A DNA stretch of 64,000 bases from Sanghuangporus weigelae (taxonomy: Eukaryota; Basidiomycota; Agaricomycetes; Hymenochaetales; Hymenochaetaceae): the NCBI GenBank assembly GCA_033182465.1, contig CP137322.1, positions 1,922,001-1,986,000 of the forward strand, read 5' to 3'. This document shows, in pieces, positions 1-64,000 of this stretch (position 1 is the first letter of the stretch; each line of letters opens with the position of its first letter). The notes under the pieces are model-generated. The model did not search any database and had not been told where the DNA came from. It saw only the letters and a list, made by a program, of their open reading frames with translations. A program made the translations under genes and the position numbers.

Positions 1-1247
1 GCAAGAGTACCTGTCTTCGGCACAGTTTGTTGGGCTTTGGGCTTTTCATCGACATCCATCGCATCGCTAGTCGCCTTCGCCTTCCTATCCCCGGCCAGCT
101 CACGTAGGATCCAGCCAACACCCTTTTCACGCATCGCCACCTCAACATTGACTCGTTCATCCGCGTCGCTACGTGCAAGCTTGGTACACCACACAACGAC
201 ATCGCGATTCTTCAAAAGCTTTGTGATGAGACCAAAACTTTGGTAATCAAAAAGCTCTATGAGCTGATTTTCGCAGTCGCGAAGAGAAGACTCAGAGCCA
301 AGAATGGACAGCACGGCGGTCGCTTTCTCGGTTGCTGTCACCGGATCTGGGTACACTTCACTGATCTGTCGTTGTACCCAGAAACCGTCAATTTCGTGAG
401 GTGCAACAATATCCTGGTCCTGCTTTTGCTTTTTCGTCCGTTCGCCGGTCGTGTCTGTGCCGAAAACGAGCTCTTCCTCCTCGTCTTCATCAAGTCCCTC
501 AGGTACTCCAATCTGGTCCCTTTCCTCATCATCTTCATCTGACTCATCTCGGACCTCAAAGCCTTCGTCCTCCTCCTCTTCTTGCTCTTCCTCGTCAAAT
601 ACGACAGCAACACCTAGCTCGTCATCGATTTCTGCATCCTTCCGCTCCATGTCAGGATCCGCTTGTTCATCATCCTCCACACCGTAATCAGTAATCTTCT
701 TCGACAGATTAACGAGTTGCGAAAACGTCTCGTTCGGCAACGACCCCAAAATTTCTTCAATCTCCTTCTTCTTGTCGAAGTCTTTCATTGAGTCGTTCTT
801 GAGAGTTTCAAGGACAGTATCCGCTGCACTACGGACGATATCGTTCGCTTGGTCGCCGAGTGCCTGATGCACCGTGGCCAAAATGAGCTCGTAAACTTCC
901 CTCGTCTCAGCTGTCCTAGGCCGATATGTAAGACCCTCTACGTCCTGCGTAGCTTCTATGATATCTGTGTATCTGAAGCCCGAAACATCAGTCGTTTTTC
1001 GCTTCGCAGGGCGTTCTGTGGCTTCTTGGCGATCCGTGACCTTCTTTTTCTTCTTGTCCAAGTCCTTTGGCGTAGAACGCTGCACTCGTGAACCCATTTC
1101 CTTCGGGTTAATTCGACCCACAAGCGTCTCGGGAGTGCCATCTGGTTCGTTGTCTCGTCGAGGAAGACCTGACTTGTCGGCTGTAAGAACTAGAGACGAA
1201 ATTGCGCCATAATTGTATCCCGAGAGATCTGGTTTCCCCGGAGGCAT
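1..1247 (-). CDS. BRR2: BRR2, U5 snRNP RNA helicase, N-terminal part (runs off the left edge)
   Basis: Brr2 is the DExD/H helicase of the U5 snRNP that unwinds U4/U6 during spliceosome activation in the nucleus. Only the N-terminal 415 codons lie here, as one uninterrupted frame from ATG at 1247-1245 to the window edge. Seen: the opening motif with SGYNYGAISSLVLTADKSG, a basic KKKKK stretch, the block YRPRTAETREVYELIL, then QALGDQANDIVRSAAD, LVNLSKKITDYGVEDDE, a long Asp/Glu-rich stretch, and HEIDGFWVQRQISEVYPDP followed by EVAMREKGVGWILRELAGD. These follow, in order, the helical/PWI-like N-terminal region that precedes the two helicase cassettes in Brr2 of yeast and human; the cassettes themselves lie outside the window. 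No intron is seen in this part. Identification rests on recalled family motifs, and the order and spacing make it strong. Confidence 0.9.
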   Translation of the reverse strand, partial: MPPGKPDLSGYNYGAISSLVLTADKSGLPRRDNEPDGTPETLVGRINPKEMGSRVQRSTPKDLDKKKKKVTDRQEATERPAKRKTTDVSGFRYTDIIEATQDVEGLTYRPRTAETREVYELILATVHQALGDQANDIVRSAADTVLETLKNDSMKDFDKKKEIEEILGSLPNETFSQLVNLSKKITDYGVEDDEQADPDMERKDAEIDDELGVAVVFDEEEQEEEEDEGFEVRDESDEDDEERDQIGVPEGLDEDEEEELVFGTDTTGERTKKQKQDQDIVAPHEIDGFWVQRQISEVYPDPVTATEKATAVLSILGSESSLRDCENQLIELFDYQSFGLITKLLKNRDVVVWCTKLARSDADERVNVEVAMREKGVGWILRELAGDRKAKATSDAMDVDEKPKAQQTVPKTGTL

Positions 1248-3501
1248 GTTTTGAGCGGTCGAGCTAGCAATGGGAGGATGAAGAAAGAAGGTAAATTGGC
1301 TAACAAGTGACTTGCGCGTGATGGAGTCACGGCGCCGAGGAGTGTCACGCGTGACGATGTCGGCGTGACTATCAGCCAACACGGCTGTTCTCTTCAGCTC
1401 GACTACTGTAGTCCAGTCCCTCTTCGCAGACCATTTGGCGGCAGATAATCATTACTGCAAATCTTTTCAATTTCGTTATCTGCATTCGCATTCATTGCGT
1501 GCCAATCCTGATGGACTCCAGGCTCGGAAAGTGCGCTCAAAACCTCTTTTCACTTCTTCAAGCTTCTCGAACAGACCCGTCGTTCAGTTCAATTGAAGAC
1601 TTCCTGTAGATCATTCTAAACTCCTCCTGAGGAAATTAAACTTCGTGTTGTATGTCCATCGCAGTCGTCGATGTGCATTCCAGCAGAGGAGCAACCGTCG
1701 TTGCTTCGTTCTTTGGATTGTACTATGATGGCTTGAACTTCTACTTCTCTAGCGAACGTCTTGCTCAATGCACACCGCTCTTTTGAGTCTTTTCAAGCAA
1801 TAATGCCTCTCTCCTCTCCAGCAACCGTAGAAATGGCATCGCACGATCAAAGAATCGAGGCATATTAAACCCAGAGTTACTGATGTCTCAAGACAAGATG
1901 AATTTATTGAAAGGTAAACGCTGAGGTTTTTTGGCCGACGAGACCTATGGCGTTTCCTTCTCCAGATTCGTCTCCGCTCGGCCAAGCTCGCCCCCAGACC
2001 CCTCCCCCACAATCACCCCGCGCCTGACATTTATCTGACTGTACAGGACTGTGCCTTAACATGCTACTGATTGCGCGATAATCAACCTTCATACTTTGGT
2101 TTGGTACATGGCCGCGACGGTTTATGGTTATTAGCTCGTTGACCCTGTAGACAGGTCCCGGGTTCAACCCTGTTCAACGACGTTTGCTCTCATGTCGGAC
2201 CCATCGGAACAAGCTCTCTGCTTGGCGCTGCGTTTGGTGGGCAAGTTGAAAGCTGGATTATGGCCGGGGTCGGAAAGAAAAAATAGAGATCCAAGCTGGA
2301 AGGCGTCAGGGACGGACTGTCACAGAGGTACGACCCCTTCCGTTGACCGCCTTTTTTTCTCTGTTCTGGTTCAAGGATGGGCTAGGTCTGGACTGAGGAG
2401 AAAACAAAGTTAGTGAGTATTTTCCTTTCTATTTTCCTTTCTTACTTAAGGTTTCTACAGCAACCCGGACTCCTAATTCGGGCGAGCAATGAACTTCTTT
2501 TCACGCTAGAATCTGAATCAACTATTCATTCAGTACAGTAATGAAAGCCTTCCCGCGGTGGCTGCTCACCTTCTCGTTCCATTTACGTGCGCCGCACACC
2601 ACCGTCAATTCGACCTGATCGGACTTGTCAGAATTCAGAAAAAGGAAAAAAAGGGCAAATCAGCGAAAGGAAAGAGTGCCGTGTCCATCGTGTCGCAGCT
2701 TCACAGTAACATACCCGATGATCAAATGTATTCAGTCCCGCATTCTGTTGCTATTTGACTCTAAAATTTCCTTTCCTCAGTCTACCAGAGTCTACCACAC
2801 TCTACCCGATCTTACTATAGGTTCCGAAACAAACGCAGCGCTCTATGACCTACGAAGCCTTGGTGAGACGGAATAAGGTACATCGGTGGAGTATCAAACA
2901 ATTGGACCATATGGAACGCTTCTGTTTGTCGGATTCAGTCCCCTGGAGAAAATAGCCGGACAATATCGGATGATCCGAAGGGGGACCCCACGGGGCGCTT
3001 GGCTGTCCATCTTTTCTATGTTTTTCCTCTCGCAGTTTTTTCCTCATTTGATCGCTTGGCGTCGTTCTCCAACCGCATTGGGGTTTACCCTGGCTTAGCC
3101 GCTTCTGGAATATGGAGGTTGGAGTCTTCCAAATCGGGCGTATGTCGGAGATGGTCCTCAAAACATTTCGCACCTGTTTTCCAGTCGGAAGGAATCTTCA
3201 GTCCGTAAGACGAAGATAGATTTACGAGGACAGATTTTGCAGTAGCGGAAACGCAGGCAAGCCGTAGGACATTTCGCTCGCCAAGACACAATGGCCATTG
3301 AGCCTGAATGCCGAATGAAATCGAATAGGTAGCCAAGAAAAATACTCCCTGATGGTCATCGAACTTGATGCTATAAAATGAAGGCGAGCTTCACTTCTCG
3401 TCGCCCAGTCTTCCCCCCGAAAAGCGAGTGCGGCTTGGCTCTCGCTTTATCACCCCCAATCCTCACCTGCACCGTCTACGTCGTCTGTTCGTTCAGCAAC
3501 C
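1248..3501. other. Intergenic region without a supported gene
   Basis: About 2.25 kb between divergent BRR2 (-) and the first transporter (+). All open frames are short, lack family motifs and change frame. A GGTTCAACCC box near 2160 preceded by an A-box-like stretch near 2131 resembles a tRNA promoter, but the spacing is about 17 nt too short and no cloverleaf forms. The last 150 bases hold the transporter's TATA box and leader. Confidence 0.6.
3372..3377 (+). promoter_or_regulatory. TATA box of the first transporter gene
   Basis: TATAAA within CTATAAAATG lies about 125 bases before the start codon at 3502. A TATAAATT element sits at a matching distance before the paralogue at 7071, which supports a real core promoter element. 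Confidence 0.6.
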
Positions 3502-5725
3502 ATGTCTGACGACGGCAAGGCCATAGAGGAATACTCCTCCGTGGAAGAGGCCAAGACCAAGGTCCCGGATCTCAATACGAACATTGGTGCAAAGTGTGTT
3601 CCTCTGCATGATACACTGCAAGCGGAGTCACTAATTACGATTTACTCTAGGATTAAGAATCCGCTCCTCGGTATTCCAGAAGATCAACTTATGGTCGATG
3701 TTGAACAATTCGCACGCGAGAAGCAGATGGAAGATATCCTTCCTCTACTCAAGCATGGTGCGATCGCTGCACAGAACCCGATGGACTTCGAGACCCAGAA
3801 AGGTCTTACTGACGAAGAGCGAGACGCACTGCGGTTCGAAATTACACATAAATGGAAGCATCCTCGTGCACTGTATTTCACGATCATCCTTTGTTCAATC
3901 GGTGCCGCTGTCCAGTAAGCTCTCATACCAATCGTCCTCGGTGAGATAGGAAAATATGCACGCTGACTACTGTATTCCTCTATCACAGAGGTTGGGACCA
4001 AACCGGTTCTAACGGTGCAAACTTGTCGTTCCCGCAAGAGTTTGGAATCGGATCGACCTCCACTAAGGACACTTTCATTGTCGGTCTGGTTAACGCGGCT
4101 CCGTATATCGCGTCATCCCTTATGTATGTATAATTTCTGTTTTCTTGCCTCGAGATTCTCTCTTTTTCACTCATTATCTTATCTGTTTTTTTAGTGGCTG
4201 CTGGCTTTCAGATCCTCTTAATAATTGGTTCGGTCGTCGAGGATGCCTCTTTGTCTCCGCGCTCTTTTGTATGATTTCCCCTATCGGCGGCGCCTTCAGC
4301 CGGAACTGGGAGCAGCTTTTCATTACTCGTATTCTTCTCGGTATTGGTATGGGTTCAAAGGCTTCCACTGCCCCGATCTTCGCTGCGGAAAATTCGCCTG
4401 CTTTGATCCGAGGAACTTTGGTAATGAGTACGGCTCCGATATTAATTTGTATGTGACCAATACTGACGTCTCGCCTATAGCATGGCAGTTATGGACAGCA
4501 TTCGGTCTTTTCCTGTATGCATTTTTCTCTTTTGACGACTTTGAGATTATCGTATTGAATCAAAGTAAAGAGGATTCTCCGCCAACTTGGCCGTTATGGA
4601 CACGGGAAGAAATGCGTGGCGTATGGAGATTGGCTCTGCCTTCATTCCTGCAATCCCTCTTCTTGTCGGTTGCTACCTTTGTCCAGAGGTACGTCTGGCA
4701 GCTTCATTTCGGTAAGCCATGCTAACTGAGGGATCCTCGTTGTATAGTCGCCCCGTTGGTACATGAAAAAGAATCGCTATCGTAAAGCCTATAACTCTCT
4801 CTTGCGGCTTCGTAACCATCCCTTACAGGCAGCGCGTGATCTATACTACATCCATGCTCAGCTGGAATTAGAGAATCAGTTCATTGTGAAGGGCAGTTAT
4901 CTCAGACGATTCATCGAGCTCTTCAAGGTTCCACGAATTAGGCGTGCGACGCTTGCGGCTTCCACTGTCATGCTCGCGCAGCAGATGTGCGGGATCAACA
5001 TCATCGCGTTCTATTCGTCGACGGTATTCAGAGAGGGAGGATCATCGCACAAGGAAGCGCTCTTTGCATCATGGGGTTTCGGTCTCGTCAACTTCGTCTT
5101 TGCCTTCCCGGCTTTGCGTACGATCGATACTTTTGGTCGTCGTTCATTGCTGCTATTCACGTTCCCGCAGATGGCCTGGACATTGCTGGCGGCTGGGTTG
5201 TGTTTCCTGATTCCAAAGGAGCTAACAGCGCATCAGGCACTCGTTGCGTTGTTCGTCTTCCTGTTCGGGGCTTTCTATTCTCCAGGAGAAGGTCCGGTGC
5301 CATACACATACTCAGCGGAGGTGTTCCCGTTGTCTCACCGTGAGGTTGGTATGGCGTGGGCTGTTGCGACGTGCCTGTTCTGGGCAGCGGTGCTTTCTAT
5401 CACTTTCCCACGCATGCTAACCGCGATGACGCCGACTGGTGCATTTGCGTTCTATGCGGGCCTCAACGTCGTTGCATTCGTTATGATCTTCTTCTGGGTG
5501 CCCGAAACGAAGCAGCGTACACTCGAGGAGCTCGACTACATCTTCGCCGTCCCGACAAAGAAATTTGTCTCGTACCAGGTCAGGAAATGGATTCCATACT
5601 TCATCAAACGGTACATTTTCTGGGACAAGACCGCTGTCCTCGAGCCACTGTATCACTTTGAAGGTTTGGCTAAGGATGAAAAGGATCTGTTGGCGCAAGA
5701 AGCGAAGGTCCACGAGAAGAAGTGA
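3502..5725 (+). CDS. MFS sugar/polyol transporter, tandem copy 1
   Basis: Predicted plasma-membrane transporter of the MFS sugar porter family (12 helices, probably proton symport; substrate unknown). Exons: 3502-3593, 3651-3914, 3989-4123, 4195-4427, 4481-4514, 4571-4688, 4748-5725; they close in frame to 617 residues. Seen: an N-terminal extension of about 100 residues with [20 protein letters not shown] and a LTDEERDAL block, first helix ending [23 protein letters not shown] loop after helix 2, [11 protein letters not shown] after helix 6, [17 protein letters not shown] in helix 7, [11 protein letters not shown] between helices 8 and 9, and [15 protein letters not shown] after helix 12. 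The last three and FGRRG are sugar-porter signatures. Intron 1 (57 nt, GTGTGT donor) is in frame and free of stops, so retention would add 19 residues. The start is shared with the paralogue downstream, a tandem duplicate with identical intron positions. Confidence 0.9.
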
Positions 5726-6470
5726 AAAAACCAGTAGACCCTTCGGTCTGTGCCATTCAGCACATACTGTAGACGGCAAATGCCGTATGTTTCTACGATG
5801 TAAAACTCATCGACCGATATAACAATCTCTGTAACATGCGCTTCATGTAATTCACGTCATTCGCTGGCTACGAAAGAACATTATTTTCCTTGCCTTCCAA
5901 TTCCGGCTGCTTGGCATGCGTCAGTATCAGCCAAGACTTCCAAGAAGCCAGGACTTGCTGACTCCGGGATTGGATCGACCGATCATTTGTGTGTCCGCAT
6001 AGGACGCACTTAATTTCTAATTTCGGAGTGGCTCGCCAGTGGCCAGAATATCCACGAAGTACGATGACGCAATGCGAACAGCAGAGAAGGCAATGCAGCT
6101 AAGTTCTCTATCTGCCTCAAAGCGGACACTCGAGTTTAAGAATTCACAGGTCGGCTTATTTTTAAGGTCGATTTCAAATTTAAAGCCACCCCGGTTGTTG
6201 TCCATCACGAAAACAATCAGAACCGAGGCGCTGTTGATGCTATTGGGGTGGGACACCTCTCTTCTACTACTTCCAAAATCAAGTTATGCATTCCTATCTA
6301 GTGCTTCGGATCTTAGGCTCTGCTCTATTTCGAGACAAGCTCGCCTACTGTGAGAATGAAATGAAGAAACGGTTGTCCGCTGTGCTCGGCTTGAATTTTG
6401 TCTTGAGTCACGAATAGCCTCCGTGAGAACGCAGGACTTATCAATGAAAGGCAATGAAAGTCAAATCGCC

Positions 6471-6620
6471 GTCACGTCACTCTATTTCCTTGCTGAGAAA
6501 TCATATGGCGCTTTGACCAAGTAACAATACTTATTGCAAGCTACATTACCGTCAATCTCTGTCGGATTGTATGAGACGAGTGAGAGAAAGTCACACTGAC
6601 ATCCACGAATGTCACGTCAC
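6471..6620. promoter_or_regulatory. Pair of GTCACGTCAC elements upstream of transporter copy 2
   Basis: The same ten bases occur at 6471-6480 and 6611-6620, 140 bases apart and 450-600 bases before the start codon at 7071. Each contains ACGTCA, the reverse complement of TGACGT, a half-site for CRE/ATF-type bZIP regulators. The exact repeat in a promoter suggests, but does not prove, binding sites. Confidence 0.4.
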
Positions 6621-6939
6621 GAGAGCAGGCTACTGCCTAAAAGGGAGTTTGTCGTCGAAGCTTCGAAGCCTCCGGGGTCCTTCTTCAGACCTTTCATTTC
6701 GCACCTCACGACATTATCATATCCCGGCCTATCGACTAGCGGATCTCCGGTTCACAGAGGATATTGTTTTATTTGAAAGAGAGCCAGGAACGGAAATGTG
6801 GGTATAATGCAAACCATCTCACCTCGTGACAAGGGAGGGTTTGGGAAAGAAGCCACACCTTTTGATGAACCTGAATCGCGACAAAAACAGAATGAATGCT
6901 CAGTTACCACTCCCCCGATTTTTTTTCTATCCCAAATGA

Positions 6940-6947
6940 TATAAATT
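6940..6947 (+). promoter_or_regulatory. TATA box of the second transporter gene
   Basis: TATAAATT lies about 125-130 bases before the start codon at 7071, matching the element and spacing in front of the tandem copy at 3502. Confidence 0.55.
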
Positions 6948-7070
6948 GGCGAATATCTCGCCTCCAAGGACCGCCCCGCCCCCACCCCCACTCCGAGTCG
7001 GCCTCCCTTTCCTCCTCCATTCCCTACACTCCTAAAGCCTTCGTTCCATTTTTGTATGCAATCGCTTATC

Positions 7071-9303
7071 ATGTCTGACGACGTCAAAGGGGTTGTTGAG
7101 GAATACGCCTCGTCGGAGGAAGGTAAGGACAAAGTTCCTAACCTCAACGCGAATGTCAGCGCGAGGTACGTTCTCACTTATCGCCGGTCGGAGACGTGCT
7201 AACGTTAAGCCCTTCATTCAAGGATCAAGAACCCGCTCCTCGGCATACCAGAAGAACAGCTTATGGCTGATGTAGAGCAGTTTGCCCGTGAGAAGGATAT
7301 GGAAGATATTCTTCCGCTCCTCAAACACGGTGCGATTGCTGCGCAAAATCCGCTGGACTTCGAGACCCAGAAAGGTCTGACGGACGAGGAGCGCGACGTT
7401 CTTCGGTACGAAATAACGCACAAATGGAAGCAGCCTCGTTTGCTATACTTCACGATCGTCCTTTGCTCGATTGGTGCCGCTGTTCAGTAAGTCTTCTTTG
7501 ATTGCCGGTGCTCTATCTCGGTGTGCTTATTGAATTCCACAAAGGGGGTGGGACCAGACCGGTTCCAATGGAGCAAACTTGTCATTCCCGGATGAATTTG
7601 GCATCGGGACCGATTCAACGAGAGATACCTTTCTCGTGGGCCTTGTCAATGCAGCACCTTACATAGCGTCATCCTTTCTGTGCGTCTTTCTTTTCTGTTT
7701 CTTCTTTTAAAGCAAGGTCTTGAATAACTACTGACAATATCCCTACTTCCATAGAGGATGCTGGATTTCTGACCCTCTCAATAACTGGCTGGGCCGTCGA
7801 GGATGCATTTTCTTCTCAGCTGTTTTCTGTGTCCTTGCACCCATTGGGGGTGCCTTCACCCAGACCTGGGAGCAATTATTCGTCACGCGTCTTCTGCTTG
7901 GTATCGGTATGGGATCGAAAGCATCCACGGTTCCTATATTTTCTGCGGAGAATTCCCCGGCCATGATCCGCGGAACTTTGGTAATGTGTTCGTGCTGGAT
8001 CTTCATGATGTGAGACTAGACAGCACTTCGCTAACGTGAAATTCATCTAGGTTGGCAAATGTGGACCGCATTCGGAATTTTCCTGTAAGTTACAATATCA
8101 CGACCGATAGTGATATAATATTGAGTACGACAAAGGGGTTTCTGTGCTAATTTGGCCGTCATGAATACCGGCCGTATTTCATGGCGGCTGCAGATTGGGT
8201 CTGCGTTTATTCCTGCGGTGCCGCTTCTTATCGGCATATACATGTGCCCGGAGGTACGTTCTTTCCTTTATACCGATATGTATGTAATCGTCAGAAGTGA
8301 TTAATTGCTCTCTGTATAAAAATAGTCTCCCCGTTGGTACATGAAAAAGAATCGCTATCGTAATGCCTATAACTCGCTATTGAGGCTTCGCAACCATCCA
8401 CTTCAGGCTGCGCGTGATCTCTACTACATTCATGCTCAATTGCAAGTTGAAGCAGAGTTCATTGGAAAGTCGACCTATATTTCGCGATTCTTCGAGCTAT
8501 TCACGATCCCGCGTGTTCGCCGCGCAACGCTTGCGTCGTTTACGGTGATGATAGCTCAGCAAATGTGCGGTATAAACATCATCACTTTCTACTCGTCTTC
8601 GGTATTCAAAGAGGGAGGTGCAACCGAAAAGGGAGCACTGCTCGCGTCCTGGGGATTCGGTCTCGTCAACTTCTTGTTTGCTTTCCCCGCACTGCGTACG
8701 ATCGATACATTCGGACGCCGTTCGTTGCTCCTGTTCACCTTCCCACAGATGGCGTGGACTCTTCTTGCTGCAGGATTCTGCTTCCTTATTCCCCGAGAAT
8801 CGAAAGCTCATCTGGGACTCGTCGCTCTTTTCGTCTTCCTGTTCGGGGCTTTCTACTCGCCGGGAGAAGGTCCGGTTCCATTTACATATTCTGCGGAGGT
8901 GTTTCCGTTATCCCACCGTGAGGTCGGAATGGCCTGGGCTGTTGCGACGTGCCTGTTCTGGGCAGCGGTGCTTTCTATCACGTTCCCGCGTATGCTGACC
9001 GCGATGTCGCCTACCGGCGCGTTTGGATTCTACGCAGGCCTTAACATTGTTGCACTCGTTATGATCTTCTTCTGGGTGCCCGAAACGAAGCAGCGTACAC
9101 TCGAGGAGCTCGACTACATTTTCGCCGTCCCGACGTCCCGACATGCCTCGTACCAGCTTACTACTTGGCTGCCATACTTCATCAAACGTTACGTCTTCCT
9201 TGACAAGACTGCTCACCTCGAGCCGTTGTACCACTTCGAGGGTGTCGCCGCGGATGAAAGTGAGCTCGACCTGCGCGAGACCCACTTCCAAGAAAAGTCA
9301 TAA
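7071..9303 (+). CDS. MFS sugar/polyol transporter, tandem copy 2
   Basis: Paralogue of the gene at 3502-5725, same strand, same seven-exon structure: 7071-7165, 7223-7486, 7545-7679, 7755-7987, 8051-8084, 8136-8253, 8326-9303, giving 618 residues. Membrane transporter of the MFS sugar porter family; substrate unknown. Seen: the same N-terminal extension ([20 protein letters not shown]), [62 protein letters not shown] and [15 protein letters not shown]. The last exon is very similar to copy 1, especially around residues [16 protein letters not shown] and the conserved stretch after it. Intron 4 uses a GTTCGT donor, a weaker form than its neighbours. Unlike copy 1, intron 1 contains a stop, so it must be removed. 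The coding sequence is intact and shows no sign of decay. Confidence 0.9.
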
Positions 9304-10126
9304 ATGTCTTTATAAAACATCGATAGTATTGACTTGTGAACCGTCCGGCTCGTGGAGCGGACCGGTATGACTTCACGATGATATGAGATGCCACCTCTCC
9401 GCGGGTGCACAACCAACTTGTTTTACTGATACCATTCCCACTAGTTCTAGTGTCTATGTAACACCCTTTATTGTCTTGTATCGCTGGTTACGAATAACAT
9501 TATTTGTTCTTGACGCTTGACATATTGTTCCTTGGCGAGCCACTTAGCGAGTCTTAGCTTCTGGCCAAGAGGGTGGATCATTCTTTGACGAGAGATTTGA
9601 TCGACACGAGAAAACCTAAGTGCTGTGATTTCCTATTTCGGCCGAATATATTTGCCACAACGCTCAGGTCTTCGTCGGTGTCTGTCTGATGCTGAGAACC
9701 AGCGCTCGGTTTTGTGCGCTCACGTCTCAAAGCGACGAGCATCCCGAAGAGAGGAGGCTTCTTCAATATCGCTCGGGTGGTTAGACTCAAACTTTCCCAG
9801 CACAAAATTAAATCTCTCGCTAGCGGCATCTTCATATGTCTCCTATCGATATATCAATCAAAATTGAGCGCGAGCCACAAGAATTCGAACGATTGCATAT
9901 ATTTATACAAATTACGTCCTGTAGAGCTTTAGACAAAAATAGATCGATCCGCTAGAAATACAGTTACATTACAAGAAAGATAACATCTAGAAATTGCGCG
10001 GCAGGATTTGAGGTCGAATGGGAAATAAAGCAGGGGAAGTAAATGCACGCATGAGGTTTAAAACATTGGCTCGCAAAGACAGTGCGCCGGAAGACGTAAG
10101 GTCCCTTGCAGCTTGTACATCAACGT
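9304..10126. other. 3' flanks of two convergent transporter genes
   Basis: No gene seen. From about 9,890 onward the sequence is recognisably related to 33,305-33,582 (shared tracts such as AAAAATAGATCGA), marking the 3' edge of the duplicated unit that carries transporters 3 and 4. Confidence 0.55.
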
Positions 10127-12177
10127 TTAGGCAGCTGTAGCGGTTGATGCAGACGTCTTCTCACCCTCGTGTTGATAAAGCGGTGGCACATCCTCCACCT
10201 TCATTCTGAAGATATACTTCTTAATGTTCCTCGGAAGTGCCCTGAGCTGGTATGTTGCATGTGTCCTTGTGGGTACTGAAAACACCTGGTCTAACTCCTC
10301 CAATGATAATGCCTTCGTCTCCGGGACGAACAGGAGGATCAGAACGAAGCCAATTGCGTTCCATGCCGCATACCACCCAAAGGCACCTTGTGGGGTGAAC
10401 GCACCCACGAGACGCGGGAAAGTGATGGAGACGATGAAATTGAAGAACCAGGTTGTCGCGGTTGCGAAGGACATTCCAATGTCACGAATGTATAATGGGA
10501 AGGCCTCAGCGGAGTACTGTAATCAAAATATAAGTTTAGATCAAAAATAAGGTCTAACGGATAGAACATACTGTAAATGGCACTGGACCCTCGCCAGGAG
10601 AGTAGACCATGCCGAACAAGTAGATTCCTAGAGCTACAATACCAATGCGCGCATTACCATTGTCAGGGATCCAGAACGCGAAGCCCGTCAAGAGCAAGAA
10701 CAAAGACATGAGCGGGAACGTTGTCAAAAGCAAGTTCCGACGTCCAAACGTATCGATTGTCTTCACAGCAGGAAGCGCAAACAAGAAATTGATGACACCA
10801 AAACCGAAACTCGCGAGGAACGCAGACGTGATACTGAAACCGGCCTGCGTGAAGACGTTAGTCGAGTAATACGTGATTGCATTGAGCCCGCAAAATTGCT
10901 GCATGAACATAACAATGAAACTCGCAAGTGCTGCCCGACGATTACGAGGGATGGAAAACAGCTCGATGAAACGGTGTCCGCGGTCAATCGATTCCTCTAT
11001 CTCGAGCTGAATGTAGATGTAGTACAGATCACGAGCAGCAAGTAAAGGATCCTTTCGGAGGCGTGCAAGGCTACGGTATGCATCCTCGATCCGACCGCGT
11101 CCTAATAACCACCGTGGAGATTCAGGACAGAAGAAGACTTGCGCCATAACGAAGAGAGCGGGGACACCGGCACTCGCAAGCATCAGCCTCCAGTTCAGGC
11201 CAGTAATATGAGCTGGGTCGTGGACCTTGAGGAATATAAGATCTGATACGAAACCAAGCATGATCCCGAACGCAGTCCACATCTGCCACATCATGACAAG
11301 TGCGCCACGGATCGGAGTCGGAGCACATTCCGCTGCGTACACGGGCACGGTAGTCGACTTGGGACCGATACCAAGACCAAGGACGAAACGCGCAACAAAG
11401 AGGTGCTGCCAAGAATTGGTTACACCTTGCCAAATACAAGTCAAGAAAGAGAAAGCCGCCGAAATGAATATCGTTCCCCGGCGACCAAATAGTCTGTTCA
11501 GAGGATCTGTAATCCAACATCCAAGGACTGCGCAGCATAACTAAGAACAAATTTCAGTTTGGTACTCATCAAGAAGATCGAAGAGACTCACGTAAGGCGC
11601 GGAATTGACTAGACCGAGGAGCCACTGGTTTCGATCCGCATCACGAGTCTGAGTTTCAGGATCGATATGGAACTGTGGTCCAAAGTAGATCTGGGCACCA
11701 TTTATGACAGTCTCATCCATGCCTTGCACTGCAGCACAGACGGAACACACAATGACGAGCCTACGAAGATGATACCGTTCCCTATTTCGTCTAATGGGAT
11801 ATAGACACCACGACTCACCAGTACAAGGTCTTCGTCTGATGCCACCGATTTGTTTGCTCCTTTCTCAGGACAGTCTTGTCATCCTCGGTGAGCACATCAA
11901 GACTCTCGAAGCCGAGAGGGTCCTGGGCTATGAGTGCACTCTTGGCAAACTCAGTCTCGAGGTCAGTGAGTCCATGAGTGCGCGCGAACAGGACACCATC
12001 CCGCATGAGTTGATCTTGCGGTATACCGGCAAGCGGATTAGCAAGTTTTGCGTTGACATTCTCGCCAGCGGGATCCACATCTTTGAAATGTTGCTTGCAC
12101 ACGGGCTCGTCCTTACCCGGAACCGAGTCGGTAAAGGACTCTGTCGGTTTCTCGAGATCCTTCTCGTTCGAAGTCAT
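10127..12177 (-). CDS. MFS sugar/polyol transporter 3 (duplicate of the gene at 33,583-35,633)
   Basis: MFS sugar porter, probably plasma membrane, substrate unknown. Exons on the minus strand: 12177-11819, 11760-11592, 11540-10572, 10516-10127, closing to 628 residues. Seen in order: an N-terminal extension with NPLAGIPQDQLMRDG and a LTEDDKTVL block, CAAVQGMDETVINGAQIYFG in helix 1, RLFGRRGT, PESPRWLLGRGR after helix 6, QQFCGLNAITYYSTNVF in helix 7, DTFGRRNLLL, and PETKALSLEELDQVF after helix 12. The start is fixed by an in-frame stop just upstream. The gene has four exons against seven in the 3.5-9.3 kb pair, so it is an older relative of that pair. Exons 3-4 share a 529-bp tract, without visible differences, with the copy at 33.6-35.6 kb. 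A copia LTR lies 767 bases upstream, reading toward this gene. Confidence 0.9.
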
Positions 12178-12350
12178 GACGCTCTTTGCCCAGCCAGTGG
12201 GCTAGTAAATCACAAGCCGTGAAGTAATGTAGCACAATAGAGTCAGTTGGGTCAATACGACAGGCTGAGGAGAGGATCAGCTAGGCGAGAAAGGATACGG
12301 AGAAGAGAGGGCTTGGGATGAACAAGACGTGGATAGATTCTTACCTTAAG

Positions 12351-12358
12351 CTTATATA
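12351..12358 (-). promoter_or_regulatory. TATA box of transporter 3
   Basis: On the minus strand TATATAAG, about 175 bases before the start codon at 12177. The duplicate gene has the same element at 35801-35808 in the same relative place. Confidence 0.55.
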
Positions 12359-12854
12359 CTGAAATTATGAGCGCTATGTCAGCAACAAGGGTGCTCCACG
12401 GCGCTCGCAACATAGACCGACATATGATTTCAGTTTCGGCTTGCGCTGCGCTCGGTGGGGTCCTCCATAGATTTGTCTCCGCGTAATCTGCCTCCGTCAC
12501 TCAGTCTTGATCATTGCAGATAATACGTGCGCTGGCTAGGATCAAGCCTCTTTACGGCGAGTGCTCGCCAGCTGATGTATGTATTCCATGGCACAGTCCT
12601 CTAAAGCAATAATCGCGTTAACCAAACACCGGAGCGGGTGATCTGGTCTGGTAACCTCATATGTTCCCGATTTATCTCGTACCATGACGTACATGGGCTC
12701 CCATACTTTGCGTGCCGCTATTACAGTGTCCCTCCGGATCGAAATGCATGAAACACCGTCCAAATAGCGGATGTAGGTGTTTGATGAGTCGCTGTCGGGA
12801 GCAACCCGGCTGTTACTGCTTGCTTGTATATAAGTTGTAAAAAATAACTGAGAT

Positions 12855-12866
12855 CACGTGACGTCA
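12855..12866. promoter_or_regulatory. Overlapping E-box and CRE palindromes
   Basis: CACGTG (12855-12860) overlaps TGACGTCA (12859-12866). Both are perfect palindromes and classical bHLH and bZIP target sites. They sit about 680 bases before transporter 3 and less than 80 bases from the copia insertion site. Function is inferred from motif only. Confidence 0.35.
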
Positions 12867-12943
12867 CATAACTTCGACACTGAGTCAGTTTTATATCTCA
12901 ACGAAAACCCAACCGCTCTTTGCGTAATCCAAACTGTAAAGTT

Positions 12944-13492
12944 TTTTAGCGAGGAGATGAGCACGTAAAATAACACTAAAACAAATGTATTCTCAGATGG
13001 ATTGCGAGCGGCGCAATCGTCTGCGTAACATACCTAAAACAAATGTATTCTACCAGAGAACGTATGTAAATAAAGTACAGAACAAAAGTGAAAAAGGTTC
13101 GAAGCTCACCTCAGATGGATTGCGAGCGGCGCAATCGTCTGAGGTGTTGCTGAGTGAAATACAACAGTTTTATACTACAGTAAAATGGGGTTTTCATGGG
13201 AATGAATGGTTTCGAACACCAAGCATAAAAGAGACACATGAATGAATATGAAAACGAAACTGGGGGTAACAAACTCCCCGAGAAATGATCACAAAGAAAG
13301 GGTAAACATAGAAGCAACAAAGATAAGCTCGGGCGAGGCATTCGGCCACGAGCGGTGTCCAATACAGAAAGAGAATGCCTCGTGCCCTCGCAACAAAGGC
13401 AGTGAGTCCGTAACCTCGGTGGTTCCTGCCGATCCAAGGTAAATCATATCCCGGGCATCCCCCAGGATACTTCGCCGGATTGTACTCCAACA
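12944..13492 (-). repeat. Copia 3' LTR
   Basis: 549-base direct repeat of 32243-32791. On the minus strand it begins TGTTGGAG and ends GCTAAAA. The polypurine tract TTGAGGGGGAG lies just inside, at 13493-13503. It carries two copies of a hairpin-forming unit (near 12,992-13,022 and 13,111-13,143). Confidence 0.9.
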
Positions 13493-13499
13493 CTCCCCC

Positions 13500-15539
13500 T
13501 CAATCCGAGCGAAGTCCAAGACGGTTCGCAAAGTGTTTGATCTTGAAGGATGGGAGCGCTTTCGTGAGTGCATCGGCGACCATGTCCCCCGTAGGACAGT
13601 AGACAACTCGGATAGAGCCTCGTTCGACTATCCAATGAATAAAATGATACCTTATATCAATATGTTTTGTTCTTGCATGGTACTGGTGGTCTTTTGTGAG
13701 TGCAATGGCCGATTGGTTGTCCAAAAGGAGTGGGGTCGGTTCGACGAATGGTTCAAAGATCTGTGAGATGAGTTGCCGGAGCCAAAGTGCTTCCTTGGCT
13801 GCATGAGTTGCAGCCACGTACTCGCTTTCAGTGGTTGACAACGAGACTATCTCCTGTTTCTTCGAGTACCAAGAAACGGCCCCTCCTCCTATGAGAAAAG
13901 CATTGCCAGAAATCGCCCTGCGATCTTCTTGCATGCTTCCATCGGCGTCAGAGAAACCCACCAGGCCATTATCTTTGACACTGTTGAATCCATAGTAGAG
14001 TCGAAGGTCCTTAGTTCTCTTGAGGTACTGGAAAACGCGCTGAACGGCTCTCCAGTGAGCCATTCCAGGATTGAGCGAGAAACGAGAGAGAAGAGTCACA
14101 GCGAAGGCAATATCCGGCCTAGTACCCATGGCAGCGTACATAAGGGAGCCCAGGGCCTCCCTGTACGGTATGTGATGCATCTCAGCAATTTCTTGGGCGG
14201 TCTGAGGTGACTGTGATGAGTCGAGCTTGACATTAGGGTCCATTGGCGAGGTAAGATCTCTTGCATTTTCCAGTCCGTAGTGACGAAGTACAGAATTAAT
14301 GTACGTAGTTTGAGAGAGAGAGAGCGTGCGTAGCTCTCGATCTCGCTTGATTTGAATTCCGAGGAGCCAGTGGATGGGGCCAAGGTCAGTGATTTCGACG
14401 TGCTTTGAAAAGTCGGATTTGAATTTGTCGATCAGCGCAGATCGGCTTGCCGCTAAGGTACAATCATCAACAGACACAGCCACAACAATCAGATCCGGCG
14501 GTAAGTGATGGAAATAAATGGCTTGGTCGACGTCACATCGGCTAAAGCCGAGATGATCGACCATGATTGATGTAAATTTTTGATACCATCTTCGTCCTGA
14601 CTGTTTCAGTCCGTACAGCGTCTTCCTCAGCTTGAGCACCTTCTCCCCTGTTCCTATTGGTTTGTACCCTGGAGGATGGTGCATGTACACCACTTCGTTT
14701 GGTTCCAGCTCTCCATTTAGGTAAGCGCTCTTCACATCAATTTGTTCGAGCTCGAGGTCTAACCGTGCTGCTATGGCCAGGATCGTGCGGATGGACGCAA
14801 GCTTTGCAACAGGGGCATACATGTCGAAGTAGTCGATGCCCTCAACCTGACTGAATCCTTGGGCGACTAGTCGGGCCTTCCTGCGGACAATGTTGCCGGC
14901 TGAGTCCCTTTTGACCTTAAATACCCACTTCGAACCGACGATATTGCCCCCTTTAGGGGCTTCTGCCAATTCCCAGGTACCTGCTGCGCGAAGCGCAGTA
15001 AGTTCCTCCTGAATGGCCCTTTCCCATTCGCTCCATTCGGGCAACTTGCGCGCCTCCTGGAGATTCCTCGGCTCGAGTCCCTCTTCCTCGCTCGTAACGC
15101 CTGCAAAGTCGTACTCCTCGTCGTAGTCGTCCCATACTCCCGCAACAATGTCATCTTCTTCCACGACGGTTCTCATGCCCTTCGGAATGATTCCATCCCT
15201 TTTCCACTGCGTCTGTGTGCCTTCTCCAGCGGTGAGTCTCTTTACATATGCTGATGGAGCTTTTGTGCGACCTGACCTCCTCAATGACGCAGAGTTGTCA
15301 GTGATCGTACGAGCAGCTTGCCCTTGTGAGGACATTCCTGTTCCCTGATCTCCAGGACCAGGTGAGTCATCGCGGGGCTCAGGAGACTCAGTCTCAAATG
15401 TTTGGGGCTGGGTTACGACCATGGGAGTGGAAGGTTCTACTGCCGGGGTCGGAGATTTGGAAGTGCTGCGGGACGAAATTTGACTTATAGGGGTAGCTGT
15501 CGGATCGCTCAGTACACTGACATCCATTCCAACATCCAT
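13500..15539 (-). other. Copia reverse transcriptase-RNase H region (fossil)
   Basis: Minus-strand coding remnant with copia-type RT landmarks: WKRDGIIPKG ahead of an acidic linker, VGSKWVFKVKRD, RLVAQGFSQVEGIDYFDMYAPVA split over the usual spacing, DVKSAYLNGELEPNEVVYM, LYGLKQSGRRWYQKF, a VSVDD catalytic loop, then the RNase H part with GFSDADGSMQEDRRAISG and the terminal KHIDIRYHFI block. Part of the copia element described above. Confidence 0.9.
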
Positions 15540-15590
15540 CTCCTCCCCCTCGAGCCGATCAGCATTTGTCCTGGGTGAGAAGTAAACGCT

Positions 15591-17021
15591 TCATTCCACG
15601 CTGATCGATTTTGTTTGGGGCCAATAGATTCTTTGGCCATTTGACAAATCGTCGAATCCAAGCCAACGCCCCTCTTTCGCCCGTAGTGCCAGTTTTGATT
15701 GTGTTGGGTCGTGTACCCAACACTTTGTTCCGAATTCCCTAATCTTCGCTATGTTCAGCTTTTCGTTCGTAAGTGCCTCCCAGGGAGTCTTATCGCCCAG
15801 GGCTTTTGTGGGAAGCCTGTTCTTCAGATAAACGGCATGTCTAGCCGCTTCTGCCCAGAGGAATTTGGGCAGTTGACTAGCATGCAACATTGCTCGGACA
15901 CGTTCAAGTAAGGTTCGGTTCAGTCGCTCCGCGACTCCATTGTGTTCTGGGGTATCATGGACGGTGAGTTTCTGCTGTATTCCTTTATTGTTCATGTAAT
16001 TGACAAATTCATTGCCCGTAAACTCGCCGCCCCTATCGGAGTGGAATACTTGTATCTTGGCCCCATGCTGGGTGTTTACCCAGGCCTCGAACTTCTTGAA
16101 TGCGTCGGGTACGTCCGATTTTCTTCTCAACAAGTATATTTTACTTATTCTCGTTGCATCATCCGTGAAGGAAACAAAGTAATGGCGGCCACCCAGTGAG
16201 CAAGTTGGCGATGGTCCCCATACATCCGAATAGATTTCCGAACCAAAGTCCCTAGCTCTAGGACTCAATTTTGCCTTTGCAATAGGACTACGTGTCGCCT
16301 TGCCATACAAGCAGCTCTCGCAGAAGGCTCCCGAGAGATCGGACGGTACGAGGCGAACACCAGTGACAAGACCTTTCATGACTATTTCCTCAGCCGTGCG
16401 AGGCGAAATGTGGCCCATGCGGGCATGGAGATCCATGGCCGTCATGCCATCCTCAGTAAGATTTATTTTGTCCTTCAGGTCGGTTTCGACTGATTCTGAG
16501 ATGAACTTGTATAGCCCTTTTGGAGAGCGTGCAATTTCACCGATTTGGGCACCAAGAGGGTCGAAAATGCGGCATTTTCCCCCACCAAATCTCATTTCAT
16601 GTCCGGCTTTGTCCAGCTCACCGACAGAAATCAAAGTATATTGGATCTCAGGGGAGTACAGTACGTTCGTGAGTACCATTTGCGATGAGCCATTCGGAAG
16701 TGGCATCACCAAATTTCCCTGTCCAGTCGCATGGAACACATGCCTATTTGCGGCATACAGAGCCCTCGATGGGATGTCCTCGTACTTTGTCAGGTCACCG
16801 CGGTAAGGGGTAATGTGTCTCGTCGATCCTGAATCGAAAATCACTCTTCTTCCTTTGGGTTCGCGATCTGGGTGGATCATGACAACTTTGGCCTCCTCAC
16901 GATCAGACTCATCCTGCTCAGATTCGTCGTCAGAGCACCACAGGGGTTCCTCTTGCAAACCTTCGTCTGGTTCGAAGACATCCGCCAGTAAGTCCCAGTC
17001 ATGCCCTTCGAAGACTCCCAT
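15591..17021 (-). other. Copia protease-integrase region (fossil)
   Basis: Minus-strand remnant with the aspartic protease motif FDSGSTRHIT, the zinc-binding start of integrase (HARMGHISPRTAEE with a later CESCLYGKATRSP), and the integrase core with YSDVWGPSPTCSLGG, FHSDRGGEFTGNEF and HNGVAERLNRTLLE. It belongs to the same copia element. The chromovirus begins about 50 bases beyond its outer end. Confidence 0.9.
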
Positions 17022-17072
17022 ATCTGAAGTTCTTGCTTGACTTTCTCGAGACGCCCCAGTGCTCTCAATAGG

Positions 17073-18584
17073 TGTTAGGAAGTAGGCCCGGGGTTACACC
17101 GGTTTGATCCTTTTGCCTAAGCAGCGGTGTGTTGTGCAGAGGTGATCTTATCTACCCACGTCTGGCTGTACCACGCGGTCCCTTACTAGCCTTCCTAGTC
17201 GCGGTCCGAGTTATGGATGCTTTCAGATACGAGGTAATAGTAAAGCAGATTGGGATTTCCAAGAGGCGTGATAGTACAAAGCACACAGTAATAGCTCGCT
17301 GTAGGGCAAGCTTTACACCAGTGTGTTAAGAGGATCGAAAGATGGGGAAATGAGGGCCTAATCCTACAACTATTTATGCTCCCAGATATTCCATTTTCCG
17401 TCCTATTTCTTACTCATCCTGTCTCCACTTTACTCCACTTTTCTCCACCATTACATCTGTTCCTTTGTCATCCTGCTGCGCTTCGCTCCACTTTGCTCCA
17501 ATCTTTGTAAGGTCGTCTCCACTATGACAGAATTCTTTGGAGTTGCTGACTGAGACAATAGAGGTGGTGCTCCGATATGGAATGCTCCACTGTCAGTACT
17601 CCATAACGATGTCATTGCCGTCATTGAGTGGCATCTTTGCTCTTGGAGCGATGTAGGCTGCTCGGTATGTGATTCTTCGGAATTCATCTCGAGGTCCAGC
17701 GAGGGTAAGCATAACTCGCACGTCAGTGTTAAGGTGTCGGGTCGGTGTAGAGTATGGTCCAAGGCATATCATGAACTGCATAAGCTCTGCTGGTGGGTTC
17801 TGCTGGGTTCTGGTGACTAGCCATGCTTTGCCTTCGTATCGTATATCACGAATGTAGCGCCATATCCTTCGTTGTATAAGGAGTTGTAATTGCTTGGTTT
17901 CCAGGTTCGCATCTCTCGGTAAATAAAGGTTTGCCTGTATCGTAGATGCTGGACATGGTGTGTGCAACTCCGGTCTATACCATCCAATCATTCTCCAAGT
18001 TATCGGGTTCGCGGTTCGAGGGGTCCGAGTTGTGATCGTGAGTTCCTCTCGTTTCTTGGGTACTATTGGGCTTGGTGGATTGGAATGCATTGTATCCTGA
18101 AGGTGTCGCTCGGTTTCGATGTGACAGTCACGCGTACCAACCGTTGCCGTGCATACTAAGTAGTATACTTCATAAAGGACCATGTAAACTCGTGCACAGA
18201 CTTGACAGTGCTGAAATGCCAGTGAGGTCTCCATAAACCTTATTAGCCTTTAGCCTTTTAGCGTTTAGGCTTTAGTAGTTGTGCTTCTGGACTTCTAAGA
18301 AGTTTGATCGCTTCTTTTGATCGAGGTCGCTCTGGTTGCTTGGTCGGCGGCGTTAGAGTGGTAGTCCGCGGTAATAGGCGGTCGGCGGTGTTAGCTGTTA
18401 GCGGGATTACGTATCCGCTTTGGTGCTTCTAGCGCTCGGGTGGTAACGGGTTACTGTTGCCTAGGCCGCTCGATTGCTTGGGCCTTTGATAGCTGGCTTG
18501 GTTACCGGTCGCGTTTGGAAAGCTGATCGTGTAGATCTGTTGATCGTGTCGATCCTGATGCGAGTTTTTGAGCGGATCCTTTCA
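17073..18584 (-). repeat. Chromovirus 3' LTR
   Basis: 1,512 bases, matching 27852-29363 without visible difference. It is unusually long for a fungal chromovirus and contains a 213-codon open frame. Confidence 0.95.
17593..18234 (-). CDS. Open frame inside the chromovirus LTR, unknown protein
   Basis: 213 codons on the element's sense strand, present in both LTRs (also 28372-29013). The N-terminal third is rich in Cys and aromatic residues (HCQVC, VCTATVG), the middle has a Pro/Thr-rich stretch, and the remainder looks like a small globular domain (WRMIGWYRPELH, RRIWRYIRDIRYEGKAWLV). No family is recognised. Because LTR repeats are homogenised at each insertion, its openness in this young element may reflect chance or selection. 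Confidence 0.4.
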   Translation of the reverse strand: METSLAFQHCQVCARVYMVLYEVYYLVCTATVGTRDCHIETERHLQDTMHSNPPSPIVPKKREELTITTRTPRTANPITWRMIGWYRPELHTPCPASTIQANLYLPRDANLETKQLQLLIQRRIWRYIRDIRYEGKAWLVTRTQQNPPAELMQFMICLGPYSTPTRHLNTDVRVMLTLAGPRDEFRRITYRAAYIAPRAKMPLNDGNDIVMEY

Positions 18585-18708
18585 CTACACCCCCCCTAAG
18601 ATGAACTTTCGGAGAAATGTTCATCCTAATCCGTGAGAAAGCTCGGATAAAGGGTCGCTTAGTGATGGTTGCTTTTTGCTATCAAACCATCATCATCTCT
18701 GCTCCAAA

Positions 18709-19024
18709 ATGTCGAAAGTCGCCGCTGCTGTTACTGTTTTTGTCGTTATTGTCGCGATTTTCGGCATAAATCATTGGATTTTGGAGCGTAAGAGGCGTGC
18801 TCAGGTAAGTGATGCATGCTCTGTGCCGTTTCGAGTTGTTAATCATCCTCTAGGAGGCTGACTTCGAAATGCAATCGTTCCAGCGCGATGTTACTACTGT
18901 CGCGCTTCGAGTTCACCTCGCGCTCGGTTATGACGTTGAGGATATCGATCCAGTCGTCGAAAATGCAGGTATTGCTTCGCAGGAACGTCGTGAAAAGGGT
19001 GTCTGGGAAGACATTGACTTGTAA
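18709..19024 (+). other. Small antisense open frame with a hydrophobic segment inside the chromovirus
   Basis: On the strand opposite to gag-pol, between the polypurine tract and the frame after pol. The frame opens with ATG at 18709 and quickly gives a stretch such as VAAAVTVFVVIVAIFGI followed by RKRR, the pattern of a signal anchor with a cytosolic basic flank. GTAAGT at 18805 and CTCTAG at 18847-18853 are intron-like signals, after which a mostly acidic open stretch runs to a stop at 19022-19024. No family is recognised. It could be a cargo gene, an antisense regulator or chance. Confidence 0.3.
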
Positions 19025-19564
19025 AGGGTGGTGGGAAGGGATATGAATATGAAATGTGCATCATGTAAAGAATATGACGCAATTGAAAGTGATAAGAAAG
19101 AAATCATAAAGTCGTTAATGAATAAGTTTTATACCAATTTGGGAGTGAAGTTCCAGGTGTTTACCTACGGCTCTTCAACCCCCAAATGGAGTTTTTCGAA
19201 GAAAGAGTGTAATTGGAGTGCCTTTCAGCGTGAAGGCACATCCTAGCATAATGCAAGGGAGTGACTTCACGTAACCTTTTTGGCTTCTCCGTTGCATAGA
19301 GGATAATAAAAGGTAGGCATAATCTGCCAATTTGGCGCCGGCACAATGACGCAATATACAAAATGTCTAGGCCCTTGTAGGTTCTTTGACACTTCTGCAT
19401 AGTGCTTCATTTGTGCTGGTTGGCCGAATAAGCGTGAAATAAAGAGGTGCATAAAGCATAATTTGGTCGGATGTGACCATAAATATCATAAGGTAAGAAT
19501 GAAATGCATAATTGACCATGTCGGGTCACGATATGGGAAAGGGGTTGCATAAAAGAAGAGTTGT

Positions 19565-20641
19565 TTACAAGTCTTCGGATTCTTCAGCCTCAGGTGTAGT
19601 CTGGGCCGAGTTCGCTGGGGTATATAGTTCCCTGCTTTCACCTTCTTCACTTGACTCTGTATCGTCGGAGTGTATGTACATGTCCTCCTGTTCCGACATA
19701 GTAAGCATCTCGTCCGGCTGGTAGAGTTCGTTCGGGTACTGGTAGACTGAGATCATCAGATCTTCCAGCAAGGGGTGTCGTGTAGCCTGTAGTTTTTCTC
19801 TGGCTTCTTCCTCTCGGTTGTTGAGTTCCATAAGGTAATGAGGGTCGTAGTTAACCTCTTTGCCTTCGACTACGTGGTGCTCGATGTTGTCGAGTGGTAC
19901 CTCGTCCGTAGTAGAGTTCCTCGCTTCAATAACCGTTCGGTATCTCGTTCCTTCGTAATACTTCGTCATGTTGAGTACCGTCATGAACTGCATGGTGTGG
20001 GATGCATAGAAGCCCGTCTGGTCGGCTATGTATATAATGTACTTCATCGCATCGATGCTCATCGGATGATAGTGACTCCATCGCATCATTCGGTTAAGAA
20101 TTGCGGTAGTCATGTCTCGTCGGTAGGCGCAAATTTGAATTGCCGAATGATAGATGCCCATGATGTTCTTGTATGTCGTTTCGTGCCTAAAGTCGATCTT
20201 GCCTCGATGTAATGCTTGTGTTTCGAGTTCGATCGCGTAGGTTAGAAATGCATCATCATTGAGTCGGCGTAATGCTGCGTCTCGAGGGTTACTGAGTTTG
20301 AATAACCACTCGTCTGAGTGATTCGCCATCATAAGGTGGGGTATTTCGTCTCGGTTGTGGTGGATTGCGTTCCACTTGTCGAATAGATCATCGAAGTACT
20401 TCCCTGGGCATAGGGGTACAATCTCATCTTCGTAGTTCTCTTCGTTGAATCGATTGCACAGCTGTGGCCATTGATAACGTTCGGTCGGTGGCCTGAGTGT
20501 AAATGTCCATTCTGGTGCATCTTCTGGTTGACAGAATGCATGTAGCTCGTCGAAAATAGGCATAGCTGAGTAGTGGTTCGTCTGCAGTGAAGTAGAGCTG
20601 TTGAGATTCGAGTTGTTGTTCCTTAGCTCGAAGTTCTCCAT
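19565..20641 (-). CDS. Chromovirus frame downstream of pol, unknown protein
   Basis: 358 codons on the element's sense strand after pol, in the place where envelope genes sit in some retroelements. It has no signal peptide and no membrane segment, so it does not look like an envelope protein. Seen: an Asn/Ser-rich start, a soluble helical middle with many Tyr, Met and His residues, and an acidic, Ser/Glu-rich tail. No family is recognised. Confidence 0.6.
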   Translation of the reverse strand: MENFELRNNNSNLNSSTSLQTNHYSAMPIFDELHAFCQPEDAPEWTFTLRPPTERYQWPQLCNRFNEENYEDEIVPLCPGKYFDDLFDKWNAIHHNRDEIPHLMMANHSDEWLFKLSNPRDAALRRLNDDAFLTYAIELETQALHRGKIDFRHETTYKNIMGIYHSAIQICAYRRDMTTAILNRMMRWSHYHPMSIDAMKYIIYIADQTGFYASHTMQFMTVLNMTKYYEGTRYRTVIEARNSTTDEVPLDNIEHHVVEGKEVNYDPHYLMELNNREEEAREKLQATRHPLLEDLMISVYQYPNELYQPDEMLTMSEQEDMYIHSDDTESSEEGESRELYTPANSAQTTPEAEESEDL

Positions 20642-20816
20642 GTTTTATACCATCTTGTTGGTATGTCGGCGATGTCTTGCCTAATTCTTCTATCTCTGCT
20701 CTCGCTTTGGTGTGCCACATTGATGTCATCGCTTGGTAAGGTCGTTGGGGACCTTACTCATCGTCTCTATTGTGGATCCATAAGCGGCTCCATCGGGTGG
20801 AGTGCATGTGATGCAA

Positions 20817-23800
20817 CTATTGCCTCATTCGTTTTCGTGCGGCGATCCATTGGTTAAGGTTCGGTGGCTGGATTGCCTGAGGATACTTTTTATGGAATGC
20901 TTCGATCATTTGATAGGAGTTCTTGAGGTTGTCAAGTGGCTCCCATGTTCGCTCCTGGTATCCTTTCCATTGGATAAGGTATTGGACCTTGCTCCGATGA
21001 CGTCTTGTGTTATGAATCGTCTCCACTTCGTACTCTGCTTCTCCCTCCACTTCAATAGGTGGTGGTTCATCCAAAGTGGGTCTTCCAGGGTATTCCTTTC
21101 GTTTGTAAGGCCTGAGAAGGCTCGCATGAAACACTGGGTGGATCGGAAGGGTTTCGGGTAAGCGTAATCTGAATGACACTTGTCCGACTGCCTTCTCGAC
21201 TTTATAAGGCCCTGCCCATTTCATTGCAAGTTTCTTCGTTGGTTCCAATCGACTGAGATTCCTCATGTCTAGTAACACTTCGTCTCCTGGCTTGTACTCT
21301 GGCAGTTTGCCTCGATGCAGGTCTGCATAAAGCTTCATTGCCTCATTCGCTTGCCTAATCGAATTATAGGCTTCTTGCTGTACTTGTCGAAGCTCCTCTA
21401 GGTGATTTATTGCTTCTGGGACGTTTGAATCACCGGTCTCCGCAACGTCCAGGTGAGGATGCCATCCATACAGTGTATAGAATGGTGACTGATGTGTAGT
21501 ACTGTGCTTCCTGTTGTTGTAGGCGAATTCTGCTATATCGATGTACTCTGCCCAATCTGTTTGTCGGTAGGACACATAGCAGCGTAAGTACTGTTCAAGC
21601 TCTTGATTTAGTCGCTCGGTTTGACCATCGGTTTGTGGATGATACGCTGTACTAGTTTTCCAATCGACATCGATGAGTCTGCAGAACTCCTTGAGGAATT
21701 GCGCGGTGAAGTTGCTACCTCGGTCGGAGATTACTCGTTTAGGGGCCCCGTAGTATTTGAAGACATGTTGGCGGAACAAACGTGCCAACTGCTTAGCATT
21801 GGGTATTCCTTGGCAAGGAATGAACTTCCCCATTTTAGTGAGTTTGTCCACTATAACGAGTATCGCACTGTAGCCTTCATTGCTGACTGGTAAGTCGGTA
21901 ATCAGGTCACAGGTTATGGTTTCCCATGGTTGATGTGGTGCCTCCAACGGTTGGAGCGGCGGATTTCGAAACTGTCGAATCGGTTTTGCACGCTGACATA
22001 TGTCGCAGGTTGCGGTATATGCTCGGATCATTTCTTCCATCTTCGGCCAATAGTATGATCGCTTTACAAGCTCTATGGTCTTTTCTGCTCCTGGGTGGCC
22101 TGCAAGTTTGTGATCATGGCGCCTTCGGATTAGCAACGCTCGTAGGTTGGCGGACGGCGGGATATATAATGCATTGGTTACGTAGTGCAAGCCGTTCCTG
22201 TAACTGTAGCCGTTGCTCTGCTTGATCGCCTGAATTTCCTTCTTAGCCTCCTCGGTATTGTAGTTCCTCTTGATCGTTCGGATAATAGGATCAGAGATAG
22301 TGACCATTTCAGTTTCTAGCTTGTATAGACCGTTGATCTCTGTGCGTCGCAATGTTTGTTGCTTGATCGTATCAGGGGGTAACAAGGTAACTCCTAAGTT
22401 GTCCTTGTCCTCTGGCATATAGTCGGATCGTCGTGATAGCTCGTCAGCTTGGTTCTTCTTGCCTGGCCAATGGAGAATCTTGAAGTTATATCGTGATAAC
22501 TCTAGTGCCCATCTTGCTTGACGTCTCGATAGATTCTGAGCTGTCATGAAGTATCGGAGGTTTGCATGATCGCTTCGGATTGTTACTGGTTCTTTGGTTC
22601 CCTCCAATAGGTGTCTCCAATGCTTGAGTGCTTCCATGATTGCTAGCATCTCTTTGTCATGCGTCGGATAGTTTCGTTGGGTGTTCGTTAGAGTTTTCGA
22701 CATGAAACCTAAAGGTCTCAGTTCTCCTTGGTTGTCTTCTTGTTGTAAGACTGCACCAATCGCTACATCGGATGCATCGGTTTCCAATGTATATGGTTTG
22801 TCTGGCTTTGGCATTGCCAATGCGACTTCCGTTTCGAATGCCTTCTTGATACTTTCGAATGCCTTATCTTGTGCCTCTGCCCATATGAACTTGCGATCCT
22901 TTTTGATAAGGTCGCCAATAGGTGCGAATGTATCGGCATAGTTCCTGATGAATCTTCGGTAGAAGTTACAAAATCCTTGGAACTTTCGAACTTGTCGTTT
23001 CGTCTTTGGTACTGGCCATTCGTGAATAGCTTTGAGCTTATAAGGATCCATCTGGATGCCTTTCGTTCCTACTACAAATCCCAAGTAGTCGAGCTGGGTT
23101 TGGAGGAAGTGACATTTCTCAATTTTGAGGTAAATGTCGAGCTCTCGGCATTTCTGTAGAATTGCTCTGAGGAGTTTCCAATGTTCCTCTTCAGTTTGTG
23201 CTTGACCAATAAGGTCGTCCAAATAGTTGAGTGCTTCTTCTGTCCTGAGCCAATATTCGAAGTTGTCATTCATGAATCGTTGGAATACTGCAGGTGAGTT
23301 CTTCATTCCAAACATCATGACCTTTGGCTTGTAGACTGCATTGCCAACTCGGAATGCTGCCTTCCACTCGTCTCCTTCTCGGATTCGCAGGTTGTTGTAA
23401 CCTGATCGCATGTCGAGTGTAAAGAAGAATTTTCCTTTCTCCAGTTTCTCTGGGAGAACACTCATGATCGGTATCGGGTATGGGTCTGATACTGTCGTGT
23501 CGTTGATGTCTCGGTAATCGGTTACTGCTCGTGCTCCTCCGTCTTTCTTTCCTACAAAGAAGACTGGTGCTGCTACCGGACATGGTTCATGTGGTTGAAC
23601 CTTTTCAATCCATCCTTTGTCAAGTAACTCTTTGACATAAGCATCGAGTGCTGCCTGCTCTTCTCGTGTGAGCTTGATAATAGGCCTTGGTTTCGGTAAT
23701 GGTACTCCTTCTTTGAGGTTAATCGCCATATCCCATTTCGTATGCTTGGGTAACCTTCTTGACTTGTCAGGATCAAAGACATCTGCGTAGTCTTCTATTT

Positions 23801-25295
23801 CCTTTGGTAGGAGTTTTCGCCAATCTCGTTTCTGTGTTCCTAGTAGTCCTTCTGCAGCTGCCTTTTGTTGAGAATACTGCTGGGATACTGAACTCGCTTT
23901 GTTCAGTGGCTGTGAGACTTGGTTCTGCTGCCTTGGTGACCAATTTCGATTGATGTCTAGCTCTAGCTTTGCAGCGAGCTCTTCCTTTCTGGTAAGGGTA
24001 GTTGGTTGGTTGGTCGTCCTAAGACTTTCAATGTCTTCTGGCTCTATGTCGTGCATAGGAGTGTCTTCTGTTGTCTCCTGCTCGTCTTGCATCTCGATAT
24101 CGCTTTCGTTGTCTGCCCATCTTGTACGCTTCGGTGTGGGACTCGCTCCTCGCATTAACGATGCTGTTCTCGGTCGTATAATGCCTGCCACTGGCTTCTC
24201 TGGATACCGTGTCTTTCGTGGTCGTATCCTGTACTTCATGCCCGGGTTTTCTTCTGGTAATGGCCAGAGTTCTTCATCTTCCGGCATGTTTTGTCTCAGT
24301 GGGTGTATCTTCTGTGGCGGTTGTTTCTTCCAACGTTTCGGAGAGTCATTTATTTCCTCCTGTTCGTCTAGGCTATGCTTGCCTGTTACATCTTGTGTTT
24401 CACCTTCGGATGTCTGGTACAGTTGCCGTGCTGGGATCATCCGTCTCGGTATGTGCCTTGGTCGTCGTTGCACTATACTCGTTCCTTGTGGTGCCTGTTT
24501 CTTCCATCGCTTGGGAGTGTAGTTTATTTCCTCCTCATCTCGATGATGCTTGTTTGCCGTTTCCTGTTGTGGCTGTTTCGTTGCAGAGTCTGGTATATTT
24601 TCCGTGCTCGGACTCTTCACTTCTGGCGTCTGTTTTGCCTGTTCCAGTCTTGGTGTTGCTGGTCTGGTTTCCGGCTTCGCTTGTGGCTTCGTTTCGTGAG
24701 AGTGTCCGTTGTTGTCTCTCCTTGGCGCAAATATTATTCCTGGTGCTCCAGAGTGTCGATAGTTGTCTCTGTCCTGAGCCTGTTGCTTCGTGTTATGCCT
24801 AGGTCTTGTCTTGTCAGGTTTGCCTTTCGTTTGCCGTTTCCGTTTGCGCTTCCTGTGCCTTCGTTTCTTGGTAGCTCGTATGACGTTGAGCTCGAATGGT
24901 ATCGAATTACCATTCCGATTCCATACTTGATTCTTCCAATCAATTTCGGGATTGACTTTGGCCAAATAGTCAATTCCTAGGATCACTTGATCCTGTCCTG
25001 TGGTTGCTACTGCCAACGTTTGTGGCTGCGGTTTAGGTCCATCAAAAATTAATGTGTAGACCTCGTGCGTGATTGCTCCTCCTTGGTTGGGACTTCCATC
25101 CGCATTATTCAAAGGTCGAGGGTGATCAAGCCTCTTTTTGAATAGGCTGTAGTGTCGTACCAAGTTGGGGTGTATCGTGCTGCATGTAGCTCCGGAATCG
25201 ATTAACGCTTTGACTGCTAGGGTCTTTGTTCCAACCTTCACTCGAATAGGTAATCGGGGATGCAATGCTTGTATTGGCAATCGCTTATTGTACAT
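20817..25295 (-). CDS. Chromovirus pol polyprotein
   Basis: 1,492 codons from the first Met; the frame is open further upstream and overlaps gag in another frame, the arrangement this family handles by recoding. Domains in order: aspartic protease (ALIDSGATCSTIH) near residues 30-45; a long Gln/Arg/Pro-rich linker of about 300 residues; reverse transcriptase with FFVGKKDGGARAVTDYRDIN and the YLDD catalytic loop; RNase H (YTLETDASDVAIGAVLQQ); integrase zinc finger (HPGAEKTIEL with CDICQRAKP) and DDE core (ITCDLITDLP, VISDRGSNFTAQF, STAYHPQTDGQTERLNQELE); and a C-terminal chromodomain (YLIQWKGYQERTWEPLDNL), which in the family targets integration to modified chromatin. It looks whole. Confidence 0.95.
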   Translation of the reverse strand: MYNKRLPIQALHPRLPIRVKVGTKTLAVKALIDSGATCSTIHPNLVRHYSLFKKRLDHPRPLNNADGSPNQGGAITHEVYTLIFDGPKPQPQTLAVATTGQDQVILGIDYLAKVNPEIDWKNQVWNRNGNSIPFELNVIRATKKRRHRKRKRKRQTKGKPDKTRPRHNTKQQAQDRDNYRHSGAPGIIFAPRRDNNGHSHETKPQAKPETRPATPRLEQAKQTPEVKSPSTENIPDSATKQPQQETANKHHRDEEEINYTPKRWKKQAPQGTSIVQRRPRHIPRRMIPARQLYQTSEGETQDVTGKHSLDEQEEINDSPKRWKKQPPQKIHPLRQNMPEDEELWPLPEENPGMKYRIRPRKTRYPEKPVAGIIRPRTASLMRGASPTPKRTRWADNESDIEMQDEQETTEDTPMHDIEPEDIESLRTTNQPTTLTRKEELAAKLELDINRNWSPRQQNQVSQPLNKASSVSQQYSQQKAAAEGLLGTQKRDWRKLLPKEIEDYADVFDPDKSRRLPKHTKWDMAINLKEGVPLPKPRPIIKLTREEQAALDAYVKELLDKGWIEKVQPHEPCPVAAPVFFVGKKDGGARAVTDYRDINDTTVSDPYPIPIMSVLPEKLEKGKFFFTLDMRSGYNNLRIREGDEWKAAFRVGNAVYKPKVMMFGMKNSPAVFQRFMNDNFEYWLRTEEALNYLDDLIGQAQTEEEHWKLLRAILQKCRELDIYLKIEKCHFLQTQLDYLGFVVGTKGIQMDPYKLKAIHEWPVPKTKRQVRKFQGFCNFYRRFIRNYADTFAPIGDLIKKDRKFIWAEAQDKAFESIKKAFETEVALAMPKPDKPYTLETDASDVAIGAVLQQEDNQGELRPLGFMSKTLTNTQRNYPTHDKEMLAIMEALKHWRHLLEGTKEPVTIRSDHANLRYFMTAQNLSRRQARWALELSRYNFKILHWPGKKNQADELSRRSDYMPEDKDNLGVTLLPPDTIKQQTLRRTEINGLYKLETEMVTISDPIIRTIKRNYNTEEAKKEIQAIKQSNGYSYRNGLHYVTNALYIPPSANLRALLIRRRHDHKLAGHPGAEKTIELVKRSYYWPKMEEMIRAYTATCDICQRAKPIRQFRNPPLQPLEAPHQPWETITCDLITDLPVSNEGYSAILVIVDKLTKMGKFIPCQGIPNAKQLARLFRQHVFKYYGAPKRVISDRGSNFTAQFLKEFCRLIDVDWKTSTAYHPQTDGQTERLNQELEQYLRCYVSYRQTDWAEYIDIAEFAYNNRKHSTTHQSPFYTLYGWHPHLDVAETGDSNVPEAINHLEELRQVQQEAYNSIRQANEAMKLYADLHRGKLPEYKPGDEVLLDMRNLSRLEPTKKLAMKWAGPYKVEKAVGQVSFRLRLPETLPIHPVFHASLLRPYKRKEYPGRPTLDEPPPIEVEGEAEYEVETIHNTRRHRSKVQYLIQWKGYQERTWEPLDNLKNSYQMIEAFHKKYPQAIQPPNLNQWIAARKRMRQ

Positions 25296-25399
25296 CGCTT
25301 CACTGGGGTTGAACCCAGGAGGTTTGAAACACTGGTTGTTGAAACCTTTCTCGTCACCCTTGTTACACTCACATCGCGCAGTCTCGTTCGATGGAGGTC

Positions 25400-26488
25400 T
25401 TAATCTTTTCCCTGTTGCTCTTTACTTGCTAGGGATTTGCGAATGTTGTTTCGGTATTCTTCGTCATGCTTGCAAGTCCATCCTGCTGATTCATCGCCTT
25501 TAGCCCATGCTACATGATCGTAGTGGACTGGCCTTCGGCAGTGCGGATCGGGACATGTTTCCTTGAAATCGATTGTTCGTGTTGTCATCGTCCTCCGTTT
25601 TACACCATTAGTCTTCTTCGGCCGCTTAGAGGAAGAACCCTTTTGCTTCCTTGGTGCCTTGCACTCCTTTGCGTAATGTCCTGACTTTTCACAGTTGTAG
25701 CATTTGCCTCCCTTCTTCGGCAAGCCTCGGAGTGCATCTACATCCATGGCGTCTGGATCTCGTTTCGTTGTTTGTACTGGTGGTCGGAAAGATGACTGTC
25801 CATTCGATTTGAATCTTGGGGTATATGTTTGACTACCCATGAGCCTTTGCCTGGCATCAGAGTTTGCTAGGTTGCTTGTCCATTCCATCCATGCATCGAG
25901 GTCGTTCTTCTCGAAAGCGTCGGGTTGTACAGATTCGACTCGTCGTTTGACCCACATGTCTAGTCCTTTGACATAGATGTACTTGAGCATCTGCTTATCC
26001 ATCGTGTCTGGTGCTCGTGCTTTGAGTCGTCGGAATTCGTCGTTGTACGCCCTAATGCTTGCTCCTTTCTGCTGGATGCATAGTAGTTGGAATAGGGCTT
26101 CCTGTTCTCCAATGATCGGATGTCCTGCTCGGATCCTCATCCAGTTCAGCATGTCCTTGAGTGATGCGAACATTCCATTTGTTGCAGCGATAATCGCAGG
26201 TACCGGTTTCAGTTTCCCATTGGCATCGAATGATGTTAGGGTATTCTTCTCTGCAAACCAATCGTAGCTATCGCCTTCGAGTGCTGCGAATAGGCTCTTT
26301 GCTATCTCCTCCTCATCCTTGACTCCATGCTGTGCCAGCTTTGAGATACATCGACTAATCCACAGATCAATGTCTTCGCTTCGCTTGCCATAGTACTTCG
26401 GAAGCTTGATGCTGTGTTTAGAGAGTTGTGTCTGAAGAGTCTGTAGTTGCTGCTCCAGTGCTTGCACCTTCTGGTCGGTTGTCGACAT
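25400..26488 (-). CDS. Chromovirus gag
   Basis: 362 codons. Short N-terminal coiled coil (VQALEQQLQTLQTQL), a capsid-like helical region with the conserved ISKLAQ and DWFAEKN blocks, and a CCHC zinc knuckle (CYNCEKSGHYAKEC) near residue 265, followed by a basic tail and a second Cys/His cluster. This is the virus-like particle protein of the element. Its start lies 71 bases inside the end of the frame upstream, in another reading frame. Confidence 0.9.
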   Translation of the reverse strand: MSTTDQKVQALEQQLQTLQTQLSKHSIKLPKYYGKRSEDIDLWISRCISKLAQHGVKDEEEIAKSLFAALEGDSYDWFAEKNTLTSFDANGKLKPVPAIIAATNGMFASLKDMLNWMRIRAGHPIIGEQEALFQLLCIQQKGASIRAYNDEFRRLKARAPDTMDKQMLKYIYVKGLDMWVKRRVESVQPDAFEKNDLDAWMEWTSNLANSDARQRLMGSQTYTPRFKSNGQSSFRPPVQTTKRDPDAMDVDALRGLPKKGGKCYNCEKSGHYAKECKAPRKQKGSSSKRPKKTNGVKRRTMTTRTIDFKETCPDPHCRRPVHYDHVAWAKGDESAGWTCKHDEEYRNNIRKSLASKEQQGKD

Positions 26489-27452
26489 GATCGTATGTGC
26501 TTATGGGCACTGCTGGTGGTGAATAGGATGGTGGTGGTGGATTCTCTGGCGCTTGGGTTGCTACTGAACCACTTGCTGGTACTGCAGGTACTGTTGGTAC
26601 TTGGATGATAACCGTTCGAGGTGGGGTTCTGAGTAAGAATGGCCTTCGTGATGCTTCTTCGTCTGAGGACACTGATTCGTCAGAACTCTGTTCCTGTTGG
26701 GCTCTCTCTCTTGGTAGAAAGTATTCCCAGCGTTGTGCTGCCTGAGCTACTTCTCGAATTCGTTGAGCGTGTTCGAGTATGTTCCTTGAGGTAGTTTCGG
26801 TTGTCTGTACCGATGTGAGTATAGCTGCGTAGGTGCGTTGACTCGACTCGATTGTTTGTCCTAGTTGGAGTAGGGCTTCTCGCAGGTTATGGATGTCTTG
26901 AACAATCCTTGGTTGATCTAGAGCTGTCCTGTTAAGCTCTCCGATTCTCGTCTCGATTGTCTGTAGTTGCTGTTCCTGAGCAGTAATCCTGTTTCGGATA
27001 GCGTTGAGCTCTCGGTCAAGTACTCCGTTTCCGTCTATGACCCGTTGATTGAGTGCCCCTGCTGCTCGATCCAATTCCAGAGTATATCTCTCTAGAGCTG
27101 CTACCTGTGCTCCAATTCTTCGAGTAGTTGTTTCGAGTGCTTCGAATCGATCTCCTACTGCTGTCGCGTATGCTCCGGTTGGTAGACTGTTTGACTGCCC
27201 CGTGTTTGCAGTTCGTTCTTCCAGTCTTTCAACCCTTTCTTGTAGCCTTCTGATCACTGGTGGATACAATATGCTGTGGTTCGTTGTCGCGTATAGTATG
27301 TCGTGATCGCTTTCCAGACTACGTAGCCTGTTGGTGATATGTTGAACTCGTTCGTCGAGGGATCTAGGTATGAACCTCGTTTGATTATCGTTCGCCCGTT
27401 CGTTCGTTCGATGACCGTTACTTCTGTTGTTGGCGTTTCCTGATCGGTTCAT
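26418..27452 (-). CDS. Chromovirus frame upstream of gag: coiled-coil protein with a PPxY motif
   Basis: 344 codons. Seen: a polar Asn/Arg-rich start, then long stretches of heptad-like sequence (RLQERVERLEERT; RNRITAQEQQLQTIETRIGE; SRNILEHAQRIREVAQAAQ) that predict an extended coiled coil, then an acidic Ser patch (SSDESVSSDEEAS) and a Pro-rich tail with NPPPPSYSPP. PPxY motifs bind WW domains of NEDD4-type ubiquitin ligases and serve as late domains in retroviral Gag. The first codon overlaps the stop of the preceding frame as ATGA. No family is recognised for the whole protein. Confidence 0.65.
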   Translation of the reverse strand: MNRSGNANNRSNGHRTNERANDNQTRFIPRSLDERVQHITNRLRSLESDHDILYATTNHSILYPPVIRRLQERVERLEERTANTGQSNSLPTGAYATAVGDRFEALETTTRRIGAQVAALERYTLELDRAAGALNQRVIDGNGVLDRELNAIRNRITAQEQQLQTIETRIGELNRTALDQPRIVQDIHNLREALLQLGQTIESSQRTYAAILTSVQTTETTSRNILEHAQRIREVAQAAQRWEYFLPRERAQQEQSSDESVSSDEEASRRPFLLRTPPRTVIIQVPTVPAVPASGSVATQAPENPPPPSYSPPAVPISTYDHVDNRPEGASTGAATTDSSDTTL

Positions 27453-27790
27453 GAACTTCGTTTCTCGCCTGATGCTTCAGGGTTATTGTTCCTTGGTGCT
27501 GTTAACCAAGTAGTTCCTTTCTCGTCGAATGTAGCAATAGTGGAAGGGACTGCTGCTACTTTCGTGGTTGTTGTTTGCGTGCTCCCAACTGCAGGGCTAC
27601 CAGATGCCTTTGCTATTAGGTACACTTCGTCGTTGTAGGGGTTATGATAGTAGATATGTGATTTAAGTGAATCGGGTTTGTCGTTCTCCAGGATGTGCAC
27701 TTGTCCTGAGGATTCGATATGGGTACTAGTCTCGAAACTAGTGACGTCGATAGGGACTTGAGGTCGACGGTCCTCGCCTCGATAAAACAC
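27449..27790 (-). CDS. First frame of the chromovirus, unknown small protein
   Basis: 113 codons, the first open frame after the 5' LTR, ending in the ATGA overlap with the coiled-coil frame. It has a Ser/Thr-rich polar composition with a central YYHNPYNDEVYLIAKASG block. No family is recognised. Confidence 0.45.
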   Translation of the reverse strand: MFYRGEDRRPQVPIDVTSFETSTHIESSGQVHILENDKPDSLKSHIYYHNPYNDEVYLIAKASGSPAVGSTQTTTTKVAAVPSTIATFDEKGTTWLTAPRNNNPEASGEKRSS

Positions 27791-27851
27791 TAGCCAAGAA
27801 CCTTGCCCGTGAGAGGTGGTGGTAAAACTAGCGAGTGATCTTTCGATCCAA

Positions 27852-29363
27852 TGTTAGGAAGTAGGCCCGGGGTTACACCGGTTTGATCCTTTTGCCTAAG
27901 CAGCGGTGTGTTGTGCAGAGGTGATCTTATCTACCCACGTCTGGCTGTACCACGCGGTCCCTTACTAGCCTTCCTAGTCGCGGTCCGAGTTATGGATGCT
28001 TTCAGATACGAGGTAATAGTAAAGCAGATTGGGATTTCCAAGAGGCGTGATAGTACAAAGCACACAGTAATAGCTCGCTGTAGGGCAAGCTTTACACCAG
28101 TGTGTTAAGAGGATCGAAAGATGGGGAAATGAGGGCCTAATCCTACAACTATTTATGCTCCCAGATATTCCATTTTCCGTCCTATTTCTTACTCATCCTG
28201 TCTCCACTTTACTCCACTTTTCTCCACCATTACATCTGTTCCTTTGTCATCCTGCTGCGCTTCGCTCCACTTTGCTCCAATCTTTGTAAGGTCGTCTCCA
28301 CTATGACAGAATTCTTTGGAGTTGCTGACTGAGACAATAGAGGTGGTGCTCCGATATGGAATGCTCCACTGTCAGTACTCCATAACGATGTCATTGCCGT
28401 CATTGAGTGGCATCTTTGCTCTTGGAGCGATGTAGGCTGCTCGGTATGTGATTCTTCGGAATTCATCTCGAGGTCCAGCGAGGGTAAGCATAACTCGCAC
28501 GTCAGTGTTAAGGTGTCGGGTCGGTGTAGAGTATGGTCCAAGGCATATCATGAACTGCATAAGCTCTGCTGGTGGGTTCTGCTGGGTTCTGGTGACTAGC
28601 CATGCTTTGCCTTCGTATCGTATATCACGAATGTAGCGCCATATCCTTCGTTGTATAAGGAGTTGTAATTGCTTGGTTTCCAGGTTCGCATCTCTCGGTA
28701 AATAAAGGTTTGCCTGTATCGTAGATGCTGGACATGGTGTGTGCAACTCCGGTCTATACCATCCAATCATTCTCCAAGTTATCGGGTTCGCGGTTCGAGG
28801 GGTCCGAGTTGTGATCGTGAGTTCCTCTCGTTTCTTGGGTACTATTGGGCTTGGTGGATTGGAATGCATTGTATCCTGAAGGTGTCGCTCGGTTTCGATG
28901 TGACAGTCACGCGTACCAACCGTTGCCGTGCATACTAAGTAGTATACTTCATAAAGGACCATGTAAACTCGTGCACAGACTTGACAGTGCTGAAATGCCA
29001 GTGAGGTCTCCATAAACCTTATTAGCCTTTAGCCTTTTAGCGTTTAGGCTTTAGTAGTTGTGCTTCTGGACTTCTAAGAAGTTTGATCGCTTCTTTTGAT
29101 CGAGGTCGCTCTGGTTGCTTGGTCGGCGGCGTTAGAGTGGTAGTCCGCGGTAATAGGCGGTCGGCGGTGTTAGCTGTTAGCGGGATTACGTATCCGCTTT
29201 GGTGCTTCTAGCGCTCGGGTGGTAACGGGTTACTGTTGCCTAGGCCGCTCGATTGCTTGGGCCTTTGATAGCTGGCTTGGTTACCGGTCGCGTTTGGAAA
29301 GCTGATCGTGTAGATCTGTTGATCGTGTCGATCCTGATGCGAGTTTTTGAGCGGATCCTTTCA
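27852..29363 (-). repeat. Chromovirus 5' LTR
   Basis: 1,512 bases, matching 17073-18584 without visible difference. The first element base inside (27851) begins the presumed primer site, TTGGATCGAAAG on the minus strand. Confidence 0.95.
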
Positions 29364-29368
29364 ATAGG

Positions 29369-29850
29369 CGAGTTGTCTTCCTCATCGTCAGACCACTCCC
29401 AGGCGGCATTGGCACAGTCCCATACGCCATCTGAGTCCGAGTCGTACGCGACATTCGCAGAATCTTTCGGCTTGAATTGCTGGCCACCAACTTGCTTCGA
29501 AAAGCCACCCTTGTTCTTGGGGCACTTGCGTCTGAAGTGACCGGCCTGGCCGCACGTCCAACAGAGCTTTGGCTCTTGAGGTGTGTACTTAACATTCCGT
29601 TTGGGCGATTTGAAGTGGTTGACAGCCAGAGCTTCATCTCTGGGCTGTTTTCCCGACTTAACTGATCTTTCGCCCCTCTTGTTCCGCTTCTGACGCTCTG
29701 CCTCGTCTACAATGATGTGGATGAGGACTTCGGGATCAACATACTTCGCGCTCTCGAGTTGATCTGGAGTAGGCGGAGTTTGGCTGAGAAGCAACAAGTT
29801 ACGAGATGCAATTTCGGCGGAAGTTAGTTGGGAGGATGCTGTAGCGCACT
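29369..29850 (-). other. Copia gag, nucleocapsid part (fossil)
   Basis: Minus-strand remnant between the two insertions. It carries the CCHC zinc knuckle CWTCGQAGHFRRKC, a basic stretch before it, and an acidic DSDSDGVWD tract after it. It belongs to the gag of the copia element at 12944-32791. Confidence 0.8.
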
Positions 29851-31603
29851 GGCTCCTCCTGTGCCAGTACACTCATACTATGGCTCCCTCTTACTGCAGA
29901 TACCATATCCCAGCACTGCCGACACCTGAGAGTGTGAGGGCATACTCCTATTGCACTCGGGACATCATTTGAGCACGTATCCATTGATTCCAGCACACGT
30001 ACTGTACTGCGGCGCCCTCCTATGACCCAAATCGATCCGCCGATGGCTCCCCGACACTCAGACAGGTCCGCCGACAGCTCCTACCCAGCACCAGGCACTA
30101 TAGGACACATCCCTCAGTGACTACGTGCCGCCGATCTTATGATTTACCATACGTACAGCCGTGCGGCGACTCTGGATGCCTCCGAGTCGGCCCCCCTTGG
30201 CGCCGATCAATGCGGCGGACACTCAGACATCCTCAGGTACCCTCGCCGACGCCTCCTACAGCTTACCAAGCAGTCCCCCATTGTCTAGGGAGCTATATAT
30301 TGTCATATATGCTTACATGCCTCATTACGATGTATCTGCCACCAGTCCGGCAGTCCCCCACAGCACTGCCGCTCCGGCCACTCATATTAGTCACTAGGGA
30401 TCGCCCACACTCTGTATTGAGTGCCGCCGATGCATCGGACACCTCAGGGACATCGGCTGATGCGCCCTTTGTCTCATATACGCGATATCAGCCTCTAATC
30501 ATCGGTTCCGATGTTTCCCGACTTCCCCCCGACGCGGCGGCCCCCATTAGACCATGTATGGAAGGTAGGCATGTGGTACATCGGCGTGCCAAGCCACCGA
30601 CTCGCGCCGCCAAGCCCAACTCCACCGGCGCCCGTGTTATTGCAGATACTCAATATTTCATGTGATTGGATGCCCCCCTCACGTTGCCGCTCTCAGATTT
30701 CACCTGGGCGCTCCGGCAGCGGCCCTTGGCGACTCAGATGACTCAGGAGATGTTGTCAGACAGTAGGATGTGTCGGCGACAGCAGTAGAGTATATATAGA
30801 GCTTATACTAGCTTGTAGACGAAAAGGATTCCAAGCCTAGCAAGGATTCCAAGAGCATGTACCAGACCGAGCGCCAGAGTTCGAGATATCCCTCACTCTG
30901 AGTCTCCCCTCATGTACTGAGCCTCCCCCTTGACTATATACTATCCTTGACATCTCCTCTTGTTTGACTCCACATTCTACTTGCCTTCGCCGCCTCCGGT
31001 ACGCCTCTGCCGCTCTGACGTTCAGTGATCCGGCGCCCCTCTATTTGACGTCGGCGACCCTTCGGCGACCCAGGCTTCTCATCAGACTCCCCTTCGGCGT
31101 CCTTTCCAGCCTTTCACTCCAGTTTATCCCATATATTGATCTTATACGGTCTTTTCCTTTCATCTATCGCGTTTACGCTACTGCGGCGGATTCCTGCGGC
31201 CTCCCCCTCAGTCCGGCACCCCTCTATTCGACGTCGGCGGCCATCCGACGACCCAGGCATCCTATCAGACGACCCAGCGGCACCTTCTCCAGCCACTCAC
31301 TCCATTTTATCCTTTATATTCATCTTATACACTTCATACCTTCCTGTGGCCGAGTTTATACCACGTCGGCAGCCTCTTGTGATCCCCCCTTTTGAGCGGC
31401 GGCCCTGTTATCCTATTCCCTTTATCCAGCGGCATCCTTAGACCCATCCATTACATCTCCGACGGTTCCTGGCACCTGCCGGGTAGTAGGTCTTTGAGAG
31501 TCTGATAGCGTCGGCATCCCATTTTTGGAGGTTCCTTCATACATTCAGCACCCTTAGTAGGACGGACATCTGTAGCACCTTCAGATAAGACACCGCCGAC
31601 CGA
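29838..31603. mobile_element. Unidentified insertion of about 1.75 kb within copia gag, with internal tandem repeat
   Basis: The stretch between the two gag remnants is unlike either retroelement: rich in CGGCG/GCCGCC and TATATA-type words, with no long coding frame and no recognised domain. Two diverged copies of a unit of about 190 bases lie head to tail (about 31,023-31,212 and 31,213-31,400); both hold GGC(G/A)CCCCTCTATT, GACGTCGGCG and a Pro/Ser-coding-like stretch. I cannot define exact ends, inverted repeats or a target duplication. It could be a non-autonomous DNA element, a solo LTR of another family, or captured host DNA. Confidence 0.5.
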
Positions 31604-32170
31604 CAACGCGAAGTTCGCCAAAAAACGAGGTAAGCAGGAAATAATCGTGCTTCGATAGTCCGAGTCTGATATCGTAACTCCAGACTGCGCAAGCGTCTCG
31701 CGCTTCGTGCACAAGTCATTCAAGTATTCACGAACATCCGCCCCTTCGGGCATCTTGGACTCTAGAAACTCCTCTCGAAGGGAAGTCTGCACGTACACGG
31801 ACTTCTGGGTGAACTCGTGGACAACTGCGGACCATTTCTCTGCGCACGTATTGTAACGAGTCAAGCTGACCAGAACGGAGTCCGGAACTCTCTGAGAGAG
31901 TAAGTACAACGACACATCTTCGTTCTTTGTCCACTCCTCTAACCGATCTTGAAAGTCAAGATTGGGATTAGGATCCCCAGCGGCTATCGCAGCCGCTACT
32001 ACTGTGTCCGGTGCCAACTCAGGGCGAACCTTCGTGCCATCGAAGTGCCCCCATTTTCCCTTCGCCTTCGCGGCTAGCTGGAAACGCAACGAATACAATA
32101 GCCAATTCTTCCCACTGGTCTCGAGAGTGGGAACCGAGGTCGGTAGAGTGTCGTGTGATTGGGTGGACAT
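31600..32170 (-). other. Copia gag, N-terminal part (fossil)
   Basis: Minus-strand remnant starting MSTQSHDTLPTSVPTLE, with the GKNWLLYSLRFQLAAKAKGKW block and the LREEFLESKMPEGADVREYL stretch typical of UBN2/DUF4219-type copia gag. It lies directly after the 5' LTR. Confidence 0.8.
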
Positions 32171-32231
32171 TGAGATACTCGCTTTACAGTTTCAGGGGAA
32201 ACTTTTCGATTTGAACGCAGCTAGGTAGCAA

Positions 32232-32242
32232 GGCTCATAACC
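32232..32242 (-). promoter_or_regulatory. Copia primer-binding site
   Basis: GGTTATGAGCC on the minus strand, directly after the 5' LTR. It is the complement of the anticodon arm (GGCTCATAACC) of initiator methionine tRNA, the half-tRNA primer known from Drosophila copia and yeast Ty5. Confidence 0.75.
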
Positions 32243-32791
32243 TTTTAGCGAGGAGATGAGCACGTAAAATAACACTAAAACAAATGTATTCTCAGATGGA
32301 TTGCAAGCGGCGCAATCGTCTGCGTAACATACCTAAAACAAATGTATTCTACCAGAGAACGTATGTAAATAAAGTACAGAACAAAAGTGAAAAAGGTTCG
32401 AAGCTCACCTCAGATGGATTGCGAGCGGCGCAATCGTCTGAGGTGTTGCTGAGTGAAATACAACAGTTTTATACTACAGTAAAATGGGGTTTTCATGGGA
32501 ATGAATGGTTTCGAACACCAAGCATAAAAGAGACACATGAATGAATATGAAAACGAAACTGGGGGTAACAAACTCCCCGAGAAATGATCACAAAGAAAGG
32601 GTAAACATAGAAGCAACAAAGATAAGCTCGGGCGAGGCATTCGGCCACGAGCGGTGTCCAATACAGAAAGAGAATGCCTCGTGCCCTCGCAACAAAGGCA
32701 GTGAGTCCGTAACCTCGGTGGTTCCTGCCGATCCAAGGTAAATCATATCCCGGGCATCCCCCAGGATACTTCGCCGGATTGTACTCCAACA
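32243..32791 (-). repeat. Copia 5' LTR
   Basis: 549-base direct repeat of 12944-13492 with about one difference. It is followed on the plus strand by the AAGTT target duplication at 32792-32796. Confidence 0.9.
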
Positions 32792-32796
32792 AAGTT

Positions 32797-33582
32797 CATC
32801 TTTAAATATTATTGTAATATAAAATCTATGACGGGAAAGAAGATTTACTACATAGATCATGCAAAACGAGCAAGTTTTCATCGAGATATAAAAACGTCTA
32901 TGTTACAGGAGTTTGCACGGGTCTCAGGTTTTTTCTCGTCAGCTTTAAAAAATAGTCCTTCCTTCATAGGCTAATAAAGTCCATATTAGAAAATTAGAAG
33001 AGATTCAAATAGGTCCAACTCATCATCTTACAATATGAAAATTTACTAGAGTGCCTTCCATTGACTTTCACTGCTAATTGAACAACATTTGGTGTTGTAA
33101 CCGGTGCTTGATTTGATGAACTTGACAGTTCTTGACAGTTCTGTGTGCACATTGTGAACATCATATATCACATTTTGTTCTTACTTCTCGTCATACTAAA
33201 GCAAATGAAAGCTGTCGGGACGCCCTCTTTCTCGAGTACAAATGCTTACATTGTTCTCTGTTGTTGATATCTCAGATCCGATAGATCCACCAGGAGAATT
33301 TGATTGAATTCAGATTTTTGTACAAATAACGTCGTTACGTTCCAAGCAACATAGAACTTTAGATAAAAATAGATCGACTCGCTAGAGATACAAAGTTATT
33401 CTGCAAGAAAAACAACATGAAGAACTTGCATTACAGGAAATTTTTACTGCGGTCAAATAGGCAAAAAAAATAGAGCAGGACATGTCAATGTACGCATGAA
33501 TTCGTGAACAAGTGAAACATCGGCAGACCAAAGCAATGCGCGCGAAGATGAAAAAGTCCGCGCAGCTTGATAGGATCTATGT
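32797..33582. other. Flank between the copia element and transporter 4
   Basis: AT-rich DNA without a supported gene. From about 33,305 it is related to 9,890-10,126, the 3' flank of the duplicate transporter, so this is the 3' edge of the second unit. The element thus sits in the former spacer between the tandem units. Confidence 0.55.
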
Positions 33583-35633
33583 TCAGGCAACTGCAGCGGT
33601 CGGTGCGAACGACTTCTCGCCCTCGTAGTGGTAAAGTGGCGGCACATCCTCCACCTTCCTCCTGAAGATATACTTCTTGATATTCCTCGGAAGTGCCCTG
33701 AGCTGGTATTTTGCATGTGTCCTTGTGGGTACCGCAAATACTTGGTCCAACTCCTCGAGTGATAATGCCTTCGTCTCGGGAACGAACAGGAGGACCAAAA
33801 CGAAGCCAATTGCGTTCCATGCCGCATACCACCCAAAGGCACCTTGTGGGGTGAACGCACCCACGAGACGCGGGAAAGTGATGGAGACGATGAAATTGAA
33901 GAACCAGGTTGTCGCGGTTGCGAAGGACATTCCAATGTCACGAATGTATAATGGGAAGGCCTCAGCGGAGTACTGTAATCAAAATATAAGTTTAGATCAA
34001 AAATAAGGTCTAACGGATAGAACATACTGTAAATGGCACTGGACCCTCGCCAGGAGAGTAGACCATGCCGAACAAGTAGATTCCTAGAGCTACAATACCA
34101 ATGCGCGCATTACCATTGTCAGGGATCCAGAACGCGAAGCCCGTCAAGAGCAAGAACAAAGACATGAGCGGGAACGTTGTCAAAAGCAAGTTCCGACGTC
34201 CAAACGTATCGATTGTCTTCACAGCAGGAAGCGCAAACAAGAAATTGATGACACCAAAACCGAAACTCGCGAGGAACGCAGACGTGATACTGAAACCGGC
34301 CTGCGTGAAGACGTTAGTCGAGTAATATGCAATGGCGTTGACTCCACAGAATTGCTGCATGAACATAACGATGAAACTGGCGAGCGCTGCTCGACGGTTG
34401 CGCGGGATGGAAAACAGCTCGATGAAACGATGTCCGCGGTCAATCGATTCCTCCAACTCGAGCTGAATGTAGATGTAGTACAGATCACGAGCAGCAAGTA
34501 AAGGATCCTTTCGGAGGCGTGCAAGGCTACGATACGCATCCTCGATTCGACCGCGTCCTAATAACCATCGTGGCGATTCGGGACAAAAGAAGACTTGTGC
34601 CATGACGAAGAGAGCAGGAATACCGGCACTCGCAAGCATCAGCCTCCAGTTCAGGCCAGTAATATGAGCTGGGTCGCGGACCTTGAGGAAAATAAGATCT
34701 GATACGAAACCAAGCATGATCCCGAACGCGGTCCACATCTGCCACATCATGACAAGTGCGCCACGGATCGGAGTCGGAGCACATTCAGCTGCGTACACGG
34801 GCACGGTAGTCGACTTGGGACCGATACCAAGACCAAGGACGAAACGCGCAACAAAGAGGTGCTGCCAAGAATTGGTTACACCTTGCCAAATACAAGTCAA
34901 GAAAGAGAAAGCCGCCGTAATGAATATCGTTCCCCGGCGACCAAATAGTCTGTTTAGAGGGTCTGTGATCCAACATCCAAGAACCGCGCAACATAACTAA
35001 GAACAAATTTGAATTTGCTACTCATCGCGAAAAAAATCAGAGAGACTCACATAAGGCGCGGAATTGACTAGACCGAGGAGCCACTGGTTTCGACCCGCAT
35101 CACGAGTCTGAGTTTCAGGATCGATTTGGAATTGGGGTCCAAAGAAGATTTGGGCGCCATTTATGACAGTCTCGTCCATGCCTTGCACGGCAGCACAGAC
35201 GGAACACATAATGACGAGCCTACAAAGATGATATACTTCACTACTTCGTCTGACGGGATATAGACACGACTCACCAGTACAAGGTCTTTGTCTGATCCCA
35301 CCGGTTCGTTTGCTCCTTCCTCAAGATGGCTTTGTCATCCTCGGTGAGCACATCAAGACTCTCGAAGCCGAGAGGGTCCTGGGCTATGAGTGCACCCTTG
35401 GCAAACTCAGTCTCGAGGTCAGCGAGTCCATGAGTGCGAGCGAACAGGGCACCATCCCGCATGAGTTGATCCTGCGGTATACCGGCAAGCGGATTAGCAA
35501 GTTTTGCGTTGACATTCTCCGCGGCGGGATCGATGACTTTAAGACGCTTGTGCACAGGCTCGGGCTCGTCCTTGCTCGGAACTGAATCGGTGAAGGACTC
35601 TGTCGGTTTCTCGTAATCCTTCTCGGAAGTCAT
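33583..35633 (-). CDS. MFS sugar/polyol transporter 4 (duplicate of the gene at 10,127-12,177)
   Basis: Exons on the minus strand: 35633-35275, 35219-35051, 34996-34028, 33972-33583; 628 residues, the same length and structure as transporter 3. MFS sugar porter with the same signatures (RLFGRRGT, PESPRWLLGRGR, DTFGRRNLLL, PETKALSLEELDQVF) and the same N-terminal extension. Helix 7 reads QQFCGVNAIAYYSTNVF here against QQFCGLNAITYYSTNVF in the duplicate, a difference in the region that lines the sugar site in characterised porters, so substrate range could differ. The first ATG of the conserved start is used. From 33799 to 34327, intron included, I see no difference from the duplicate, whereas exon sequence on both sides differs at many third positions. 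Confidence 0.9.
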
Positions 35634-35800
35634 GACGCTCTTCACCCAGCCAGCGAGCTAGTAAATCACAAGTAGCGAAGGTGTATATCACAACAGTGTC
35701 AAACAGATCAATACAGCAGGCCGAGCAGGAGGTCAGCTACGTGAGAAAGGATGTGGGGAAGGAGAGGGCTGGGGATGAACCAGACGCGAATTGATCGCAC

Positions 35801-35808
35801 CTTATATA
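35801..35808 (-). promoter_or_regulatory. TATA box of transporter 4
   Basis: TATATAAG on the minus strand, about 170 bases before the start codon at 35633; conserved with 12351-12358. Confidence 0.55.
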
Positions 35809-36165
35809 CTGAAACTATAAGCGATAGGGCCGGTCTGCAACAAGGTGTGCTCCACGGCGCTCACGATGCAGACCGACATATAAATTTCAGTCCCGACTTG
35901 TTGGTGGAGTCCTTCATATCTTTGTCTCCGCCTAATCTGCCTCCGTCGCTCAGCCCTGGTCAATACTGCTACTAGATGTGCTGGCCCTGGATTAAGCCCC
36001 CCTACGGTAGGTGCTCGCCACACGATGTGTATAGTCCATGGCATAGTCCCAAGCAGCCATAATCGCGTAAACCAAAAACCGGACCGGATGATCTGGTCTG
36101 GTAACCTTATATGTTCCCGATTTGATCTCGTGCCATGACGTACGTGGGCTTCCATACTTGGCATT

Positions 36166-39100
36166 CCAATATTATCAGACGTATGACTCATCACCGTGCC
36201 GACCTCACGGCGAAGGGGCAGATTTGAAATTCTCGCGTTGGCCCCGTCTTCAACGGCGAACAAATCGCTGCCACTCGCAAATACACATGCAACCCATGTT
36301 CACGCCGCAGAGTGGGCTGAGGTAATTTCTTTTCTTATCCTCCAATCTGTCGGGGATTCGACGACGCCTACTGCACGGAACTTGGACTCGGAATGCACAC
36401 GGCCGCCGATACGCTAGCGTGAGTTTCTTGTTCCTGCTGCTCTGCTTCCGCATTCTTCACCCCCACCCCCACCCCCACAATAAACGAAGACATTACGACT
36501 CTCATAGGCTTCCAACCCGGACCTTGTTCTGGTTTTTGTTATGCTCAGGGCTTGCGTTCTTATCGCTGCGGCATGCCGTATGCATCTTCATCTCCGCGTA
36601 ATCTTCCGGTCCCACTCTATGTCCGGAATGATCGATATCTTCGATATTGTGCGGAATCATATTGCCGATGCCGCAAATGCCAAGCAGAAAGGATCAAAGA
36701 AAATAAATGGATCGGGACAGTTTTGGAGCGAATCGCATTATGTGGAGAGCACCCTGATACGCGAGACTAACCACCGGAGCAGATGATCAATCGGCCGATT
36801 TTGGGGTGCATATTTCATTTCGCGTACGTTGTAAAATACGCCGTCCAAGTTTCGCGTCAGCGTGATGGTCGGTCTCGTCCACTGCGAAAGGGAAATAAAT
36901 CTACTTCTGTAAATTTGCATGTGTTAGAGTCAACCTTCTCGCTCTGGACACGTCTCCCAGACTGGTTCGGTCTCGCCTCTTCGCTTCGCGTTCCTGTTCT
37001 ATTCTAAGATCATCTTGTCTCGCTGAGATTCACATGATAAGATTTTTTTGTACGGACGGATCATCGTTCGCACCTTTTCGCAGTCTTGCTTGCTTGCAAG
37101 TCTTCTTGCACATTCTGACTCAGTCAGCACGTCATCTGTAGCAAGAATACATGTCAGTGACAGGCGTCTGTAGCTTTCTTCCAATGAACACATTCCGAAC
37201 ACGAAAAAGACGTACCTCTGCTTCCGTTTGTATCCAGAACTTGACAGAAAGAGACACATTGACAAACTTTTCTTGTAGATGACGTCTCTGAACTGAACCC
37301 TGATGCGTATCAATAGCTGATAAAGCCCGTTAAGGAGCGGAAGTGGACGATCTCTCGGCTCTCCGCTGTTCAAATGAGGGAACGTACATGTCTCCTAATT
37401 GAAGAGGGCGAACTTCGGCCTTCTGGATCTCGACTTTGAGCTTCGCTTCCAATACGAATCATCCCTGGGGCATCCCCTTCATGTTTATGCATATCACTAA
37501 ATTCAATCGCTCTTGCCATTTCCTATCGTTTCCCTCCGTTCTGGCTTAGGAGATAAAACCCGATAAGCGACTGACGTTGCGAGCATGAGGCCAGTGTGCC
37601 ACTTCACTCCAGGAAGCTTTACATGATGTCTCATGACGTGAAAGGTCCGACGAGTTGCAGCTCTGTGCCTAGACAAGAACAAATTTCCCGCATGTGTGTC
37701 ACTTGCTGGGTGAAATCCTCATCGATGAGAACTGCAGAAGGTGGCTTAATGAGTCAAGAGTACGAGCTATACGCAATCAGGATCAAAGGTCGATGTGAAT
37801 GAGGAACTGGTACGACTGAAATGGAACGACGATGACGATACGCAGCTCTGTGGCCGTTCTCGTTTGCACCCTTTCTCGTTGTTGCCTTGTGAATAAAGTT
37901 GATGAGAGTTGATGAGAAAGGTACCATTGGACGATAGGGGCGCATTCATCTGAACTTAGATCTTAGTGAACGATAGGTGCCAAGGAAGCGCAATGCTTAC
38001 AGTACATCGCCTGATAATCACTCACAATGAACACATTCATCAAACTATTTGGACCATAGGCCGACGCATAGGAAGCCACCGACGGGTCGGATAAAAACAG
38101 CACGGATGTAATTGCTGAAAAACTGTACTTCTGTCTTGAGCAATTTCAGTTTTGTAAAGATTACAAGAAAAGTAATGAGTCTACAGCATGTTGAATCGGA
38201 AAGCGAGAAAGAGCTTGACTTTAGTTTGTGACGTAGACGTGACAGATGTGTAAACTCGATTTCAAGCGGGGTTCGAAACCATTCCAACCAAGGACCCAAT
38301 CATCAATGATGAGACAGTAACAAACAAACGGCCTTCCTCATTTCAGGATGCTTATGTGCTAGGAGCCGATAATTACAGTAACTCACATAGACTGGATAAC
38401 AATATATATATATATATTGTTTCAGGATGCACCATTCAATTTTTTTGGTTCCGACTCGAAGCCTGCCTGTTCAAGTTGAATTGCGGACGAAAATTCCAAT
38501 GAAAATTCTCCGTCTCCGGACTTCCTCGAGGATTTCGAGGCTGCTGCATAGCATACACGAATGGCCCTATGTAAATTGGAACTAAAGCTCGAGGCGAACA
38601 CTTAGTGTTTTTCCCTTCAAGATCTTGAATTGTTTGACATGTGGACTGACACAGTCAAACTTGTATAAACTTCAATAGACCTCTTTCCTGCGGAATTTCT
38701 GTGCTGCTCTTGCTCTATTTTCTCTTGAATGACATGTTGCTCACAAGTGTTATCTCTTGCTTTCCAGTGGTCTTGACTTTTGGAACGTCTCCTTCACGAG
38801 CCTTGTGGATCGCCAACCTCAAGCTTGGTGGTCGTGCTAATAGGGCTAGCATAGAGAATGTTGTGTTCCAGCTTGGAGCACACTCAACACAAACCACCCA
38901 CATGGTGGCTCAAATCAGTACTAGTCCCTTCTTTTTCTTGTCCTGAATAAAATTAGATCATTTCTTTCCTCCACAGAGAATATAGTATCAGACAACGAAT
39001 CAAGCATTGCAAAAGCATGCCAGTACCAGTGCTCAATATAGCACAATTACAGCGGCACTCCTCCCGGAATGAAGTAAAACAGTTGATATCATGTGACAAG

Positions 39101-39633
39101 TCTGACTTCGTGAAAATTTGGCCTGCAACTAAGGGTCGACAGCATCATGAAACAAACTACCAATACCAATTACAGCTTCTTTCCCTTGACTTGAAACTCG
39201 GTACAAATGTGTTACTCGTGGGAAAAGAGAAGCATGAATTTTCTAGTTAGGACAGATCTTCTCGGAATGCTTTACTGACCAATACTGCTCTGAATTGAGA
39301 AGGAATTCAATTTTATTATACAAATCAAATCACTATTTTTTCAATTCGGCATATAGTAGATGGTCCATACTTGATTTTACAAGCTTGTTGTAAGTGATTT
39401 GGTTGAGGATTAAGCTCTGGACAAAATGAATACTACCGGATGAAAGATGGAAGGCAAGTTTGGACAGGAGTCTGACGTGAAGTCCATTTTCCCATCTGCT
39501 TTCTGAAACAAACTCTCTTTATTCAAAAAAGTCCAGAGTGCCATTACTTATACAAAGCGCTGTAATGGCCACTTGGTCAATAAAACTGCTTGTATTCTGT
39601 CGGACGATTTCCCAGATCGACAATGACGCATGA
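36166..39633. other. Gene-poor region of about 3.5 kb
   Basis: No convincing coding frame on either strand: open frames are under 125 codons, of biased composition, and without motifs. Simple repeats: CCCCCA-type tract at about 36,458-36,479 and a TA run at about 38,403-38,418. The left edge is where similarity to the transporter-3 upstream region fades. Confidence 0.5.
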
Positions 39634-42120
39634 GTGCTGATCCCGCTGATTCCGCCGATCAATCGGCATGTCCACCCGTCGACGTGTACGGTACGATTCT
39701 CCATCTTACATCGTATTCGCCGTCCTCTTCCTCACTTCGCGTCTATGCGGCCGGCACGGGAGGCACGGCTTGCGGCTATCATAAATGGTTTGGCCAGAAA
39801 AGCAAAGACAATATCAACCGTGAATGTTTTACGAGTTGTATGGTTATTCGTCATTGCCTGGTATGAACTCGGGGGATTCTATTGGAGCGTAGCGAAGTGT
39901 AGATGGCCTGATCAAGAGTTTATACACTCAGACGAGGCAGGGCGGACGGTAAGTCTCCCGGAAGAGACCTCTTCGTTTTCAGAAAGTTGACCTAGGCTGT
40001 TTATGCGTCGCTCGTCCAACCAATATGCATGGTTTCTTAACGAGTAGGAATCAATACGGCAGCCGGCCCACGTTTTGCTTATCGCAGATCCACAAGTCGT
40101 CGACTTGAACTCATACCCGGAGCGTGGATGGCTTCTCGGATTACTATCTCAGGTCATCATCGACCTTAATATGCGCAAAAATTGGAGCGCTATTCGACGA
40201 CTACTCCTAGAGAAGAATAATGGCAATGATGAAGCTGTTGTGTTCTTAGGTGATATGATGGATAATGGAAGGAACGTGTATAGTGATGAGGAGTGAGTTG
40301 GCTGCTTCGAATAATCCGATTCTGTGCGCCTCCTCCTTTTATTGCTGTATTATTTGATCCCTAGAGCAAGCTTTCTAGGCTTGTTCTCTATGGGAAATCT
40401 CTATAAGACATCTCACTTACACTTATAAACTTCTCCAGGTACCACGTATACTACGACCGTTTCAAATCCATCTTTTCAACGGATTCGTCAACAAAAGTTT
40501 ATTACATACCGGGAAATCATGACGTAGGGTAAGGCTCGCCTATATTATTTCGATGTTTGTCCGATTGACTTCCCATTCGTTCTGCTAGCCTGGGATCCTC
40601 TCGGACGTTCTCCCACCATGCAAAATCACGCTACATTAAACATTTTGGACCATTGAACTTTCAGGTATCGCTGGCGGACCACACTCTCGTAATGCTCGAT
40701 GCTCCTGGTCTGGTCGAGGAGGACTACCGACGTTCCTCAGCCGGTCAGAAGTTCGAACACTGGAAGCCACTGTATTCCGGCGCGATTGAATTTGTAAACA
40801 AATTCGCGAGCGGTAAGCTTTGCTTCCTGTACTCTTGCGAGGTGATCAGAGAGACCCACAGGTATTCATTCGTCAGTGGGAACAGAGGACCCTGTGGTCC
40901 TGTTCAGTCACATTCCGCTTTTCAGGCCTGATGCAGCCCCCTGTGGACCTTTACGAGAGCGGGGTACTATAAGGAGAGGGGTCGGCTTCGGGTATCAAAA
41001 TACTTTAGGGAGGCAGACGTCTGAATACATTCTCAAGAATATTCAACCAAACATAATCTTCAGGTAAGGTCTCGTCAATTAAACCATTTAAATAGCAAAA
41101 ACTTAAGGTCTGTCTGTGCTTAGCGGTGACGACCACGATTACTGTGAATACATGCATAGTATCTCGCTACTTTCCGAAGGTCCCGATCCAAATATTGAAC
41201 GTGTCCGGGAGGTCACCGTCAAATCCTTCTCCATGGCCATGGGCATCCACAACCCGGGCTTCCAGCTCCTATCGCTTGCAGAGCCTTCCTCCGTTGTGTC
41301 TGGAACACCATCGTATGCCGATTCGCCGTGCTTCCTACCCGACCAAATAGCTATCTACGTTAATGTTTACCTCCCTCTGTTCCTTCTCAGCCTCTGCGTA
41401 GTCGCGATCAGCACGTTGAGAAGATTTACCGAGGGAAAGAATCATGGTCGAACGTACAATCTCGATATCGATCCAAACGACGTATCCTTGATTCAATCAA
41501 GCCCCGAGGCAGACTATACTGGTGTATTAGGCTCAGCCCGTGTGCCAAACTCCGCGAGTCTTGGAAATGGAGGACTCGCCCCAACTTACCGTGCATCCAG
41601 TGCAACTTTCTCTGCTACACCAAAGACACCCGAATTCTCTACAACCTCAAATGGGAGAATGGCTACGCCGAGTCTACTGGTCGCACCACCGGCTGGTTTC
41701 GTTGTGACACCGGACGATGCTGAACAAGGCTATCTGCCCCATGTCGATGATGAAGATGACGAATCATATCAGACAAATCAACTGCATGATGGTGCATTAT
41801 TTGCACCTTTCTCTTTCTCTAGACCGCATCGGCCAAGGAGGCGTCTTGCATGGTCATGGACTTTTGTCCTCCGAAATAGACGAAGACGTGTAACAATCGG
41901 CGTTCCTATCTTCCTAGAGCGAGCTATTCTCGGAGTATCGAGACTTTGCAGGCAGCGGGATGCTAATGGAAGGATACCGAAGGCTCGAGGATTAGACAAG
42001 ACCGGTCGCCATGCAAAGAGACGAATGAGCGCTGTGATGGTCTTCACGGACGATGTATGGAGGACAGCTTGGCCTGTCGTGCTCTCGTTTATTATTATAA
42101 ATGTGTACATGTTAAGTTAG
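39634..42120 (+). CDS. Cdc1/PGAP5-type ER membrane metallophosphoesterase
   Basis: Calcineurin-like phosphoesterase of the Cdc1/Ted1/MPPE1 (PGAP5) family, ER/Golgi membrane proteins that trim ethanolamine phosphate from GPI anchors in a Mn-dependent way. Exons: 39634-39948, 40048-40292, 40439-40528, 40589-40812, 40862-41063, 41124-42120; 690 residues. Seen: an N-terminal membrane helix (VLRVVWLFVIAWYELGGF), metal motifs LLIADPQVVD (family D-x-Q variant), VVFLGDMMDNGR, YIPGNHDVG, LFSHIPLFRP and GDDHDYCEY, then two C-terminal helices (NVYLPLFLLSLCVVAISTL; VVLSFIIINVYML) around a long polar cytosolic stretch. The spacing D...GD..D..GNHD...H...GDDHD is diagnostic. An in-frame second Met at 39745 is an alternative start. 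The exon 5 acceptor is ambiguous by 15 bases (40861 or 40876), both in frame. tRNA-Arg follows 74 bases after the stop. Confidence 0.88.
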
Positions 42121-42194
42121 CAGAAATTTGATAACGTCGTCTGTATATGCTCTATAGGCGGAACTTAATCAAATGACGGCAACAATTTGCCGAT

Positions 42195-42276
42195 GGCCGA
42201 CTGGCGAAATGGTATCGCGTCTGACTACGATAATGCCGAAATCAGGAGATTGCAGGTTCGAGACCTGCGTCGGTCA
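42195..42276 (+). tRNA. tRNA-Arg(ACG): tRNA-Arg(ACG) with a 10-nt intron
   Basis: Full cloverleaf by eye: acceptor GGCCGAC (42195-42201) pairs with GTCGGTC (42269-42275, one G-U), D stem GCGA/TCGC, anticodon stem TCTGA/TCAGG, loop CTACGA+A with anticodon ACG at 42227-42229, T stem GCAGG/CCTGC around TTCGAGA, discriminator A at 42276. An intron of 10 bases (42231-42240) sits at the canonical position after base 37. The mature length is 72 without CCA. T-rich sequence from 42283 can serve as the RNA polymerase III terminator. ACG (read as ICG) decodes CGU/CGC/CGA. Confidence 0.93.
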
Positions 42277-42638
42277 TGTAATTTTGTGTTTTTTAGAATT
42301 ACTATTTATTCTATATCATCGCCCCTCGTTCAAGTGTAAAATATACCAGATCAGAAGATAAAATGTTATATTCTGTTGGATGTTATAAAGGTTGCGAGTG
42401 CACCTTAGGCGGGACGTAATCATAACATCTTGTACATTTAGACTGGTTCAAAGCTAGCTCCTTTGATCAAAGAGTCAAGGTCTCGTCGAAGCGCACATCT
42501 TCTAACGTGATCCTTGAATGGATATATAAAAGGTCCATGATAACACACAATCGGACTATTTAAATATACAAAAAGCTAATGGTGATGCGTTCTTGACCAT
42601 AAAGAAACTTCCTTGTGCATACTACATACTACTACATA
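42277..42638. other. Spacer between the tRNA and the BSD gene
   Basis: About 360 AT-rich bases forming the 3' flank of the minus-strand BSD gene and the tRNA terminator region. No gene seen. Confidence 0.5.
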
Positions 42639-44355
42639 TCATTCCCAATCACTATCGCCATCCTCTTCTTCCTTCTTCCCTGGTTCCGCCTTGGCATTCA
42701 AATCCGTATCCTTAGCATCCTTCTGCTCGTGCGCACCAGCCTTCGTCTTCGCCTCCGAAGAACTGGAAGGAGAGACGACATCATATCCATCACTGCTCTC
42801 TCTCGGACTCGTATTTGAAGGTGAGGTAACAAGAGATTCAGGATATGAGAGTGGCGTAGCTCCATTACCGCCTGGCTGAAGAGTATCGCGAGAACCGTGT
42901 TCAGCTTCTAACGAGCCCCTTGCAGATGCGGTAGGAGTGAAATCCTTGTGGGGTCCGACGGGTTCAGAAGGCGTAATGCTTTCATCATCATCGTCTTCCC
43001 AACTGAAGTCTTCTTCGATCCCTTCGTCGCCCGAAGCTGAAGAAAGAAATTTGTGAAAACTTAAGAAATAAGTAACGCGGATACTGACGTACCTGCCAAA
43101 AGAGCTTTGCGCTTCTTTTCGTCCTTCTCAATCTGATATACTCTGAAGAAGTACCGAGTCCAAAATGTTGCTGAGTCCAATGTCGACGGCACTGGAAGAA
43201 GAAAGGCGTGAATTAATAGAAGAAGCTTGAAAGGATAATCTTACCGAGTGCATCGCGCATTTTGCTCAAGACTTCGCCGTCCTCTACTTTCAATGCTTCT
43301 TTTGTACGTTCAGTCCACTCAGATGATTCGATTCCACCATCCTTTGACGATACCTCAGCACTTAACCAAGCTTCGTAAAGCTCCCTTGCGCTTTCTTCTT
43401 CCAGCGGATCTTTCTTGAGCGCCTCAGGATCTCGCTTTAGTTGGGAAAGCATAGCAGCTGCGCGGGAGCTGGCAATCCGTTGCTGTGCCTGCGCTGAGGT
43501 CTCACGGCCCTTCCCTTTGGCGCGTGAAGATACAGTAGATCGAAGTGAGGGTGGCATCACAACTACACCTGCACCCATGCCATCGAACACCACATCGGGC
43601 TCGCCGCCATCTTCATCGGGCGGAATAATACGCACGGCGTCCTTGAGGTACGCACCCGCCTCACGTAACAGTGTCTCACTGCGGTGCACGTACTCTTCAG
43701 CCTGTGCGCGAGTGACGCCTTGCACACGAGTGAACTCAGAACCAAGAGTCTCACGCAGATGTTGTATGTCTGCATATGCATGAGACGCAGGATCCTTCAG
43801 TGCCGCCGGTATCGTGCGTTCGAGGGTGGCGGAGATGTTGGGTGGAAAGGAGGATTGGACGCGAGACAGAAGGGTCTGAAATTGGAACGAGCCAGAAGAT
43901 GCGGCGGAGGGAGACGACGGCTGAGGAGTCGCCTCATCATCTTCTGGAGGTGGATTAGAGCTTGTGGCTTTCTCGGATGAGGAGGTATCCGGTTCTTGTG
44001 ACGATGTTGACGCTGTCGCACTTTCCGTGTTCGTAGTCTGCGCACTTGTTGCGTCTGTTGTGAGCTTCTCGATTTCCTTCTGCGCCTGAGCGACGACGGA
44101 AGAGAAGTCCTTTCGAGCTGTCTCAAAAGCCACTTGGCTCTATTATTCGAATAAATATGAGTATAGACACATGGTTACATGCAGCGACCGAGGCACCTGT
44201 TTCCTAAACCCGCCCCAGAGTTTGCCAAGCTGGCCGACAACCTGCGACACCTCCTCATTCAGCGATGGCTCGGTAGTAGTATTACTTGATTCCCCTGCTG
44301 TTTGTGGAGGCGTTGCCGTTGCTGTCCTAGACAATTCATAGTCAAAGAAGTTCAT
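42639..44355 (-). CDS. BSD-domain protein
   Basis: Exons on the minus strand: 44355-44197, 44139-43245, 43191-43093, 43036-42639; 516 residues. The BSD domain (found in TFIIH p62, synapse-associated and yeast Dos2-like proteins) is seen near residues 350-385: VPSTLDSATFWTRYFFRVYQ with the invariant FW pair, then an EKDEKKRKALL helix. N-terminal part: VSQVVGQLGKLWGGFRKQ and AFETARKDFSSVVAQAQKE, helical segments like those preceding BSD in SYAP1/Dos2-type proteins. The remainder is low-complexity Ser/Glu/Asp-rich. The tail ends DGDSDWE; many proteins of this group end in such an acidic Trp motif. Intron 1 has a GTGCCT donor, weaker than the others. The molecular role is not known from the sequence. 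Confidence 0.8.
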
Positions 44356-44526
44356 GGTAACTCGTAAAGTTGCGGATAGCTTCAAGTGTTTGTCTACATC
44401 CAGAAGTATGACGCTAATCATTTGCCTAATATGGTAATAATCAACAGATAAAGTCAGTGAATATGCCAGTAGAACTACACACGACATCTAAATACTAAAT
44501 CAGACAACTTAGGGCAAGGGCTTCTT

Positions 44527-46010
44527 TTATGCAGCGGCTGCTATGGGTTGAACACTCTGCAGTGTTTCCATTCCGCTCGCAACTGGAATATCTACCTTCG
44601 CATCTTTAGATTCAGGCTCTTCCGCTTCGCGACGCAGTTTGTCCGATCGGCATTCAGCAACAAAGTCCGTGAACATCTAAGGAGAAGCATGAGCATAAGC
44701 TGAGCGAAGACAGCGTTCAACGAGTGTTTACCTCAATGGTGTCAAGGGGTCCACCAGCGGATTCGGGATGGAACTGAACACCCCAAACCTTCTTTCCCGA
44801 TTCGGACGTGGACTTTATGCCCTCGACGGACGAGTCATTGCAATTAATGAAATACGGCTCCCAGCCAGCCGGAAAAGGGTCAGAAAGTGTGAGGGCATAT
44901 TGATGGTTTTGACTGTTCAGCATCATATTCAGTATGTAATTCTCATAGTAAGTATGGCTGGACTCACCTCGTCACGTAGACACGGCCAGCTTTGATGGAT
45001 CCAGATGACGCGAGAGCCAGGACAGGTTGATTATGCCCGCGATTTCCAAACGTCATTCGATATGCGTCAAGGCCGGCAGAGATACCAATAATTTGATGAC
45101 CCATGCAAATACCGAATATCGGACGATCCCACTCAGCTAATGTACGGCGAAGGTTCAATACAGCGTCCGTACATAATTTCGGATCACCAGGTCCATTGGT
45201 AAGGAACAGACCGTCGTACTTATCGCGAACGGTGTTGAAATCGAAGTTCCAAGGCAAAATCGTCAGAGCTGCATTCCGACGGACAAGTGAACGCAAGATG
45301 TTTGCTTTTGCACCGAAGTCCAACACAGCTATTTTCACGTCCCCATCCGGATTAAGCACATATGGCTTCTTCGTCGACACCTGATCAACGAGGTTCTCCT
45401 TGGAAGGATCCCAATACTCATGTGGAGCAGGAGGCGGAACAGAGGCGTCCTTGCCGATAGCCAATCGACCAAGTGTCGTTCCCTGATTCCGCAGGATAGT
45501 TGTGATTGCCCGAGTGTCCACACCAGAGATACCAGGAATGTCGTGACGATCACACCATGAAGAAAGCGATTCTACCGCAGACGCATGGCAATATTTCTCG
45601 GCGAGGTCCGCAACGACTACGCCCGCGCATTGAATCCTCTTGGATTCGAGAAGTACGCCGACATCACGGTGATCCGTAGGTGCATTATTCAATGGTACAC
45701 CGTAATTTCCTATTAGAGGTGTCGTGAAGACCAGGATCTGTCCACGGTATGATGGATCAGTCATAGATTCGGTATCTTAAAACGACAGTCAGAATGAACT
45801 GAATGATCAGCAAAGTGACTCTTAAATACATGAGGTGATAGATGTGGAGAAAACGGTCTCCCCCCAGATGCTGCGAGGCGCCCCAAAGGCCTTTCCGGCG
45901 AAGGATTCACCAGACTTCAGGTGAAGGACAGCAGGAAGCCGCATCCCGGGGGCATGCGTTACATATCCACGAAACAAGGCTGGCAGACGACAGATTGGAC
46001 GTGCAAACAT
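44527..46010 (-). CDS. CPA1: CPA1, carbamoyl phosphate synthase small (glutaminase) subunit
   Basis: Arginine-specific carbamoyl phosphate synthase small subunit: hydrolyses glutamine and passes ammonia to the large subunit for carbamoyl phosphate made for arginine. Exons on the minus strand: 46010-45830, 45775-44968, 44912-44732, 44676-44527; 439 residues, the usual length. Seen: an Arg-rich start without acidic residues (MFARPICRLPALFRGYV), typical of a mitochondrial targeting peptide; the small-subunit fold (LHLKSGESFAGKAFG, TDPSYRGQILVFTTPLIGNYG, VDTRAITTILR); and the class I glutaminase domain with LTNGPGDP, the nucleophile in FGICMGHQIIG, and the His-Glu pair in VQFHPESAGGP. An in-frame upstream ATG at 46154 would add 48 residues, but the targeting-like start at 46010 is preferred. 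I see no arginine attenuator peptide frame in the leader. Divergent from the nuclease gene. Confidence 0.95.
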
Positions 46011-46336
46011 GATCGCTATCAGGCCCTTATTGACTGAGGAGAGAGAAAACGAGGTCACTGAGATAACTGAGACGAAGTCAGCAAACACGTCGCTGGAATA
46101 AACGAGAAGCGTAAAGACACGTAACTCGTCCCTAGTGTTCTGCGTAAAAATCATTAACTTGAGCTATCCCAGCCCAGCTCTTTCGTGGTGAGTACTGCTT
46201 GATGTCAGGCACCTTAACGAGCCCAGAAAAAACTTTTAACATAGCTGCTTAGTAAGCAAGGTGATTCAGTTGCACGTGACCGAGTTTGGAGGTTCGACAG
46301 AAACTTTGCTGTTTTTGTTTGCCTGCATGTCACCGC
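46011..46336. promoter_or_regulatory. Shared divergent promoter of CPA1 and the XPG-type nuclease gene
   Basis: 326 bases separate the start codons of two divergently transcribed genes, so promoter elements of both must lie here. No clear TATA box is seen on either side, and I found no known operator. Confidence 0.5.
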
Positions 46337-48190
46337 ATGGGAGTGCAGGGATTAACCCCATTCCTTCAGCGATACTGGTAATCTAATGTGTTTTGTACAT
46401 GTACAAGTTTTTTGTTTACTTATGAGCCATTAGTCCTCGCGTCCTCAAGGTACTACCGCATCGTCTTCAGGGTTTTGATGGTAAAACAATTGTCCTGTAC
46501 GTCCTCGTCTAAACATAGATTGGATTCTTTTAAACACCTCCAACGCATCTATTTAGTGACGGTACTCTTTTAACGCACCGCTTTCACTACGCTCCCTCTC
46601 CATACGAATATCGACACATTTTGGGATGGTACAGAACTATTACCGAGCTACGAGACAATAATATCAATGCCATTTGCGTGTTCGACGGCGTCGGACGCTC
46701 GGATGCAAAGCTTCTCGAGGTATTTGCATACACTCTCCATGTATTCGTATTTATATCCGCTTTTAGAATGAAAGACGCCAGAATTCGCGACGTCTAGACC
46801 TTGCTCGATGGACCATGGAAGTCGAGCGATACGAGAGATTACGGGCGTTACAGAGTTTGATTGACGAGGCTAGATCGCTACCAATGGACCAGCGTATGAT
46901 GTCTATCGCCAAGCTTGAAGATATGCTTAGAAAAAGGCACGAGAAATCCGGGGAGACTGGTTCAATTCATCCAAACTTAGAGCTAGGGCAAAACATTGAT
47001 GGCATACCCGGCGCTTTGCAATCGTCCATAGATGAGTACGATATCAATATGCGACCAGAATATGAAGACGATGTCTTCGTTCCGCCCGATCTGAGCGAGA
47101 TTGAGAGCTTGTCTTTGGCTGACGAATCTGTCATCGAGGATCAGGACTTCTTATACCCAGACGAACGAACGCCTCTGTCGAACCAGTCCGATCTCTCTGA
47201 ACAGCTTGGTACAACGTACGAATCGCATAAAGTCTCATTCAAGAAAAGTCAGATTATTACGCTGCCCATCGACCCGTCGATCGTTTCCCCTGAAGAGGTC
47301 TCCGAGACCAGAAAGCAGTTGTCGCTCTCTTACGATGAAAACCTCCTTTGGAACAAGATCCCATCTTTAATCGCCCATACGCGCTCTCTGCGAACGCCTC
47401 CATTGCTAGTCAACGCTCTGCAACGTTGCAAGATTCTCTGTGAGAGTTACAAGAAACGGGCAAGTCCGCCTACAGAAGAAACATTTAAGGAATGCAGGTT
47501 GATACTCGAAGCGCTAGGGGTTCCATGCATTGAGTCGCGTGGTCAGTACGAGGCCGAGGGACTTGCAGCCGCACTGGTCAGGCGTGGACTGGCACATTTC
47601 GTCGCTAGCGAGGATACGGTATGTTCAAATACACTAAAGACAATTGCTGAGACTAATGCAAATCTTTAAAGGACGTACTTGTATATGGTGCACCTCTCTT
47701 GCGAAATGTCTCCTCTCGGAATGGTGCAATCATTTCCATCTCTAGCGAGGAAGTGCGCCGTGCTCTTTGCCTCTCGCGAGCAGCTTTTATGGACTTCGCG
47801 TTGCTTATCGGTACCGATTTTGTTCCTCGGCTACGCAACGTTGGTCCTGTACGCGCTTTGGGTTTCATCTACGAACATTCACGCATCGAGCGTGTCGTCG
47901 AACACGAGTCTCGATATGTTCCTGAGGACGTGCCAAGCTACCTCGAGAAAATTCGACAAGCTCGTAGTATTTTCGCAAAGTTGCCGCCTGTACCTCCTAA
48001 GCACAAGCTGCAGCCCGGCAAAGTCGACAAAGAGAGGGTCACCGAGCTACTAGACCAGTTCAGGCTGACACGAGCGGCACATGATGGTGACGGCGACCCT
48101 GAAGTGTCGTTTGGAGGTAACTACTTCGACGATAATCCTGCCGCAGAAGGAACAGCAAATACAGTATCCAGATTACGTTTCAGCAAATGA
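46337..48190 (+). CDS. XPG/FEN1-family structure-specific nuclease
   Basis: Exons: 46337-46377, 46434-46496, 46557-46719, 46767-47618, 47672-48190; 545 residues. The N-terminal XPG domain starts MGVQGLTPFLQRY, in which the Met-Gly start threads the active site in this family. It is followed by IVLDGTLLTHRFH (first metal Asp), RDNNINAICVFDG (second metal Asp) and a helical basic stretch. The XPG-I domain is in exons 4-5: QYEAEGLAAALVRRG, VASEDTDVLVYG (the Glu/Asp metal cluster) and FALLIGTDFVPRL, then the helix-hairpin-helix-like VGPVRALGFI. About 200 residues of acidic linker separate the two, longer than in FEN1 and closer to Rad2/XPG layout, but no PCNA box is seen at the C-terminus. It is neither clearly Rad2, Exo1, Fen1 nor Yen1; it is probably a fungal orphan subfamily acting on flap or branched DNA. 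Confidence 0.85.
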
Positions 48191-48484
48191 TCCGAGGTCG
48201 GTTTCATTATAATAATTTATATCAAAGAATATCGCTCTCGTACTTTGCACTCAGCTGTCCTACCTACAACCATCATCCATTTCAAGTGTTTTGCATCGCA
48301 TAGACATTTATTCGCGGGAAACAAAGCAATACATACAATTGTTGTGGAGTGTAACTATACTAGAAAGCATTAGCAGATGCGTGGATAACAATGTTGCGAG
48401 TAAGGCGAATGATGAACTTTATACGGGATATTGCGTGCCAAACGAAATTACGATCAAGTTGTAATTTAAGCAAGGAATTTCAAA
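48191..48484. other. Convergent 3' flank
   Basis: About 290 AT-rich bases between two converging genes, without a gene. Confidence 0.5.
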
Positions 48485-51400
48485 TTATATCCACAACTTT
48501 ATTTTCCGATGTGTACCTGCTCGCTTGTCCTTCGGGATGTTTGATTGGTTGTTACTATCCGAGTCTGATGAGGAAGATGAGGAATCGTCGTCGTCGCTAT
48601 CATTATCGTCAAGAACCTTAGCAGGTGTTTGTGAACTAAATCTTGTGGCCGGCGATAACGCAAAAGAAGACCTAGGCATGGACGCTGGAGAAAAGAGCTC
48701 TCGTCGACTAGCAATATTGTGCAGACTTCGAAGACCGACGATCGATGGACGCGAAGCATGATTCTGCGCTTGCTGCAGCAAAGGAGCGTTGTTACTATCG
48801 TCCGACCCTGAATCTTCTTCCGTTTCAAATGCTACGGGAGAACGGGGACGTGCTGTAGGTCTTGCATCCTTGTCAGGGATATACGGTAAAGACTTTCGAG
48901 AAGGTCGCTTCTGACCTACTTCAGAGTGTTCGACCTCTGTTATCGAGCCACTTTCGGTAGAAGCAGAATTTACGTGCGTTGGCGACTGTTGTGAGCCAGT
49001 TTTCTGCTGATTCCCGATGTCCTGACTTGACTGGCTCCGGTCAACATGCAATGTCTGAATCACAACTGGCGTAGGTGCCTTCGCTGTTTGTGATGGCTGT
49101 GATAGTGCTTTCTGCAAAGAGGGATGTGCAGCAGTCTCGGCCCCGGTTCCAGGCTTCTCTGCAGCGGTGGTTGCGCACGCAGTTTTCTTTGGAAGCGGAG
49201 CTTTCCCGCTATCACCAGCAAGGAGAGTGCTCTTTTCCTGAGTAGATACTTGCGTTGAAACTGTATGTGGCGTACCAGATTCTTCGGTGACGATCGGTTG
49301 AGATAGTTGAAGGGCCCTTGTGTGGCGCCGCTCCTTAACAGGTGTCGATTCGGTGAAGTTGAGATTACTGTAGCTAATGACATTCGCGTCGGCGTTTCTT
49401 CCATAGCGGTCCTTCATACGTTTGACCACTCCAGAAGATCCCCTTTCTGAAGAGGAAACAGTAGAATTCTGACTGAATGCAATGCTCTGCAAAGACGGCG
49501 GATGGGGAATAGTGTCATTAGCCTTATATTCTCCCTGAGACACAGGCTTTTTTGATGGAGGTACAGAGGCCGGTGAGGGATTTCGTTCCTCAGATTCCTT
49601 CGATGTTTCAGACACAGAGGTGCCTCCACCACCACCGCCTTCATCTGCTGTTTCATTCATCAAGCGGGCCGAAGCCAGTTGGTCATGTGTAATACCAAAT
49701 TCTCCGGTCACCGACGGTTTTGCAGAGTGTGTCTGTTGATTAGGTTTGCCTATGCTCGTCAAGAACAGTGTATCGTCCTCTTCCATGGCACGATCAACGG
49801 CAACATTCGCAACATGTTCGGTGGAGATGCTTTCTCCTCGAGCGTTCACGTCACTGAAGGAAGGTAACAGCGACGATGGCTGGGACTGTGTTTTGTCCGG
49901 AAGAATGTTCGTGTCTGGTTCGGTCGCCAAGATGTCCGACTTGGGTGACACTGAATTGTCCTCTCGTAATCCGGTAGGCTGCCGCGATGTGACCGTCGTC
50001 TTCGTCGGCGAGCGCGAGTCTCCAGAAAATGATCCAATTTCAGACATATAATTTGAGCCTTGAGCGGAGCCCACGTTCTCTGACCCACTGACACCCACAT
50101 CATCTTCGTTTTCTTCCTCAGTTGATGCAGACGATGGGGCATATCTGACCAACAGTCTATTTCGAGGGGCATTCTTATGATTTCTCCCTTCGTCCGATTC
50201 CCCTTCCTCCACGTCTGACATGAGCTTCTGCTTGTCTTCGTTGCCGTCGTCCTCCGACATAGTGATCTTTCGCCACGAAACGTTAGACTTTGGTATAAGA
50301 AGAGAGTCGATATCCATTGTGTCGTCGATGTTAAGACCGGCGATCACAAATGAAGATATAGGGTCACGGAGTGATGAAATAGTGTCGCCAGCCGCTCTTT
50401 CTTTTGTATTTGACGGTACATCACCGTCAGAATCAGAATCGGAATCACTACCGGAGTCTGAGCTGCTGTTTTCATCTCGTTCTCGTGTGGCATCGTGCGC
50501 TACGGACGAAGTGGACGGGAGAGAATCCGGAGCCACAGGCTGTCTTGTGTCCTTTGTCGATGGAACAGCTTCCTTTATAGCCGCTGTTAGTAGCTCAATA
50601 CTATCAGTAGCAGCCCTTGATGTGCTTGCACCTGACTTTGGTTGATCTACCGGCATTTTCGACTGCATTGCGATAGCAGTTTCTGTAGCATTTTGCTCTT
50701 CTGTTACACTAGAAGTCTGAACAAAAGCTCTCGATACGGGAACTGTTTTCACGACAGTCCTATCAGGAGGCGAGGCAGCTCGATCGGAATGTCCTTTCTG
50801 CAATGTGCCTTGAGCGAATCCGATTTGTTCTATTGAACGCTGACCGTCCTTTGTGCTCGATCTACTATCGTTAGGCGAGTCGAGATCTGCGATCGCTTTC
50901 GAAGAAACATTCTCAGATGCTTCACCAGACGGTGTAATGGACGACACTCCAGTAACCTTGCTCTTTTCCCTCCTTTTCCTTCTATTTGGAACTGGGAGCT
51001 TGTCTGCGCCCGCCGAGTCTGCACATGGACGTTCGGAGTCTATCTGATCGTTCGCAGCTGAAGATACGGTAGTTGTCACGGGCTCGGTCGAAGGAGTTTG
51101 TCTGGAGGATGCGCTTACGCGTTTTGCTAGAACTTTGGCAATCACGATGTCGAGAGCTTCGTCATAATGCGATTCTTCCTCTGGGGTTGGCTTATTCTTC
51201 TTTTTGGCTTTTGAAGGTTTGGACTTAGGGTCAGCAGAAGCAGCTGTGGACAAACTTTTAATGCCGATTTCCGCAAATAAACAAGACCACTTACTGTTTG
51301 AACAAACGGGCGAGATGGCACTTATTTCCCCCTCGTGTAGCACTGTCGTAACATCACCAGCTCCACTAGCAGTCTTGCGCTTCTTGGACTTTCCTGCTGG

Positions 51401-52986
51401 AATAGAGATCTGTTCTGAGTAAGCTGATAGATAAAACAGTCTATGTACAACATACCAGTCTCCAAATCAGCCGATCCTCCACCTCTTGCTTTATCATCAA
51501 TGTCACGCTTGCGTTTCTTGATCTTCGGTTCAACCCGAGAGGGCGAAGGTGAATTCTCGTTTGCATTGTCAGGCTGTCGTTCCTCCGATTGCTTATTATG
51601 CACGGTATTCTCGCCAGGGAGAGAAGCCGATGGTAATTCATTAGACTGCTTCTGGCTACCTTTATCCACAGTCTCGACAAATGTGGAAGTCTTTAGTCTT
51701 TTAGCCCTAGGCTTCTTCACCTCCTTCGGAGGTTGCGGCGCTCGTACTTCAACCTCAGGTCGGGGAAGCATTGGTGACGGAGCCGGCGATGCAATCAATG
51801 GTGACTCGACATCGTTGATCTGAGCGGGTGTAGCATCAGCAGGATTCGTTTGGACACCACCCTCTTTCCCTGATTTCTTTTCACTTCCTTTATCTTTTCC
51901 CGATTCACCAGGTTTTGATGCCTCAATGGACTCTTGCGGTGCAGGCGATGAGCCAGATGCGCTCACTTCGTTCGATACCGTGGCAAGTTCTGCGGTGTGC
52001 TCTGTGCTCTTCTCCGTGTCTAGGCTACTCGATGCTGTTCATGAATAAAAATTCAATACGGTGTCAATACGTCCGGCAGGAAATCCTCCTACCGAGTTTG
52101 GATTGAGAATGAGACTTCTTGCCGGATACCGAGGTTACGCCGTCTTTTGAGGCATCCGCAGATGAGGAATCCATTGGACGCACTGACGGGGCTAAAGAGG
52201 TACCACACGAATCATAAGACGGGTGAAGACAGAAGTCAATAATGATACTAACGAGTTCGCTTCTCATTATGCTTAGATCCTGATTGCGGCATTTCATCAG
52301 TAGCTTTCAGAACAGTGCCTCGAGGCTCAGGGTCTTCATTGGCCTGGATTTCGGAATTAAAGTGAGCCTGGTTATTCGACGCTAAGCCAGAAGATTTTAC
52401 TATAGTGAGTAAACGCCAGTATCTGGACTGTGAATACCTTACCCATCGAAGGATTTCGGTCGTTTTGATGTGCATCTGATCTCTTGATAAGACACATGAA
52501 TAATAGTGAATATATCTCAAGGTTTGCTTTAAGTACTTACCTCAGCTCGCACAGGTGGCCCGGAAGTTGCAACTGAGCTTGAAACAATGACCTTCACGTC
52601 AGCGACCCCGTTTGAAACAGCGTACGACTTAAAGGCATCGAAATCGTCCTCTGCGATGCATCACATCTATTCAGTCGCGCGGTAATAGTATGACCACAAG
52701 CAAGTTATACACACCGTCCTCCAAGTCTATGGTCTTCCCGTCTCGAATTTGACATAGCTCAACTGCAGTCTTCGAGTCTAAACCGAGTTTCTTGCCAACC
52801 GTGAGCTTTAAAGCACGAAGGGAGCCTTCTGAGAATCGCGGCGGTCAGAAGGTGGTGCCCGTGCATGTATGTCGATCCTACTAGCTTACCCTTCAGCAAC
52901 CTCTCAAAGGTTCGGGCAGGAGCGGTGAACATGACACGCGGAGGTCCAGCTTCGCGTTTCCGCTTCTTTGTTTCCGTCGCCGCCAT
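48485..52986 (-). CDS. Large Ser-rich, probably nuclear protein with an N-terminal ubiquitin-fold-like domain
   Basis: Exons on the minus strand: 52986-52890, 52828-52715, 52650-52541, 52482-52443, 52399-52253, 52191-52093, 52034-51456, 51414-48485; they close in frame to 1,371 residues. The first 110 residues look like a small beta-grasp domain: RVMFTAPARTFERLL, then LRALKLTVGKKLGLDSKTAV, LCQIRDGKTIDLEDEDDFDAF and DVKVIVSS. The rest is disordered: Ser/Thr/Pro/Glu-rich with several basic clusters (KKPRAKRLK, KIKKRKRDI, NRRKRREKSK) that suit nuclear import, acidic Ser/Asp runs, and a C-terminal KDKRAGTHRKIKLWI after a Ser/Asp tract. This layout recalls nucleolar anchoring proteins such as Net1/Dnt1, but I cannot show homology. 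A stop-free 51-base stretch in the last exon (51294-51244) has GTAAGT and ACAG ends and may be an intron, giving 1,354 residues. Confidence 0.75.
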
Positions 52987-53186
52987 CGCAGAATTGGTCG
53001 GATGGCCAAGGCGGAGCTTAACAGAGACGCGACTGAGAGTTCGAGTGATAAGGCTGAATTATATTTAATCTCCGCCAACGCGTGACGTTATGGTGGGATC
53101 GTCTCGTAACGGCGTGTGACTCTATAGGTAGACAACTTCCGGGACGACGTCTATCATAATCATAAATACGCGACACACCGTTCATC
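52987..53186. promoter_or_regulatory. Compact divergent promoter
   Basis: Only 200 bases lie between the start codons of the large nuclear protein (-) and the complex I subunit (+). No TATA box is evident. Confidence 0.5.
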
Positions 53187-53568
53187 ATGGCTGGCGCTCC
53201 CGGTGGGTCGATTCAGTGGTTTGTGTACTTGTTTTTTTGTAATGGCTGACACCAATGTAGGTGCTGGATTTCACCCACATTTACCTGGAATCGGATACCG
53301 AATTCTGTCGAAGGGCTTGGGTGCGACGATGTGGTTCTTCATATTCTATCGTGCCCGGTAAGAGTAGTCACCCGTGCACTATCCCGAGTACCGAAAACTG
53401 AGACTTTCTCCTCATTTTACCAGACAAGATGGTGCAAAGTTGCTGGTATGCTCATCTCAGTTTTAATCCGCTATCAGCCAGTATCCCGTCTGACCGATTC
53501 TACAGGGCTTGAGCCATCCTTGGGAACAGCATGGACACCATGATACACATGGAGAGGGGCATCACTAA
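53187..53568 (+). CDS. NDUFB2: NADH:ubiquinone oxidoreductase beta subunit 2 (NDUFB2/AGGG type)
   Basis: Tiny four-exon gene: 53187-53202, 53261-53357, 53424-53445, 53506-53568, coding for 65 residues. It is a supernumerary subunit of the membrane arm of mitochondrial complex I. Seen: MAGAPGGAGFHPHLPGIGYR start, one membrane helix with KGLGATMWFFIFYRARQD, and a His-rich tail GLSHPWEQHGHH. The K/G...MWF...YRA..DG...LG..HPWE.H pattern is that of NDUFB2 in fungi and plants (plant forms end in a similar HPWEGH and His-rich tail). The second intron splits an Arg codon. All three introns are longer than the first and third exons. The gene is easy to miss because no open frame over 70 codons follows it. 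Confidence 0.85.
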
Positions 53569-53975
53569 CAATAGACCTGAAAACTTGTCTCAAATAAATG
53601 CTCTTTATCCTGGACATTTATGTCGGAATTGTGATTCTTAGCCATGGGCTGAAAGAACGTCATGTAGGGAACACAGGTTTCAACCGCATGCGACAAGTCG
53701 ACTCGGTCATCGATCAATCGACGTCTTTAAAATCGTCGCATCTTCCTGTTGTCGCTAGGCTGGTCGCCGTAACTGCAGTTGAGGCCAGCTCTGGGTGAAG
53801 ACTGAGCCTCGACTGCGAAGATAACTCCAGCTGAGTACCTTGCAAAGAGCGTCAATAATACTACGACTACGTTGCACCATAGGTTTTGCGATAGCGCTTC
53901 CATTTCGTGAGGAAACACATTCAATAAAACAAGACAAAAAAGGACATCGTATCTAGGGGGGAAGCAGAAACGTAT
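53569..53975. other. Convergent 3' flank
   Basis: About 400 bases between the complex I subunit gene and the transcription factor. No supported gene. Confidence 0.5.
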
Positions 53976-56386
53976 CTACTGTGGCATAACTGAATTGAAC
54001 AGAAAATCGAACCCTGACAGATTAAATGGGCTAGTACCACTAGTGTCTGTGTTAAGCTGGTCTGGCAATCCCACAGTGGGGTCTTGAAAGTGGGAAGTAT
54101 CCATCGGAAACATTGACGATAATACTGGGTTCTGGGACTCTGGCAGGGTCCAAGCGAGATCGTCCGGACTGGTAGACGACAGTTCGTTCACGCTGCGCTG
54201 GTCACAATTGTTGTCATCTACGGAAGTAGAGCGTGATTTCCTGTCCTGGAGAATGCGAAGCGTAACAATCGCTTGCTGCGTCAACTCGCTATTATCCATA
54301 TTCAAGAGAGATTGTAGTAACTCAATCGCTTCATCGCGCTCCTTTCGCCACTCAGTTACATCCGCGTGGCCCGGGTCACGGCACATTGCAATAGAGAGTG
54401 TCACAGCGGCTTCGAAAATGAAGTACGATGTCATGAAGCAGATTTGACGCTGTGGCTCCATTATTGTTATGAGCGACCTCTGCGCATGAAGTAAATCAAT
54501 AGCGTAGTGAGAGAGACTCCCGGAGTCCCACTGGTGATATTTGTACACCATCTCGTCGGAAGATCCGGTTAAAAGCTTGATACATAGTAGCGAACGATGG
54601 AAGAGCATGCGACAGAAGTAGTAATGGCCTGCAACCAGACAACGGTGCAACCGCAGCCTAGGATAAGCGTGATCAAGACTCGTATCTGCATCATGCAATG
54701 CCAAGTATGATGGCAAAGATGCCTCCCAAAGAGATATTTTTCCATCGAAGCTTTTCCCGCCATCAGTTCTGTAAGGATGTATACAAAAGTACTAAAACAA
54801 TTAAATGAGGAGTTTGCTTTGGTTCCTACGGTATTTAAACTTGCCTTATCCTTCTCTTCAGACACACACTCCATCAAGTGAATTAGACAGATTTGGAAAG
54901 AATAGTCAATGTCCGAACTTCCATCAGTTGCGAGCGATGGAGGGCACGTTTTTCGCAAGGGTACAAAACAGTCGCGGGAGTGAACCATAGCAGGTCTGCC
55001 AAGAGCGAACGACAAAAACCTAAATCAATTGCATGAACAACGGATAAAAGAAGGTATAGGAAATAAAGAAAGACCTGTCTCTAGTGGCGCAACCGTGCCA
55101 AGCTATTAACCTCAGTGTCTGTTCGTCTTCTGTCATATCTTTCCACTTGTTCCACGCTGGATTAAGATACAATCCGGCATTTTGGGCGTTTCGGACTGCT
55201 GAGCCAATCAACTTCCAAGCCTAGCGGATGCTCGGTCCTAAATCGTATATCTCAAAAGTATAGGACATACCTCTGTCATTTGCCCTCTATCACACAAGTA
55301 GTCGGCCATGAGTGCCGCTGCAAGGCAGCCATGAGCAGTTCCTTGAGAATATGTTCCAGAATGTCGCGGAGCGAAGAATGATGCTGATTGTACGTCTTCG
55401 GCCAGGCGCTTTGAGGTCAGAGCCTGCAGGAAGTATTTGCGACTCTCTTCCTCCGACGAACAGCCTGATGAAAGCGCGAGTGTAGCAAGCAGGAGGGTTA
55501 CCCAGTTGAAGCTGATTCTTTCCACAGATGTTCTATCTGTTTGAATTGTGTCCCACATTACATGGTACGCTGACATCATGATCGTCTTAGGGATTCCGTA
55601 GCGCCAATTATCGTGCTCGAAGAAAGCTTCAATCAGCTCATCGCAACGAGATTGGAGAGGAAAGTTGGAAATCAGACTGTAGAGTGTAGTGCTGAACGTA
55701 TTTGAAATTGCAGAAGAGTACTGGTTTCTCGATGAGAAAGGCAGTCCGGATGACTTGTCAACTGAAAGCTTGCTTTCGGAGTGGTCGTTAAGCTGGGAAG
55801 TTAGAGTGAAACTTGAGTATATATATATATATATTGAGATTGGGTGTGCCAGAAGACTTACTCTATGAAGTGCACAGACAAGAGAGCCGGTTCCGAGATA
55901 TTCTCCCTAATCATATATCAACATTTAGTTAAAACGCGAAAAATAAAGAAAATGACGTGCATGTCTGGCAACTGACAGCTGTGCCAACGCAATGGCAGCC
56001 TCCTTCACTTCCGACTCTAACGTTCGTAAGGACACCGCAGGATCAACACTGCCTGCAGTGTCATCAACTGGTGTCTCAGTAGAAGATTGAGACTCTGCCT
56101 GTCTTTCGAGAGAAGATTTGTTCTCCGTTTTACGTGAGCCTGTAGGCCGGGAGGGCAGCGGGCGAGCAAAAGGTTCGAGCTCCCAACGACACAGGTGTTC
56201 AACCCCACGCCTCCTACAGAGACCGCACGGCTGCGTCCTGTCACATTTCTGTTCGAGTCAGGTTTTTGTGGGAAAAAAAAATACTCGATTGTGAAATCTT
56301 CGTACCTGCCGCCGTCTCGTACATTCGACGCAGCTAACCCTTAACCTCCTTCTGGTCTTCTTTTGTTTTGCGGTGTCTTCAGGCAT
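53976..56386 (-). CDS. Zn2Cys6 fungal transcription factor
   Basis: Nuclear regulator with an N-terminal binuclear zinc cluster: six Cys with spacing C-x2-C-x6-C-x5-C-x2-C-x8-C in exons 1-2, preceded by a basic stretch (KQKKTRRRLR). Supported exons (minus): 56386-56306, 56248-about 55970, 55906-55862, 55792-55271, 55220-55075, 55019-about 54830, about 54791-53976. The middle holds the Fungal_trans domain: SRNQYSSAISNTFSTTLY, a helical block with WKLIGSAVRNAQNAGLYLNP, WHGCATRDR and then FALGRPAMV, the usual Fungal_trans signature. The C-terminal part has an acidic/Ser/Pro tail. Two junctions are uncertain: the exon 2 donor (a weak GTTGCC, or a GC donor at 55960) and the one near 54.8 kb (a 38-base intron or an alternative of about 99 bases). 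The intron at 55861-55793 contains a TA microsatellite. Divergent from the GH63 gene; a target or pathway cannot be named. Confidence 0.85.
55816..55835. repeat. TA dinucleotide microsatellite in an intron
   Basis: A run of TA repeats lies within intron 3 of the transcription factor gene; such runs vary in length between strains. Confidence 0.7.
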
Positions 56387-57085
56387 GAATAGAAGTGCTA
56401 GACGGTAGCATAGGCACAAAGAGTTTTGGTCCACCCACTGGCAAAATGAATCGGAGATAGCGGTTACTAGTAAGATGATCACGTGACTCGGAACATCTCG
56501 AGCCGCCAGGCGGACCTCTCTTGGGCCGAACGGACTTGCGACGGTGACTCTTGGTGACTGTGGCACTTGAGAGGGGGAAAGCCTCCATACATTGCGATAC
56601 TTTGAGCGCGACTGAGATCCTTTTGCTAAAAAGAACTTCGGTGGCGAGCACAGATGGTACAGAGACCGAAGTTAATTTCACTGGTTGATGCACGCGAGCA
56701 CGGATCACGAGTAAGCACCTTTGGCAATAAACTCAATAATTACCCAAGCTTATTGGTCGAATCTCCGAAACGAAAGCCAATGGAATAAATGTTGTCGATG
56801 CACGCAGTACTAAGTAGTGGTGAGAACGGAGGTGGTGCCTAAGACGCGTACGTAGGTAGGATTGGTTGGTAACCCAAGTAAACTCCATTTGGAAGCCGGT
56901 GGAGAGATGCAATGGAAGCAAATGACGCGTTCGGGGCGCGAGTACTTAAAACTCAAGAACCCGACGCGTCTCCGTGCCCTCGACAACTTATCTCCTCTTT
57001 GTTTCCCGACCATCTGTCCGTTCATCTCGGTGGCACTGGGGTCGTACAACTGCCTTGACCCGTCTTCTCATCGGCGCCACTCACG
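56387..57085. promoter_or_regulatory. Divergent promoter region, transcription factor and GH63 gene
   Basis: About 700 bases between start codons facing away from each other. A pyrimidine-rich stretch (TATCTCCTCTTTG) occurs near 56,990 on the GH63 side. No TATA box was identified with confidence, and no other gene is supported. Confidence 0.5.
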
Positions 57086-60000
57086 ATGAGCACAGCGAAG
57101 AATATCCAAGCGAAGGTCTTCGGTGGTCAAGATTCTTCTCCAAACAGTACTCGTTCGCCTACTCCAGGCGTAACTCCTTCCGAGTCGCCAAACTTGTCGA
57201 TTCATATTCCCAAAAGCACTCCTCCTTCGTTGCCCAAGGACAAAGACCTTTCCTCTAAGGGAAGGGTCCAACCCAGATCATCCCTTTCATTTACCGAAAA
57301 GAGTAGGCAGCCAACAACATTTCAGGAAAGGTTGCTCAAGAAGCTGGGGACACGTTACGATGGTGTGGAACGTTTTCGCCTTGAAGAAGATGAAAGGAAG
57401 GAGAGGCACTGGAAAAGATGGGGTCCATACTTGAGCGAACGTCAATGGGTGAGTATTGCTCTATGCATCACTGTATGCGCCGTAATTTTCGACATCTTTG
57501 ACTTCAGGCGACCGTTCGTGAAGATTACTCGTGGAACGGAGATGCCTGGTCTCATTTTCCGCACTCGCAAGCGCGTTCTCGTGCATATAGGTGGGGCGAA
57601 GACGGCCTTGCCGGTATTTCTGATAACCACCTTCGTCTATGCTTTGCACTCGCATTCTGGAACGAAAAAGATGCAATGTTGAAAGAGAGGCTGTTTGGTG
57701 TTACTGGTCATCAAGGAAATCACGGAGAGGACGTCAAAGAACTCTATTATTACCTCGATTCCACGCCCACCCATTCTTACATGAAGTACCTTTACAAGTA
57801 TCCTCAACGTGCTTATCCGTACGAGGAACTCGTCCGCGAGAATCAGAGTAGATCGCGAGATGTTTCCGAGTTCGAAATTACGGATACTGGGATTTTTGAT
57901 GATGATCGATACTGGGATATTTTTGTGGAGGTGATAAAGATATCATTCTGCTGCAGTGTCTGAATTTCAGTTCTGATGAATTTTATTGCTTAGTATGCTA
58001 AGGAGGAGGACAATACAGACTCTATCTATATCAGAGTGACAGCGTATAATCGAGGACCGGACCCCGCTACCTTGCATATTCTACCACACCTTTGGTTCCC
58101 AAATACTTGGTCTTGGCCTCTCCCTCGCCCGGAAAAACCGAGTCTCGTCGGTCATAACGAAAATGCTATAACAGCGACGCATCCAACACTCGGAAAGACC
58201 CATCTCTACTGTCTCCCTTCTCCTCAGCCCATTGGTCCAAACGATGAGGAAGAGGTTGAAGAATCGGAAGAGGACGATTCGGTATATCCAACACTTCTTT
58301 TTACAGAAAACGAGACAAACTATCAACGCTTGTATGGAGGCCAGAACGAGAGCAAGTATTCGAAAGATGCGTTCCATGACTATCTCATTCCTTCCCATCG
58401 TCCCAAGGAGGAGGACTATGGATTCGGTAAAATACATTCTCATTATTACTCGGAGGACGGGGATGCAGATTATGAAGAAGGTCCCAGAACTCCATTTCCT
58501 GCGGAAAATGAATTCGTCAATCCACAGAAGAAAGGGACAAAGGCGGCGGCGCACTATGCTTTCAAAGATGTTCCAGGCAACGGTGGATGCGCTGTCATTC
58601 GTTTGAAGCTGACTCCGAACAAACCACACAAGGATGAATCTATTCAGGACGAGGGTCTCTTTGACGATGTCATAGAGGAACGGCGCAGAGAAGCCGATGA
58701 ATTCTACAACAACTTGGCTGGGCATGGAATCAGCGACGACTTCAAGCAGATCATGAGGCAAGCACTTGCCGGGATGCTATGGACTAAGCAGTTCTATCAG
58801 TTCATACAGAAGCCGTGGTTAGAAGGTGATCCTGCTCAACCCCCGCCTCCTCCAAACCGGAAATGGATCCGAAACCGAGTAAGTTTCTCTTTCTGTCTTT
58901 TTGCGAATTTTCTGACATCCCAAAATTTTCTAGGAATGGAAGCATCTTCATATTGCAGACATATTGTCAATGCCGGATAAATGGGAGTATCCCTTCTTCG
59001 CAGCTTGGGATACAGCTTTCCATTGCATCCCACTAGCCATGGCTGATCCAGCTTTCGCAAAGAACCAGTTGCAGCTGTTGGTGCGCGAATGGTACATGAA
59101 ACCGGATGGCCAGATCCCCGCATATGAATGGAACTTTGGCGACGTCAACCCTCCCGTGCATGCTTGGTCCGTGTTCGTCATTTAAGGAATAGTACATAAC
59201 TCACATTCATTCAAATAGGGCCACTTTCCGCGTGTTCAAGATTGAACGTAAGCTGTTTGGCAAAGAAGATGTGCCTTTCTTGGAGAGCGTATTCCAAAAA
59301 TTGCTGCTGAACTTCACTTGGTGAGTCCTTGATCATGCCGAGAAGGACTTGCAGCTAATTCCCTTTACCATTAGGTGGGTGAATCGGAAGGACGCTAGTG
59401 GCCAAAATATCTTTGAAGGAGGATTCCTTGGACTAGATAATATTGGTGTCTTTAATCGCTCTGAGCCATTGCCTACGGGAGGAACGCTTCGTCAGGCAGA
59501 TGGTACAGCATGGATGGCATTTTATTGCTTGAACATGTGAGTACATCCGTCTCGTTACATAGCAGGAACAAAGAAAACTGAAACTCGCCCTCCGCCAGGC
59601 TCAATATAGCTCTGGAACTTGCTAAGCATAATCCAGTATATGAAGACATCGCGTCCAAATTCTTTGAGCATTTCATCTTTATTGCGGATGCGATGACTTA
59701 CAAAGGCTCGACTGACGAGGATCTATCGCTTTGGAATGAGAATGATGGATTCTATTACGATGCAATCTCATTTGGACCAGGCAACTCCATGCAACTTCCA
59801 GTCAAGAGCCTTGTCGGTCTGATACCGCTGTATGCAACCCTCACGTTAGAGCCATCGGTCATCAACCGACTTCCTGGTTTCAAAAAAAGGATGGAATGGT
59901 TCATAGAAAACAGACCGGAAGTGTCACAGAGGAACATGGCAAACATAGAACGTAGGTTCATCCTTGTCCTAATATTAAACATCTTATGTTCATTACGTTT

Positions 60001-61020
60001 CAGTGCCTGGAAGAGGTGACCGGAGACTATTGGCTCTTGCAAGCAAGGAGCGACTCATCAGGATTTTGGAAAAAATGCTGGACGAGGACGAGTTCTTCAG
60101 TGATCACGGCATTCGCTCGTGCGTAATGTTTGTTCCGTAACAAAATCGAGCCTCATACTTGAAATTAGCTTGTCGAAGAAACACATGGACGAACCCTGGG
60201 GCATGGATGTTCATGGGCAGCGCTATGAAGTAAATTACTGGCCCGGTGACTCTCATTCGGGAATGTTTGGAGGAAATTCGAACTGGCGCGGTCCTATCTG
60301 GGTAAATACTATTTGTATTCTATAATCAGACAAGCATTTTTCTGATAGTAAGCAATCCAGCTTGCGACCAACTTCCTTCTCATCGAGTCCCTTCAAAGAT
60401 TCCATCAGTACTACGGGGATGACTTGCAGGTCGAGTGTCCTACTGGCAGCGGAGACTACATGAACCTTGCCGACGTCGCCGAAGAGATCCAACATCGTAT
60501 AATCCACATTTTTGGAAGGGATATCGAGGGCAAACGTGCAACGAATGGCGGAAACACCAAGTTCGACCTTGACCCGCATTTCCGAGATTACTTGCAATTT
60601 TATGAAGTACACTGATTTGCTTGTCTTTGCCTCCTCATTTTTCTCATGCTCTTTGCAGTTTTTCCACGCCGACGATGGTCGTGGACTAGGTGCATCGCAC
60701 CAAACGGGATGGACCGGTCTTGTTGCATTCCACATTATGCAAAGCGGTATTACTTGCCGTCTTCCGCGGACGCCTAAGAGTATGTATCGATTTATATCTT
60801 CTCTTTCTCTATCTGACCCTTCATGATCCTTCAGCTCCTCGCAGTGTCGCTAGACATTACTTTGATGTGAGTCGATCTATCATAGCAATTTTTTAATTAA
60901 ATTCCTTACTATCGCATCGTATAGGAACACATCGATACTCGTTCCGAATATGGCGACGAATCCGCCTTTCCGCAGACGCCATACACGCCCTTGGGAGACA
61001 CCTCGCCAGACGCGCTTTGA
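57086..61020 (+). CDS. GH63 family glycosidase, yeast YMR196W type
   Basis: Thirteen exons: 57086-57448, 57508-57930, 57994-58878, 58934-59166, 59219-59320, 59375-59536, 59599-59951, 60004-60118, 60169-60301, 60361-60606, 60659-60779, 60835-60866, 60925-61020; 1,087 residues. GH63 enzymes are inverting exo-glycosidases with an (alpha/alpha)6 barrel. This subfamily lacks the ER signal anchor of processing glucosidase I and looks cytosolic. Seen: [42 protein letters not shown], a beta-rich N-domain, then the barrel: [24 protein letters not shown] (the family's catalytic-site region), [78 protein letters not shown] and TGWTGLVAF. An acidic insertion ([12 protein letters not shown]) sits near residue 345. 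The substrate is unproven; some relatives act on mannosyl- or glucosylglycerate. Confidence 0.88.
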
Positions 61021-61329
61021 GTCAAAGATAGAACAATGCTGTATAAATTCTAGACTGGTATTTCGACATTCATGTAGATTTCGCATGACTCACATTTAGG
61101 TCCGTGCGCGTATACACGCATGCCTCACATGTACTCCAATTATATAGAATTTAGAATCAAATAAGAGACCGTCACTGAAATTACATGCCACTGAATATAC
61201 AGTTACATCGCCTAGATCTCGAAAGACTTGAACCTCTTTGTATCAGTTGTAAGATACACAGGGAGTTATATCCGTTTTGTCCGTCTCCGTAATCAAAATG
61301 CAGAAGGGGTGTATTGAGAAGTTGTACTT
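61021..61329. other. Convergent 3' flank
   Basis: About 310 bases between the GH63 gene and the membrane protein gene. No gene seen. Confidence 0.5.
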
Positions 61330-63697
61330 TCAATGTTCATCTACGCGATTCGCAATCTGAAAAGGTCGAGAAGGTATAGGTGATAGTGATCGGGATGGAG
61401 GAAGAGGTGGAGGTGCCTGCATGATCAGTTTAGAATGGAGCATTGCACTAGAGAAACAGTGAGATGCCTACCTCAGTGACCGGAGACAAAGTCGTTGTTG
61501 GGCGTTCCGATATCTCGCTAGTCAAGACAGTCGTCGGTGCGTACGCAGAGCCAGTGGTACTGGAGCCGGGATGGGCAAATAGCAAATTATAACCTGCGCG
61601 CATCGAGTTTCGGACTGACCTCCGACGCCCTTTCAGCATGCTGGTGGTCCTGTGGGGTTGCGTAGAACGAGAGGGAGGCGGAGGCGCCTGTGTGATGGTT
61701 ATGATTCGGTCATTTCCGGGAGGTGCGCCTGGACGTTCCGGAAGTGGTCGTCGGCGCTTCTTTGCTGGTTTGTTCTTACGTCTGCGATCGCTATGAGATT
61801 TACCGCTCGGTTTGATAGCAGCGTCGCGTGGCAACCTGTTACTTGAAGCGCTTTCGTTGGATAATTCATATAGGGATTTACTACCAGACGTGGGCATTGG
61901 AGACGGCTCGTAAGGCGCTGGTCTGGGGTTGTAGTGAACCGCTTTTCTTCTATTGTTGTTATCCGGTTTCTCGACGAAGGGTGTTGGAGCTAGGTTCTTG
62001 TGCGAGCGTGTCCGCGAATCCGTGCTCGATGCTGTCCTGTGGCTGTCTCCTGAAACATCAGAACGTGGTCCTCGGCCCATCATGGTTCCCCGTAAAAGAT
62101 CTGATAACGAACTCTGCCGTATGGTAACCTGCGATGGAAGCGAAGGCTGATCGATGTCGAATGATTCAAATACAGATGGATCCGTTTTTCTTGAAACTAT
62201 CGCAACACGTCTCCTCCGCCTGATCCACAAAAATACCGCCACCAACAGTGTCATCAGGAAAGCCAGAGCACCGCACAAGCCGCCTATCAGAGCCTTGTTT
62301 AAGCTATACGAAGTGTCAGACGGCACCCAAAGATGTAGAATGTGTAAGTTCACCTGTGACCGGGATTCCCGTTATTATTCGACGACATTCCGGTAGCAGC
62401 GCTAAATCCCAATGTCTCAGCAAAAGCAGACAACATCGTCGTTCGGTGTCCAGCAGAACTTACCTTGTTTGCGCGATATGTGTTCGGGCGTGATCAACTA
62501 CGAGGGTCCCGTTACTAAGTTCGCTGTTTGTGAGCTTGAGAGTATGTTGTCCCGAGCCCAGATTCGCGCCGTAGAACATAAGCTGATTCGTGAAATCTTT
62601 ATGAGTGGACGCGTTATATATGTTTAAGATGCCGTCGTCTATTTGAACACTAAATAAGCCACAAGCCTGCCCGGTAGATCCGTACAATTCCAGGGCATCG
62701 CCTGTAGGCATTGGTAACATGATACGAGATCAATCACCGGTGTTGCAAGGAAATGGTGAAGGGTTTCAATCACCCTGATGCAGAATGGAACCTATTTTCA
62801 GCACAGTGCTCATCAAAAGTGATGTGGCTGTACGTACTTCGAAAACGATCTCTAACGAGTCACCTGGCACCGTCGTGTATCTAGTCTTGTAAGTTCTCGG
62901 TCCAACGATCGTTCGGGCAACGAATAAAACTCACATTCCCCTTTTCGTGCCCAAATTGTCGGTTTCAGCTGCGCTCCGCCAACCCGAGCCTGAGGTCTTG
63001 AAGTTACTCGAATCCAGCGTTACTGAAGTTAGTGTCGCGTTCTCCGAACCGATATCAGATTCCCAGGTGATCTAGATGGATGAGAAGCGAGATAGCTCAG
63101 AACAGTGGCCCTGCAGATCAGTGAAATTCGCCAGTACGAACATAGTCAATATCTACGTAATGCGCCTCCGAAGCAGAGCCTTGGGCGCCCTCGTTTGTGA
63201 AGATGATATCGTGCTCGGTCAGATTAAGGTCGAACGCACTAAACAAGAGTGCATGATACTCATTGCCTGGAACGCGTATACCGGTTCAGATCCGTTGTGC
63301 GCACGAACAAGACAATAGAAAAAGAGATCCACTCACCATAGCTATCCAGATCTCTTATACCATCACTCCTTCGTCCGGAAATGAGATCAGATTTCTCTCC
63401 GTCAACCGTGACCGAATAGTATCCATGATTAGGCCTCTTTGCACCCCATATCCAAATTCCAGTTCCATGAAAAGATATTTTCATCGTGGCGCCGACCGTG
63501 ACCGTTAGGGTGAAAGTACCATTGGCATAGCTATTCATCCAAGGAATTTCAGATGAAAATGATACATCGAGATGAAGCTATGCATGTACTCACTTGTCGA
63601 AAAAATTATCATTAGACTCCGTGCCATACGTCCATACTTCCACGGGAGAATAGGTTACGAGTGGGCTAGTGTCATCTATAGTCGTGTTGAATTTCAT
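61330..63697 (-). CDS. Single-pass membrane protein with two beta-sandwich-like ectodomains (5' end uncertain)
   Basis: Exons on the minus strand: 63697-63594 (start uncertain), 63530-63337, 63266-63142, 63071-62935, 62880-62834, 62701-62464, 62401-62354, 62303-61472, 61416-61330; 603 residues from this ATG. It belongs to an abundant but uncharacterised basidiomycete membrane family. Ectodomain 1: NTTIDDTSPLVTYSP, then FHGTGIWIWGAKRPNHGYYS and VTVDGE, ending VDIDY and ITWESDIG. Ectodomain 2 is a diverged copy: LELYGSTGQACGLFSVQIDDG with HTLKLTNSELSNGT. The G(T)GI-x-YG-x-x-GxYSVxxDG pattern suits a carbohydrate-binding-like sandwich. Then come a transmembrane helix (LIGGLCGALAFLMTLLVAVFLWI), RRRRR on the cytosolic side, and a long basic, Ser/Pro-rich tail. 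An upstream exon with a signal peptide is expected but not located; CTATAG at 63,679 could be its acceptor. The intron at 63141-63072 uses a GTTCGT donor. Confidence 0.7.
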
Positions 63698-64000
63698 TTA
63701 TGCCAAGGTCCGTACTGGCCTTGTCCTGCAATGTATAGGTATGGACAGTGCGTTGTTGGTACTGTGCCCGTCAGCGTTTTGTGTTTCAATCAATGCGAAG
63801 AGATCAAAGGACATTTCCAGAGTTTGAGGCTGCACATACTGTTATATCCGGTGTTGTCGAGCATATGCGACAGGATGCCCATATTCATTACTGCACAGCC
63901 AGCCGGCCGAGAAATGGATCTTGTTCCTCTTGGAGAAGATGTGCCGGAGTAAAGAAATAGAAGTTGTTTTCCCTTTACGACCGGAGAACATCGCGAACTA
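63698..64000. other. Right end of the window, presumed 5' region of the membrane protein gene
   Basis: Probably promoter, leader and perhaps a first exon. A candidate short first exon on the minus strand could start with ATG near 63,885, but it lacks a hydrophobic core, so I do not call it. Confidence 0.35.

Follow-up and report, generated by a model that had tools for sequence, protein, structure and literature searches.

A self-priming-type chromovirus of Sanghuangporus weigelae with three accessory frames under selection and an ATG-starved stretch ahead of gag

The window analysed here is a 64,000-nt stretch of contig CP137322.1 from Sanghuangporus weigelae. A retroelement of 12,291 bp occupies positions 17073-29363 of the window on the minus strand, bounded by two mutually identical LTRs with TG..CA ends and by the target site duplication ATAGG on both sides. 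These values bear out the coordinates, the 12.3-kb length and the 1.5-kb LTRs given in an earlier note on this DNA, and gag, pol and open frames of 113, 344, 358 and 213 codons lie at the relative places that it described. The element sits inside a Ty1/copia ORF: joining the flanks gives a 661-codon open stretch over the insertion point, against 210 codons in that frame with the element present, and the frames around the insertion carry Ty1/copia-type reverse transcriptase (RT; RVT_2) and integrase domains. The 344- and 358-codon frames (ORF344 and ORF358) each have more than 100 matches in the genome; the element is autonomous and recently amplified, young and abundant. An Rfam scan of 17000-29500 returned no family at gathering score. 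The features of the element are as follows.

17068..17072, left target site duplication, ATAGG, read directly; its right counterpart is at 29364-29368
17073..18584, minus strand, 3′ LTR, 1,512 bp, TG..CA, identical to 27852-29363 across 1,512 bp
17593..18234, minus strand, ORF213, 3′ LTR copy, in U3; accessory gene inside the LTR
18585..18598, minus strand, polypurine-like tract adjoining the 3′ LTR, read directly
19565..20641, minus strand, ORF358, downstream of pol; the start of all six annotated homologues found corresponds to residue M27 (window 20563)
20566..20583, minus strand, two candidate splice acceptors (AG at 20583-20582 and 20567-20566) close ahead of ORF358 residue M27, predicted from the motif only
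20817..25421, minus strand, pol frame: protease-like, RT, RNase H, integrase and chromodomain; first ATG at 25295
25400..26488, minus strand, gag, with a CCHC zinc knuckle; starts at the second ATG of the putative transcript
25406..25412, minus strand, slippery heptamer G GGA AAA where gag ends; putative site of -1 frameshifting into pol
26418..27452, minus strand, ORF344, ahead of gag, coiled-coil-like; first ATG of the putative transcript
27449..27790, minus strand, 113-codon frame with a GTG start and no ATG; stop codon and ORF344 start codon share the tetranucleotide ATGA; probably leader
27453..28122, minus strand, ATG-free R-U5 and leader, from the putative transcript start to the ORF344 ATG
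27838..27849, minus strand, primer-binding site (PBS), complementary to the 5′-terminal 12 nt of the putative transcript (28122-28111)
27852..29363, minus strand, 5′ LTR, identical to the 3′ LTR
28148..28160, minus strand, TATA-like box (CATAAATAG), some 30 nt upstream of the putative start at 28122
28372..29013, minus strand, ORF213, 5′ LTR copy, in U3

The class of the element follows from pol and from the ends. In the 1492-aa pol frame, matches above the Pfam cut-off were found to RVT_1 (582-741), RT_RNaseH (831-936), Integrase_H2C2 (1049-1105), rve (1121-1220) and Chromo (1422-1470), and the protease match fell slightly below it. The order RT, RNase H and integrase with a C-terminal chromodomain is that of chromoviruses (Ty3/gypsy, Metaviridae), as are LTRs with TG..CA ends and a short target duplication. 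Integrase, chromodomain and LTRs set the element apart from Caulimoviridae, which have no integrase and no LTRs. Over a 200-aa piece, the RT shares about 51% and 45% identity with the nearest other RT families of the same genome. Tf1/sushi-type elements are self-primed, and the same 12-nt match between sequence beside the 5′ LTR (27849-27838) and the predicted 5′ end of the RNA (28122-28111) is found here, although the present element differs from them in having extra genes and in that gag is not the first frame. The element is thus a self-priming-type chromovirus. The transcript would start near 28122, as judged from the spacing to the TATA-like box and from the primer complement. A 5′ alignment comprises 31 rows with 26 different sequences: the window, L039 (its own locus) and 29 further copies. 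In it, the PBS, its complement, the heptamer and the TATA-like box are identical in all rows, as is a donor-like GTAAGG at 27965 in the leader. The predicted structure downstream of the heptamer is nothing unusual (z = 0.03), and the fold was not used as evidence.

Basidiomycete chromoviruses described in a fungal survey (PMC2864245) share with this element gag, the order protease, RT, RNase H, integrase and chromodomain, and LTRs. By the same description, the elements surveyed are between about 4.4 kb and over 13 kb long, most have one or two ORFs, and a figure legend mentions an extra ORF of unknown function; in comparison, the present element carries three extra frames under selection, one of them within the LTR.

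Evidence for selection on these three frames comes from changes between copies, which fall mostly at third codon positions, and from the only readable diverged relative, C6, itself decayed, with 3-12 stops per part compared. For ORF213, variable sites at codon positions 1/2/3 number 3/3/23 in the copy alignment, in which gag shows 8/4/45. Against C6, dN/dS is 0.25 for ORF213, with one antisense frame over it also lowish (0.39), and 0.25 for ORF358, for which dS is near saturation (1.44); two parts of pol give 0.31 and 0.19. Homologues in other Sanghuangporus species are 70-73% identical over the full length of ORF213 and 50-72% identical to ORF358, the 72% match covering 40% of its length. The synonymous excess for ORF344 and ORF358 is inflated in the copy alignment, because the two sets of loci in it (L039-L068 and L009-L038) are those that best matched these two proteins. 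In seven young loci chosen without regard to a high ORF344 score, ORF344 nonetheless shows variable sites of 6/4/26, of which 24/36 are synonymous (p = 2e-5), and this excess is specific to its frame, the other two frames showing none. The protein-database search found no ORF344 homologue, so the evidence for selection on this frame comes from copies within one genome. C6 lacks ORF344, but by one deletion that removed the leader, ORF344 and gag together. The codon-position pattern, and for ORF358 and ORF213 also dN/dS, support the view that ORF344, ORF358 and ORF213 behave as genes under selection.

The remaining two frames fared differently. The 113-codon frame was not accepted as a gene: it has no ATG, and its changes are distributed 6/4/7 (p = 0.28). 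Stops occur in 14/112 genome matches to the 133-codon open stretch containing it; they are weak evidence against the frame, since among the four of the 31 rows in which stops were placed, three have theirs at codon 4 and one ahead of the GTG. A non-AUG start may lie further inside. One row of the 31 (L059) has lost 61 nt of the frame, which is probably leader with no good coding evidence. The antisense frame of the earlier note was presumed to be that of 124 codons at 19838-20212, which has no family match. Opposite pol, too, there are antisense frames of 197-207 codons, so antisense length by itself means little; the 124-codon frame finds no support as a gene. Chance opening is the best reading of both frames, if unproved.

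That all the extra frames are chance openings is extremely improbable. The identical LTRs mark the element as young, which makes openness by itself weak evidence, but third-position bias, dN/dS of about 0.25 and homologues in other species already contradict chance for ORF213 and ORF358, and the frame-specific synonymous excess in copies not chosen by ORF344 score speaks against it for ORF344. The earlier note had argued that so many long frames were unlikely to be open at random and that the element might be a chromovirus with accessory genes. Both arguments hold for the frames of 344, 358 and 213 codons and fail for the 113-codon and antisense frames. It had also proposed that relatives with neutral decay in these frames, or without them, would count against genes; dN/dS for ORF358 and ORF213 and the synonymous excess of ORF344 go against neutrality, and the one relative without ORF344 lost it with leader and gag. 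Its observation that no family is recognisable also agrees with our searches of Pfam, NCBIfam, PDB and fold databases with the extra proteins. With Pfam at E <= 1, ORF213, ORF358 and both the antisense and the 113-codon frame were without a match; ORF344 gave only weak coiled-coil-type matches, below the cut-off in Pfam and far below it in NCBIfam; and among five homologues the best Pfam match was no better than E 0.09. Searches of PDB found no match with the ORF213 profile and nothing below E 0.1 with the ORF358 sequence. The low-confidence AlphaFold2 model of ORF213 (pLDDT 50.8, pTM 0.52) retrieved nothing at E <= 0.001 from PDB or BFVD with Foldseek, and that of ORF358 (mean pLDDT 38) was not used. 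The closest named database matches are from S. weigelae (98-99%). ORF358 occupies the place of env after pol, which would suit an errantivirus-like element that can exit the cell. However, ORF358 is acidic (pI 4.7), has no family match and shows no hydrophobic segment, the highest Kyte-Doolittle mean over 19 residues being 0.42; it was rejected as an envelope, as the earlier note had thought, no membrane protein follows pol as in envelope-bearing retroelements, and the errantivirus-like reading is very improbable. Any biochemical role of the three proteins would be conjectural.

What is new here is that the roughly 1.6 kb between the putative transcript start and the ATG of gag contain a single ATG, that of ORF344. 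One ATG is present against 13.3 expected, with a minimum of 5 in 2000 dinucleotide shuffles; none lies at 28130-27452 (shuffle mean 6.1) and none between the ATGs of ORF344 and gag (shuffle mean 6.7). Synonymous-codon shuffles of ORF344 contain 5.9 ATGs on average and reached zero in 0/5000. ATG counts in gag, pol, ORF358 and ORF213 are above their own shuffle means, and the lack of ATGs in the first 350 nt of the LTR, ahead of ORF213, is not significant (shuffle mean 0.28) and was not used as evidence. The pattern extends to the other copies: ATGs are absent before ORF344 in 31/31 rows and between the ORF344 and gag ATGs in 30/31. The ORF344 ATG stands in a weak context (T at -3) and the gag ATG in a better one, with A at -3 in 31/31 rows. 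The decayed copy L071 has a net gain of 9 ATGs (3.8 expected), a second decayed copy, L075, has gained 2 (about 1.7 expected), and the two R-U5 copies of C6 hold 3 and 1. Among changes in young copies, 1/93 creates a new ATG against 4.5 expected (p = 0.06), a deficit that is only suggestive.

An upstream long frame without internal AUG, followed from a weak first AUG to a better second one, is the arrangement expected for leaky scanning. In rice tungro bacilliform virus (RTBV) and badnaviruses, as described in PMC5902531, one or more upstream frames lack internal AUGs, the first AUG is moderate or weak, the next gene follows after about 900 nt, frames overlap briefly, and RTBV P4 is made from a spliced RNA. 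The AUG-free upstream frame, the weak first AUG, the short overlaps and the spacing recur in the element, and its ATG pattern seems to match RTBV leaky scanning, a predicted mode of translation here. Those viruses differ in being plant pararetroviruses with a shunt leader, and RTBV ORF I starts at AUU, whereas the present element is a fungal LTR element whose non-AUG 113-codon frame shows no clear coding signal (PMC5902531).

Two other routes to Gag have to be weighed. Expression of gag from a spliced RNA or by termination-reinitiation, with the ATG-free stretch due to RNA packaging, base composition or the like, is unlikely. Splice-like motifs are present in the leader, and the gag ATG, 70 nt before the ORF344 stop, could serve reinitiation. 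Yet the dinucleotide and synonymous shuffles allow for composition and the deficit remains, splicing past ORF344 would not require an ATG-free ORF344, and L071 gained ATGs faster than expected, though L075 did not. Quite unlikely, too, is a longer Gag made by +1 frameshifting in the overlap 26500-26418, with ORF344 as its N-terminus and not a protein of its own. The two frames do overlap, gag is +1 relative to ORF344, and a coiled coil would suit a Gag N-terminus. But frameshifting gives no reason for the loss of out-of-frame ATGs over 963 nt of ORF344, gag has its own ATG with the conserved A at -3, and inspection of the overlap by eye showed no Ty1- or Ty3-type +1 site.

We therefore consider it likely that this self-priming chromovirus with three selected accessory genes makes Gag by leaky scanning, Pol by -1 frameshifting, and ORF358 and ORF213 from spliced or shorter RNAs. 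Ribosomes would scan from the 5′ end of an RNA starting near 28122, and the first AUG, in its weak context, would open ORF344 and yield a coiled-coil-like protein. Those that pass it would find the next AUG only at gag, 964 nt on; since no AUG lies between, gag could be translated by leaky scanning from the same RNA. Pol would arise by a -1 frameshift at GGGAAAA at the end of gag. ORF213, being in U3, lies within the 3′ LTR part of the transcript, and it and ORF358 would probably be expressed from spliced or otherwise shorter RNAs in which the ATG-free leader is joined just before their start codons. No match to the CTRAY branch-point was found in 20540-20816 ahead of ORF358.

Extra frames in LTR elements are known elsewhere. 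MDG1-group elements such as Drosophila 412 are LTR retrotransposons with short frames upstream of gag that are reported to show low non-synonymous to synonymous rates, and sORF2 of 412 is described as a short membrane fusogen-like protein (PMC11952523). ORF344, in contrast, is a soluble-looking, coiled-coil-like protein of 344 aa that begins MNRSG, has a maximum hydropathy of 1.25 and lacks the short length, transmembrane segment and N-myristoylation motif of MDG1-type sORF2/FAST-like proteins. The plant LTR element Retrosat2 of rice also has an extra frame, ORF0, ahead of gag-pol; leaky scanning and a gene in the LTR are not part of its description in PMC3485330, which sets it apart. CERV of the C. 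elegans element Cer1 is likewise an LTR-retrotransposon accessory protein, made from a spliced RNA with exons 1-3 in the gag frame (PMC10309623), and is compared by description, with no similarity implied. Among the open-access papers listed in our searches, no title or abstract start describes an LTR retrotransposon with AUG-free leaky scanning or, in a fungus, an element whose LTR encloses a whole ORF under selection. The retroviral genes nef and MMTV sag lie in U3, as ORF213 does, but its host is a fungus, and our searches with ORF213 found no sequence match and, by its low-confidence model, no fold match.

Polycistronic leaky scanning among reverse-transcribing elements is known mainly from plant pararetroviruses. 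The present element may, tentatively, be a fungal LTR retrotransposon that independently acquired badnavirus-style, AUG-starved leaky scanning to make a new pre-gag protein and Gag from one RNA, and that also carries a U3 gene, its accessory set resembling that of complex retroviruses and having relatives that our searches found only in Sanghuangporus. If so, polycistronic leaky scanning would also have arisen in a fungal LTR retrotransposon. With more than 100 genome matches, relatives in other species and a signature read from ATG counts in DNA, the idea is testable in public fungal genomes. LTRs could then hold constrained protein genes, and because a selected gene lies wholly in U3, any LTR, even a solo one, would be a potential gene. 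Relatives of ORF213 and ORF358 are labelled 'hypothetical protein' of Sanghuangporus in the databases, and annotation should heed that such LTRs would contain real genes of the element, not of the host.

The core of the element is that of an ordinary chromovirus.

17073-29363, minus strand: chromovirus element with identical LTRs of 1,512 bp (TG..CA), flanked by ATAGG

Its pol frame matches RT, RNase H, integrase and chromodomain, all above the cut-off, as well as protease just below it, and gag carries a zinc knuckle. The gag and pol open frames overlap by 22 nt, with pol in the -1 frame and the heptamer G GGA AAA within the overlap. The primer-binding site (PBS) lies 2 bases from the 5' LTR, and 12 nt of it are complementary to 28122-28111, approximately 30 nt downstream of a TATA-like box. 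Complementarity of the PBS to the RNA's own 5' end is the expectation for a self-primed (Tf1-type) element, which the arrangement appears to fit. None of the 31 rows of the 5' alignment differs in the TATA box, the heptamer, the PBS or the PBS complement. The host of the insertion is a Ty1/copia element: joining its flanks gives a 661-codon open stretch, compared with 210 codons in that frame with the insertion, and the frames on both sides contain RVT_2, integrase and zinc-knuckle domains. The Ty1/copia element (12944-17067 and 29364-32791) is itself young, and its 549-bp repeats (12944-13492 and about 32243-32791) are 99.8% identical. An 87.5%-identical duplication flanks this nest (9922-12723 and about 33352-36174), including a frame for a Sugar_tr/MFS transporter (10554-11444 and 34010-34900, 96% identical); there are two further Sugar_tr frames, 4763-5725 and 8341-9303.

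The earlier note had suggested that the extra open frames may be accessory genes, which holds for ORF344 before gag, ORF358 after pol and ORF213 in the LTR, all three real genes under selection, and is not supported for the 113-codon frame upstream of ORF344. Variable sites between copies at codon positions 1/2/3 number 8/4/45 in gag, 3/2/22 and 1/2/7 in the C- and N-terminus of pol, and 3/3/23 in the 5' LTR part of ORF213; the small part of ORF213 in the 3' set gives 1/0/2, too few to tell. The corresponding counts of 9/2/39 for ORF344 and 3/0/37 for ORF358 are inflated, as the copies are the best protein matches of each frame, the window's own copy included. Because such a top-match set inflates the synonymous excess, ORF344 was retested on L003, L005, L006 and L008, the four of eight loci fetched by LTR DNA that cover ORF344 of other copies (two of which also belong to the top-ranked set), and on three low-ranked young loci fetched by place (L072-L074). 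In these loci, 24 of 36 unique changes are synonymous (p = 2e-5; codon positions 6/4/26), and the same changes read in the two other frames show no synonymous excess. In the decayed copies L071 and L075, 39 of 66 and 20 of 36 changes are synonymous, respectively.

dN/dS was computed against a decayed relative on contig C6, with stop codons skipped. Rather than the neutral decay in relatives that the earlier note had considered, ORF213 (207 codons, 4 stops) and ORF358 (345 codons, 3 stops; dS 1.44, near saturation) both gave 0.25; the two parts of pol that were compared gave 0.31 and 0.19. The C-terminal part of ORF213 gave 0.21 against the other C6 LTR, and the five other frames over ORF213 gave 0.39 to 1.75. 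As for relatives without the frames, the C6 relative keeps parts of pol, ORF358 and the LTRs, and its LTR end joins directly to near the pol start; ORF344 is missing together with the leader and gag.

In the 33.87-Mb assembly, ORF358 has 111 whole or partial matches (104 without a stop) and ORF344 has 113 (103 without a stop), which are frame matches and not a tally of full-length elements. The best 150 of 430 ORF213 candidates are all approximately 100% identical and without a stop; the remaining candidates may differ. The C6 relative (50%) is a diverged relative of ORF358, and no diverged ORF344 relative is present among the 113 matches. The closest named proteins are from Sanghuangporus weigelae (ORF358, 99%; ORF213, 98%), followed by S. 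sanghuang, S. vaninii and S. baumii, and in the searches run the accessory genes have no known relatives outside Sanghuangporus. ORF213 homologues in S. baumii and S. vaninii are full-length (212-213 aa, 70-73%). Besides the 99% one, ORF358 has five homologues at 50-72%, the 72% one covering 40% of its length, and M27 of ORF358 is the start of all six annotated homologous proteins. The assembly also contains a tandem array with a 2,006-bp period (C8:358389-363901) of three full LTR matches, alternating with partial matches of 480 bp, and, among the 150 of 177 candidates scored, a second gypsy-type family (e.g. C1:3366241, C2:3103420; RT piece 51% identical; 17 matches, 10 of which lie in an open frame of 1,798 codons) as well as a third (approximately 45% identical and less).

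The 113-codon frame shows no clear coding signal in variable sites between copies (6/4/7). A 61-nt deletion affects it in one of the 31 rows, and three rows carry a stop at the fourth codon; the longer open stretch around it has a stop in 14 of 112 genome matches. The stops that could be placed reach no further in than codon 4, so translation might begin at a non-AUG codon beyond it.

The start-codon layout of the element is unusual and statistically clear. The coding strand has ATGs at 28173 and further upstream; the next is the ORF344 start at 27452, the one after it the gag start at 26488, and beyond that they are frequent. Between 28130 (8 nt upstream of the inferred transcript start) and the gag ATG, inclusive of neither end signal but of the ORF344 start, a single ATG occurs, compared with 13.3 in dinucleotide shuffles (minimum 5 in 2000). 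Synonymous-codon shuffles of ORF344, with protein and codons kept, average 5.9 ATGs and never reached zero (0/5000), and the ATG counts of gag, pol, ORF358 and ORF213 exceed their own shuffle means. No ATG precedes ORF344 in any of the 31 rows, and none lies between the ORF344 and gag ATGs in 30. Around the ORF344 ATG every row reads TTC ATG A; around the gag ATG 30 rows read ATC ATG T and the remaining one ACC ATG T, all 31 with A at -3 of gag. In the decayed copy L071 the net gain is nine ATGs vs 3.8 expected, and L075 has two new ones, close to the expected 1.7. Of 93 new mutations in young copies, one creates an ATG vs 4.5 expected (p = 0.06), which is only suggestive of a deficit. R-U5 of the C6 relative contains 3 ATGs in one of its LTRs and a single one in the other. 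Its identity to R-U5 of the window (27852-28122) is 91.5-92%, compared with approximately 78% over longer LTR alignments, which points either to a non-coding stretch conserved with unexpected strength or to a recent exchange.

Regarding protein features, ORF344 looks coiled-coil-like from its sequence, and its own features, compared with the definition of the class, rule out a FAST-like pre-gag protein. ORF358 is acidic and looks soluble, with no membrane segment in its sequence. ORF213 is basic, and all five sequences compared share C10, C13, C37, C94 and C157; that it is a nucleic-acid-binding regulator is a guess.

We infer a translation model in which one capped RNA would yield ORF344 from a weak first AUG, Gag from the second AUG by leaky scanning, and Gag-Pol via a -1 frameshift. 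ORF358 and ORF213 would require other RNAs. Splicing to ORF358 is plausible, because the leader contains a donor-like CTA/GTAAGG (27965; the same in 31/31 rows) and acceptor-like sites lie directly before M27 (20583 and 20567); the stretch scanned before ORF358 has no CTRAY branch-point match. ORF213 lies in U3, which genomic RNA would contain only at its 3' end, and an LTR promoter of its own might also drive it. According to PMC5902531, ORFs I and II of rice tungro bacilliform virus (RTBV) have no internal AUG over 900 nt, the ORF II AUG is moderate, and P4 is made from a spliced RNA. The stop of the 113-codon frame overlaps the ORF344 start as ATGA, resembling the fused stop/start codons described there between some pararetrovirus frames, and the ORF344/gag layout is the AUG-poor arrangement through which, in that account, RTBV makes ORF III.
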